Below, in pieces: positions 1-64,000 of a stretch of DNA of 64,000 nucleotides. The translations under genes and the position numbers were made by a program. The notes beneath the pieces were generated by a model, which worked only from the letters and a program-made list of their open reading frames with translations, did not search any database and was not told the DNA's origin. The first letter of the stretch is position 1. Every line of letters begins with the position of its first letter. The stretch covers positions 65,180,397 through 65,244,396 of the forward strand of contig NC_037088.1 of assembly GCF_002994745.2 (NCBI RefSeq). The letters are read 5' to 3'. The stretch comes from Rosa chinensis (taxonomy: Eukaryota > Streptophyta > Magnoliopsida > Rosales > Rosaceae).

Positions 1-573
1 TTTACAAAGGAGCAGTTGGGGGAAATAGCTGCGGGGTTAGAGAGGAGTGACCAAAGGTTCTTGTGGGTTGTCCGTAATCCACCTTCTCATAATCAAAGCG
101 TTGCTATTGCAGGTCAAGTGGATCCGGATTTGGATTATTTGCTTCCAGATGGTTTTTTGGATAGAACTAAGGATAGGGGTCTTATAGTGAAGTCATGGGC
201 GCCACAAGTGGCAGTGCTGAATCATGATTCTCTAGGTGGGTTTGTGAGTCACTGTGGGTGGAACTCGGTGTTGGAGGCAGTGTGTGCTGGGGTGCCAATT
301 GTGTCTTGGCCACTCTATGCTGAGCAGAGATTTAATAGGGTTATTTTGGTGGAGGAAATAAAGATTGCTTTACCAATGAACGAGTCACTAGACGGTTTTG
401 TAAATGCAACAGAGGTGGAGAAGCGAGTTAGAGAGTTGATGGACTCGGAGAAAGGAGAGTCAATCAGGAAGAGGACCAAGGCCTTGAAGAGTGAAGCAAA
501 TGCTGCTCTGAGTGAAGCCGGGACATCTTGGATTGCATTAACTAAACTGGTCGAATCGTGGAATCAAGGCTGA
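1..573 (+). CDS. UDP-glycosyltransferase, C-terminal part (UGT88/RhGT1-like, cut by window edge)
   Basis: The reading frame is open from base 1 to a TGA at 571-573, giving the last 190 residues of a family 1 plant UGT. No start codon is assigned because the gene begins before the window. The PSPG box that binds the UDP-sugar spans about residues 66-109 of the fragment, from WAPQV to PLYAEQ, with the HCGWNS core intact. The family moves glucose or another sugar from UDP-sugar to small acceptors such as flavonoids, in the cytosol. It closely resembles the next gene (2718-4139), sharing [16 protein letters not shown] and the KRVRELMDS tail, so the two are tandem duplicates. The linker between the VRNPP segment and the PSPG box differs most, so acceptor preference may differ. 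Family is secure; substrate is not determinable. Confidence 0.9.
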
Positions 574-2717
574 GTCAAGTATATCCAACCAGGTCTTTGA
601 GGTTAAACTGTAATTGACATGAGTGATAAATAAAATTTATGAAAACTGGGATGGTGTTTTTTGAAAATCTACTGCTTAATGAAACTCCAGAAGTTTGAGG
701 CGACCATAGTGTTTCAATGTCTAGAGGACTGCAAGTCTATTTTTGTGTGGGTCTCTTTAATCAGTTTTTAGGCACCTCAATACTCGGTGATACCCAACTC
801 TGATTTCATATTACCAGAACAAACTATTTGCTCTGCAACACTAACCAAACGATGAGTACATTTTCTGCCTTTTTGTTTTCTTTCATTTTGTCTCTGTAAC
901 TGTTTTCAAGTAATTTCAGTACAGGATTTAACTTTATCTCTGTCTGTTTTATCCTTCATAAGGTTTCACATAAATAAGAACTTTTTAAATCCTAATATTG
1001 TTTGCAGGTGTGAGCTATTTAATACAACTCTTGACCAGTATGTAAGGAGCATCCCCTCCTTTCAAAAAAAAAAAAAGGAGCATTCCCTAGTAGCTCGAGC
1101 TATGTGTACTACTGCTTCATGTTGGCCACGGACCTGAACTGTACGGCCTCTTTTTGCATCATTCACCTTACCCTGGCCTGTAGCAGATGATCATTTTGGT
1201 TGAGATGCAGGTTACTGAAATTACTTGTGGAGCCTGCAACTTCATTTTAAATATTCTACAGATAGGAATGCTACTATTTTCACCCATGTGGACTTGGGTG
1301 ATTAGTGTGATTATGTGATTTTCTATTTGTTTACGATAAATGGTTTTGGTATAATCTAGAAATATGATCGTTTGTTTATATCATTGGAATATATGAAACT
1401 ACTTTGGCGGGGTTTCATAGAACAAAAGCTGCAATTTTTTCTTGTATTTTCCCCAATATTTTGCTGCTACGCTTGACCTTTTTTACTGCTTTTATGAAAC
1501 GACACCCGATATAAGAAGCTGGGAAGTTATTACTTAGTAGCTTTGGCCAAAAGCAAACCAGATGAATGTCGATAGCTTTAACTCATTTGCTTGGACTTTC
1601 TTATGACGAGTTGGTGTTATTGTTACAGCACTGCTTCAATTAGTCTGCCTGAGACTCTTACAATTTCTCGATCAATTTTACTGATGTTATGCTTGTTGTA
1701 CCGCAGTTGTCTTATCTTTGTAGAAGCTGCGGAATTGCAATGATAGATACTGTGTTTGTGAGTAATCTTTGTACAAATTTACTTTCATTTATACCCCATT
1801 ATTTCTTGGTCCTGCTACTGCAGTCCCATCGCAATAGTGCCCTTGGTCAACATGAATGAATGGTGGTTACCCCCCCCCCTTCCCGGCGAGTAGATAGGTA
1901 TCCATCACCCATCAAAGGCGACATGGGTCGTGCAAGGCCCTCCTAGCTATATAACTAGTCTATTTAGTCTGGTCGTGGTTATTACCTTGATGGAGATAGA
2001 TTCCATCAACTAAATGAAAAGGAATGCCAAATGACTATAAAACCCTCCTAAGCTTTCAATATAAGGTGGGTTTTCCATCACAATCAGCAGTTCATGACTT
2101 GTCCAAACTCATTGAGTTGTCGAGTCGAGATTGAGTTGATTCCAAAGTTTTGAGTTGTATTAAGTAATGAAGAAAATATTTAGAAAACTATGGATGAAAA
2201 TGTAAAAAGAAAAGTTGTTTGTAGCATGTCTCATCAAATAAGCTAGTCTAATGATTCAGTTCAATACTCCAGAGTGCTATAGATAACTCTAAAATTTTGG
2301 ATGTTGGATGTTTGAGTTTGTATAAGACGTGTACTTTCAAAGTTTTTTTTTTTGGGTCTGAACCTTACCAACCTTGGCTCAACTCCCATCTTCATTTTCC
2401 ACTCGAGGGAAGTGCTTGATTGATGATGGAAGTGCTTCATTTTCCTTTTTACATTTATTGCCCAAAATACTATCAACTTCATAAGTTGAACGGAATGCGG
2501 ATGGAAGTTTAGTTGGCATTCAAGAATGTTGCGGAAAAAAGTTGAATGGAATGTGAATGAAAATTTGGTTGGTATTGAACGGTGAGCTACAAGGTCAGCA
2601 GGTCTTTAATGCGCTATTTATTTGAGAAGCACTGTAGTTCCTATATATTTCAATGAAGATGTACAAGAAAATCCATCATATATAGATCCAGTTTTACAGC
2701 AATTGATTGGTCTAAAA
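574..2717. other. Intergenic region between tandem UGT genes
   Basis: This is about 2.1 kb of AT-rich spacer: the 3' untranslated region of the first UGT and the promoter and 5' leader of the second. No coding frame is convincing. It contains short homopolymer runs (A-run near 1064, C-run near 1870) and a diverged 40-bp direct repeat near 2.5 kb. A TATATA-like stretch near 2641-2650 could be the core promoter of the downstream gene, but this is weak. Confidence 0.6.
2485..2582. repeat. Imperfect ~40-bp direct repeat upstream of UGT
   Basis: Two copies, about 2485-2524 and 2541-2582, share the pattern GTTGAAYGGAATG followed by GAWTGRAARTTTRGTTGG. They lie 135-230 bp upstream of the UGT start codon, in the likely promoter. 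No function is assigned. Confidence 0.5.
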
Positions 2718-4139
2718 ATGGGTGGTGATGCTATAGTTTTGTATCCGTATCCAGGACTAGGCCACCTAATTTCCATGGTAGAGCTTGGCAAACTCTTACT
2801 CACTCACCACCCTTCTTTCTCCATCACAATCCTCGCCTCAACCGCGCCAACCACCATTGCAGCCACCGCCAAACTGGTCGCCAGCTCCAATGATCAGTTG
2901 ACAAACTACATCAAAGCCGTCTCTGCCGACAACCCTGCCATCAACTTCCACCATCTCCCAACCATTTCTTCTCTTCCAGAACACATCGAGAAGCTCAACC
3001 TCCCTTTCGAATATGCACGTCTCCAAATCCCCAACATCCTCCAAGTCCTCCAAACCCTTAAGTCAAGCCTCAAAGCCCTTATCCTCGACATGTTTTGCGA
3101 CGCATTGTTCGACGTCGCGAAAGACCTCAACATCCCTACATTCTACTTCTACACCTCCGCAGGAAGGAGTCTTGCTGTCTTACTCAACATCCCCACCTTC
3201 CATCGCACAACCAACAGTCTGTCTGATTTTGGCGACGTCCAGATTTCCATTTCGGGCATGCCGCCGATTCCTGTTTCGGCAATGCCCAAGCTGTTGTTTG
3301 ACCGCTCTACTAATTTCTACAAGAGCTTCCTTTCGACTTCAACTCACATGGCAAAGTCCAATGGAATCATTCTCAACACGTTTGATCTGCTGGAAGAGAG
3401 AGCCCTCAAAGCGTTGAGGGCTGGACTGTGCTTGCCGAACCAACCTACACCTCCGATCTTCACCGTCGGACCGTTGATCTCAGGGAAGAGTGGAGATAAT
3501 GATGAGCATGAGAGCTTGAAGTGGCTAAACAACCAGCCCAAAGACAGCGTTGTGTTTCTATGTTTCGGAAGCATGGGAGTGTTTTCTATCAAACAGTTGG
3601 AGGCCATGGCTTTAGGTTTAGAGAAAAGTGGCCAGAGGTTTTTGTGGGTGGTACGTAATCCACCTATAGAAGAGTTACCGGTAGAGGAGCCAAGTTTGGA
3701 GGAAATATTGCCAAAGGGTTTTGTGGAAAGAACAAAGGATAGGGGACTTGTGGTGAGGAAGTGGGCGCCTCAGGTGGAGGTACTCAGTCATGACTCGGTG
3801 GGCGGGTTCGTGACTCACTGTGGGTGGAACTCGGTTTTGGAAGCAGTGTGTAATGGGGTGCCGATGGTTGCGTGGCCTTTGTACGCCGAGCAAAAGCTGG
3901 GCAGGGTGTTTCTTGTGGAGGAGATGAAGGTGGCTGTGGGGGTGAAAGAGTCCGAAACCGGGTTTGTGAGTGCGGACGAGTTGGAGAAGCGAGTGAGGGA
4001 GTTGATGGACTCCAAGAGTGGGGATGAAATAAGAGGGAGGGTTTTGGAGTTTAGAACTGGTGGCGTGAAGGCCAAGGAAGAAGGCGGGTCTTCTGTTGCT
4101 TCCTTGGCCAAGTTGGCTCAGCTGTGGAAGCAAAAATGA
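2718..4139 (+). CDS. GT1: UDP-glucosyltransferase, RhGT1-like (anthocyanidin 5,3-O-glucosyltransferase)
   Basis: Complete intronless UGT of 473 residues. The ATG at 2718 is chosen because it gives the family-typical start (MGGDAIVLYPYPGLGHL); the upstream in-frame stretch has no ATG. Seen: the putative catalytic His is H16 in GLGH, its partner Asp is about D124 in ILDMFCD, and the PSPG box runs about 349-392 with HCGWNS. From memory the protein nearly matches Rosa hybrida RhGT1, also 473 residues, which glucosylates anthocyanidins first at the 5-OH and then at the 3-OH to give stable petal pigment. This is family knowledge, not shown by the sequence. It would act in the cytosol with UDP-glucose. 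The paralogue ending at 573 shows a tandem cluster. The other possibility is a closely related UGT88 enzyme with another flavonoid acceptor. Confidence 0.93.
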   Translation: MGGDAIVLYPYPGLGHLISMVELGKLLLTHHPSFSITILASTAPTTIAATAKLVASSNDQLTNYIKAVSADNPAINFHHLPTISSLPEHIEKLNLPFEYARLQIPNILQVLQTLKSSLKALILDMFCDALFDVAKDLNIPTFYFYTSAGRSLAVLLNIPTFHRTTNSLSDFGDVQISISGMPPIPVSAMPKLLFDRSTNFYKSFLSTSTHMAKSNGIILNTFDLLEERALKALRAGLCLPNQPTPPIFTVGPLISGKSGDNDEHESLKWLNNQPKDSVVFLCFGSMGVFSIKQLEAMALGLEKSGQRFLWVVRNPPIEELPVEEPSLEEILPKGFVERTKDRGLVVRKWAPQVEVLSHDSVGGFVTHCGWNSVLEAVCNGVPMVAWPLYAEQKLGRVFLVEEMKVAVGVKESETGFVSADELEKRVRELMDSKSGDEIRGRVLEFRTGGVKAKEEGGSSVASLAKLAQLWKQK

Positions 4140-4664
4140 AATTCGTTGTGATCAACTCAATCGAATGATCGAGCATGTAATAAAGTACCTATCCACAAGT
4201 ACTTTGACCATTACTATTAAGGTTCCCTATGTTATATGGTATAAGAATATTAGGGCTTCTTATGCAGTAAGTGAAATCGTGTTTTGTCATGGATGGCATG
4301 TTTGTGTCACATAAATAAATGTTTTAATATTGGTGTTGGGATATTTTCAAAAGAGAATTACGTGATTAATGCTTCTGGTTTTGACATCCAACGTTGTCCC
4401 TAATCTTTGTCTAGGACATTTGGAAGAGATCTCAATAGTTTAAAATCCAGGAAAATGTATATGTGAGCCCAATGGATTGAAGCCCGTATAGAACAGCCAT
4501 CATATTTAGATTTTTTTTATTGTTAATAGGGTGAAACCTTGTGGTGTTCGACACTTTTTTCTTGAAAATTCCTGCGACTAAATTTTTTCATACGTTAAGC
4601 AAGATTTATAAAAGAGGTGTGTAAAGCCTTAACTTGTGGAATACCGGAATGTGGAATAATTTTT
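4140..4664. other. Downstream spacer of UGT
   Basis: AT-rich 3' flank of the glucosyltransferase gene, including its untranslated region. No gene or clear repeat is seen before the small transposon that begins at 4665. Confidence 0.5.
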
Positions 4665-5815
4665 GGGTGTGGCTATTGCCACCCTACAATACCAAGGGCG
4701 TAGCTACATGGACATCAGAAGGGTCAATTGACCCTGCTCACCATCTTGATGAACTCCATTTTGCCTGAAGTGTTTGCTTTTATGTAAGAAAAATATGAGC
4801 TACTTGACTCAATTTGCCCCTTCTAAAGTAACAAAATACTGAAATAGTTACTATTAACTAGCTTATGACACCTTATTCTTGCAAACAAATGTGTTTCTTT
4901 TTGTATATCTATTCCTCTCCTTGATTTGTTTTTCTCATCCTTATGTAAATATTTCTTTTTGTTTTTTGTCATCATAGGAAAATAGTTTGGAGATAAAAAA
5001 AACTGTATTAGGTGATTATTTGTAGATTAGGAAAGAGTATTTTAAATCGAGTCGGTTATTATTTTTATTTTTTTTCACTTAATCGACTAGCTATGTAAGT
5101 TTGACCCCTCTTAACTACATTTTTGGCTACGCCACTGTACAATACACCCTACAATTTTATTAGTTCACTCTACAAATATTTAAATTATTGAAAAACTATA
5201 TTACACAACTGTAAAATGACTAAAAAGTACACTAATTTTCTAAAATACAAATCTATAGGGAAAACAAAATACACAACTAATTAATTACATACAAAGACTA
5301 CTTAATTTCTCATTGGATAACATCAATCTTCAACTTAATATTACTATTTTTTTAAAGACTTGTTGCCTCCTCAGCATTAATTCGTTATTCAGTTCACAAA
5401 ATTATTAGTGTTAATTTCATCAAAATCTTTGCAATACCCTTTGTGAACACTGAAAATATAAATTTAAAATACAAAAAAAAAAAATCAATCCCTTCTTCAT
5501 TGCTCATAGTTGTTAACTTGCTAATATTTTGACATGGATTGAAAAAGACGAACATTGAAATTGAAAAAAAAAATGGAAGTAAATCAGATTATGATTTCAT
5601 TAGGAAACTTTAATATATTTTAGTTTTTTTTATTGGTATAAATTAAATGAGAGATTTTCGTTTATTTATTTATTTATTTAGATATGTCATATAAGGATAT
5701 TTCTGGAAACATAAATGGGTTAGATAAGTAAATTTAATAATCAAAATTAATATGTTGGGTGTAATGAGCATGTAGGATGAACAAAGAAAATGGTAGGGTG
5801 GCAATAGTCGCACCC
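4665..5815. mobile_element. Outer non-autonomous hAT-like element (MITE), interrupted
   Basis: The ends are near-perfect inverted repeats of about 23 bp: GGGTGTGGCTATTGCC at the left and the inverted match GGCAATAGTCGCACCC at the right. They are flanked by an 8-bp direct repeat TAATTTTT (4657-4664 and 5816-5823), the length expected for hAT insertion. The duplication is T-rich, so somewhat less secure. The interior is AT-rich and non-coding. The element is interrupted by a second transposon at 4693-5137; without it the length is about 700 bp. Confidence 0.7.
4693..5137. mobile_element. Inner hAT-like MITE nested in the outer element
   Basis: 445-bp non-coding element. The left end reads CAAGGGCGTAGCTAC and the inverted right end reads CAGTGGCGTAGCC, an imperfect terminal repeat. 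A perfect 8-bp duplication TACAATAC lies at 4685-4692 and 5138-5145. It landed 28 bp inside the left end of the outer element, so it is younger. Confidence 0.8.
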
Positions 5816-7521
5816 TAATTTTTTTTAGTATTTTCTCATTTTTTTGATTCTGAAAAATCGTAGAAAAAATTCGGGATAAGATTTTTGAGTTCTGTTAGTT
5901 TACAAAATGTTTAAAAAATTACTTTTGCAAACAGTACATTTTTGGTAAAAAAAAATTTTACGATTTTGACAAAAATTCCTGTGTTACAACCCACATTTTT
6001 TTAGTGAAAATGGCCATTTGGAAAAAAATTCAGAAAAAATAATTTTCAGTGGGAAGAAAGTTCCAAGCTCATTTTCACGGGATTAGGTCATCTTTTTCGA
6101 TGCTCACGCCAAAATTCACCCCAAAACAGTCTGCTATGTATTAGCTTATTTTGGCTAGTTGCAACCGACAACCCTGGCTTTATAAGTTTATATTCCTCTC
6201 CAGATAAATTAACAGTCATCAATTCATGCAGCAAATAGTATTTGACAATCACTTGACTTTGTTCATATGCATGCTATGAACTTTATTGGACTTACAAATT
6301 CACTTCTTCAGGAGATGAGAGAAAAAGGCTGGGATAATTTGGTAAGAGACTAAGAGATGTGGAATCTTCATGTACTCATAGAGTGAGATTTAGTTAGTTT
6401 ATGCTCTTGTATTATATTGCATTGCACGTTTATTTTATTGTTAAGCTTGTTCTTTAATTTTGTATATGCATTTGAGGGGTAAGGCTCATTATGTTCCCTC
6501 CTGACTAGTGTATATTTTTTTTCAATTAATAAAATTCTCTCACACCGTCGAGATTCTCTACCATTTAAAAATTTCTTTTATTAAGAAGTTCAAACCCCAC
6601 CCAGCTTGTAATCCGGAATCCGCCCCTAGTATTTGTTTGCATGCATGGAAGGTTGACATGAAGAACTTCGAGAGTTGAGTTGACAGAGGAGTAGCAGTCA
6701 CGGGTCGTCAAGAAACAGGTGAGAACCCGTGAAGATGGTGCTGAATCTGATTCAAGTGGATTCTGCAACAAAACAAACTCTTGCTGTTTCCTGCATTTTA
6801 ACTTGTTCTAACTTCAATCACCACCCGACAAGCCTTTAAAAGTTAAAACTGTACGTGAATAATAACAATAGTATAGTATAAAGGCTCCATCATCAACACC
6901 AAGAACCTTGGATTTTTCTTTCTCTCTCTATCTCTCTCTCGCATCATTTTGCTAAAGCGACCCGTGACAGAAACAAAGAAGTTGGGCCATTTAGCTCTCT
7001 GGAATAGTTCTATCCACACCTCAATGGTTCTGTATATATCGCACTCAATGAGTTCGGCATGCACCCTCGATCGATCAGATGAACTTTTTGCATGTGATGT
7101 GAAATTTAGGGCCCAAGTATTTCACATTGTGCTGACATTGATAGGTTTAATTATATATTTGCCAACATTATCTAAGTTTAGGTTGAAGATTGGTGAATTA
7201 GAAGATCAAATTCTGGCTTTAAAGGAAGATATGGACATGCAAAAACAAGTATGAATAAATAGTGACGTATTTGATATACAATGGCTATACATATATGTAT
7301 GTTCTTGATCAAACTTTTCGGACTGAACATCTGTATTTCATTTGGTATTTATTAACATTAAAGAAACATAAGTAAGGACTGAAACATAAGCCAAACAGAG
7401 CTCGATGTGATACTCTTTTGGCCATTTACAGATCCATAAGTAAGGACTGAAATATAATCAAGATTATAAAAAAATTGAACATCCATGCAACTTACAAGAT
7501 ATGTATTATTACAATTCAGTA
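5816..7521. other. Intergenic region between MITE and ABCG gene
   Basis: About 1.7 kb of AT-rich sequence. The first 350 bp are dominated by A and T runs. A CT-rich stretch lies near 6920-6941. A short frame at 7024-7254 could encode 76 residues with one hydrophobic segment and a short coiled coil, but no supporting feature makes it a gene. 7260-7521 is the 3' flank of the ABC transporter. Confidence 0.5.
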
Positions 7522-9486
7522 CTATTTCTTTGATCTTGAAACTCTTCTGACCAAAACCATCAAACATAGCACACGGTAGGCAACGAAGAATCCAATCAAG
7601 ATGTAAATGTTGGTCCACCTCTGCCCTTCATGGAGCCCTCTCTTCTGCAGCACATCGCCTCCGGTCACCATGCATGTACTACTCTCTGTACTATTCTTGC
7701 TCCGATCATCGGAGTACCATATCATACACCTCGACACAAGGCAGCCATACTCATTGATCAAAAGCGCATCAAGAGCATACTTGTACATACTAAAGAAATG
7801 CATAAACAACCAATACTTGGGCATGTTATCCTTAGAAATAAAGTAGCCGGAAAACAGAAAGAAACCGCCGAGACTAATCGTCACCAGCGAAGTCCCGGCA
7901 ATGTAGTTCGGAGCAAGGGAACTCAAGAACAAAACAAACGAGTTGGCCATCAACACAATGATCCATATCACCAGCACAAAGTAAGCAAAAGCTTGCCAAC
8001 TAGCGCAAAGACCCACCAAGAAGTAGACAGAAACCGAGTATATGATCGCAATCGCAAGCAAGTAGGGCAAGAAAACTAGGGTATTGGCGATCAGATATGA
8101 CGAAAGCCTGTAAATCCCACCGGAAGTTTCTCTAAGAACAATAGGTCTTTCGTTGATGAAGATTGGAAGTGTTTCAGTTGTGGAGGAAAGAAGGAAAGTG
8201 AGAGTGAAAGCGAAAAGACCGAACCTCTTCTCGATTCCTTGCTTGTCAAACCCGATGTTTATGTAAATGGTGCCCAAAACCAAACCCACAAGTAAGGCCT
8301 CCAAGGTGTTTGTTAAGAGTAGCTGCCTAGTTCTGTATATGATTTTCCAAAAGCGATTGTAAAGCGTCAAAATCTCGTGGATTCTAGAGCTTTTGTAACG
8401 GACCATTTGTCGAGCTCCATCACCATCATCAAAATTTGGAGAAGAAATTAATGGAGGTATAGTGGTGGATGGGATAGGTTTAGGGACTGTGAGGCGGTTT
8501 AGAATTTCCATGGTGTATTCCAAGGCGTTGAGCTGTGGAGGGACAGTGAAGCCATTTGAGAGGAGAAACTCTTCCAGAGAAGAAAGCGTTCCGTGATGGA
8601 CGACTTCACCTTTCGACAGCAACAGGATCCTATCAATGGTGGAGAGGATCTTGAAGCTAGGTTGGTGGATTGATAGAACCACCGTGCGGTGACGGGAGGT
8701 GCAGATGGACTTGAGGGTCTGCATGACGTTGAAAGCGGAGGTGCTGTCGAGGCCGGAGGTGGGCTCGTCAAGAAGTAGGACCGCTGGGTCATGGAGAAGG
8801 CTGAGGCCGATGGAAACGCGGCGACGTTCACCGCCGGATAGGCCGTGGCCGAGCCGCGTGTTGGTCAAGTGCGTAAGCCTGAGCTCGGAGAGAAGAGAGG
8901 AGACGATGGTGGCAATGTTGGACTTGTTAGGGCTAGGGATGAGAAGGCACGCGGCGAAGGCGAAGGTCTCGAAAACTGTGAGGAGGGGGAGGCAAGCATC
9001 ATGTTGAGGGACGTAGGCAGAGAGTTTTCGGAAGGATGAAGGGTTGAGGGGGGAGGAGTTGAGGAGGAGGACGCCGCTAGTGGGGGAGGTTCGGGCTGCT
9101 AGGATGTCGAGGAGGGTGGACTTTCCGGCCCCGCTAGGGCCAACAACCGCAAGGATTTGGGAGGGGTAGGCGGTAAGGGTGACATCGCGGAGGATGTAGG
9201 TGGGGGAAGAAAGGGAGGTGCATGGCTTGAAGAGGAAGTTAAGTGGAGCAAAGGTGGTGGTTGCGGTGGTGGATTTGGTGTATGAGATTGAGGAGGCTGT
9301 TAGTTCATAGGTTTTGGATGGAGGTAGGGTTGGTGTGTCTTCCATGGAGTTGAGGCTGTTTAGGAGGTGGGGTTGGATGAAGTGTGGAGCTTTGGACTTG
9401 AAGGAGTGAAAAGAGCTGAGAGATATGCATGAAGTAGCAGCGGCGGTACTGGGATGGATATGTGGTGATGACTGTGATTTCTCCAT
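7522..9486 (-). CDS. ABC transporter G family half-size transporter (WBC type, ABCG4/ABCG8-like)
   Basis: Intronless 654-residue protein. The order is nucleotide-binding domain then membrane domain, typical of ABCG/White-Brown half transporters, which dimerise and export lipids, hormones or secondary metabolites across the plasma membrane. Seen: Walker A GPSGAGKST about 116-124, signature LSGGERRR about 216-223, Walker B LLLDEP about 237-242, then about six hydrophobic segments between roughly 395 and 645 and a basic tail. The segment TYELTASSISY resembles the opening of Arabidopsis ABCG4/ABCG8. The ATG at 9486 is the first in frame; a second at residue 48 would give 607 residues, closer to the usual ~590 of that clade, so the true start may be there. 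The substrate cannot be read from the sequence. Confidence 0.93.
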   Translation of the reverse strand: MEKSQSSPHIHPSTAAATSCISLSSFHSFKSKAPHFIQPHLLNSLNSMEDTPTLPPSKTYELTASSISYTKSTTATTTFAPLNFLFKPCTSLSSPTYILRDVTLTAYPSQILAVVGPSGAGKSTLLDILAARTSPTSGVLLLNSSPLNPSSFRKLSAYVPQHDACLPLLTVFETFAFAACLLIPSPNKSNIATIVSSLLSELRLTHLTNTRLGHGLSGGERRRVSIGLSLLHDPAVLLLDEPTSGLDSTSAFNVMQTLKSICTSRHRTVVLSIHQPSFKILSTIDRILLLSKGEVVHHGTLSSLEEFLLSNGFTVPPQLNALEYTMEILNRLTVPKPIPSTTIPPLISSPNFDDGDGARQMVRYKSSRIHEILTLYNRFWKIIYRTRQLLLTNTLEALLVGLVLGTIYINIGFDKQGIEKRFGLFAFTLTFLLSSTTETLPIFINERPIVLRETSGGIYRLSSYLIANTLVFLPYLLAIAIIYSVSVYFLVGLCASWQAFAYFVLVIWIIVLMANSFVLFLSSLAPNYIAGTSLVTISLGGFFLFSGYFISKDNMPKYWLFMHFFSMYKYALDALLINEYGCLVSRCMIWYSDDRSKNSTESSTCMVTGGDVLQKRGLHEGQRWTNIYILIGFFVAYRVLCLMVLVRRVSRSKK

Positions 9487-10526
9487 TAGTAGTACACTAG
9501 TACTTGGAATTTGGAAATGTGAGAATTAAACTTTTGGGGAATATTCATGCATGTAATCAGTGCTAATGATCAATGCAAACAGGGAATTAGCTTTATGCAA
9601 CAAGAATCAGCTAGTATTTAAAGGAATGTGACCAAAAATTAAAAAGGCCTAGCTATTTGACTTTGCTCTAAGTAATATTCTTCTTAATATGCTCCTTAAC
9701 ATGTGAATTTCTTAATTGATCGAGGTAATTGTTTGTTTGCCTCTAATTTTGGTCTTGTTAATATTTGCAAAGTATGTCTCTTCTTAATAAATCACAAGTG
9801 TTAATTAAACACAGATTGAAAACGAAATTTGAAATTGGATCAAAACTCATAACCAAACTAGTAATATAATATTGTAGAATAAATGGAACTTTATTCTTTC
9901 CAAAAAAATAAATGGAACTTTATTTATGTCAATTAAGTAGTGCTATATATTGATCTTCAGCTCCAAAAATCATCGGAATATCTTGTACTTATCAACGATT
10001 CATGATCTGTTTTAAGATCTAGTATCCACTTGGCCAATAGAAAAAGATCACACGTTAATGTACTTGAACTCATCAAACGGCGGGTATTTTCCAGCTCAAT
10101 ATATAAAGTAAATGACAAAGAAGAAGTTCACAAGTAGTTGTGGAAATAGACGGAGTTGGCAAGTTTGCAAATAGGCCAATCTGTTGAGTGCGTGAAGAAG
10201 CATGTGAACTAAAATCCATATATCTTGGTACATCATATATTTTATGCTGCATAAAATAAGCAAGAACAAAAAATACGATTGAAAATGGAGGGAAAGTGAT
10301 GCTTAAGATAATAGAAGAGGGTCAGTAATATATCATCATTTGCTTACTTTCTATATTGTCACGAGCTTGCTACTGTTGTCTCTCTGTCATATGCTTTTGT
10401 CTTAGAGTTGTTTTGGTCTTTGATAAAAGCATATATATTAGATCTGATCGACTACCGCTTTCGCTTGACGACATGCATTGCTAGTGTAGCTGCACATCCG
10501 TGATATTCCTAGCTTAATTACCTATA
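9487..10526. other. Upstream region of the ABCG gene
   Basis: About 1 kb of AT-rich DNA holding the presumed promoter and 5' leader of the minus-strand transporter gene. No other gene is seen. Confidence 0.5.
9615..9622 (-). promoter_or_regulatory. Candidate TATA box of the ABCG gene
   Basis: TTTAAATA on the minus strand, about 130 bp upstream of the ATG at 9486. The distance is plausible for a plant core promoter with a short leader. There is no other evidence. Confidence 0.35.
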
Positions 10527-11188
10527 GGCTGTGTTTATTACCATGGATTAGAAATCCAATCCTAATCAGACTTGACTAGATTGGATTGGAGATGTCTTGC
10601 ATATTTCCAATACCACGTTTGGTAGGCATATATTTATGGCTGATTGGATAAGCCAAAACAGCCATGTTAGTCTGGAAGGAGATCTCCAACCATTTCCTCT
10701 CACTCGATCAAAAGCTCCTAAATCGGAGGCCATCAAGCGCAAAATCCAAACCCTAGAGCACAAGATCAAGGAGAGCCTCGACGAGCTCGAGTAGCGAGAG
10801 AACACCATCAACCAGAGCGTCGAGCTCCTGCTCGTCAAGGTAGAGGAGACCAAGAAGGCCGCGCTGAAGGTCCTCAAGAGAGCCCGCTCTGACGACTTGT
10901 ATGGCAAGGTGGATAATAGCGAGGGATTGTTGATGGAGATGAAGTCGCTGTGCTTGAAGATGGATTCGGGGATAGTCGCAGAGAAAGAGATCAATGAGCT
11001 TTTTTAGTTTTGGCGTTGTCGAGGATGGGTCGAAACGAAGTTGGATTTAATTTAATGACACCATTTCAATTGGATTCGTAATCCATGTCATATAAGATTT
11101 AAATTTTCCAGCCCACCCATGTCCGGGCCTCCAAACATGATTTTTTTTGTCATATCCATCCCTTATATCTGGGGAAACAAACGTGGCC
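10527..11188. mobile_element. Candidate Pack-type non-autonomous element carrying a gene fragment
   Basis: The left end GGCTGTGTTTATTACC and the inverted right end GGCCACGTTTGTTTCC are similar. A second inverted pair further in matches CATGGATTAGAAATCC against CATGGATTACGAATCC. The general look is PIF/Harbinger-like, but I cannot find a matching target duplication, so the boundaries are uncertain. The middle is clearly more GC-rich than both flanks and holds the broken coding fragment at 10636-11007. Confidence 0.45.
10636..11007 (+). pseudogene. Broken coiled-coil protein fragment, unrecognised
   Basis: The frame starting at ATG 10636 stays open to 11007 except for one in-frame TAG at 10792-10794. 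The translation is charged and helical (SEAIKRKIQTLEHKI before the stop, KVEETKKAALKVLKRARSDD after it), suggesting a coiled coil. GC content and codon use look like a real plant gene, unlike the AT-rich surroundings. I do not recognise the parent gene. It is probably a captured or retroposed fragment inside the surrounding inverted-repeat element. Confidence 0.5.
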
Positions 11189-12230
11189 AGAGTCCTACTG
11201 TCCTAGCGCGCTACATACATACATACATGATAACCCGTATATACATATACATATATTATATACATACTATGAGAACGATAGCCTATATCCCATAGATGAC
11301 GATACATAACCTAGACAATCTAGTTTTCAGAACTGAGAATATGCTATGTGCATAAAACTAACGAAGTTGTATGGTGGCGGAAACAGGAGTTTGTTACTAC
11401 AACAATGCGATGAGGAAGAAAACTATACAATGGATGGGAACATGATCATGTATGTCACTATGTTGTATGGCATCTTTTAGTTTATGAAATATCTCTTATA
11501 TATTGAGTACATCACGTACTTTGTCAAATAAATTATTTTTATTTTATTTTTTAATAACAACATTAAGGCTGAAAATCGCACTGAAAACATCAATGTGTTG
11601 AACTGAAATTAATCACAAATACTTTGAACTAATTAAGAGTACCAATAGTGTTTTATTTTCAGTCTAAATATACGTTGGAAAGTGAAAATAGTTATTACAT
11701 AAACTTTACATGCCAACTAAATCCCTGTATATGTGACAGAAAAAATGGCCAACACGACCAACTCAAGCCCATCAATACTAACCCAAAGAACAAAACTGAC
11801 GATGATTTTCCCCGGGCACTACACTTGATGAGCTCTTGGTTTTTCAATGCTTTGATCCATATATATATTACTGATGAAACATTACCGAGTTCCAAAAGAA
11901 TATTAGAAAAATAAATAAAGCCTGCACCAAATCTATACAAATTACTGAAAAAGGACTCTCAAGAGATGAAACTATGAAAACCACCTTCTTAACTGGCCCT
12001 TCTCCCTCCTCCCTGCATTTACGGCATTGACAACATAGTACCGTAGAATTGAGACCTCCATCTTCGACAGGATAGCCAAAAGCACAGTTTCCGAAGACGA
12101 AGATGAAGGCAGACACTCTACTTAAAAAAACTCAACAAACCAACCAACTTCTCTGCCTGAAAGTTCGGTACATACACCGCGAAGATCAACTCTATTATCT
12201 TCTCCACTTGAAATCCGTTACCAATATCAT

Positions 12231-12247
12231 CAGGGCCGGCCTTGAGG
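12231..12247 (+). repeat. Solitary hAT-like terminal sequence
   Basis: CAGGGCCGGCCTTGAGG resembles the termini of plant hAT elements and the ends of the intact hAT at 60087 (CAGGCCCGGCCCTGG). No matching inverted end was found nearby, so this is a truncated element or chance. Confidence 0.3.
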
Positions 12248-13047
12248 GTTGCAGGCTGAGGTGGCCGTCTTAGGCCATTGGTTATCGGGGGCCTCGGAGG
12301 ATGGATTCAGTTATGTACCTTTGTATATATGTACCTTTGGTACATAACAATTGGTGATTCATTGCTCACATATTTAGTAAAAGCCCTCACACATTGAGAT
12401 TAATAGTTTCTTCTCTCTCTTCTTTCTTTTTCTCTTTTCCTGTTTTTCTTTTTCCTATTTTTAATTTACTGTTTTATCAATTATTTATTAAAGTTTATAG
12501 TATTAGAGTTTTAATTAATCAAGGGCAATTGCAGTATTATTGAAAATTTAACCTTAAGCCTTATTGGCTTAATTAATACTGATATATATATATATATATG
12601 TATGAATGATATCTCTAAAGTCTGATCCTTATGACCTATATAATTATATGAATCAATATTGTACATGACTTAAGTTTACATTTTGTATATGATTTAGGAC
12701 TTGGTATCATTTATGGGACGAGCTAAGTTTGATTCCTATAAATACAGACATAGGGTTTAGGGTTTTGCAACTCACCCCATCAGTGAGTTTAGCATCAAAG
12801 ATTGATAAGAGGAGAAGATTCACAATGTCACATCAAAGTTTTTGTTCTGGGTAAGGAACTGGGTTTGGTTTAGCTCTCGCAGAGGATTAGAGTGAGAAAT
12901 TTAGAAAAATAACCTATTTTGGGCATTCAAAATGACTTATAACCTTATTTTTCAAAATAGTTGAAAACTGACCAAATTAAGAGACATAATGTCTTTCTCA
13001 CGCCTTATTAATTCTATCTTATCTGCTAGCCAACTAATCTCCCCATC

Positions 13048-13205
13048 GGATCCGCCTTCTCTAAAGTGAGGAGGGTGTGAATTTACTTCAATTTCATAAA
13101 ATCTAGACTTTTTGTCTAATCTAACGGTTCTAATAAATAACACATCACTCTTGCATTAATTTTTGATTTTTTGTCTAACTCCCAGCTAACTTGCCATTAA
13201 CTCTA
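13048..13205 (-). repeat. Dispersed repeat, copy 1
   Basis: About 158 bp, from GGATCCG to TTAACTC, matched in inverted orientation by 49482-49637 with scattered substitutions. Non-coding; probably fragments of one MITE family, but no target duplication is visible. Confidence 0.6.
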
Positions 13206-13547
13206 AAATATATATATATATTTTTTTAAAGTTGGGGATTTCTCCTATGCATCTAGTTCCTTCTTTGTACATGCTTCCTTTCTATTTCTCTTTGTTTCCA
13301 TGGTTGCGCCCTAATCATGGAATGACTTCTTGCACTTGTGTTAATCAATAAATGGTCTTGTTATTTCTATTTCTCCCCAAAATGTACCACTACTACAAAA
13401 AGTTAATCACACAACGGAACAGAAATTGTCTGTTGTGTGTTTAAATGAACTCTATTGTACAACGGTATTAGTAATGTTCTGTTGTGTGAATGTCAACAAG
13501 GTGATAACTTTTTTCTCAAAACTACATTGCACAACACAATTAAGTAT

Positions 13548-13961
13548 GGGCTAAATACAAATTACTTCCTTGTGGTTTAGGTCCAAAATCAATTCAGTCC
13601 TTGAACTTATAATTTCATCAAAAACAGTCATGCACTTTCAATTTTGATCTAATAGGTCCAATTTGTTAGGTTTTCGACAACTGAGTTATTTAACTTGTTA
13701 ATGTGGCTAATATATAGCCTATGTTTTATGATGTGGTGTGGAGGTGGTCTGCATAGTCAATTTAGGAGTGAGTCCTACTATTAAAAATAAATAGTTTTTC
13801 AACAAATAATCTAACTATAACTTGAACCCATAATAGAATATTAACGAATTTGACCTATTAGATCAAAATTGAAAGTGCAGGGTGTTTTTGATGAAATTAG
13901 AAGTCCAGAGACTGAATTGATTTTAGATCTAAAACACAGGGTACTAACTAGTATTTAGCCC
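13548..13961. mobile_element. Mutator-like MITE with long terminal inverted repeats
   Basis: 414-bp fold-back element. Its ends GGGCTAAATAC and GTATTTAGCCC continue into about 115 bp of inverted repeat. It is flanked by a perfect 9-bp duplication ATTAAGTAT (13539-13547 and 13962-13970), the size typical of Mutator-like elements. Non-coding. Confidence 0.85.
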
Positions 13962-14397
13962 ATTAAGTATTGTCCTTTGTCTGAGTCTTAAAAAATTTAG
14001 CGGTAGATTTTCCTCCACTTTGGAGTCTTGGTTGCCTCTTGAAATCTAAAATTTGAGCTACTAGGTACAATGGTGATTGAGATTTCCGTTGTGTGATTTA
14101 AAACTGGGCACCAAATTTTTAGAAAGCTTGCTTGAATGTCTTCCACTAGGTAAACCTAGTGCAAGCTTTAGAAATTGGACAACAGAAGTTATGCTTTTTT
14201 GTTGTGTGAAGTGAGAATATAGGCTAGGGTTGGGGTCGGGCCGGGCCCGAAAATTAGTGAGACCGAGACCGAACCCGAAACTGTCGGTTTGGGCTTTTTG
14301 TAAACTGAAAACCGACAAAAACCGAACCCATTCTGGCCGGTTCATTTTTCGGGCTTTTCGGGCCCAAAATTGAGTTTCCCATCTCTTAGTCCAGTAA

Positions 14398-14500
14398 TAT
14401 GCAAAATATCACAAAATTCAGTAGGAGGCGAGGTTTGAACCCCCGACCTCCTACACGAAAGACTTACTCCCAACCACTGGAGCAGGAGACTCTCTTGATA
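14398..14500 (-). repeat. Possible tRNA-derived SINE fragment
   Basis: On the minus strand CAGTGGTTGGGAGTAAG is followed about 30 bp later by GGGGGTTCAAACCTCG, resembling the A and B boxes of RNA polymerase III promoters in tRNA-derived SINEs. No target duplication or tail was identified, and no tRNA cloverleaf is claimed. Confidence 0.3.
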
Positions 14501-14870
14501 TTATATGTGCAAAATTTATATTTATTCCATCCTTGGAAACTTTTCTTGGTGGTGGAGACAACTTTTGTCCTTTCTTTTCCTTTCTTTTCTTTTCTTTTTC
14601 TCCTTTGCACCCGGTCCTTTCTCTTATTCTTGGTAGCTGTAGCAGCTTTTCTTTTCTTTAATGCTTGGGAAAATGGGAAGTGAGGCAGCAACAACGTGGA
14701 GACAGAGATGAGGTGTGGTACTATAGAATAAGCTTTTAGTAAAAAAGTTGATAGGTGTGGAAATAAAAACAGACTGGGCATGGCTTTGCCTAAATACCAG
14801 AGAGAGTGAATCTAAGATATAAACTATCATGTCTGTTCCCATTTGAAACGAAAATCTGACCCCTCCTCTC

Positions 14871-14905
14871 TTCTTCTTCTTCTTCTTCTTCTTCTTCTTC
14901 TTCTT
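14871..14905 (+). repeat. (TTC)n microsatellite
   Basis: About 11 uninterrupted TTC units inside the hAT-like element, ending in TTGCAG. Confidence 0.9.
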
Positions 14906-15759
14906 GCAGATCGGGTTTCGATGTGGGCAAAACGGCGAGCCATCTCCTTTTCAGCTTCAATACTCCTCGTTGTGGCGATGAGCTAGGGAGCTGCTTTAGG
15001 CCGATTTGTAACGAGTTAGTGATTTGCAGTGGATGGGTTGCTAAATATGCAGGTCCAGTCGACGATCCGGGGTAGCTTCTTTGAGCGGGAGGAGGAGGAT
15101 TCTAGAAATCCAAGAGGTAGGCTTTGGTCTATGGAGGTTTAGGAGTAGGAGGAGGAGGAGGAGGAGCTGGCTTGGGAGGAGAGTGAGAGAGGCTGAGATG
15201 GTTTCGTTGAGATGGAGGAGAAATCGGGTCGGGTCGGGCTTTCGGTCTCTAAATATTTGAAGCCCGAGACTGAACCGAAAATATACATTCGGGTCGGGCT
15301 TTGCACCGAACTGAGAATTTCCATACTAAAACCGAACCGAATCGGGCTTTTTTGCTCAGTCTGGGTCGGGTCTTCGGTCTTTCGGGTCCGGACGCCCACC
15401 CTTAATATAGGCGGCAACGTTTTGAGCCAAAATGCTGTAGGCAGCATGTTTCCCTCCATGTTTTCACATTTTAATTTTTTGTAGTGCACTCATACGACAG
15501 TTTGATGAGGTTTTTGTTGTGTGAGTAAGTTTGAGAAATTTTTGCCAGGTTTAATTGCCACATAGTTTCCAAAAGGGGCAAAAAAATAAACAAAGAAAGA
15601 AAACAAATTAAACCTAGCTAGCCTTCGACCCTCTCTCGACACTCTCTCAGATTAAACCTAGCCTCTCGTCCTCTCGACACTCTCTCTCCATTTCCCGGCT
15701 TCTGACTCCAAGCTGCTCTTCCCGCTACTCAGCTGCATCGCGTCGTCGGCGACTCCACT

Positions 15760-18111
15760 TGTAACATCCCATATCTCAATTTACCCGTTTACTAGTCATT
15801 TGGACAGTAAACGACACCTACTTTCACTTTTTACTTTGTCTCGATACATTCAGCGGCCTAAAAATTGACTTTTGTTTGGGTCAAAATTTGAGAAAATGTT
15901 CTTCATGAAAGTCGTAGAGGACGTTAAACCGAGCGCGTGCATATGTGGTATGTAAAAATTGGAGCTCGTATGCTAAAGTTATAAGTGAAAATGTAAAAGT
16001 TACTGTTCACGGTAACTTTCTATAAATGTAGAAAGTTACTGTGGTGAGTTGCCATTTTTGGAAACCTACCCAGTTTTCTCTCTCTTCTTCCCCGATCCTT
16101 TTCTCCTCTTCGGTCCGATTCTTCCTCCTCCGGCCGACCCACGACGGAATCCGGGCACCGGCAAGCTCGCCTCTTCCTCCTAGTCACATCTGTGGTGGTG
16201 TTTTGCAGTGATTTGGCTGGAGGAGTTTGATTTTGAGCCGTGAAGTTCACTATAGCTGATCGGAACTTTCGTCTATTTTCAGCGATTCCGGCTATCGCTA
16301 GCCGCCAAACCGGTGTCGAAGGTTCGGTTTTTGCCAAGGATCATTTTGCCCCTAGCCTTGAGCCACGATTTGCAGTGTGGAGGTCGAATAGACGATTTCA
16401 AATCCTAGGGTTCTTGGGTTTTTCTGGAAAAACTTCACCAGCCAATTTCGATCACTTACAGGTAAAATTGGAACTTGTTGTAGTTGTGAAAAATGATTGG
16501 ACTGTTGAGTAGGTGCTGCTACCAAAGTTGGTGGCCATCGGGGCTGGTAGCGGTGGCGGCGGCGCTGCCACTGCTATTATGGGCGGCGGTTGTAGCGTGT
16601 AGGGCAGTGTTTTGATTCTAGTTTTTAACCCATTAAATTTAAATCATATAAATGTTGTAGAGCTTTGTATGTCAAGTTTGGTGAATTTTGGAGGAGTTTG
16701 GAATTGTTTGTGATTTTCCGAAGTTTAGAGTTTTGTGATTGAATTGTGAGAAATCCGGCCGTCGGATTTCCCTAGTTTTCGTTGTGGAATATGTAAATCA
16801 AGGAATTGGTGTTATGGGTGTGATTTGGGTTGAATCCGAGAAGTAATGGAGATAGAGATTTTCGGGTTTCGTTTAGGTTTGTAATTATTTATTCGAATTG
16901 TCGTTTATGGAAGTGTACTTGTGTACAAGACGATATATCGAGCTACCGCTTGACGAAGGAACTCGTTTGCATGGTCGCCAACCAGTACTGTGAGTGGACG
17001 TTTGATTTTAAATATTGATGCAGGCATTTATTTCTCTAAAGTAATGCTTTATTTAATTATCATCTTTTATATTTTGAGCATATGATGATTTGCTATCAGT
17101 AGTGATTTTGGTTTTCGGATTTGATTGGGTTTTGAGATTTATGAAATTTTATAAAGTGATTTCGGGAATGAATTGTTTTCAGATTTTAAATGGAATTTTT
17201 GTCGAGGAAACGATTGATCTAATTATTCTTTTAGCGTGTGGGACACGCTGTTGATTTATGTGACTTTTTACGAAAATTTTCGGGCACGGTTGGGAATCGT
17301 ACCAGTGTTTTTTATTTATTCGGGGGACTTATGGGGAAGCCTTATAGATTTACTGGATTTGAATGGTTTTTACCCACCATACCTCGGTCGTCATTTAATT
17401 CTCCTCCTCACGTGGGTGTAGTCGAGCCTTATTAGTACTCCTTCCCACTTACTATGTGTTTGCAGGTTAGTCGAGCGGAGTATGGGATGCTCCAGAGTGT
17501 GGGACACTCCGACCCGAGCCTGGGAGGCTCCCTTCTTTCGTATGGTGATACTGCTTTCTCATATCTTATCGTTGCTTGACTAGCGGGGTAGTCCGATTTT
17601 CACTGTAGCCAGCGGGGCTAGTTTTATCTTATTGAGAAACGAGATTTCGGTTTTACGATATATTTTTTTAATGTTGTGACTAGCGAGACTAGTCGGTTTA
17701 TCGTTTTGAAATTCTTGGATTTAAAGCTAAATGTGTTTTGTTATTGTTGCATGCATCAGATTTTTAAGAGAATAAATGTGGAAAACAGGAAAAGTATGAA
17801 ATCCTTTTTCTTTTAAATTTTTTATTTTTGTCCACTCATGCTAACGTTTTTCGTCTACTTTCCCCTATGCCTTTTTGTTTCTAATGCCCAGTTTGCAGGC
17901 GTTATTAGTTGAGATCTGGCGTACATGGTTCGAGGCATAATTGACGAATAACTTCCGCACTTCTTCTTTTGGCTCTGATCTATTGTGGGTTAATGTTTTG
18001 GGTAGTCCACTTTAGGGGTGACTAGACTAATTCTCGGTAGAGTTATCTCTAAGGTGGACCCCACAGAGTCACCTCGGATTTCAGGGTGAAATCCTGGGGC
18101 GGGTCCTGTCA
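15760..18111. mobile_element. Solo LTR (2.35 kb)
   Basis: Starts TGTAACATCCCATATC and ends GGCGGGTCCTGTCA, the TG...CA ends of an LTR. It is bounded by a perfect 5-bp duplication CCACT (15755-15759 and 18112-18116). There is no internal second copy, primer site or coding region, so it is read as a solo LTR left by recombination between two LTRs. Short frames inside have no recognisable domain. It interrupts a stretch resembling the 5' part of a plant gene (15640-15759 continuing at 18112). Confidence 0.75.
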
Positions 18112-19030
18112 CCACTCGCACTCAAACCCTCACTGCCATAAGCGGCCACCCAACGAAACCTTGGCGCAGAAGAATTGTAAATCGATTCGCTGCCGCAGCG
18201 CCACCTCCAAGGCCCAAATATACTCTGATGTCTACGTCATCCACCCCAAGGAGTACTAGGACTATGAGACCATTGTCCAATGGGGGTCAGTCAATCATTT
18301 TCTCATTTTCTCCTCTCTTATTTGTTTGGAGTGTGTAAAAGTTGTTGAATTTAGAGAAGATTTGTTTTGATTTTTCAACTGCAATGGAATACATATCGAT
18401 GCTTTGAATTCTGATGGTTGCAGGGAGCCAGATGAACAGTGAGGCAAAAATCTGTGAAGGGTCAATGGGTTGAGCTCGGCTTCCACCTCCTCAACCCCTG
18501 CATCGGTCAATGGGTCGCTGGAATCCTCACCACGACTTCACTGAATCCAATCCCTCGATGTCAAAATCGAGACCAAAACCAAGGTCCTCCTCTTCTTCTT
18601 CGTCTTCTTCATTACCAAGCTTTTGTATTTTTTCTTTATGAATTGTGCAAGATTAGGGTTTTTGTGAAAGGTTTTGTAGTGGTTGAATGTGTGGATTGTT
18701 GAATTAGGATTTGTGAAAATTTGGTAGCATAATGTGTTTGTGCTATTACAAATTAGGTTTTGAATTTTTATTTTTGTTGCTGCAGTTTTGAGCAGTAGAG
18801 CTGAGAAGTAGCAATTTTATAGATTAGAAGTCTATTTTTGGTCTGGTATTTTAACTAATTATTTCCAATAATTTCTTCCATTTGTTATGATTCTGTGTGA
18901 TCTGAATTGAAGCAATTGTTCGCGTTCTGTCAGCTTTGCTTGCTTGAATTGGGTGTTGTACATTAATCAGTTTCTTTCTGGTGCAGGATACTCAACTTGT
19001 GTACAAGCATTTAAGGTAAGGTATTAGTGT

Positions 19031-19657
19031 ATACACAAGGATAAACAACGTGGTTAAAGAATTGGATTGGCGGGTTCTGCTACGCCTCATTGATCAGTGG
19101 GCTGGCGTTAAGGTAAGGTATGCCTTAATTGATTCCTGCTTCGTTTTCTAGTTGTCTTTTGAGCTTTGTTTATACTACATATATGCTAAAATAACAAGCA
19201 ACATACTTGTTCTATAGGCCTAGAAACATTGTACTAATGATATATCATGCATGACTTGAATGATTTTGAACATTATCTTTTATTTCTACCTTCTTGGTTG
19301 TGAATTTTTGGAGATCTAAGACTTGGTTGATTTTTTATTGCTGTTGGGCTGTTGAGGAAGTAGAAAAGTTCATCAATAACTGAAGATACTTAACTTAGCT
19401 GTGTCAATTTAGCATTACAAGAACTTAAACATCAACATATGCCCATTATTTTTGGACTGCTTTTGATTTTTCTATTTCCTTTATTAGTTTTCTTTGCTGA
19501 ATTAACTTAGGGTTTGAATCGATTTAGTCTATTTGTTCTATTGTTTCAGGCGATTTGCTTTGTTTGTACCTGGCTGATCTCAAAGAATGCATACACAAGG
19601 ATAATTTACTCTGCGGTTAAAGAATTGGATTGTTGGGCTGGCATTAAAGTAAGGTAT
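19031..19657 (+). repeat. Duplicated exon-like segment
   Basis: Copies at 19031-19121 and 19590-19657 share ATACACAAGGATAA, GTTAAAGAATTGGATTG and GGGCTGGC, each ending in AAGGTAAGG or AAGTAAGG. The second copy lacks about 25 bp. The translated sense resembles VKELDW...WAG(V/I)KVR; I do not recognise the parent gene. Confidence 0.5.
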
Positions 19658-21564
19658 GAATCAAAGAGTATTGCTATGTGGTTATTGGATTTGTTCTGCT
19701 AGTTTCTAAATCGACTGGTACGAACCAATGATTACAGTTATTGCTGGCTTTTTGAAGAATAAAGTATGAACATTAGCTAGTCCATAACCTTAGGATGCAG
19801 ACCAAAGAAGGAAGACTTTGCTTCGTATATTTTATCCTCCTCAAATTGTATTGAAAAGATTGGTGGTGTTTCAGGTTCCTCAATTGGTCACACTTAACAC
19901 TCAGACTCTGGTCTTTCTCTTCCTCTCAAGCTCAGCAGTAAGACCAACTCTAACTTGCTTGTATCAACTTTTGAATGGTTATTTTCATGTCAAAATCTGA
20001 ATTTACCTTGGAAAGTTCCATCTTAACCACTTGTTTGAACTTAGTACCTAAAATCTGGTCTGAACAAATGGTTATTTTCATTTGTAAACTTGCATAGAGA
20101 TTTATAATGTCAGAGTTGATCTTCCTTTATTGAAAGTTTTGAGCTTGAATGCTAGAATGTGTGAGTTTCCAGTTTAAATTTGTATGGTTGGTACAAGCAA
20201 AAGGCTTTTCATTAGTACATTTGAGTTTTATTGTAACTGTAATTAGTAATCACGACTATGAGAGAATGTGGAATCTGTGAACTAAATGCTTATCTAATGG
20301 AGTGAAATTTGCAAACTTGTTAAGAGTTTACATGTTCAGTTCTTGTTTAGAAACAAATTTTTAACTTGATGCATGTTTAATGGAGAAATCATAGATATAG
20401 ACAAACATGAAATATATTTAATTTTAAGCAATTGGATACATAGTGGTGCATTCACTTTGAGGAGCAGTAGCAGCTCTTATACGAGAGTTTGTTTGACATT
20501 TCATAAAGCTATGAACTAACCCCCCCCCCCCCCCCCCCTCCCCCTTTTGTCCTTCCTTTCCTTTGTGGCCCTTAAAATTGTGTATTTAATTTCTATTTAT
20601 CAGTGTATTTCACTTGTTTTTTTTTTAAATATTCCTTGGACTCTAGAGTTTGAATCTCAAATTATGGAAATAACTATTTGAATCTTGGCTTGTTGTAGGA
20701 ATTGCTCATTCGAGAACTTTCATTTCATCAGCTGAATGCCAATTTACTCTGGCCGAGGACATTTACAATTGCAGAATGGTTAGTTCAAAATAAGCCATTC
20801 TATTGAGCTGGGCAGGTATTTCTCAAAGCTTTCACATCCATCTGTTAGTGGAATCATCTACTCATGGCCAGGTATTTGTTAGTGTCTCATTTTTTGTTTC
20901 ATTTTCTTCTTCCAAAATCAATTTGAGTTAGTCATAGAGATCTGAGCAAAATGCGAGCCCTTGGGAGTCCCACTATCAGCTTCAGAGCAAACACTGGCTG
21001 CAATCATTTGCTTAAAGTGCTTCAGATCTTTCTCTTTTCTTCCACTTACTGTTTTCTTCCACTTACTGTTTTCTGGTGAATTGCAATTTAAGTTTGCTGC
21101 TCTTTTGTATACTTATGATGACATTTTAACTCATAAGAAAGGCGTAGTGTTACATGCAATTTAACTATTAGTTACATGCAGTTGCTCTTTTTTCCCTATT
21201 CTCATTAGCCTTGCTTTTAAGGTTGAGCATGAAAGGCGTAGTGTTACTCTTCTTCATTTTTATGCTATATATTGCGTAGAAGAAAATTTGTTTGGAAGCA
21301 ACTTTGGCCTAGATGATATACAGGTTCTCAGAAGTAGTTGTTGGTTTTGAGTTGAACAAAGTAACAATTGTGAAAATGGTGCAAAAGTTAAGGGATTATG
21401 CAAGAAATCTAGTGGAGATATAAGCAAGAGAAGATGTTGGGAAAGTTCTAATCCACATGAAGGATCGGAAACAAACTTTTCCTTAAATTTTCTTGTCTTT
21501 TTTCCTGGTGATTAATATTGCTTATGTCTTTGTTAACATTTTTCAGGCTTTCAACAATCTTCAA

Positions 21565-22013
21565 TTATGACAGTGATTCAATGTCTAGGGTATGGACTGG
21601 GAAGGAAGACATTAGAACCATAACCAAGGATGCTCGCTTTGCGGTAATGATCCAAAACTCGAGAAGCAACATAAATGAGTTGGAGTGGAGTCTTAGAGCT
21701 CGAGAAGCAAGTACTATGGATTACCTTCTTTTCACCCTCTATCTTTGTGTTCTCTCTGATTGGTTCTTTTTTTTTTATAGCACATACTGATTTGCTAACC
21801 CATTTGATTGTCCAACGACTTGCAGGGTTATTCCTAGTCTTTTTTCATATGACACAAGGACTATGCCGATATATGACAGTGAAGACTGGGAAGGAAGGCT
21901 TTAGAATCATAACCAAGGATGCCCGCTCTGGTGTAATGCCTAAAGCTCAAGAAGCAACATAAATGAGTTGGAGTGGGATTTTAGAGCTCCATAAGCAAGT
22001 ACTATGGATTACC
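21565..22013 (+). repeat. Imperfect ~150-bp direct repeat
   Basis: Copies at about 21565-21727 and 21871-22013 share GACTGGGAAGGAAG, ATAACCAAGGATGC and GTACTATGGATTACC. Non-coding now; part of the degraded captured sequence. Confidence 0.6.
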
Positions 22014-22577
22014 TCCTTTCAGCATGTGAGCTACCAAGTTTGATTCATGGGTCTAGCTAGCAGCTAGGAATAGCTAGGGATGCTTTTGATTCATGTGTAG
22101 GTAGCAGCTAGGAATGCGTTCTTTTTTGATATATTATCTAGTAACTTGAATGTTTGGATGTTTGAAAAATGATACTTGAATGATATGGATTAGAGTGTGA
22201 TTTTATATGATAATATGGAGCATTATTTTTGGATAGATATTCTAGGTATGAATTACATAATGAACAAACAGCAGCTCAAAAATAATGTTGTGAGAACCAT
22301 TCTCAGACAACAAACCTTATATTGCTCACACAATGTTTGATACAAAGAATTTGTTGTGTGAATTAACAATCTACAACAAAAGAAATTAAATTCTGTTGTA
22401 TGAAATTCATAACACACAACAGAAATAAAATCATCTCTGTTGTCCGAGTGAATCAACAAACAAGTGAGATAATTTCACTTCAGTTGTGTGTTACTGACCT
22501 CAGACAACAAAGAATGAGTTATAGTGTGTTATGAAACTCAAACAACAAAGAATGAGTTATACATGTTGTGTGTTATG

Positions 22578-23093
22578 TGTACATACATGTACATTTGCAA
22601 GCATAATTAGCTATAATGAGCCACGCTCATTGTACCGCCAAAGGTACTAATTCCAACTAAAGGAATGACATGCAGACGCACCGCCAGGCGGGCTACAACC
22701 TCAGCGTTGGACCATCCCCAGATCGCCGGCGACGCGCCGCCACGCGCCACGCCAAGATAGCGTCAGAAGCTTCTGAAACTGAGAACTGAAGCATATCAGT
22801 CCCACATCGAAAACAAAGACAAGATCAGTCTCTTCCTCACCTATAAAAGGTTCTCTCCTCTCTCCTCATTAATTACGCATTCAATACTTACCTACTGTTA
22901 CTTTGTCAACATAAATACATCGACTAACTTAGGCATCGGAGAGTTGAAGACCGCCCAACGCGGTCTCCCTCTGACGCCCATTGTATTTTACTTGACAGGT
23001 AACGGGAACTACAATAACAACACAAGTATCGATCCGCCCACCGGATCAGCGTTAACTAAGGTCCAGCTACCGCTAGACTTTTAGACATTAACA
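22578..23093 (+). repeat. 5' LTR of the Tat element
   Basis: 516 bp, TG...CA. Contains a TATA box at 22842-22849. It matches the 3' LTR except for an A/G difference near position 14 and another in GAGAGTTG(A/G)AGACC. Confidence 0.95.
22842..22849 (+). promoter_or_regulatory. TATA box of the LTR promoter
   Basis: TATAAAAG followed by a CT-rich stretch, the likely start region of the retrotransposon RNA. Repeated at 46386-46393 in the 3' LTR. Confidence 0.7.
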
Positions 23094-23094
23094 T

Positions 23095-23112
23095 TGGCGC
23101 CGTCTGTGGGAA
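23095..23112 (+). promoter_or_regulatory. Primer binding site of the Tat element
   Basis: TGGCGCCGTCTGTGGGAA begins two bases after the 5' LTR. It starts with TGG, complementary to a tRNA CCA end. I do not assign the tRNA. Confidence 0.75.
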
Positions 23113-23146
23113 CCTTTGAACAAAAGGTCATCCCGCTACAATCACC

Positions 23147-24137
23147 ATGACTAACGATAGCGGGGGAAACGCTGAGGAGCAGGCAGGGTTCCCCGCCATT
23201 CCCCAACCCTCTGACCCCGCGATCGGCGTTAACCGCGCACTATTCACAACCCCAGCCAACCCCGGCAGCGAGGCAAATCCAGGCAGCAGCCACCCGTCAG
23301 GCAGGGATCTCGTCACCATGTACGAGATAGCACTGGCGGATCTTCATAAGGCAAACAGGGAGCGTGAGGAGGAGCGCAAAGAGAAGGCTGAGGCCCAGGC
23401 ACAGATGGCTGCGCTCATGGCACGTTTCGAGGAACTAAAAAACACTTTGGCTGCCACCAACCGCCCGGCACAAAGCGAGCAGTCACGCAGCACCAGGCGT
23501 AGTCGACCCAGCACCGACACGATGGCACCAGGGCCGGTCTTACAAATGCATGTACCGCTTAGCCCACCAGGGTTGTCAGGAATGGGGCCGCCGCCCATAC
23601 CCCAACTAGTGTTAGAGCAGGTGGCGGAATCACTTCCGCACGACAACCGCTCTAACGCCAGGGCAAGGACTGAGGGTGATCCGCCCATACCTAGGCGAAG
23701 GCCAACTCGGCAGGCCAGTCAGGCCGATTCCGCCGGTGATGCAACCGCCCAGCTATTGGATAGGATGCACCAACTGGAGCAGAGGTTGATCAGGGCGGAA
23801 ACAGGCGTCCCGGCGTCAGCTCGGAACCCGCTATTCACTTCCAGACCCGGCCCCTTTTCCGCCGCGATCCTGCAGGCTGTTAGACCGGCATATGCAAAAA
23901 CCCCAAAGATGCCACCTTACGGCGGAATGACCGATCCCTTTGTCCACATGGACACCTTCAAGAAGGTCACCAACAACAAGGGGTTCGACGACGCCACCTT
24001 ATGCCATCTATTCAGTGAAACGTTGGACGGCGAAGCAATGAACTGGTTTTTCGAATGTCCGCCAGGGTCTGTCGGCTCATTCCATGCACTGTCGCATGCT
24101 TTCCTCTCCCGCTTCATCTTACTGTCCGCCGGACATC
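23147..24137 (+). CDS. gag: Retrotransposon Gag, N-terminal part (interrupted)
   Basis: ATG at 23147, 54 bp after the LTR, opens a frame of 330 codons up to the solo LTR inserted after 24137. The few codons beyond that belong to the insertion. The N-terminal half is polar, with a coiled-coil-like stretch rich in E, K, A and R at about residues 60-105. The last part (TPKMPPYGGMTDPFVHM, then FSETLDGEAMNWF) is the typical retrotransposon gag domain, which forms the RNA-packaging particle. The frame resumes at 27764; without the insertion and one ACATC copy it is continuous, giving a gag-pol frame of 1906 codons plus stop. Confidence 0.9.
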
Positions 24138-24360
24138 TGTTGAGTTAAAAATTGCACAAAGTGAAAATGTCACCCAACGTAATTTCACTCGTATTCATTA
24201 ACAGAATAGAGTTTTAATTATTTTGGGTTCGACCCATTCAAGACAGAATGTGTCTCTTAATTACAATCCCTTGTTACAAGGGAACACCCTTTGATTCCAT
24301 TTATAAAGAAACCAGTGTGTGGTTGTTTGTTTTTGCGGCTGCACCCGAATTTTGGAACGG

Positions 24361-24816
24361 GTTGCCTACGTACCCGGGAAGGGATCAAGCCACTCGTAGT
24401 TCAAGAGTTCCAATGAGTGAATGACCCATTGGAAGGCTTGGATTTTTGGAATAGGAATAGTGTTTAGGACGCGGTTGCATCTAGATTATTTGATTCCAGA
24501 TTGCCTACATACCCTTGCGGGATCAAACCACATGTAGTTCCAGCATTTGGGATTGAAATGGGTAAATGACCCATTTATTTTTGGATTTGTGTTTGAGATA
24601 TTTGTGAGGGTTTAGAGCCCTTGAATTTACTTTTGGGTAACTTGGGAACGATTTGATTTTCCTGGTGTTTGGTTGAATTTGACTGGTAGAGTCAGAGATT
24701 CGGATTGGCTGAATTTGACTGGTGGAGTCAGGGATTCGATTTGAATTTGTGGTTGCATCTAGTGGGTTGCTAGATTGCATACATACCCTATGAAGGGATC
24801 AAACCATTGTAGTTCA
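24361..24816 (+). repeat. Three diverged copies of a TTGCCTACGTACCC motif
   Basis: Copies begin at about 24362, 24501 and 24775. Each has TTGC(C/A)TAC(G/A)TACCC, then GGGATCAA(G/A)CCA, then GTAGTTC about 15 bp later. The first two are followed by AATGACCCATT. Function unknown. Confidence 0.7.
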
Positions 24817-27028
24817 TAAATTTTGGGAATTTGGGATTTTTCTTGGTTTTGTACCAAAAGGATATTTTTAGGTTCCGGAGCATTTTTTACGAAACCAGAG
24901 CCTGGGTATTTGGAAATGGAACCCATAGCGTCATGCTTTGCCGAATTCTTCCAACGGGCCCAAATTTTGAAATGGGCTTCCTCGCGAATCGTATTCCTCG
25001 ACTTATGAAGCTTTCTTGACCCCAAACTTAACACGGGGACTTTTGATGCACCGAGGGAACTCTGAGTCTTTTTTTTAGAATCCAGAGACATGCATAAACT
25101 TCTATTTTGGGCATCAAATTTTGCTATGGACACCCATGAACTTTTCAGAAACCCAAAGCGCGTCTCACAGGCCCAGTTTCTTTTTTCCCTTATTCTTTTA
25201 TTTTTATTTTCTCACAGCTGCTTTACTTCAATCTCCACTATCCCCAAACCCAGATGAACACGAACTTGGTACGCCATTCTTGCCAAGCCGAAGCGGGGAT
25301 GGATCTGGAGACAGAAGTCCATTTGGCGATGAAGTTGAAGATGGGCCGCGACTATATTCTTGTCCCAAAGGGATTTCACAGCCTGCAATTGAGATTTCTG
25401 TACACAAGTTGGGTGAGGATTTCACTCTTAATTCACTCCTTCGTTTGATTTGTGTACAAAAAAACTGAAACTTTCTTCTTGATCCTCTCCATCAGTGGCT
25501 CTGGGCTTTGAATCTTGTCTTCTGGTGTTAAAACTTAACCGCGGCGAGTTCGAACAAGGCAAAAGTGCAGTGTTTACTTTCGGTTGCCAGCGAATTGAAA
25601 GCAAGGCTCCTGTCTTTGACTCCAAGTACGTGTCTGAGCTAGAGAGATCCCTTGTTTCCACTGATGAGCTTCAATTAATGCTCTTCCTTTCCCTTCTTTT
25701 TTCTTTTGCAGGTGCTATAAGGAAGACACGCATAGACTATTGCTGACATCGAGAGTAAGTTTTGTTATCAGAACATTCACTTTCTTCTATGTCCTTTTGC
25801 TTTGTGCTTTTGTCAATTTCTGCAATTGTCTTATTGATTTCAATTAATTGAAACCTGCATGCTCAAACCAGAGCCACCGCCAAGCTTTCTTTGACTTTTC
25901 AAACTTGATTATAAAACCAATGCCAAACTAATCTTCTTTTTTTCCTATGACGGCACCTCATCAAGTTTGTAATTTGGTTGTCTCATATCATTGTTAATTA
26001 AGCTTTTGAATTGTGCCTGGCTTGATTGAACTTCCCCACATGGCCTGCAGTATTCCAGAACACACATTTTTTTATATTGCTTTGTACTTTTGTGAACTTC
26101 TGGAATTGCTTTGTTGACAATGACCAACACTTGGGTTAGATTAGAGTTTCACTTGCTAGAGACTTTTCTTCTCTTAGTCTTCATGACAGCACCGCTTGGA
26201 TTTCTTGTAGCAATATTGGCTTAAAACTTACTGCAACCTTTGAGTAGTTGAATTTGATTTTTACCCAAGGACAAATGATCTTGACGCTGTAGCAATTCAC
26301 CATAATCAAGCTTTGAACTTTGTTTTACTATTCCACCTCATGGCTTCTACTTTGTTTCTTCTGTTTACAATTGTTTGCACCTCGACATATCGTACCCGAG
26401 AACGCGGGCTTGTCATTTTGCTTTTGTCATTCTCGTTGTACTTGTGCAATTTGATGGAACCCTCTCCTCTGCAAATGTCACCAGAACATCATTCTTGCTC
26501 CCTTTTCTTTTGTATCTTCTGTTTTGTACTTTGGTAACCTCTGTAATCGACGTTTGATCTCATTTGTTCAATGAAGACGTTGCTTTTTATTTGTATCACC
26601 AACTGCTGCAATCTCAAGGCTTTTGTTAACTTGACAAAACCTTATTATTATTTTTTATGTAGGTACAAATCAAGTACAGGAGCTGTGGTGTCACAAATTT
26701 CAGAGTTCCAGAAATTGATTCGATGGTGAGCCTTCTGTCGTTTTCTCTTAGTTTCTTTGCACCGAAAACAATTTCTTTGTGCTTTGTCAACTCCCATTGC
26801 TGCAACTTTAAGGGTTTTAAATTTGACAAACCCTTTTGTGCAGGTACCAGGCGAGGACAGCAGCTGCAGTCAGGACTCCGAAGCTTCAATTTGAGGGTGA
26901 GTCTCTGTCTACTTAGACTTTGTTCATATTTTTTGTGTTATTTGAGTTGGTGCTTTAAAGGCAATTTGACATGGTGATAGGAGGAACTGTTCTGTTTATA
27001 GAACATCGGAGACACTGCTCCGGTATAT

Positions 27029-27181
27029 TCATCGGGACGCTGCCCGGCATGAGTTCATCGGGACGCTGCCCGGCATGAGTTCATCGGGTCGCTGCCCGGC
27101 ATGGTTCATCGGGACGCTGCCCGGCATGGTCATCGGAGGCGCTGCTCCGGCATGGTTTCATCGGGACGCTGCCCGGCATGT
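27029..27181 (+). repeat. GC-rich ~26-bp tandem repeat, about 6 copies
   Basis: Unit TTCATCGGGACGCTGCCCGG followed by CATGAG or CATGG. One copy has GGAGGCGCTGCTCCGG in place of GGGACGCTGCCCGG. Each unit can fold into a small hairpin. It lies in the 3' part of the solo LTR. Confidence 0.85.
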
Positions 27182-27763
27182 TGGCTTTGACATCATTGAC
27201 ACCCGAAGGTGCTGTTGTGAGGAGGGTTGCAACAGAAAAGAGAAGGTGGTGGAGAGCAATGGAATGAGGTCTGAACCTTTTGTCTTCCAAGCTGCTTGCT
27301 GCTTTCTCCTTCTTGTATTTTTTCCACGCTGCTGTGCTCTGTTGCGTCCTCCTGTTGTCCTCTTCACGTTGCGGCGTTGTGTCCTCCCCACGTTGCGGCC
27401 CCCTTTTTTTCTTTTCATGTGGTGCTTATATACTGCACCCGAGATGAGTTTAGCTTGTATACAACACAGAGGGTTTTAGAGTTCAACTTGAAGTGAACTA
27501 GTTGGACATTTTATCTCCTTTTTCTTTTGACGTGAAGACTGCAGCTTCTTTTTCAATTGCTTGTCTAGACTTTGAAACAAGCTAGAAGTCAGCAGCTTAA
27601 TTGTTTCTTTTGTTTAAAGCTTCACTAGCTGTCAAACTCGTCCGCTATTTTTCTTGAGATAAAAGGCTTTTAATATTACATAAATTAAAGCACTCTTATT
27701 TTCTTTAAGTGGACGAAACTTAATGTAATTGGATATGTATTTTTTTTTTATTTCAACAACATC

Positions 27764-30700
27764 ACAATACAAGTCAGCTTTTCGGCGTTAAACAGGGGGA
27801 GGACGAATCACTGAAGGCCTTTGTCACCAGGTGGCGGGCGGCAGCATCTCAATGCCGCGACCTAGACAAGACTATGGCATCGGCGGCCTTCAGGAAGGGA
27901 CTCCTCAAGGGACCGTTCCTCTATCACCTCAATTACAACCATCCCAATGCAACGTACGACCACGTCATGAGCGAGGCGGTCATTCACGCCCAGGCGGAAT
28001 TCATTACATATGGAGAGACCCCACCGCCAGCAACGGCAACAAAGTCAGCACAACCATCTACCAGTCATCAGGAAACCGCTGACAAGCCCCCCTCAGCACC
28101 GCCAACTGATAAGAAAAGGGAATGGCAGCAGGGACACCACCAAACCAAGCGGCAGAAGGGGCAACATTATTACAAGGGAAACCGCCCAGCTCATGGGGAT
28201 AACCACAGCAAGCAGGCGGAATCCTCGCAGCGGTACGCAGTTTTCACGGTCCTAACGGCCTCATACGAAGATATCTACAATCAGTGCAAGGATCAGATCC
28301 CACCGCCACCCCCTCCAAAGTACCCAAAAATAGGCAAACCCAGGAACACTGGCAAGTGGTGCAAATACCACGCGGACAGCGGCCACAATACAAACAGCTG
28401 CAATGCTCTCAAAACGGCCATTGAGACTTTGTACCGTGACGGCAGGTTAGAGCAGTTCAAGGTGCGCCAACCACCACCAGTGATTGCCAACGTTGAAACC
28501 TTGGGCCGCATCAATACCATCGATGGCGGTGCTCCAATCACCAATATATCTCACAGGGCAAGAAAGCGATATGAACGTGCCAACCACCCGAAGGAAGTTT
28601 GCAACATCCGCTACGAAAGATCTGCCAAACTACCAAAATCAGGTTGGGAGCCTATTACCTTTTCAGAGGAGGAGGAGCGCGGAGTACATTTACCCCATGA
28701 CGACCCATTCTTGGTCGATGCCATTCTTGGCAAATTCTCGGTGGGAAGAATCTTGGTGGATAACGGGTCCGCTGTCAACGTCATCTTCAGCGGTTGCTAC
28801 GACCATCTCAAACGGAACAGGAAACTACTCCAGGATCACGAGCCACTGCTCAGCTTCTCCGGTGACATCACACAACCACTAGGGTCGGATTACATGCGAC
28901 TAGTTATTGGCACTAGTCCCTGTATGGCGGAGGTGCACACGGAGTTCATCATTGTCGACTGTTTCAGTTCGTACAACGCCATCATTGGTCGACCGGCGCT
29001 TAATAAGCTCAAGTGCATCATTGCCGGATACATGCTTCTCATGAAGTTCCCCACGCCCAACGGCACAGGCTATGTAAGGGGAAGCCAACAGCTGGCACGA
29101 GAATGCTATTCAACAACTGTAGCGCGTTCGACGCGCCGCCATGAAATCCTGACAGTGGGTAATGACCCACCACCACCGAATATCTTCGAGGATCCTAGAG
29201 ATGAGGAGAAGAAATATGTAATGAAGGAGCCGGTCAACCCGGACACGTCGCTGAAGGTCGTCTGCATCTCAGACGAACATCCGGAGAGGACGGTCCGCAT
29301 AGGCGCCCAACTGGGCCCAGAGGTGGAGGCAGAACTCACTCAGTTCCTACGTGACAACGCCACCGTCTTTGCATGGTCCTATGCGGACATGCCTGGCATC
29401 TCCGCTGAAATAATCACTCATAAGCTAACCATCAAACCTTCCTTTTATCCCATCAAGCAGAAGCGGAGGGCTTTTGACGAGGAAAAGTACCAAGCAATCG
29501 GACAGGAGGTCGCCAAACTACGGGACATTGGATTCATCCGCCAAGTCATCTACCCCCAGTGGATCTCAAATCTGGTAATGGTAAAAAATCCCAGCGGCAA
29601 GTGGCGGATGTGCGTCGACTTCAAAAATCTAAACAAGGCATGCCCAAAGGATAGTTTCCCGCTACCTCGAATCGATCAGCTGGTCGATGCAACCGCCGGA
29701 CACGAACTCCTCAGCATGATGGACGCTTTCTCCGGGTACAATCAGATCAAGATGCACCCCAGCGACCAAGAATGCACCACCTTCACCACCGACAAATGCC
29801 TCTACTGCTACAATGTCATGCCTTTTGGTCTGAAGAACGCCGGTGCAACTTATCAGCGGTTGATGAACGCCATGTTCGCTGAGCATCTGGGAAAAATTAT
29901 CGAGGTCTATGTGGATGACATGCTAGTTAAGAGCATAAAGGCCAGTGGACATGTGGCAAACATCAGGATCATAGTAACCATCCTCCTGGCCTATGGTATG
30001 CGCCTCAACCCAGAAAAATGTTTCTTTGCAGTCACCGCTAGCAAATTTCTGGGTTACATCGTCAGCGAGCGAGGTATCGAGGCTAACCCAGACAAGATAC
30101 AGGCCATCCTTAACCTGGCGGACCCGAAGTATAAGGTAGACGTCCAGTGTCTACAAGGCAAGTTAACCGCCCTCTCTCGATTCATCTCTCGACTTACTGA
30201 CAAGTGCGCCCCATTCTTCAAACTCCTCAAAACAACTCACAAGAAGGTCATCGACTGGAACCCAGAGTGTCAGGCGGCGTTCCAGAGCCTAAAAGAATAT
30301 CTGGCGGCGATCCCTCTCCTTTCTGTCCCTGTGCAAGGAGAGACATTATTCATATACTTGGCTGTCTCGGCAACGGCAATAAGTTGCGCCATTGTTCGGC
30401 GGGAAGGCCAGGATGAACTCCCAGTGTTCTACGCCGGCAGAGGCATGAACGGAGCAGAAACAAGATATTCACCGTTGGAACAGCTGGCCCTCGCACTTAT
30501 CGTTGCCGCCAGACGCCTCAGGCAATATTTCCAAGCTCACACGATCCATGTGTTAACCAACCAACCGCTGAGGCAGGTGATGCAGAACCCTGAACACTCA
30601 GGACGCCTCAGTAAGTGGGCGATTGAGCTCAGCGAATTTGACATAGAGTACAAGCCAAGAACCGCCATGAAGGGCCAGGCAGTAGCAGACTTCATCGCTG

Positions 30701-32493
30701 AACTTACTGAGCGTCAGCCGGAACCGGATACTCAAACAATGTCTGAAACAGAAATAGTAACCAATACAGAGGCAACTCCCCCACAGTCAGATTGGGACCT
30801 ACATGTGGACGGCTCCGCCTGTGCCAAGGCCAGAGGCGCCGGAGTCATCTTAACCGGACCCGGGGGACTGAACGCAGAGTACGCATTGAAATTCAACTTC
30901 AAAGCTTCAAACAATATGGCGGAGTACGAGGCGCTCATCGCCGGCCTACTCCTCGCCATTGACTTAGGAGCTGACAGCGTCAACATATTCAGCGACTCCC
31001 AACTAGTAGTTAACCAAGTCAACGACAGCTTCCAAGCCAAGGACCAGCAGTTAGCAGCATATTTGGGGTACGTCAAAACGTTGCTAAAAAAGTTCAAATT
31101 CCATACAATCACACAGATCCCCAGGGAAAAGAACGCTAAGGCTGATTCACTGGCGAGACTGGCAACCGCCCAACCACATCAGAGTCCAGCGGACACAAGG
31201 GTGGAGTGCCTGGACAAGCCAAGTATCACAAAGACCCTGGCGGAAATCTTCAACGTTCAGGTCAACCCCAGCTGGATGGACGAGATCATCACATATAAGC
31301 GCAACGGAAAGTTGCCAGAAGATAAGGTCCAGGCAAGACAGCTCCAGCGAAGGGCAACCCGCTACAACATCCAGCACGGCAAACTCTACCGCCAGGGATT
31401 CACCCATCCTAACCTCCGCTGTCTAACCCCAGAGGAGGGAAGGGTTGTCCTAACTGAAATCCATGGCGGGGAATGCGGAAACCACTCGGGCGCCAGATCC
31501 CTGACCAACCGCACAATGCGACAAGGCTACTTCTGGCCCACACTTGGCGATGACGCCCGGCGGATTTCGAGGTCTTGCCACAAATGCCAACAGTTTGCAG
31601 ATCTCCCACACGCACCAGCGGAACCACTGTCAATCATCGTGGGCCCATGGATTCATTCCACGTGGGGCCTTGACCTGATGGGAAAGTTCCAGACTGCCAA
31701 AGGTCAATTCAAATACATCATTGTGGCCATTGATTACAACAGCAAGTGGATAGAGGCGGAGCCGCTGACGGCAATAACTACCGCCAAGGTAATTCACTTC
31801 CTTTGGAAAAATATCTATTGCCGCTACGGTGTCCCACACACAATCATCACAGACAACGGCACACAGTTCAACAATGACGAGCTCATCTCCTTCACCACCA
31901 ACCTAGGCACCAAGTTGAGATTTGCATCTGTCGCCCACCCCCAGACCAACGGTCAGGTCGAAGCGGCAAACAAGATAATCAAAAAGTTACTAAAAAAGAA
32001 GCTCGACGACGCCAAAGGTTTATGGGCTGAAAGACTCCCAGAGGTCCTGTGGGCCATCCGAACAACTCCAACCTCCGCCACCGGAGAAACTCCTTTTTGT
32101 ATGATGTTCGGCACAGAGGCTGTCTTACCCATTGAAGTTACTCAACCTACCGCTAGAGTCGAAGGCTACTGCCCAGAGACCAACGGCGCCGGCGTCAACT
32201 TGGACAGGGACCTCCTAGAAGAGAAAAGACTCAAGGCCCATTTACACAATCTACAAAACAAGCAACGGGTATCACGATTTTACAACGCCAGAGTCAGGGC
32301 CCGGAACCTCCAACTGGGGGACTCGGTTATGAAGGAAGTCATTCCGCCACCGACAAAACTCCGCCCAACTTGGGAGGGCCCGTACAAAATTGTGGAAGTC
32401 GTTAGCCCAGGCACCTTCCACTTAATGGACAAGGACGGCGTCATTTCGGCCCGCCCTTGGAATACTGAACACCTTCGGTATTATTACAAATAG
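27764..32493 (+). CDS. pol: Gag C-terminus and Pol polyprotein of the Tat element
   Basis: The frame runs from the insertion border to TAG 32491-32493; the first ATG inside is at 27874, but this is the continuation of gag, not a separate start. Numbered from that ATG (1539 residues): a Zn-binding CKYHADSGHNTNSC near 168, aspartic protease VDNGSAVN with Asp at 296, reverse transcriptase YVDDM at 679-683, a first RNase H, a second archaeal-type RNase H (VDGSA, Asp 979; AEYEAL; SDSQL), integrase zinc finger ending CHKC, and catalytic D1267, D1327, E1363 (WGLDLM, TDNGTQF, NGQVEAANK). It ends in WEGPYKIV without a chromodomain. No stop or frameshift interrupts it. The first RNase H lacks the usual leading Asp (LFIYLAVSAT). 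Confidence 0.97.
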
Positions 32494-33112
32494 TCAAACC
32501 GCTACCCATGCGCATCTTGACTTAGCTAAATCTTTTGTTCAAATGTTTAGCTAAGGGAAGCTACCCAACGGGTACTACCCCACTTTTGTACGCTAATCAG
32601 TCAGCCATCAATGAAACGAGGAATTATTCAGACCATTGTTACCAAGTCTAGCACTGAGGGCAACTGGCAACCCCAGCAATCGTCGGCGGACCCCGTCCGC
32701 TACGTGGTGCACTTGGACCAATCTTAATTCCTTTAATGTTCCATTGATCGACAAAAGAAAATATAACTCAAAAATACTACACACACATCATGGCAAACCA
32801 AGTCAAAAATTTACTTTATTCCACAATTCTTTACAAACTAGTCTGCCTCGGCGGCTACAAAAAAAAACTTGGGCGGTCTCAGATAGGTTCAGCGGTTGGC
32901 TTCGGCCTCTGATGCTTCAACGGCTGGCGGGGCGACCGATCGGCTCGCTTGATCGGACCCTCGGGCTGTCGGACTGGGGGTCTCTATGGTGCCGTCGGCC
33001 CGGGTGTGTGCCTCCAGAAAACCGGCACGTGACACCTCCGACGGGGTCTGCTGGGGAGTTTGCTGGGACCCTTCCGTCGGGTGTGGGCCACTTTCTCCGC
33101 TGCCCGAATGAG
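32494..33112 (+). other. Region downstream of pol in the Tat element
   Basis: About 620 bp between the pol stop and the nested LTR element. Its right part (32889-33112), on the minus strand, is the C-terminal end of the antisense ORF; the left 400 bp appear non-coding. Confidence 0.7.
32889..33112 (-). CDS. Antisense ORF of the Tat element, C-terminal tail (separated by insertion)
   Basis: On the minus strand the frame of the antisense ORF ending at 42170 resumes exactly here once the 9-kb insertion and one ATGAG copy are removed. It runs about 74 codons to TGA at 32889-32891. The tail is polar and low-complexity (rich in P, S, T, E, Q). The match of frame and target duplication is the evidence; there is no domain of its own. 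Confidence 0.75.
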
Positions 33113-34986
33113 TGATGCGCTCAAAGCAAGCGCATAATTTAACCCTGTAATATCGTTAGTAGTATAAGTAAGTAGGGATCGTTCTATTCCGGGGATTGAG
33201 GGTACACTTGTAATTGTGAAACAAATAAAGAAAAGTATTATTTACAAAAATAAAATAAAGAATATAAATATATACAATTGTATAAACAAATAAAGAATTA
33301 AAATAATAAAGTATTATTTACAAAAATAAAATAAAGAATAAATATATACAAGTGAACAAAAATAAGGGGGGATTTTGTTTTTGGATTTTCGAAAATAAAA
33401 CTAAGTTAACAAAATAATTAAAATGCAAAAACATAAAAATAAAATAGAGTGAGAGAACAAAGATCAAAAACCGAAACATATGATTAAAATTGATTCAAAC
33501 CCTAATATTGTTCATCTAAGTCATGAGAGAGGAGTTGATCATGTGAAACATTCGAAAGCAAATGATTTCCCATATTTTACTTTTCAATGCTAATTAACCT
33601 AAGCGAAAGCACCTAGATTAATCCTATCAAACATGCAATCAAGCCCTAGAAAGCTAGTCAATCATGACATGTTTAATGCATTAGACATAGAGAAAGGCTA
33701 TCAACTCAAGTGTACAACTTAGTTATGGAAAAGTCCACCTAATTGCAATCCTCTTCAATTAAATTCGATTCTTGTCCAGAACCTTTACTACTTTTGATTC
33801 AAGTTACACAAAACGAAAAGTCGATTTCATGTTCTTAAACCTAGCACCAATTACATGCAAATCCTATAAGTGTCGACCCAAATAAGATAAACATATAAAA
33901 GTTTTCTGTAAAGCAAATTTAATCGAACAAACTCACATAAGCAACTTAGAATCACAATTATATGAATCTAAAAATTCTCAATTAATCATAAAATTCCAGA
34001 AATTAATATTCATTCAAACACATATGTCAACTAGAACAAAACCAACGAAATCAAAGCAAAGGTTACAAAGGAGAATCGGATTACACCGTGAGATGGAGAT
34101 GAGATGAACGAATTGAGGATGTGGTCTCTTGAATCTCGAAAGCAAGCTTCAAGGATGGTGATGGAGGATGATGCTCACGGCAATTCTTCTTCTCCCTTGG
34201 CCTTGCTTGAAATGTTGAATGCACTAGAGGATGGAGAGAAAATGGAAAGGAAATGGAGAGACAAAGAAGATGGAATGGATGAAGGAATTCTTGTAGGAAA
34301 TGGTGACTAAGGAAAATGGAGAGGAAATGGTGAGACAAAGAAGATGAGATGGATGAAGGAATTGGTTTAGGAAAATGGAAAGGAAATGGAGAGACAAAGA
34401 AGATGAGATGGATGAAGGAATTGGTATTGAGAGTGAGAGGAGAAGTGTATTTATAGCCCAAAAAATGATGAATGGAGGGTGGAGATGAACATAAATGAAG
34501 GGCTAGATATGTTAGACAAATTTGTAAAAAATATCTTCCCACATGTTTATCACTTGTTCAACTTGAATTGATTTTCCTCCTCAAGTTTTTCCACTTGGTT
34601 GCAACTTTGATTTTCCTCCTCAAGATTTTCCACTTCCTTGCAACTTTGATTTTCCTCCTCAAGTTTTTCCACTTGGTTGCAACTTTGATTTTCCTCCTCA
34701 AGATTTTCCACTTCCTTGCAACTTTGATTTTCCTCCTCAAGATTTTCCACTTGCTTGGAGGTCCTAAAAAAATAGAAACTAATAAGAAAAATAGAAACTT
34801 TCCTAAAATGAAAAATGGCAACTTACTAAAAATGATAAATAGAAACTACAAAAATATAAACTTTCTACAAATAGGAACTTTCCCAATCAAAGAATGGAAA
34901 CTTTCCTAAACAGGATTTTAATAAGGAAATAACGTAAGAAATGTAGGGAAATGCAGTTAAAACGTCGCATTAAAATGCTCCTATCA
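33113..34986 (-). repeat. LTR of the LARD (3' LTR in element sense)
   Basis: 1,874 bp; minus strand starts TGATAGGAGC and ends GCGCATCA. It is identical by eye to the other copy except in the terminal ~25 bp. Contains the 39-bp tandem array at 34570-34757. Confidence 0.93.
34570..34757 (+). repeat. 39-bp tandem repeat, 5 copies (in LTR)
   Basis: TTTTCCTCCTCAAG recurs at 34572, 34611, 34650, 34689 and 34728, exactly 39 bp apart, with units alternating between CCACTTGGTTGCAAC and CCACTTCCTTGCAAC. The identical array occurs at 41753-41940 in the other LTR. On the minus strand it translates as repeated LEEENQSC units, but no gene is supported. Confidence 0.9.
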
Positions 34987-35001
34987 AATTCCCCCACACT
35001 T
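34987..35001 (-). promoter_or_regulatory. Polypurine tract of the LARD
   Basis: On the minus strand AAGTGTGGGGGAATT directly precedes the LTR start TGATAGG, the expected position for plus-strand DNA priming. Confidence 0.75.
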
Positions 35002-36976
35002 AGCTTTTGCTAGTCCCTTAGCAAAATCACACTAAGACACACACTAACACTCAACGAAAATTAAAGACTCTACAAAAACAATGACTCTATTGCCCTTCAA
35101 CTTTTTGTCTCAGAAATCTCCTACTTTCACTACATCAAGATTAGCACTCAACCAAGAATCAATATATAGATATTCAAGAGTTAATTAAAACATATAATCC
35201 ACACATACACAAGTAGGACTTGGTTGTAATAATGGTGATGGTTTCTGTTAAGCATGCTTCGAACAAGTATGATTCATATCCTCACAAGGTATATCCACTC
35301 TTTCTTCTCTTAGAATTCAAGACAATGCTTAAAAGCTTATAATCACTCAATTATATGTGAGAGAAAATATTTTGAGGCAATCAAATAGCTCACATATATA
35401 AGAAACGAAAAGCACTTTGTGAATATAATTTTTTTTTTGAAAAGATCTCATGAAGGATATCAACTACTTGCACGGATGGACCCAAGCCATAGGTTCAACT
35501 CTTGTAACTCATCTCCACAAATCAAAGGCTGTCCCATCTTAAGGATCAAGAAGGTCTTATTTAGGGTTGTAATGGGGCCAAGGCTCAAGGTTTTAAGAAA
35601 TGAAGGGTAAGGATTTATCAAAGTGTCCTAAAAACCTAGCAGAGCACATGTAGATGTAGAGACCTCAAGAAATCCACCAAGGCATTGCAAAAACGTCACT
35701 TTCCCTAGAGGTAACATAAAAGGGCCTAATGTCTTCATGTTAGGCCAAATCTTCATTGTAAACTTCCCTAGAACTATAGTGGAATGGACAAAGGCCAAAT
35801 TTTTCTGTAGTGGGCCTTCAGTTCAAAGTAAACTCCAAAATCACTAAGTATGGGAGACTAAAATCCATAAACATTTTTCTTTCTTTTCTTTTCTAGCCGT
35901 ACACAATTTTTTCTTTTCTTTTCATTTTTCACGGCTTTCACAAATTTTTTTTTTTTCATGGACAAGTCTACCCCCACACTTGAACTTTCACCTCTTCTCA
36001 ATCTTCGTTCTCAATGCCAAATCCTCAAGTAAAGTCCCAAAATATAGCTCCACTAAGTTTTTAGAACAAAGGGTAGGAGTGTAGCTATACTAAGGTTCAG
36101 GGTTAAGGATTTAAGGGTGATGAAAGAAAAGGCTTAATGTAAGCTCAAAGGGGTTTATCTAAGGGAGTCCCATGACGGGCACAAATAGGGACACATGCTT
36201 ATTTGGCAATGGTGATATTTCCTAGGTTGCCTCTATCCCTTCCAGAATCAGGGCCATGTATTGACAAACGTCTCAACAAGCACAAGAGCGAATTCTAGCA
36301 TTCTCTAGTCCATCAAACTTAATCTATGGCAAGCAATCAATCAAATGAAAGAGTAATGAGATCATCAAAACATCGCCAAGAAATTAAGAATATGTTTTTC
36401 AATTATCACTCCAAGAAAAAGGGACATGGCTCAAATATCTCACATGAGCTTTTATGAATCAAAACTCATCCTAACATGCTCATATTCTGTACCAAGGTTA
36501 CGAAATCCATATCCACTACACATGCATGCATTTTTCATATATCTCAATTAACCAAAGAATACCATTTTAAAAATCATCTCAATTTTGTGATCATCTTTTA
36601 ATCATGATTTCAGAGATATAGAATCATCTTAGACAGTTGAAAGGGCATTCTAAGACTCAAAAACAAAAACAAAAGTAACCAAATTCTAGCGCCATTTTTT
36701 TTTATTTTTTTTATTTATTTTTTTTTATTTTTTTTTATTTTTTTTTATTTTTTTTTATTTTTTTAAATAATTTAATTTCAACACTTAGGTACGGGAACAG
36801 GGAGTCTCGATGTGCAATGGGACTGAAACAGCTACCCTTTTTCAAGACTATGTTTAATCCAATATACCTTAGTGCATCACAACATCAATTAAAAACACAA
36901 AAAACACAATCCAACTTCAACTATTTTTTTTTTTTTTTTTTATACTAACTACTAAAAACACAATAAAGCAATAACC
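35002..36976. other. LARD interior, non-coding
   Basis: About 2 kb without a gene-like frame. Contains T-rich tracts, notably a (TTTTTTTTATT)n array at about 36696-36770 and a T-run near 36925-36942. Confidence 0.7.
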
Positions 36977-37234
36977 CTTCCCCCATACTTAATTCATGCA
37001 TTGTCCTCAATGTATAAACAAATATAAATCATGCAAAGCATAAATCAAGCATAGAAGAGAAAATAAACACAACGAAACCTAAAACAACTTAAAATTTAAG
37101 AAAATAAAATAGAAGGAAGAGTTCAAGAAAGCAAATCTGCGTTTGATGTCTCCTCAACAGCTACAGTTGAAATGGGTTGCCTCCCATGCAGCGCTTAATG
37201 TTTAAAGTCTTTCAGCCTAGACTTGTACCTCCAT

Positions 37235-37765
37235 TTACTCCTTTGGAGGAGCGGTATGCGGGCGAGTGGCAGCCCTCTTGTTGGTTTCAGCCTTCGGAGG
37301 CGGGTCCTCATGTTGTGATGCAGTAGCGTCCTTGCGAGGAAACCCAGGAGGATAACTCTGCAAGTTATTGACTTCCTGAGCAAGCTTGTTTATTGCAGTG
37401 TGACAGCGGATCAAAGAGCAGTTCATCTCAGAGATGTAATCGATCATGCAATTGACTCTCCAATCTGTCACCATAATACCATCGCGGAGAGAGGAACGCA
37501 AATCATCAATCAAATCCGACAAGCTTTCCAGGGTGGCCATAGGCCGAGGAGCACGAGCAGCTGGTGAGGAAGAAGACTCTCCGGGATGCAGTCTGGGAGA
37601 GCGACGAGGCAGAGGAGGGGGACTGCGGGTACGCTCACGGATAGGACGATGGTCCCATGGACGAGTAAGCCCAGCTCTAGTGGCCGCTTGACGACCTTCT
37701 TCTTCCAAAGAGAGAACACGGCGTTGATTGACGCCCCTGCGAGGGGTAACCTTGGTTCGAGCCAT
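37235..37765 (-). CDS. LARD-encoded ORF of unknown function (176 aa)
   Basis: I do not recognise this protein. The ATG at 37765 opens 176 codons in the element's own sense, ending TAA at 37235-37237. The N-terminus is strongly basic (MARTKVTPRRG), followed by an R/P/S-rich region (SPPPLPRRSPRLHPG, about residues 47-62). Next comes a compact, probably helical part (about 80-145) with three Cys and two Trp/His-containing segments, and a P/A/K-rich tail. The first residues after Met, ARTK, equal the start of histone H3, possibly by chance. The start of the WUS-like gene lies 600 bp away on the other strand. It may be the remains of a gag-like or accessory protein of the element. Confidence 0.5.
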   Translation of the reverse strand: MARTKVTPRRGVNQRRVLSLEEEGRQAATRAGLTRPWDHRPIRERTRSPPPLPRRSPRLHPGESSSSPAARAPRPMATLESLSDLIDDLRSSLRDGIMVTDWRVNCMIDYISEMNCSLIRCHTAINKLAQEVNNLQSYPPGFPRKDATASQHEDPPPKAETNKRAATRPHTAPPKE

Positions 37766-37942
37766 GAGGAAGTAGAAGGAATTTGAAACTGCACGCTTAG
37801 ACAAACCTTAGTAAAATCTGGAGGAGACAAAAAAGGATGTATATGTAAAGCACAAAATAGGGTAGAAATCTCAACAGGCACACAGTTTTAACAAAGCTTC
37901 TCCGGGAAGGAGAAGAGTTATGACAGTTCACGGCCCAAGAAA

Positions 37943-38145
37943 CTCCCCCACGTGTAAATATTCCTTTCTTTTCCTGGATTTATGGCAGGCTTTCGGCTAT
38001 AGCTTGTCTGTCACAGATCCTCGAGATTCGTTTGATTCCCCCACGCGTCCTTTCTTTTCCTTGATTCACGGCAATTAAACCTGCTTTCGGCTGTAGCTTA
38101 TCTGTCACAGCTCCTCGAGATCAGTTTGGTTCCCCCACGTGTCCT
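37943..38145 (+). repeat. ~95-bp tandem repeat upstream of the WUS-like gene
   Basis: Two units (about 37943-38036 and 38037-38131) and the start of a third share CCCCCACG(T/C)GT, TTTCTTTTCCT, GCTTTCGGCT, CTGTCACAG and TCCTCGAGAT. Each unit begins with a CACGTG or CACGCG core, a G-box-like word. It lies about 105-310 bp upstream of the TATA box at 38250. Confidence 0.75.
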
Positions 38146-38249
38146 TCACGAGCCAACAGCTTTTCCGTGTTTTCGGGGGACTTTAATCCAACGCGTAGAT
38201 TTAATCTCAGAGATCGTCGATCCAACGGTGGAGATCTGCTCACTCGTTC

Positions 38250-38258
38250 TATAAATAG
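38250..38258 (+). promoter_or_regulatory. TATA box of the WUS-like gene
   Basis: TATAAATAG, 110 bp upstream of the ATG at 38368, followed by a CT-rich leader. Position and sequence fit a plant core promoter, implying that the gene could be transcribed on its own rather than from the LTR. Confidence 0.65.
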
Positions 38259-38367
38259 GTGCATTCTGAGCGACTGTTCACTCCAAAAGAAAATTCTTCC
38301 GAGTTCCAGCCTTTCTTTCTCAACCCTTCAGCCTTTCTTTCGAAACTCAAATCTTTTCTTCATCAAC

Positions 38368-39042
38368 ATGGAACCACGAACTCTGCAACTAATGGAGTTA
38401 CAAACCCAGCAACAAATGGAATTACAAGCCCAGCAACCAACCGAGGAGGGAGGAAGCATCCAAGCAGCCGGGAGTAGTAACCGGTGGGCTCCCACACCGC
38501 CTCAACTAAGAATCCTCAAGGGCCTTTACTATGATAAGGGTTTTAAGTACCCAACTCCAGAGCAGATTCAAGAGATCTGCCTTCATCTGCAACAATATGG
38601 GCAGATCGAGGACAAGAACGTCTTCTTTTGGTTCCAGAACCTCAAGGCTCGTGAGAGGCAGAAGTTGAAGGAATTTCGGAACGTTCCGGTTGGTGGATCT
38701 CTTGATCTCAATTTTGGATCCACTAGTTCTACTGATGATGGTAGATCCATTGATCTAAACTTTGGGTCACGTGTCGGCTATGGTGTTGACCCATATTCCT
38801 CCTCACCCTTCAACACTAATACCAGTACTATCTCCTTTGGCACAACAGGAGGACAATCTTTCATGGAACAACGAGGAGGAGATCACCAGGAGATTGAAAC
38901 CCTTCCACTATTCCCCATGCATGGTGAGGACATCTTTGGCAACATGAAGACTACTTCCGAGGGAGGTAGTGGCTATGGCGGTGACTCTCGCATTTCCCTT
39001 GAGCTCAGCCTCAACTCCTACAAAGATGCAGACATGGCTTAG
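38368..39042 (+). CDS. WUSCHEL-type homeobox protein, intronless, inside the LARD
   Basis: Uninterrupted 224-residue protein. ATG 38368 starts MEPRTLQLME; the open frame further upstream has no ATG. Seen: Q-rich N-terminus, WOX homeodomain about 36-102 (RWAPTPPQ to WFQNLKARERQK), two DLNFGS repeats (113-118, 129-134), WUS box TLPLFPMHG at 178-186 and EAR-like LELSLN at 211-216. WUS proteins are nuclear regulators of shoot stem cells; the WUS box and EAR motif recruit TOPLESS-type repressors. Family genes normally have introns, so this is probably a retrotransposed copy carried by the element. It is shorter than Arabidopsis WUS (292) and has Leu in helix 3 (QNLKARER) where WUS has His. It runs opposite to the element. 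No stops or frameshifts, and a TATA box is present. A WUS-clade assignment is likely; expression is unknown. Confidence 0.92.
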   Translation: MEPRTLQLMELQTQQQMELQAQQPTEEGGSIQAAGSSNRWAPTPPQLRILKGLYYDKGFKYPTPEQIQEICLHLQQYGQIEDKNVFFWFQNLKARERQKLKEFRNVPVGGSLDLNFGSTSSTDDGRSIDLNFGSRVGYGVDPYSSSPFNTNTSTISFGTTGGQSFMEQRGGDHQEIETLPLFPMHGEDIFGNMKTTSEGGSGYGGDSRISLELSLNSYKDADMA

Positions 39043-39053
39043 TTTAGAGTATT

Positions 39054-39190
39054 ATTATTATTTTTTTTTTGTTTTTTTTTGTTTGTTTTTTTTTTTTTTT
39101 GTAAATAGCTGAATTTAATAAGACTGAATGAATGCAGTTTTTTTTTTTTTTTTTTTTTTTTAATAATATAGGACTCAAAAATAAAAGACA

Positions 39191-39228
<38 letters not shown>
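39054..39228 (+). repeat. Poly-T and (AT)n low-complexity tract
   Basis: T-rich runs at about 39060-39100 and 39139-39161, then an (AT)n microsatellite at about 39200-39227, starting 12 bp after the stop codon of the WUS-like gene. Confidence 0.9.
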
Positions 39229-39234
<6 letters not shown>

Positions 39235-39510
39235 TAGGACTCAAAATGAAAGACAAAAATATAAATCCCTTCCCCCACACTTAAATATTGCATTATCCTC
39301 AATGTAATCAATTAAAAGCATGCAATGAAATAAGTAAGCATAGATAGAAGACATTTACGAAAACAAATCATAAAATAAAAACAATAGAGAAAAAAATGAA
39401 AAATAAAAAAGAAATAGGGAAAGAGAAAGCAAATCTGATTATATTCTGAATTGGGTTGCCTCCCAAGTAGCGCTTGTATTTTACGTCTTGCAGCCAGACG
39501 GTACCTACAT

Positions 39511-40294
39511 TAAATAAAGTTAGTAACTATAATTAACAAAGAAATACAAAATAAAAACAAGTATAACTATTAATTGCAAACTACAAGTATAATTAACAAG
39601 TATAATGTACATAAGACACAAGTTAAGTACTCAAGTGAGTATAAAACGTGAAAAGTATTTTTACAAGTTTAAAGTGTGAAACAACAAAACTAATTTACAC
39701 GTATAGAGTATTCACAAGTATTTCTTTTATTATAAACATTATTGATATCGAATCAAATTCCAAGGGGTAAATCAAGTGGACGTGCGGCCCAAGTATAGTC
39801 GCCTAGACACAAACTCCCTTTCAAATCGTTTGGGCAACCTTACTGAAATGGCCAGGTGGGGGAGGACGAACACGAGAGGAAAAATCCATTTTGGCATGAG
39901 CTACTCCCACATAGTGGTTTAGGCCCATTTGCAAGCACTTCTGGATTCAAAAACCCGTCATGAACGTTGTCCCCTTCCTAGACACCATTCCACATAGGCT
40001 ATACTTACTAAGATGAGAAAGTTCATAAGTGTGAAGACAGTTCAACAAGTGTTAATAAAGGCCGCCCTCAACCTTAAGGGACCTGAGCTAGGTACCAATA
40101 AGGGGTTTAGGCCAATATTAACAAAAGAGACTTCACCTATTCCTCTCAATTTACAACCTACAATTAAAATTCGTGTTCAATAATATAAATAATATTTAAA
40201 CTAAGTTTTAAACAATTTATATACAACAAATATATACAATAAATGATACAATTTAGCAAGTGATTTTTCAATCCCCGGCAACGGCGCCAAAAAT
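39511..40294. other. LARD interior next to the 5' LTR
   Basis: About 780 bp of non-coding leader between the right internal repeat and the primer site. No frame is supported. Confidence 0.6.
40273..40289 (-). promoter_or_regulatory. Primer binding site of the LARD
   Basis: On the minus strand TGGCGCCGTTGCCGGGG follows the LTR end after five bases. The sequence is the type usually read as complementary to tRNA-Asp in Athila-like plant gypsy elements. It fixes the element's orientation as minus. Confidence 0.85.
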
Positions 40295-42169
40295 TGACGC
40301 GCCTGAAAGCAAGCGCGTAATTTAACCCTGTAATATCGTTAGTAGTATAAGTAAGTAGGGATCGTTCTATTCCGGGGATTGAGGGTACACTTGTAATTGT
40401 GAAACAAATAAAGAAAAGTATTATTTACAAAAATAAAATAAAGAATATAAATATATACAATTGTATAAACAAATAAAGAATTAAAATAATAAAGTATTAT
40501 TTACAAAAATAAAATAAAGAATAAATATATACAAGTGAACAAAAATAAGGGGGGATTTTGTTTTTGGATTTTCGAAAATAAAACTAAGTTAACAAAATAA
40601 TTAAAATGCAAAAACATAAAAATAAAATAGAGTGAGAGAACAAAGATCAAAAACCGAAACATATGATTAAAATTGATTCAAACCCTAATATTGTTCATCT
40701 AAGTCATGAGAGAGGAGTTGATCATGTGAAACATTCGAAAGCAAATGATTTCCCATATTTTACTTTTCAATGCTAATTAACCTAAGCGAAAGCACCTAGA
40801 TTAATCCTATCAAACATGCAATCAAGCCCTAGAAAGCTAGTCAATCATGACATGTTTAATGCATTAGACATAGAGAAAGGCTATCAACTCAAGTGTACAA
40901 CTTAGTTATGGAAAAGTCCACCTAATTGCAATCCTCTTCAATTAAATTCGATTCTTGTCCAGAACCTTTACTACTTTTGATTCAAGTTACACAAAACGAA
41001 AAGTCGATTTCATGTTCTTAAACCTAGCACCAATTACATGCAAATCCTATAAGTGTCGACCCAAATAAGATAAACATATAAAAGTTTTCTGTAAAGCAAA
41101 TTTAATCGAACAAACTCACATAAGCAACTTAGAATCACAATTATATGAATCTAAAAATTCTCAATTAATCATAAAATTCCAGAAATTAATATTCATTCAA
41201 ACACATATGTCAACTAGAACAAAACCAACGAAATCAAAGCAAAGGTTACAAAGGAGAATCGGATTACACCGTGAGATGGAGATGAGATGAACGAATTGAG
41301 GATGTGGTCTCTTGAATCTCGAAAGCAAGCTTCAAGGATGGTGATGGAGGATGATGCTCACGGCAATTCTTCTTCTCCCTTGGCCTTGCTTGAAATGTTG
41401 AATGCACTAGAGGATGGAGAGAAAATGGAAAGGAAATGGAGAGACAAAGAAGATGGAATGGATGAAGGAATTCTTGTAGGAAATGGTGACTAAGGAAAAT
41501 GGAGAGGAAATGGTGAGACAAAGAAGATGAGATGGATGAAGGAATTGGTTTAGGAAAATGGAAAGGAAATGGAGAGACAAAGAAGATGAGATGGATGAAG
41601 GAATTGGTATTGAGAGTGAGAGGAGAAGTGTATTTATAGCCCAAAAAATGATGAATGGAGGGTGGAGATGAACATAAATGAAGGGCTAGATATGTTAGAC
41701 AAATTTGTAAAAAATATCTTCCCACATGTTTATCACTTGTTCAACTTGAATTGATTTTCCTCCTCAAGTTTTTCCACTTGGTTGCAACTTTGATTTTCCT
41801 CCTCAAGATTTTCCACTTCCTTGCAACTTTGATTTTCCTCCTCAAGTTTTTCCACTTGGTTGCAACTTTGATTTTCCTCCTCAAGATTTTCCACTTCCTT
41901 GCAACTTTGATTTTCCTCCTCAAGATTTTCCACTTGCTTGGAGGTCCTAAAAAAATAGAAACTAATAAGAAAAATAGAAACTTTCCTAAAATGAAAAATG
42001 GCAACTTACTAAAAATGATAAATAGAAACTACAAAAATATAAACTTTCTACAAATAGGAACTTTCCCAATCAAAGAATGGAAACTTTCCTAAACAGGATT
42101 TTAATAAGGAAATAACGTAAGAAATGTAGGGAAATGCAGTTAAAACGTCGCATTAAAATGCTCCTATCA
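40295..42169 (-). repeat. LTR of the LARD (5' LTR in element sense)
   Basis: 1,875 bp partner of 33113-34986, offset by 7,183 bp. It differs from it only within the first ~25 bp (TGACGCGCCTGAAAGC here, TGATGCGCTCAAAGC there, and G/A a few bases later). Carries the 39-bp array at 41753-41940. Confidence 0.93.
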
Positions 42170-44491
42170 ATGAGCACCTGCAGCTGGAGCGGCCACTTCT
42201 GTCTCCGCCGGGACACTTTCGAGCGGCGGCACGTCAGGCTGTGACGCCTTTGCAAAGTCAATGGCACCCTTCCGCTTCAACATATCTATATTGGCCCGGG
42301 CGCCAGACTTCGCCGCTTCGGTCAGCGTCTTCTTAAACTCCGCCGACTGCTTGAATGCTTCAACAGCAGCGGCCGCAGCGGCGCTCCCCTCAGCTCTCAG
42401 ACGGGTAACCTCACCCCCCAGCCGCTTCAGTTCGGCCATCCTTTCGGCGGACTCCCGCTGCACTATAATGAGCTTCTTGTCTTTGGCGGCTATCCGCTCC
42501 TGCAGCAGCCCGATCTCCTGCTCCAACTTGGAGACGTGTTCATTCCTCTCCAGATCCCGCCGAATGGCCGCATTAAGCTTGCCGCGGGCGTCCGCATAAT
42601 CACATTCCGCCTTGACCAGTCCCCGCTCGAGCTCCGCCAGTCTCTCCTTGGCCTCCGCCAGCTCCCTCTGGAGACCTCCGATTTCTCCCTTGAGCTCTTC
42701 CTCAACCCGGGACTGCTTTGACGCCGCCACGAACATATCGTGTAACCCCGCCGATATTTGACCAAACGCCGAGCTGAAGGGCGATTGGTCAATTGCCGTC
42801 GGGCGCGATATGCCCGCCAGACCCCCGAACCCCAACCGCTCGCACAGATGGAAGAGGAACTCCCGCTCCCCTTCTGTCATGAATGGCGCATACTCGGCGA
42901 AGGAGTCCAGATCGCTGACGGCGGGCGCCTCTCCCTCCACCGTCGCAGTTTTTGCAGGAGCTTGGCGGGCCTTCTTCTGTCGGCGGGCCCCAACCACCTC
43001 CACCTCTTCTCCTTCTTCCTCGTTAGGAGACTCAGCCGTCCGGCGCTTTTTCTCCAGCGCCCTCTGGCCCCCAGCGGCGGCCCTCGTCGCCCTTACTGGC
43101 GGTTCCTCCCTCGTCACAATGACTTCTCCCGCTGGCTGAACCACCTTCTGAGGACCACGCCTCTGGGCAGGCATCCGCTCCTTCTGAGGCCCGGCCGCAA
43201 CACTTCCCCTCTGATCCCCGCCGGCCGTCTGTGTCCCCGCCTGCACCACAGGCAGACCATCTTCACCAAGGTGAGACTAGTGCGGCATCGCCATCACCAC
43301 CGGAACCTCGGACTGGCTCAACGCCAACGTCTCCGGGTTCACCAGAGTCTGCTGGGCCGCCAGCCCCTCGGCGTATATGGCCTCCAAAAAATTTTCTATC
43401 TCCGCCCGATCCATCGCTTTCTCAAATGCGTCGCGACTTGATTTATTGCCCGGCGGAGTTTCTAAAAAAAAAAAAAAGAGGGAAGACAGCCACCAGTCAG
43501 ACACAATTCAGTAGTATAAAACGAAACGACAAGGTAGACTCCTCACCAATGGAGCGTGTTAGTCGCAGGTCGACCAATAACTCCCAACCAGTCAGCAGGC
43601 GGAAATCAAGCAAGTTTCGGTTCCGCCAGCAACCTCTGATCCTCGCCACACGGCACTCTTCTTCGCGAGTCAGCGTATACCGAAGTCCCGCTGCACAAAA
43701 AAAAAACACATCGATAGTAAGAATACAAGTTCAAGCACGCAAGCACGCCAAACATTTTCAGCGGACACCGGACACCAACCTCGAATAGGTTGGAACTCAG
43801 ACTTAATCCTAAATGACGGCCCTTCTTCGTTCGACCTAGCGTGGTACTCCCAACCGTCTGTAGCAACGCAGAAGGTCCCCCGCCAATAGGACATGGAGTC
43901 CCTCAGATTCTCGATCAGCTTGGGGGCTCCCTGCCGGCGACTCAAGTTCACTTGCCCTTGGCAGCCTCGGCGCTTCACGTACACCAACTCGTAGAAGTGA
44001 AGCACTTCCGCCACGGTTGGCCCCTCACACCCGGATAACCGCCAAAGGGAGTTCACGGCGAGCAACAGGAGCCACATGTTGGGGCAAATCTGACCCAACG
44101 CAAGGCCAAATTCGCACACCAGGATCTGGAGGTTGGGCACCAGCGGGAGTGTCACCCCTTGGCGGAATACCGCCTCGTGAACGGCAGCAGATCCCGGCGG
44201 GAGAATAGACGCCTTCTCATCCGCTGTCGGCGGACGCAGCTTCACCGACCCCGGCAACCGGAACGTCTGTTTCAGCCGGTTAACCGCAGCGGCCGTCATC
44301 CGCCCACCTGCCTCGTCAACGGCAGTGCCATCTGACAGGACCCACGCCGATTCCGCATGCTGCCCCGCTACGTCTTCTTCCCCAGCGGAGCCGCTAGCAG
44401 CACTATTACTCGCCAGACGCTCGTCGCGCCTGGCTTTGGCGGCAGCGGCCTCGCCCGCCTTAGAACTCTCCGGACGCGAACCCCGACCCAT
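42170..44491 (-). CDS. Antisense ORF of the Tat element (three-exon gene, 3' end cut off)
   Basis: Minus-strand gene opposite to gag-pol. ATG 44491; exons 44491-43780, 43690-43547 and 43461-42170, with GT-AG introns whose phases match (1 nt carried over at both joins). It continues after the nested element at 33112-32889. Exon 1 encodes a domain (RLPGSVKLRPP, then LGQICPNMWLLLLAVNSLW, then FYELVYVKR) of the kind annotated in plants as putative gypsy-type transposon protein (Pfam Transposase_28, from memory). Exon 3 encodes a long E/R/L-rich coiled coil (about 43-42.4 kb). Tat elements are known for such antisense ORFs of unknown role. Odd: one in-frame TAG at 43277-43279, either a true stop or part of a short unrecognised intron (a GT...CTGTGGTGCAG candidate spans it). 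Confidence 0.75.
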
Positions 44492-45112
44492 AACTACTTC
44501 CTAGGGGATGGTCTGTAGCGGCTCGACGTCTAGCGCTTCTGGCAGTGAGGTTCCTGCAGGAATCAATAAAAATCAATAAAAATCCCATCCGCCGCGCTGA
44601 GCGACACGTCAGACCCGGAATCCTCACTGCTCGAAATCTCTATAACGCTAGCCATCCCAAAACCCTAAAACCCACATCAGTTAGCACAAACATAGATCTA
44701 GCCTATTCTCGCATCAGATATAGCCAAAATAATCAAGAACAAAGCCCAGAAAACTCCAAAGTATAAACAAACGCACTCAACCCAGACTCGGCTATCCAAA
44801 TCCTAAACCACTAAACGCATTGGCCAACCATCATTCAACCCCCCCACAAAAAACCCCATCTCACACCTCAGAACACACCCAGAAAAGCAAACACAACAAA
44901 ACCCAGAAACTAGCAGAAACAAATAGCAGAAGACAGAGATCCGAATACCAACCTCAGTGGTGCAATCTCCGGCACGGTGGTGCACAGTTACGACCGACGT
45001 CTCTCTGGGAGTGGTATACCCAAACTTCGGTAGACTCCTTCTCCGGTTTCGGACAAACGGTGGCTAAGCTTTCAAAATTTTCACAAAGTGTCGAATCCCC
45101 CAGAGTTTCCCC

Positions 45113-45122
45113 CCTTTTATAT
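45113..45122 (-). promoter_or_regulatory. Candidate TATA box for the antisense ORF
   Basis: ATATAAAAGG on the minus strand, about 620 bp upstream of the ATG at 44491, in a GC-rich context. A 5' leader intron is possible but not shown. Confidence 0.45.
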
Positions 45123-45352
45123 CGGCCCCAACGCGTCCTCAGCCGTCCGCTCCAAACCGACATCACTTGTTAGCCGTACACGTGTGGTACGTCTCCACTC
45201 ACTCTCCGGATTGCCCGAGGCGTCATCTCGGTTACGAAACCCACAGTTACTGTCATTAAAGGCTAGAAGACGGACATGCTTAGCAGACAAACCTACGCAC
45301 GCTAACCCGCTATAGGCTCGACACGTATTAACCACCGAAGGGGCAACTTTGG

Positions 45353-45562
45353 AAACCCCGCCAGCGGAACTTCTCCCTTGTCATTTTCCAAGAGACGAAA
45401 TCTCCGCTGAGCAAACCCCGCCAGCGGAACTTCTCCCTTGTCACTTTCCAAGAGACGAAGTCTCCGCTGAGCAAACCCCGCCAGCGGAACTTCTCCCTTG
45501 TCATTTTCCAAGAAACGAAGTCTCCGCCAGCGAAACCCCGCCAGCAGGACTTCCCCCTTGCT
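45353..45562 (+). repeat. 60-bp tandem repeat, about 3.5 copies
   Basis: Units start at 45353, 45413, 45473 and 45533 with AAACCCCGCCAGCGGAACTT; the first two are nearly identical and the last is partial. It lies in the 3' non-coding part of the Tat element. Confidence 0.92.
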
Positions 45563-46102
45563 ACCCTGCAGGCGGGGTGTCTTTCGCTACACACCGCTGG
45601 CGGAACCTTTCTTTTCATCTTGCAAAAATACCGCCAGGCACGTCTATCGGACTCTGCTTCCTGCTGCATCCAGCGGGGGGATGTCCGCCAACGGAAAATC
45701 CCGAGGCTACGCCTCACTCTGACAACGACCGCCACGCGGCGTTACCGTCAGACCGTCCCTACGGGACACGGGGACTAGTCAAACAGTCTACGACGGCCCT
45801 GATCAGGCACGTTGACCCCCGTCATTTGGGTGCTAAACATTGGGCTCGCTACCCAACACCCTCTGCTCCGTGCAGCTCCCCCTCATCAAACAAATTACCG
45901 ACCATCCGGAGGTCTATCTTCGCCTGGGAGTGGGGGACTCCCTGGGGGGCCCAGCAGGGGCCCACCCGAAAGGGTATAAAGCGTTTGATCAGTAAAACCA
46001 ACGGTTGACAACGCACTGACGCTAATTATGCTCTTGCAAAGTCTAGCGGAAGAAAACGCTTCAAACCGCCGAACAACTCCCCAACCAAGATTGCCCTCCT
46101 TG

Positions 46103-46121
46103 ACTGGGGACTTGGGGGACT
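46103..46121 (+). promoter_or_regulatory. Polypurine tract of the Tat element
   Basis: GACTGGGGACTTGGGGGACT-like purine-rich stretch ending at the 3' LTR. Confidence 0.7.
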
Positions 46122-46637
46122 TGTACATACATGTGCATTTGCAAGCATAATTAGCTATAATGAGCCACGCTCATTGTACCGCCAAAGGTACTAATTCCAA
46201 CTAAAGGAATGACATGCAGACGCACCGCCAGGCGGGCTACAACCTCAGCGTTGGACCATCCCCAGATCGCCGGCGACGCGCCGCCACGCGCCACGCCAAG
46301 ATAGCGTCAGAAGCTTCTGAAACTGAGAACTGAAGCATATCAGTCCCACATCGAAAACAAAGACAAGATCAGTCTCTTCCTCACCTATAAAAGGTTCTCT
46401 CCTCTCTCCTCATTAATTACGCATTCAATACTTACCTACTGTTACTTTGTCAACATAAATACATCGACTAACTTAGGCATCGGAGAGTTGGAGACCGCCC
46501 AACGCGGTCTCCCTCTGACGCCCATTGTATTTTACTTGACAGGTAACGGGAACTACAATAACAACACAAGTATCGATCCGCCCACCGGATCAGCGTTAAC
46601 TAAGGTCCAGCTACCGCTAGACTTTTAGACATTAACA
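46122..46637 (+). repeat. 3' LTR of the Tat element
   Basis: 516 bp, same ends as the 5' LTR, followed by the target duplication TTATG. Confidence 0.95.
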
Positions 46638-47050
46638 TTATGAATCTCAGACAACAATTAATAAGTCATCGTTGTTGTGTGTATTGAGTCTCAGACAACA
46701 AGAAGAAAATTATAGTTGTTGTGTGTGATGGATTTCAAACAACAAATGATGAGTCATAGCTATTGTGTCTTATGAATCTCACACAACAAAGAAAGAATTA
46801 TAGCTGTTGTGTGTTATGAATCTCAGACGACAACAGAAATTATCTTCTGTTGTCTGAATGGCTCGACCCATCCCCGCGCATGCCATGGCAGCACATGCCT
46901 GCGTAGAATTCACACAACAAAAAATAATTATTGTGTTGAGCCAACTATTATCAGACGACAGTGGAATCACCGTTGTGTGATCTTTCAATCATACAACACT
47001 GACTTAGACCACGGTGGACTTCTTCATCAGATAACAGAAATCCACCATGT
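46638..47050. other. Continuation of the CACTA-like subterminal array
   Basis: The ACAACA / TTGTTGTGTG motif array resumes directly after the retrotransposon and runs to about 47030. No clear terminus (expected CTTTTTGTAGTG) is found at its end. Confidence 0.5.
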
Positions 47051-48506
47051 CACCGATACACTTCCCCCTTTCTCTATTCCCCAACTCCATTTACCATTTC
47101 AGCTTCATTCCTCTCGCGTATTCCTGAAATTCCAGGTCCTTATATCCCCTAACTTGTTTTCTCTTAGCTTAACTAACCCTAGGGTTTTTGCTAGCAAAGT
47201 TAGTGAGTAGCTTCTGGTTTAATGGAGGCTACGGCTGCCGCGCTCAGTGGTTTGATGCAGGCGATGATGCAAGCTTAAACGTACAAGCAATGGTGCGCTG
47301 TGTCGAAGCAAACTTACAGATCGACTTGCGATTCAATTTTGCATAAATTGTTGCAATGATTGAATGGTTAAACTGATGCAGAAGTTCTAGGTTTTTGAAG
47401 GCACTTAAATGGGCTCCCTCATATCTCTGAAGCCCATTTGAAGAATGTGGACTACAAGTCAAAAGGTCCATAACCCAAAAGTGGTTAATATGTTTTGATG
47501 TAGATGAAAACGACATCGTTTGCATTGAGGACACTGAAAAATAAAACTTTTATTTCTTTCTTTCCTATATGAAAATGAAAGAAGTTACAACACACGGCTA
47601 ATAGCATTACTAGTTTCAGGGAGAACTGATATAGGAGAATTAACGTATAGATGTAACTACTGATTCACTCGTTTTGTCATTTTTTCCAATGTTAGTTACC
47701 TATTAATCATGAAATTGGTATGAACGAAAGCATAAAGGACTTTTGATCCCAGCCGATCATCATTTCCCCCCTCTTTTGAACCAGCTTCACACTCTTGAAT
47801 GCTGACCTTTTCATATACCTATATTTATCAGCAACAAGTAAGATGTGAGACAACCGACACTTCAATTGTATAATCTTCGGTCAAGAAACAGTAAATGAAT
47901 ATCACATCGACACATCCAAAAGTAAGCATACTTTGGTAGAGTAACTATCGAGCTTGAGACCAGATGTAAAAGGAGGAAAACTCAAGTTGCTATTGCAACT
48001 TTCTCACGTAGTATGCAAATGGGGCTAAACTTTCGTCAGTAAATAATTCAAGGGTTTCCTCCCACCCCATATATATCTTAGGTGAATTGGTAAAAATTGC
48101 TTGAAGTTTAATATTGCAGAGTTTCTTAATCATCCTGTTTCTAGTAATGTTAAGTTTATATCCTTGAACGTGTCTTGTAAACTTGTTCGATGTTAGTCTT
48201 TCAGCTTGAGGGCATGAAAGTTTTGGGAATGGTAAGTTAACCACAGATTATGGTGAAGATTAATTCTTACCATCCTGAATCTTCGTAAATTTAGCATATG
48301 ATTTCCATTTCGCTGCAGCTTATATTTGTTTTCTTGGACATGCAATAGTTAATTTTACTTATCTAAATTGAACTACTGTAGATCAATTGCTCCAAAATTT
48401 GTGAACAATATTTACCATCTATTTAACCCTGTTCACATCTCTCACTTGGGCCCAGATCCTGCAAAAGGAGGAAAACTCAAGTTACTATTGCAACTTTGGC
48501 ATTTGG

Positions 48507-48988
48507 TGTCCGATTCGCGATTGCTATAGCTTTCCATAAAGAGAACGACGCCAGGAAGAAAACTCAGTGTTACGCTAAGACATGTGGGCTTTTTCAGGCT
48601 TTCGGAGTCGTTTAGGGCCTCAAAACTGTAATTTACTGTTTTTTAGAATTTTCAGTTTCCTAGTTTGTTTTGGATTTGTTTTATTTTTACCCGTGGGCTT
48701 TAGGGTTTCATTGTTAGTCACCTTAGGGTTTCTTTTCTCATATATAAGCAACCTTAAACGGCTGTAGAACCTATCTTTTATCTTACTATCACTCAAATTG
48801 AGAATTTTCTTTTTTATCTCTGGTGGACTCCAAAACCTTTATTTTAGGTTTATTGCTTGTAAACCTAGGTGATCTTTCCGACTGCGTCATAAACAATAGC
48901 TTTATCAATTGAAGTTTTGTATTAATTTAACTAAGCAATAGCAACAATATTGATCACTCTTAAAACTTCTTGTTTTCCCAGTACAACA
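48507..48988 (+). mobile_element. Candidate short solo LTR or TRIM remnant
   Basis: Starts TGTCCGATTCGCG and ends CCAGTACAACA. Flanks are TTTGG and ATTGG (4 of 5 match). It has a TATATAAGCAACC core-promoter-like word near 48742. No partner LTR is seen. Weak. Confidence 0.3.
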
Positions 48989-49273
48989 ATTGGAGGCCTC
49001 ATTTTTGTCGCGTTCACAATTAAATAGGACAGGATATGACATAATCGATTCTATATTTCCCCACTTCTTAGTTAAGACTTCAGTTCAGAGCAGAGAGATT
49101 ACTTACCAAAAAACAAATCATTGCAAAAAATTGTGGAATAAAGAATGAGGCCAAGTAAATTGGCAAAAGACTTGCGATTACGTGTTTTGACTTTCATCAA
49201 AGCCCTATTCAGGGTTCCTCTCCTTCCTTTAAGAAACTGTTGATGAAAACAAATAACAGAGCATGTAAACCTT

Positions 49274-49295
49274 CACACACACACACACACACACA
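49274..49295 (+). repeat. (CA)n microsatellite
   Basis: Eleven CA units. Confidence 0.95.
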
Positions 49296-49481
49296 TGTAT
49301 ACCTGCATAACATACGTACCTTTTTGACGCAGTTAGAAATAAGAAGACCATTTATTGATTGACTTAAATGTGAGAAGTCATTCCATGATTTGGGCATGGA
49401 AGACAAATACCAAGAAAGCACACACAAAGAAGGAATTGGACGCAGAGGAGAAATACCTTTTTTTTTTCTTTTTTTTTTCTG

Positions 49482-49637
49482 GAGTTAACAGCAAGTTACC
49501 TGAAAATTAGACAAAAAATCAAAAATTAGTGGAAGGGTGATGTGTCATTTATTAGAACCATTAGATTAAATAAAAAGTCCAGATTTTATAAAATTGAAAT
49601 AAATTCACATTCTCCTCACTTTAGAGGAGCCGGATCC
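49482..49637 (+). repeat. Dispersed repeat, copy 2
   Basis: Inverted partner of 13048-13205. Shared words include TTTATTAGAACC, AAAAAGTC(C/T)AGATTTTAT and CCTCACTTTAGAG. Confidence 0.6.
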
Positions 49638-51066
49638 CTCTCAATCATTATTTCCTTTGACAACATTCCAACAAACCTCTCTGGCTCTCCTTTATTCATT
49701 CATGTTCTTTTTATATTGCACAGTCGCACGTGCTTATTCTTTTCAATGCAAGGAAATTTTATACTCAAATTCCATCAAAGTGATCACTGCCAAAGACTCA
49801 TCACCACCACTTGAGAAAATTTCGAACATGTTAGCTATATGTTGATTTTAGTTGATGACATGATGTTGTTTAGGGTTTAACTCTTTTTGGTGACTTTTCT
49901 GTCTATAGAGAACCAATTTGTTTACAAAATCATCCTTAGATTCAATTGTTAAGATTCTACTTGGTATCTAATTAGACATTATCACCAAAAACACATAAAG
50001 AAGGTATTTGGTTTTTCCAATCAATACTTTTTATACAAAATTACCCTATCTAAATCTGTTGATTTCTCCTAAAAGGTAAAACAAATTCTTAAATATTGGA
50101 TCTGAAGCACAGCTAAAGTATGATGTCGAAGTAGTAGTCTGGTACTATTATATGTAGTCTAGTAGATGTACACTATCCCCTGATACAGAATCCATGGTTT
50201 CGAGAAATATGTGGTTCTACAATTGCTCGGAAAAGTCAGCCTCAAGAAACAAGTGTGTTCAGCGAGTCATTATTTGGTCTTTATATTTAGGCCAGCAAAA
50301 TGGTATTTCAGTAGAAGTGATGTGATCAATAGTGGAATTACAAATTCACAAACTGGTCTCTTCTGGTTAGGCATCATAGCTCAATATAAAGAACCTTCAA
50401 AGTTTTGACTGAAATTGAAAGGGGCTCCAAGAACACAAGACATAAGTAACCACTTAAGGGTCATAGTGCCTTGCAGACTTGAAGCTTTTTTCTTATTATT
50501 CCAGTAGCATTGGCTTTGGTGGAGATGAGACTGAGAATACTATTGACAAGAAATGAAACACAAGGGTGGTGACAATGAATAAGAGCCAGATTCCCATGGT
50601 TTCTGTGAGTAACCTGATGCTTGGTAAGAACAATTCTCAAGGACCAATATATATTGAAAAATTGCTAAAACAAAATAACTCCAATGTTGAACACACTGAC
50701 CATCTAAAATGTTCAACATTAGAATTAATGTTCCTGACTATTTGGACCAAACTCAATCACACATTCAGAAAGCATTAAGCCAAAACAGTATATAACATTT
50801 CCAACCACTCGATTCTCAATCTAGAAATAAAGATGAAGGATATTTATAAGAGAACAGCTACTATTCTAGAAGCGTTAGCAGCCAGGCAGAGTATCAGAGA
50901 TCAACATCAGCAAGAAAGTCAAGCTACTTGTTACATTTCTACATCAATCCAAAGACTCATTCTTCCTCTGAAATACTGACAGTTCGGATTAGTGGTGCAT
51001 GGAATGAATCTCGGACCGGCCAAAATTGAATTAGTACTTACATTAAGGCCCTACCCCAAACGACCC

Positions 51067-54000
51067 TCAAAAGATGCGATGGTACCCGTGAGGAACAACA
51101 AAACCGGGGACGTTTTGGGACCTTATATCTTTTTTTTCTTCTTCTTTTTCGTCTTCCTTTTTGGTTCTGAATGCCTCCAATCCCAGTTTAGGACCAGTTG
51201 GGAAGGAAAAGAAGTCATCTTTGACCTTCGAAGTCCACGCACTTTCCCTTTCAGCCAATGCACTAGACACAAAGTATTGTTCTTCCACTGGTTCAATGTC
51301 ATTGCAATCTCTGAAATTGTAAAATAAAATAATAATAATAATGAGTATTCTATTGGTCAATGCAAATAATTAATCAGCAAGAGAATCCCAATGTATTAAG
51401 ATCACACAGAAATGTAATAAAAACAAGTGTTGAGGAACTTACGGTGTGAAGCTGAACTGAACTTCAAATTCATCATTCCCTTCGATCGCGACTCGAAAAA
51501 CGGATGAGCGAACAGTCTTGATATGCATTTCTTGCCCATCACCGGCAATTCTGAAGGTCGTCGCACACATATACTGATACTCAGAAGAATCAATGTTCTG
51601 ACCAGTTTGCACAACACAAAAGTATCGCCCCCCTAAATGAACCAAATTCTGAGTTCTATCCCCTAGTAACCTGCGCGGCGGATGACACTTGGCTGTTATT
51701 AACAGAGACAATGGGGTGCCCAGAAAATGTCGCCGCTTAACAATGTCACCATCCTTGTCTGAATCCCACCAGAAAGAGAATACCAGAACCAAATCAAGAT
51801 TATGCGCCAAGGCATAGATAGTACTACCTAAAACCACTGCCCTCCCATAGAAGGGATAATAATAAGGATTCTCTGGACTAGTCTTCACCTTGTGCCATGT
51901 TCTGCTATGAATATGAAAAGCCACCGCTTCATATTTCTTCTCAGTTTGCATGGATAATAGTATATATCCATAACAAACGGCATAACCGGTCATCTCGGTC
52001 TGTGCCTGATCTAGAGAATAATCTGGGAAAGGAGGCAATGACTCCCATGAATCACTGGCCGGATCATACCGCTCAAATGACGGTTCTTGGATCTGAGGAA
52101 AGCACAATGGCTGTGCAAGATAGTACAACATCCCATATGCCGATATAACAAGACAATACTGCTTGGTTGTCTTTGGTGGAGAAATCAGTTCTGAAACTAA
52201 GCTTCTGTCGAAGGCAAATGCATACTCCGGAGTGACAGGCTTCAGATAAGGGCATGGGATTTGATTTACCAAAACATATAACTTGGAGAGGCTGCCAATT
52301 CTAGCACAATCAAATAAAAAGAGCTCCTCCGTCTTCCAGCCCTTACCAAATAACTCTGCTACAGGTTTGAGCATTGGTAGAGTTGAAGGGTCAGTGTTAG
52401 ATCCGCCCACAGATTTACCATGCTCAAGTGGCTGAAGTTGGTCAAGTTTGATTTCGTATATTGCGCCAGAAAATGAATCATCCATGTCAAACTTCACCAT
52501 AATAAGTATAGATTCTGCCTGGTCCACCTTCTCCATGGGAAAGCTGCACAATGGGATCAATACAAGCCAAATAAGCTTTTTTCTTTCTTTAATAAATACC
52601 TATATAGAACGAAGACAGATCAAGCAGGACATCTCTATTGTCAAACAATTAAATTTGAGAGTTGAAACTTTAATACAGGTACAATCAAATTACTGGCAGC
52701 ACAAATTGATAGTGAACATTTTGCCTTGCTGGTTTATATTCCTGTTTGTCTTGATAATTTGACTAGCTAATAAGCAAGTGTTTTTTGATTGCTGACCATT
52801 CTAGGCATAATGGCTAGAAATAATAGGAATCAAAATACAGAATAAAGCCAAAGATCATCAAGTATATCTACAACTAATTTGTATTTTTTTTACCAAACAT
52901 ATCTTGATGAAGAACGTACAAGTTGTAAGGCGGACAATTTTACCAAAAGACAACTTGATGTTTCAGTATCTTGATATCTAAAACTTTAATCCAAATTAAG
53001 GGTACTTTGAATTTTTGCAGTATGTATTCTTACAAAGTTACCCTTACTCAAGGCGTTGATATAGAGAAAGAAGGATCAAAATACTCAAGTGAAATTACTG
53101 TTCCCCCCAAACCCAACCCCTCCTCCTCCTTTTTAATAGACATCTATAGATAATGATGCTTAATCAACCAACACAGTCTACTTTACCATCATCTCCATGT
53201 TAAAAATAGACACCTATAGAGAATGAAGATATATCAAGCCACACAATTTACTTTACTATCATTTGCAATGTTAAAAATAATAAATTAGACAGCCTAAACT
53301 TCAATTCAGGCTTTCAGGGATGTTACACTCTTCAGTGATATTACTAGCATATAAAATGAATAGCTAGCATTTTGCCTTGCTAATCTATGTTCGTACTTGT
53401 CTTAATTAATTTAATAGACAGCCAATGAGTAAACAGCTTTTTGTTTGCAGATCATTGCAGGCAAAATGTGTAATTACTAAAAATAAGAGTTGATAAATAT
53501 ACTAAAAAATCGGAGATCATCAGATAGAACTAGAACTACAATTGATTTTTTTTGTTCTACCAAAAGACATCTGGATAAAAGAACATAAAATGTTAGAAGA
53601 TGGACAATTTAACCAAAAGAAATCTTAATGTTACAGTATCCTCTTATCCAAAACTTTTTCCAGTCATCTAAAAGGTTACTTTGAAATTGTGCAAATTCTT
53701 GAAATATGTATTCCCAAAGTGAAAGTTAGCCAAGTTACACTGATGAATATAGAAAAAAGGAAAAGGATCATCAACAAATTCCAACTGCAATAAGAAAGAA
53801 AAAGTGGTACCTCTCGCCAGAAATCGAGGGTGAGGGTGCCTTGTTCATCGTCTTCTCAATGGGGAAGCTGGATAATGGGATCAGTACAAGTCAAATCGCT
53901 GTTTTCTTTTCTTTTAATAGACATGTATAGATGATGAAGCCAGATCAAGTAACAGAACTTCACTATCATCTCCAATGTTAAAAATAATGAATTGGAGAAC

Positions 54001-55810
54001 CTAGACCTCAATTTCGGTATATTAAACTTCAGAATCATATTACCGGCAGATCAAATAATACCTAGCACTTTTTCCTTGCCGATTTATGCTCCTATTTGTC
54101 TCAATAATCTAATAGAGAGCTAATGAGTAAGCAGCCCTTTTGTTTACTGATCATTGCAGGCAAAATGTGTAATTACTAAAAATAAGAGTTGATAAATATA
54201 TAATAGAATCAGAGATCACCAAATAGAACTAGAACTAGAAGTGATTTGTTTTTGTTTTACCAGAAGACATCTTGATGAAAGAACATAAAAAGTTGGAAGG
54301 TGGACAATTTAACCAGAAGAAATCTTAATGTTTCAGTATCCTGTTATCTAAAATCGTCAAAAAGGGTACTTTGAAATTGTGCAAATTCTTGAAATATGTA
54401 TTCAAAAAAGTGAAACTGAGCAAAGTTACACTGATGAATATAGAAAAAAAGGAAAAGGATCAACAACAAAATTTCAATTGCAATAAGAGACAAAAAGTGG
54501 TACCTCTCGCCAGAAATTGAGGATGAGGGTGAGGGCGCCTTGTTCATCGTCTTCTCTATGGGGAAGCTGGAGAATGGGATCAGTACAAGTCAGATCACTG
54601 TTTTCTTTTCTTTTAATAGACATGTATAGATGATGAAGCCAGATCAAGCAACAGAACTTTACTATCATCTCCAATGTTAAAAATAATGAATTTGAGAATC
54701 AAGACTTCAATTTAGGTTATTAATAAGCTTCACAATCATATTACTGGCAGATCAAATAATACCTAGCATTTTTTCCCTTGCTGATTCATGTTTCTATGTT
54801 TCTATTTATCTCAATATTTTGATAAATAGCTAATGAATAAGCATCTTTTTGTTTGCTGATCATTCCAAGCATAATGTGTGATTATTACCAATGGAGTTGA
54901 TAAAAATAGAGTAAAATCAGAGATCATCTAATAGCACTACAAGTGATTTGTCTTTGTTCATTATTCTGCTATATATCTAAAGACTTTTCCAAAGGTTGAA
55001 AAGGTACTTTGAACTTGTGCAAGTTCTGCAATATTTTTTCAAAAAAAAAAAAAGAAGAAATTTCACAGCAAATATGCCCATAAACAAATACATTAAATCT
55101 GCTTATTTTTTTTGCCAGAGTTGTGAAGCTGAGTGTTCCCAAGGCATTAGCTGTTGGTCATTAATTGTAGACTAGGGTTCCTAGAAGTCATTAATGGGAT
55201 ATTTAATGCTTGGCATAAACAGTAACGAAAGGAAAGAATCATCAATTTCTTAGTCTTTTTAGAAGAATAAAACAATCAACGAGATCAATTGCAGTAAGAA
55301 AGGCAACCAGTCCGGGTACCTGCTGGCATGCTCCCCCTCCGCCTTCGCCTTCTCCTCCTCCTCCTCCTCCTCATTCTTCTTCTTCTTCTTCTGCCTCTTC
55401 TTCTTCTTCTTCTTCTTCATCATCTTTTTCTTCTTTAAATCCGGATGTTTGGATTTCCTATGACTCTGGAGTTGAGCATCAGAGCGAAACGATACTCCAC
55501 ATATCTCACACGTATGAAGCGTATGCACACACTGCTTATGTGTTTGGAGGAGAGTATCAGAGTAAAACGATAATCCACATATCTCACAAATATGAAGCAC
55601 ATGGACATTCTCCCTATGTATTTGGAGGGTGATGTTGTCGGGAAATCGCCGGTGACAGACTTCACAAGGCGGTGACATATCATGACAATCGGGACGGGGA
55701 CGGCTCATGTCGCCCGTTGTTCCCTTCTTCTTCTTCTGCTTCTTCTTCTTCTTCTTCTTCTCCCCTCCCTTCATGTGGATTTGAGGCGGCAAAACGTCAT
55801 CTCCGGCCAT
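51067..55810 (-). CDS. C2H2 zinc-finger / kelch-like protein, five-exon model
   Basis: Exons on the minus strand: 55810-55320, 54566-54504, 53867-53811, 52543-51443 and 51310-51067. All borders are GT-AG, all phases agree, and they total 1956 nt (651 aa plus stop). Exon 1 (ATG 55810) encodes a K-rich stretch, three C2H2 fingers (C-x2-C-x12-H-x4-H, residues about 48-128) and K- and E-rich runs. Exons 2 and 3 add about 20 residues each (FPIEKTMNKAPSPSS). Exon 4 encodes a kelch/galactose-oxidase-like region (FERYDPASDSWESLPPFP is a kelch motif). Exon 5 adds a charged C-terminus ending HGYHRIF. Zinc fingers suggest nucleic-acid binding and kelch suggests protein binding; the role is unknown. Exon 1 could alternatively be a separate gene, since its frame stays open to a stop near 55259. 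The phase-compatible joins favour one gene. Confidence 0.7.
53811..55326 (-). repeat. Tandem duplication of an exon-intron border unit
   Basis: The sequence around the donor of exon 1 (GAGGTACC-like), through the intron, to the acceptor CCAG-CTTCCCCAT recurs with a period of about 690-750 bp: donors at 55319, 54503 and 53810, acceptors before 54566, 53867 and 52543. The introns share long blocks (TTTTAATAGACATGTATAGATGATGAAG; CATCTCCAATGTTAAAAATAATGAA at about 53.9 and 54.6 kb). A further partial copy, itself doubled, lies at about 53130-53290. Confidence 0.8.
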
Positions 55811-58487
55811 GTCGCCTCTTGTACCAGGAATTGGCAGGTCTAAAAGAACGAGGAGAGAGAATTCAGAGCGAGAGAGTCGGCTCTGAGCTAGGTTTCCGAC
55901 ACCTCAATACAAACTAGATCCCTCCCCGAAACTTTTCTCTGACCCGCTTGCATAAGCGAAGCCCGTAATGCTAAGCGGCCCTGATTTATCTTTTTGGGCC
56001 TCTTTGAGATTTACTTCCGAAATATCAAAATATGTTTTTCAAATTTAGCAAAAGATTTATAAGATTTTTTTGTACGTAATTAATTTACTTCTGAAATAAC
56101 TTAAAAGGTTTTTCAAAAATATTTTTGTACCTATCTGTCCAAACCACTTTTAAATGCCTGCTTTATAACAATAGAAAATTACCAAAAACTACAATATCAA
56201 TAAAAAAATTTCCATCAGCAAAGCCCACTTCGCTACTTCCCATGTGGTAAGCCTAAGATACCCATGCGGAACATTAAAACCCATTCGGCCACTTTTCTTT
56301 TTATTTTTTTAATTCTTCTGTTAAGATGAATTGACAAAATTACCCATCATTGTTCATGGAAATATCATAGACTCTCAGATAAGAATGCATTGATCGCTCT
56401 TCCATCTAGGAATTTGCGAAAGAAGCAGAGAGGTTAAGCTATGGTTGATGGGCGATGAAACAGAAAAGCGCACAGCTTTTTTGAAGATGAACTGAGAATC
56501 CAGATTTAGGATATAAGCTTTGTGATTTTTACAATTTGAGGTATGTATTTTTCTACTTTGATTCGATTGATTGAAATTATTTATATGTGCACCTATATAT
56601 TTTTTGCTCAAAAGAGCGAGTCAAATAGCTAAACTCCCATTCTACCTCTAAGAGTATCCAAAATTGACTATGTTAGCTGTTATCTCAAATCTAAGAAGAA
56701 TCGACTTGAGAGTTTCTTAATCTGACCTAAATTTCTCATGAGTTTGGCATGTGTTAGAAGACAAGTACTTGTGTCTTATGCAGATTCGTTGTTCATATGT
56801 CAAACATTAGTGGGACTTGGATGAGCAATTAGATCTGATATTATCTTCTTTAAAAGGTTTTATTCATTATAGTTTTTTCAATTCTCATTGAACAACTAAA
56901 AACTTGATATTTTATGCAGTAAAATGAAAAATATTGGGATTTATGTAATTGTGTCTATTGATATGTCTGTTCTTAAGATAAATAATAATCATGTGCACAT
57001 TTGGGTATAGAAAAGATTCATTTTATTCAGTATTTAATCGAACTATTGCATTTTATATTTTTGATACATCATATATTGATTGGTTGTGATATTTGATGAT
57101 CATTTCATATAGTAGCTGATAGCTTGATGCAGAGCGTGCAAGAAAAACATGTTCTAAATGGACAACTTCATCATATTGTAACCTATTTGGTAGGCTGACA
57201 TCGATGAATTAGGTGATGTATTGTAGCTTTTTCAATCATTAGTCATGTCTCTTCTAATGAAAAAAAAAAAAAAAAAGTTGGCTCCCATAATCCAACAAGG
57301 TTTTCCTTGCTTTAGAGATCGGTGTATCAATTAATCAACTCACTTTTAACTTCCACAGGAAACCATCTTTAGGTGGTGGTAGGTAATTGAAAGCTTCAGT
57401 GCTACCTCTATTTTGGATTTTGATGTTGTCGCACGCAATTCACTTTTTGTGATGGAATATTTATGTGATTTGTATTATAAAGATTATATTTTGGTAATAG
57501 TTAGAACTTTCTTTGCTCATCTATAAATCTTAGTATTTCTTAGTGTTTGTCCTTGTTGGCTAGTATCATTATTTAATATTGAGGATCAATGGATTTCTTT
57601 ATTGTTAGCATCACCAAGAAATATAACAACCCTAAAGGTTAATGATATATTTGCTTTTGCTTTGATATCACTTTAAATTGTGTTAAGGAGACATACTACA
57701 CTCTTACAATTCATTTTGGAGTCAATAGCATTGTAAATTATTGAGGTCCAGTAACATTATTTACTATTGAGGGTCAGTAGCATTGTTTCTATTGAGGATC
57801 AATAGCCTTATCTACTACAAAGGGTCAGTAGCATTATTTCTTATAGGTTTTTCTAGTGTATTATACAAATAAGGCTTTTCTTATTCATGTCTTTCAATAT
57901 TTGTTACTGATGGCTACTGGCATTACTTGCTAGTGAAGGTCAATACCTTTATTATTGAGGGCATATAATCACTTGCTGTTTGGGACCAGTAACTAAATAA
58001 CTATTGAGGGTTAGTAGTTTTATTTGCTATAAACTTTTAGTTCAGAGTCTATTTTATGCTCTATTTTATACCCTTTTATGTAATAGTAATTTGGAGTTTC
58101 ATACTACTTTTTGCTTATAAAATGGGTTTATACCGTACTATCTAATTTGTTAAAGTGGAACAGTGAAGTGACAAATTATAAACACTGAAAATTGGGGTCC
58201 ATGTCCCTTAAAGTTAATTAGAGTGTGAAAAATTTTAATTCCTTATATCCAGAGAGGGAGAAAAGACAGAAAAAGCTGACATATGAGTTTGACTGAAGCG
58301 GTGGCAATTTTGTAATTTTTAATAACTTCTTAGACAAAAGTGAAAACTATGTTGATTGCGTCAGCATTAATGCAACCGCATGGGAAACCCGCTGATGACT
58401 TTTGCGCATGGTAGTAAGACTGAGCCTATTTAGCTTGGTAAATTATTCTTATAACAAACCTAAAACTGGCTCAAAATTTTTTTTTGG
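55811..58487. other. Intergenic region upstream of the zinc-finger gene
   Basis: 55811-55930 is the probable promoter and leader of the minus-strand gene. The rest is AT-rich without a supported gene. 57540-58020 contains a loose array of TTGAGGRTCARTAGCATT-like words. Confidence 0.5.
57540..58020 (+). repeat. Loose array of GAGGGTCAGTAGCATT-like words
   Basis: About eight diverged copies of (A/T)TTGAGG(A/G)TCA(A/G)TAG(C/A)(A/C)TT at irregular spacing of 30-60 bp, with a few weaker ones in between. Confidence 0.55.
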
Positions 58488-58944
58488 ACTAAATACTGTT
58501 TAGTCCTTGAGCTTTTGACCATAAAACACTTCAGTCTCTGACCTTCTAATTTCACACGTTTAGTCCTTATACTTCAAAATTTTAGACCAATAAGTCCTTG
58601 CCGGCTAAAAGTCGCGGCAAAATATCTATTATGCCATCAGTTCTTTTTTTTTAAAATTAATTAATTTTTATTTTTTTTGGAAAATGATTTTTTTTCCTTT
58701 TTTCTTTATGTTTGAAAAAAAAAGTAATAAAATGAAGAAAAAAGAATAAATAAAAAAAGAGAAAGGAATAAATTTATTTTAAAAAAAAGAACTGATGGCA
58801 TAATAGACATTTCACCGGGAATTTTAGACAGCAAGGACCTATTGGTCTGAAATTTTGAAGTACAAGGACTAAACGTGTGAAATTAGAATGTCAGGGACTT
58901 AAGTGTTTTATGGTCAAAAGCTCAATAACTAAACAGTATTTAGT
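58488..58944. mobile_element. Fold-back MITE
   Basis: About 457 bp. ACTAAATACTGTTTAG at the left is matched by CTAAACAGTATTTAGT at the right, and pairing continues for about 130 bp per arm (for example TTTTATGGTCAAAAG against CTTTTGACCATAAAA). The left flank is a T-run and the right flank is also T-rich, so the target duplication cannot be read. End sequence and size resemble the Mutator-like MITE at 13548-13961. Confidence 0.75.
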
Positions 58945-60086
58945 TTTTTTTTTTTAATCTTTGAAAATGGACCCCCAAAGCAGACATAAATTATAAATAG
59001 TTAAAATATATTCATATTCTCATCCCAAAAAAAAAAAAATTAAGATCATAATTGTCTGTTCTCGTTCTCGTCTTCGATTAACTCTCCTCAAATGTGTCCC
59101 ATTTGGAGTGGTCTCACTGAGAGACTTACTACAATTTCATAATGACTGATACATAGTATAAGCATTTTGGGATTAAAATTCTGCATCGATCCTCTGTTCT
59201 CATCTCCGATTGACTATTCTTAAATGTGTCTCATTTGGAGTGGCTTCACCGGAAAGACCAACTACAATGACATGATGACTAATACATAGTATAAGATACG
59301 ACATTTGAAGTATTTGTAGATTTTGTCAAGAATTCATGAAGAATAATACTATATAATCTTGAACTTCAATGATACAAAGAGTGTACCATAAAAAAATAGT
59401 CATAAATCGACGGCCACCTATATTGTATTCGGACTAATTATTACTCGTGTAACATAATAGAAATCAGTTTGTGCCAGTATACCAGAAGTATGGTGACGTT
59501 TGACGTACCTGTCATGCATGTTTCAATTCAACCAAAACGGTGTTCCCTTGCCCTAATCTAATCTCCCTAAGATAAGGTGACCCACACACACAACTTTCCA
59601 TTTTTGTATCTGCTCTTTATTTGAGCGAGGATACTCGGATATTTGGACCCTGGTCAATTCAACTGAAAAAGAAAATCGAAGAAATAATTATGACCCAACA
59701 AAAGCTTTTCATATAAGATCCATTCATTTTTTGTTCAAAAACCATTGAAAATAAGTACTAAAAAAATCATTAAGAAACACGTTTTATCTCTCATGTAAAA
59801 ATTAATCAAACGTGCATGCATATACACGTCCTGGATCTCAAGAAATAGAGAGCCGATCGATTGATTATGTACCTAGTTCAACGGACAGGCTTCCATGCAC
59901 CGACGTTAGTGTTACCAGGTCAGGCATCAGTCAAATTCCAAGCGAAAAAAACCGAAAGTCAGTTAAAAATAAAAACCGGCTTTTTTTTTACTTCATACGT
60001 CCATCTCCACCGAGATCAAACCAGCTGCATCCCAGATTTCAATCCTCCAAAGTTTCCAAAACCGGCCTCAGACTCCGAACTAGACC
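58945..60086. other. Spacer between the MITE and the hAT transposon
   Basis: About 1.1 kb. A diverged ~75-bp direct repeat is seen near 59058-59135 and 59190-59265 (TGTGTC(C/T)CATTTGGAGTGG). From about 59990 the sequence is GC-richer and looks like the start of a host leader that continues at 63485; the hAT sits inside it. Confidence 0.5.
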
Positions 60087-60253
60087 CAGGCCCGGCCCTG
60101 GCCCAGGGCAGGCAGGGCGATAGCCCAGGGCCCACGTTTTGAAGGGTGACTACCTAGGGCCCAAATTGAAGCAGTAGATGGGTAAAAAAAAAAAATTTTC
60201 TGTTAGGCATATGAGAAAAGGAACGGCAAGAGTGCAAGAGTGCAATTGTTTAG

Positions 60254-60381
60254 TTGTTTACAATATATAAAAGTTGAAGCAGCTAGTGCTAGACAAAAGG
60301 AATACAAGATGGGCAATTGGCCAATTGTTTACAATATATAAAAGTAGAAGTAGCAGCTAGCGTGCTAGACAAAAAAAATAC
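60254..60381 (+). repeat. Duplicated promoter-like segment of the hAT
   Basis: Two copies (60254-60305, 60325-60381) of TTGTTTACAATATATAAAAG followed by GAAG...AGCTAG...GTGCTAGACAAAA. Each contains a TATATAAAAG TATA-like box upstream of the transposase. Confidence 0.75.
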
Positions 60382-60690
60382 TTGGGCAGTTCATGCTGCT
60401 GGCCTGCTGCAATTAAACAAAACACCTAGTGCTGCAACTTTAAAGAAAAAAGAAGGAAGACAACATTAAGTTTTCTGTTCGGGTAGATTCTTTTTTTTCA
60501 TCTTCAAATTCTTCTCTTCTTCCTCTCATTCTCTCAATTCACAACTCTCAAGTCTCAAGGACTCAAAGAGGGAGGACGGGAGGCTTGCGTTGCCAGCATA
60601 TTAGATTTCTCATATTCAGCCATTCAGGTTCTATTGTTCATTCAATCATTTGTTCGATTGATATTTGTCCTTTTATTTTTCATTAGAGTA

Positions 60691-63303
60691 ATGTTTCCTA
60701 AGAAATATGCTTCTGGTAGTGAAAAAAGAAAAAGAAAAAAACAACAAGAAGATTTTATAAGCTCCCAAAGAGGTTCTTTGGATAAGTTTTTTATGAAAAG
60801 AGGTGTTTCTTCGGAAAATCATGGTGAAAATGAGGTAACTGAAGGAGTTCAAGATATAGGTGAGTCTGGTGAGAACGAAAATGAGGTAGCGGAAAGAGTT
60901 GAAGATATAGGTGAAACTGAAAATGAGGTAGCCGAAGGAGTTGAAGGTATAGGTGAACATGAAAATGAATCAAATGATCAAACAGAAAATATGGAAGAAA
61001 CAAATGTGCTTGAAAGTGAGAATATTGAAATAAATCGTGTGAGTGAACCTTTAGAAGGTACAATACCTTTGAATATATATGATCCTAGAGTTTGGGAAAG
61101 TTTAGATGGAAAAATGAGAGATATGCTTGTTGAAAAAGGTCCTATTAGAGAAACTAATATTGTTTTTCCTAAGGATAATCTAAATAGGGGGTTCTCTTTG
61201 GATTATTTTTCTCAAAAGATGAGTAATGGTGAACTTTCCGATAGAAAATGGTTGGTTTACTCAAAAGATTTGGATAAAGTATTTTGTTTTTGTTGTAAAC
61301 TTGTAAGAAAATCTCATTCTAGGAGTCAGTTAGCAAATGAAGGAATTAATGATTGGAAACATTTGGGGGATAAGCTTAAACAACATGAAAAGAGTCGTGA
61401 ACACCTCTCTAACCTTAGAGCTTGGAATGAGCTACGAGTGAGATTGAGCACAAATCAAACAATTGATAAAGAATTACAAGAGCAAATCAAGAAAGATACA
61501 GAGCATTGGAAAGAAGTCATGGTTAGGGTAATTAGTGTTATTAAACGTCTTGCTATGAATAATATAGCCTTTCGTGGAACAAATGAAAAAATCTATGAGG
61601 ATTCAAATGGAAATTTCTTAGGCTTTCTTGAATCAATAGGAGAGTTTGATCCAATAATGAAGCATCATTTTCGACTCATTCAAAATAAAAATATTCATTA
61701 TCATTATCTTAGTCATAAAATACAAAATGAATTGATAGCTATGTTGGCATCAAGTGTCAAGAGTGCGATTATAAAGAAGATTAAAGAGGCTAAATATTTT
61801 TCTGTGATTCTTGATTGCACCCCTGATGCTAGTCACAAAGAGCAAATGACTTTGATAATAAGATGTGTAGATGTTGCAAGCTGCCCAATAAAAGTAGAAG
61901 AGTATTTTTTGGAGTTTTTAAATGTAGAAGATACATCGGGTTTGGGTCTTTTTAATGAACTACAAGCTGCTCTAAGTTCTCTTGATTTAGATATTGATGA
62001 TTTGAGGGGACAAGGTTATGATAATGGTTCCAATATGAGAGGAAAACACCAAGGTGTCCAGAAAAGGTTACTTGACATAAATCCTAGAGCTTTTTATATG
62101 CCATGCGGTTGTCACTCTCTTAATTTAGTACTTTGTGATATGGCAAACTCTTGTGTAAAAGGAAAATCATTTTTTGGAGCATGTCAGGCCATTTACAATG
62201 TGTTTGCTAATTCAACAAAGCGATGGAACCTTTTACTTGAATATGTAGATGAATTAACATTGAAATCTTTGTCGGCTACACGGTGGGAAAGTCGTATTGA
62301 AAGTGTGAAAGCAATAAAATCTCAATTTCCCAAAATAAAAGAAGCTTTAATCAAACTTGCTGAAATTGGTGATGCATATGATAATCATTTGAGTTGGGAA
62401 GTTGGGAAATTATTAGATGGTGAATTTTCAAGTTTTGATTTCATTTTAAGTCTGGTTATATGGCATGATATTTTGCACAAAATAAACATGGTGAGCAAAA
62501 ATTTGCAGGCTAAAGATATGATTCTTGATGTTGCTAATAAAAGTTTAAAAGGGTTGATTTCATTTTTTGAAAAATATAGAGAAAATGGATTTAATTCTAC
62601 TATAATTGATGCTAAAGAAATTGCAAATGAAATGGGAATTGAGCCTGTATTTCCTGTGAAGCGTAGGGTTAAAAGAAAGAGACATTTTGATGAGATTCAT
62701 GATACAGATAGAGAACAACAATCAGCTCAAGAAGATTTTAGAACTGATTACTTTCTTGTCTTAGTTGATATGGCTATTTCTCAATTGAAGAGTAGATTTG
62801 AACAAATGGAAAGTTTTGAATCTGTATTTGGCTTCTTATTTGATGCATCACAGTTGGTTTCATTGGATGACGAAGAAATGAAAAATTGTTGCTTGAAACT
62901 TGAACTTGCTTTGAAACATGGTGAGGTGTCTGATATTGATGCAAAATATTTGCTTTCTGAGTTACAAGTATTGCAGGAAATGCTACCAAATGAAGCATAT
63001 GAAACAGGAAACCCATGGAATTCCATTAAAATTATGGAGTTTGCAAAAAAAATGGATATGTTTCCAAATATTTTAGTTGCTTATAGGATTTTATTGACTA
63101 TACCTGTTACAGTGGCATCTGCAGAAAGAAGTTTTTCAAAATTAAAGTTATTAAAATCTTATTTGCGGACAACAATGACTCAAGATAGGTTGAATGGTTT
63201 AGCAATCTTGAGTATTGAAAAGAATATGTTGAAAAATATTGAGCTTGAGCACATAATTGATGATTTTGCTTCTAAAAGTGCAAGAAGAAATCATTTTAGA
63301 TGA
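60691..63303 (+). CDS. hAT transposase (TTF zinc finger, DUF4371, C-terminal dimerisation domain)
   Basis: 870-residue protein without a stop or frameshift. The ATG at 60691 ([17 protein letters not shown]) is preferred; upstream in-frame codons lack an ATG. Seen: a basic, nuclear-localisation-like N-terminus; acidic repeats ([13 protein letters not shown] type, about 45-110); a TTF-type zinc finger with [10 protein letters not shown] and a later DWKHLGDKL...HEKSREH (about 190-255); a DUF4371/RNase H-like core with [11 protein letters not shown] and [18 protein letters not shown], then [11 protein letters not shown] (about 370-500); and the hAT dimerisation motif [20 protein letters not shown] near 805-825. 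Family members cut and paste elements with 8-bp target duplications, exactly what flanks this one. Proteins of this type are often annotated as zinc finger MYM-type protein 1-like. No sign of decay. Confidence 0.95.
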
Positions 63304-63484
63304 GATTTGATTGATATAAAGTGATGTAATATTTATTTTTCGGGGTATTGGTTTTATGTCCCCCCCGTTGTATCATATTTTTTTTATCAATGTAAAATAT
63401 TTTTGATTTTTTTTTTATATAAAGGGCCCAATTTTATTTTTTGCCCCGGGCCTTGAATTTCCCAGGGCCGGGCCTGACTAGACC

Positions 63485-64000
63485 CGTTCGTTCCAGAAAC
63501 CGCAACCCAATCCAAGGACCACACCTGCTTCCGCCACCGACTCCGGCTTCTGCGTCAAGACCTGCGATCTCTCCGCGTCAAGATGCTCTTCAACTGCCAC
63601 TACTTCTCAGACTCGAGCTTATTGGCGTTCTGATTCTGGTCGTCGAGAAAGTTGAGTCGGACTTGGGTCATCTGACCTCTAGTGAGATTTGAGAGCTACA
63701 TAAGAGGGTTTGGAGGATGAAAGGCCCTGGGCTGTCTTTCTGATTTCATCGGATATGGTTTTTCCGGCTTGTTATGAATTATGATACCAGTCGATGGACG
63801 ATACTCGTTTATAATGCGGTAAAGGAATTTAATATCAACCACACGAGTTAACGCAGTGGTGAGGCCACGTAGCTGTTGCAGTGGTTGTTCTCGATTTGAG
63901 CCACGTACTTGTTTTTGTCAAAGTGTAGATCGATTATGTACCTAATTCAATTGTATAAGATTATAGTTCTTTTTGATACTTGATTGAAATCATGAAGCCT
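63485..64000 (+). other. Sequence right of the hAT insertion
   Basis: GC-richer for about 200 bp (63485-63690), continuing the sequence that stops at 60078, then AT-rich to the window end. A frame crosses the hAT empty site without a stop and ends at 63692, but its proline- and leucine-rich translation matches no family I know. It could be the 5' part of a gene that extends past the window. Confidence 0.4.

Follow-up and report, generated by a model that had tools for sequence, protein, structure and literature searches.

An intronless WUSCHEL relative carried in antisense orientation by a non-autonomous LTR retrotransposon of Rosa chinensis

The WUS-like frame and its carrier element

The window, a stretch of 64,000 nucleotides located at 65.18-65.24 Mb of C1 in the 515-Mb genome of Rosa chinensis 'Old Blush', harbors a WUSCHEL-type (WUS-type) frame between two LTRs (Table 1). 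Read as an ORF, positions 38368-39042 contain no stop codon across 224 codons, and the deduced protein matches both the Pfam Homeodomain profile (42.4 bits for a cut-off of 22.9) and the WUSCHEL homeodomain structure 6ry3 (E 9.6e-22). The earlier note, which had described an uninterrupted 224-codon frame with a homeodomain, a WUS box and an EAR-like motif, is thus exact on this point. As a WOX-type homeodomain, a WUS box and an EAR-like motif are all found, the protein can be assigned, from its sequence and from the tree described below, to the WUS clade of the WOX proteins. The linker of the cargo displays a DLNFG-type unit repeated two to four times (38698-38769 in the window, and in copies L045, L047, and P0028), which by eye resembles the stretch SISHNFGS of the host protein. 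In P0028, a protein from R. rugosa, the first linker unit is DLNFGP and resembles DLNxxP, a repression motif.

Table 1. Positions of the carrier element, its cargo and their parts within the window
Feature	Position	Strand	Details
Target-site duplication ATGAG, left copy	33108..33112		5 bp
3' LTR	33113..34986	-	1874 bp, TG..CA ends, 99.8% identical to the other LTR
Polypurine tract candidate AAGTGTGGGGGAATT	34987..35001	-	adjoins 3' LTR; assigned by eye
orfM, sense ORF	37235..37765	-	176 codons
Divergent intergenic region orfM/cargo	37766..38367		TATAAATA at 38250, two CACGTG boxes
WUS-like cargo ORF	38368..39042	+	224 aa, antisense to the element
Homeodomain	38479..38670	+	residues 38-101 of the cargo, 64 codons
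WUS box ETLPLFPMHGED	38896..38931	+	residues 177-188 of the cargo
EAR-like motif SLELSLN	38995..39015	+	residues 210-216 of the cargo
tRNA-Asp primer binding site	40272..40289	-	perfect 18-nt match, beside 5' LTR
5' LTR	40295..42169	-	1875 bp, TG..CA ends
Target-site duplication ATGAG, right copy	42170..42174		5 bp

The whole element extends from 33113 to 42169 on the minus strand. Its LTRs differ by three mismatches and one gap over 1876 aligned bp and are bordered by perfect ATGAG duplications starting at 33108 and 42170, as had been noticed before. A total of 21 copies were read with their LTRs (the window and L009-L028). The duplication of the window is not due to chance, since exact 5-bp duplications, each different from the others, are also carried by 12 of the 20 further copies; none was found by script in the other eight, some of which have partial LTR alignments. 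An 18-nt word complementary to the 3' end of tRNA-Asp is present in all 21 copies, as a perfect match in 20, and in each case the WUS-like frame is on the other strand; a tRNA-Asp gene with a matching 3' end is found in the same genome. In L022, which looks rearranged, the primer site is located further out. Considering that the primer site of the window lies on the minus strand by the right-hand LTR, the element reads leftward and its cargo is antisense to it, a point missed in the earlier note.

Between the LTRs, the only ORFs of at least 100 aa are orfM, one overlapping orfM, and the cargo. The element is a non-autonomous LTR retrotransposon, LARD-like and devoid of polymerase genes of its own; while a LARD in the strict sense has a large non-coding interior, two conserved ORFs are present here. 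No internal stop occurs in orfM in 19 of 20 aligned copies, and its omega is 0.56 (p 0.007). As regards a possible gag function of orfM, a Pfam search gave no match, and only six protein relatives were retrieved, the named ones being from Rosa chinensis. Among the 150 orfM places listed (the best 150 of 705 candidates), 66 have a WUS place, itself from the best 150 of 684 candidates, at no more than 1.26 kb, and in all 66 cases the two are on opposite strands. Upstream of the cargo, TATAAATA is found exactly in 13 of the 21 copies.

The WUS element is nested in a young Ty3/Gypsy element (22578-46639) whose LTRs, at 22578-23095 and 46122-46639, are 99.6% identical. This outer element shows a weak gag match at 23147 and pol at 27874-32493 on the plus strand, followed by two minus-strand ORFs (42167-43249 and 43670-44491), one of which gives weak coiled-coil-type matches. 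Frames resembling a hAT-type transposase (60634-63303), an ABC transporter (7522-9486), and a UDP-glucosyltransferase (2622-4139) are also present in the window.

Copies in the rose genome and origin of the cargo

A genome-wide copy count, proposed earlier as a check, gave 684 first-look candidates with the cargo protein as query; scoring of the best 150, all of which match, yielded 170 matches, of which 150 are listed. A coverage of 187 residues or more is reached by 135 of these listed matches, 124 of them without a stop, intact frames being over-represented because the listed copies are the best matches. This jumping gene is likely present in hundreds of copies. Besides the host gene, a search with Fragaria WUS (823 candidates, 132 scored) revealed a second, older set of sequences at 51-83% identity.

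The two LTRs of a given copy are 97.3%-99.96% identical in 20 of the 21 copies and 84.9% identical in L022; identity exceeds 99% in 14 copies, and five pairs are without any substitution. At a substitution rate of 1.3e-8 per site per year, the insertion in the window would be about 60,000 years old. Compared with the window, the other copies are 97.8-99.6% identical in WUS and 97.2-99.3% in orfM, and their LTR pieces are mostly 80-92% identical, with 95% for L009 and 98.8% for one piece of L022 (L016 has no LTR piece long enough for this comparison). The much larger differences between LTRs do not point cleanly to selection on the ORFs, since noncoding DNA next to the primer site has a mean pairwise difference of 0.018, close to that of orfM (0.021) and WUS (0.014); LTR-versus-ORF divergence was consequently dropped as an indication of selection.

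The source gene is the rose WUS gene itself (L029), located at C2:11.711-11.713 Mb, which contains two GT-AG introns (882-967 and 1078-1412, an alternative acceptor 3 nt away being also possible) and encodes 299 residues when spliced. It has the same domains as the cargo but differs by its introns, a longer middle part and different last residues. The window frame is therefore not the ordinary WUS locus, and its proposed derivation from a spliced WUS transcript is borne out by the old copy L030, which aligns across both host exon junctions and lacks both introns at the exact splice sites. Exon 2 itself has become largely unrecognisable in the window copy. In all seven of the oldest copies (L030-L036), the match to the host ends at +1297 to +1299 from the ATG, i.e., inside the coding region, with 22-24 nt left to the end of the host stop codon, and the same element sequence follows. 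The old copies, ending in the coding region and joined to element DNA, are thus devoid of a poly(A) tail, which argues for template switching rather than LINE-type retroposition. The flanking DNA of L030 matches that of L047 (106 bp, 86%), which, within the lineage that led to the window copy, resembles WUS most. By eye, and in L047 alone, the tail after the EAR motif resembles the element sequence downstream of the old junction.

In a tree of 28 proteins, 23 cargo-type sequences, 16 from R. chinensis and seven from R. rugosa (the latter as proteins alone), form one clade with 97% ultrafast bootstrap support. Rose WUS is the neighbour of this clade in the drawing, joined to it at a node without printed support, and the WUS proteins of Fragaria and Argentina fall outside. 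Within the clade, sequences of the two rose species are intermingled, which makes an old capture likely, only the insertion being recent. The recent mobilisation proposed earlier thus stands for the insertion, in view of the 99.8% LTR identity, but not for the capture. Most simply, and likely, a spliced mRNA was captured a single time before R. chinensis and R. rugosa diverged. Given that dS between host and window is 0.92 in the homeodomain and 0.17 in the C-terminus, the cargo ORF is likely a mosaic resulting from C-terminal recombination, and no dating was based on it.

Two further observations concern the surroundings of these genes. In the 5' region of host WUS (L029 together with L091), a stretch of ~340 bp, about -559 to -220 from the ATG, is absent in L030 and L031 and is flanked by a 16-bp direct repeat, ACCTCTCTGTCAACTT. 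It is likely an insertion that occurred after the capture; a leader intron in the 5' UTR was considered and rejected, as there is no GT-AG at the gap and the repeated ACCTCTCTGTCAACTT flanks fit an insertion. Beside the old copy L033, L093 contains an open stretch of 201 codons with a DTGA motif, recognised by eye as protease-like; this stretch may belong to the early carrier element or to a neighbour.

These copies bear on a published gene-family study in which 381 RcWOX genes were counted in rose, 364 of them in rose-only clades and 226 on chromosome 2, for 170 WOX genes in R. multiflora, 105 in R. rugosa, and 6-40 in the other Rosaceae named (PMC11405225). Whole-genome duplication or breeding is suggested there as the cause; clades I-V are treated as host genes, and the string 'transpos' does not occur in the main text (PMC11405225). 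Proteins with the same motifs as the window cargo, namely TLPLFPMHGEDI..GNMKTTSEGG and SLELSLNSYRDADMA of clade V, are indeed counted among the 381 genes (PMC11405225), as expected if the cargo were part of an ordinary WOX expansion. However, introns are absent from the copies examined, all 21 of those read with their LTRs are enclosed by LTR-like pairs, exact target-site duplications border 13 of these 21, and the same source gives zero collinear genes within rose (PMC11405225). An ordinary expansion is already refuted for the copies examined and seems extremely improbable overall. The shared clade V motifs suggest that the 381 RcWOX genes are likely for the most part LTR-element cargo, an explanation not given in the available text of PMC11405225. 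Their puzzling number would then be explained, and studies on the rose WOX gene family and its expression would need correction. In rooting material, clades I-IV are almost unexpressed, the passage concerned leaving out clade V (PMC11405225).

Purifying selection on the homeodomain

Omega values were obtained with our own MG94-type codon likelihood using trees per domain, and count-based tests were run alongside. The young sample corresponds to 41 of the 150 listed copies. As these were chosen among the best protein matches, replacement counts are lowered in all parts of the ORF, and the contrast between the homeodomain and the rest serves as an internal control.

That the cargo is a passive passenger, i.e., a neutral hitch-hiker that is still open because the insertions are young and is of no use to element or host, has several points in its favor. 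In the young copies (set V), omega is 0.93 for the whole ORF, which is not different from 1, and 1.05 for the C-terminal part; the LTR identities and the low divergence of the noncoding DNA beside the primer site given above also agree with it, and we know of no expression of the cargo. In contrast, the homeodomain is constrained in four overlapping sets of copies, with p below 0.005 in each: omega is 0.14 in the young V copies (p 2.1e-5 against 1; 41 copies given, 20 distinct used), 0.37 in V and B together (p 6.3e-7; 63 given, 36 used), 0.51 in B (p 0.003; 22 given, 16 used), and 0.28 in family A (p 0.0015; seven sequences). On the internal branches of V and B, the value is 0.44 (p 0.006). 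On those of family A alone, omega is at the upper bound, and a model with two omegas beats one with a single omega (p 0.023).

The counts agree with these values. Among the 41 young copies, 15 silent and 6 replacement variants are found in the homeodomain, vs 21 and 64 in the rest (Fisher p 1.5e-4). On the basis of the element's own noncoding mutation spectrum, the expected share of replacements in the homeodomain is 0.68 and the share seen is 0.29 (p 2.4e-4), this deficit of replacements, and hence excess of silent changes, being not seen in the other three parts of the cargo. No antisense ORF of at least 60 aa lies over the homeodomain in the window. Purifying selection is detectable, within the cargo, in the homeodomain only. 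The earlier note had held that relaxed constraint in all copies would speak against its reading; the homeodomain values of 0.14-0.51 show that constraint exists and is confined to that domain. As, in addition, the homeodomain is intact in lineages that, by the tree, separated before the split of R. chinensis and R. rugosa, we consider a passive passenger unlikely.

The residues R38, F85, N90, R94, I66, and Q89 are those named in a paper on the structure of WUS bound to DNA (PMC7203112). Among the readable V and B copies, R38 is retained in 60 of 60, F85 in 61 of 61, and both N90 and R94 in 63 of 63, while I66 is retained in 60 of 61 and Q89 in 62 of 63. In family A, Y replaces F85 and V replaces Q89 in all seven sequences.

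Another proposal is that repression is the main activity of the cargo, which would use its WUS box, EAR motif and DLNFG units, e.g., against host silencing or differentiation genes. Residues of the WUS box and EAR motif are invariant in a 15-sequence alignment (T178, L179, L181, F182, P183, H185, E187, S210-L213, and L215), and the DLNFG units are repeated in the linker. Nevertheless, the young copies show no silent excess in these motifs, with two silent and two replacement variants in the WUS box and three of each in the EAR motif, and a mainly repressive function appears rather improbable.

Alternatively, the rose could have recruited some copies to regulate WUS, in trans or through small RNAs, host selection maintaining the homeodomain. 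The restriction of constraint to the DNA-binding part would fit, and an altered WUS could compete with WUS. However, constraint extends over many copies at different insertion sites, mostly young ones in the sample measured, and host selection at one locus is hard to invoke for such a pattern, so that host use seems a poor candidate.

Possible role of the cargo and comparison with known elements

Rather than host use, the reading that we regard as probable is that of an intronless WUSCHEL relative, lying antisense in a non-autonomous LTR retrotransposon and likely captured once and long ago, whose homeodomain is predicted to be a DNA-binding factor favouring the spread of the element. A spliced WUS mRNA would have been captured a single time in an ancestor of roses. 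As the cargo frame opposes LTR transcription, it would be transcribed from a divergent promoter of its own, putatively located in 37766-38367. The protein may then bind WUS-type sites in host or element DNA and keep or set a meristem-like expression, so that transposition would take place in cells that later form gametes, the enzymes for reverse transcription having to be supplied by another element. Several observations speak against this reading, namely the omega values close to 1 for the whole ORF and the C-terminal part of the young copies, the result for the internal branches of family A, the presence of an exact TATAAATA upstream of the cargo in only 13 of 21 copies, the lack of significant enrichment of WUS target motifs in the element, and the near absence of expression of clades I-IV in rooting material (PMC11405225).

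A bolder version, which we put forward only tentatively, would make this element a plant counterpart of oncogene-carrying retroelements, the WUSCHEL homeodomain being kept by element-level selection beyond the R. chinensis/R. rugosa split and used in shoot or floral stem cells to reach the germ line. The transduced oncogenes of animal retroviruses are cellular growth regulators carried in spliced form. As in these viruses, a spliced cellular growth regulator is carried on a retroelement that may profit from it, although this is an analogy only, and unlike them the rose element has an antisense cargo and no envelope gene was seen in it.

Self-regulation through WUS sites was rejected as evidence for such a role. 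The WUS target motif TGAATGAA occurs three times in the element for 1.1 expected, which is not significant (p 0.11), and TTAATGG does not occur (2.2 expected). Only CACGTG, a common plant promoter word, is over-represented, with three occurrences for 0.3 expected.

LTR elements with host coding sequences have been described in other plants. Bs1 of maize likewise carries pieces of host genes, from an ATPase and others, but as segments none of which is a full-length ORF (PMC13317346), unlike the rose element, in which most of a transcription-factor frame lies antisense in a large family with one domain under purifying selection. LTR captures have also moved host genes in rice and sorghum, most of the rice set being under negative selection, with over a thousand different captured sequences per genome (PMC13317346); in rose, by contrast, one developmental regulator was amplified in one lineage through a speciation. 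An abundant Tat-like family of rose, of Ty3/Gypsy type, also has additional ORFs, the extra one encoding a class II transposase domain (PMC6786968). In the available text of these sources, WUS, WUSCHEL, and homeobox are not mentioned in PMC6786968, nor homeobox and Rosa in PMC13317346, a 2026 review on plant gene capture. Among the papers listed by a search of titles and the beginnings of abstracts, mostly outside subscription journals, none reported a WUS or WOX cargo in an LTR element; the earlier note likewise knew of no described LARD with a WUS cargo.

In this family of rose elements, many mobile copies can be compared to pin down, to a single domain, the selection that acts on a captured regulator, so that one can test whether a plant transposon benefits from a developmental regulator of its host. 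A set of WUS homeodomains diversified in nature is also of practical interest, WUS being employed to stimulate regeneration.

The young copies are unevenly distributed along the chromosomes. Among the young places listed, 143 of 150 fall in four blocks (C1 56.4-68.5, C2 33.7-88.6, C3 0-16.6, and C7 2-21.2 Mb) that represent 20% of the genome, the others being on the small contigs C33 and C43 (three each) and on C5 (one). The older WUS places, typed from the older list after merging split rows and excluding the host gene, lie within these blocks in 26 of 127 cases (20%), equal to the blocks' share of the genome, and show an even spread; as the blocks were drawn from young copies, only the contrast between young and older places counts. 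One published assembly places SC1, an S-locus allele of 'Old Blush' that is identical to one of R. multiflora, at 5.5 Mb of Chr3 (PMC9527601); SC1 would fall inside a block if C3 is Chr3 in the same orientation. The blocks would be explained by a burst in an R. multiflora-related ancestor followed by hybridisation into 'Old Blush', one locus being weak evidence for it. Young copies arranged in this way may mark hybrid ancestry or one parental haplotype of 'Old Blush'.
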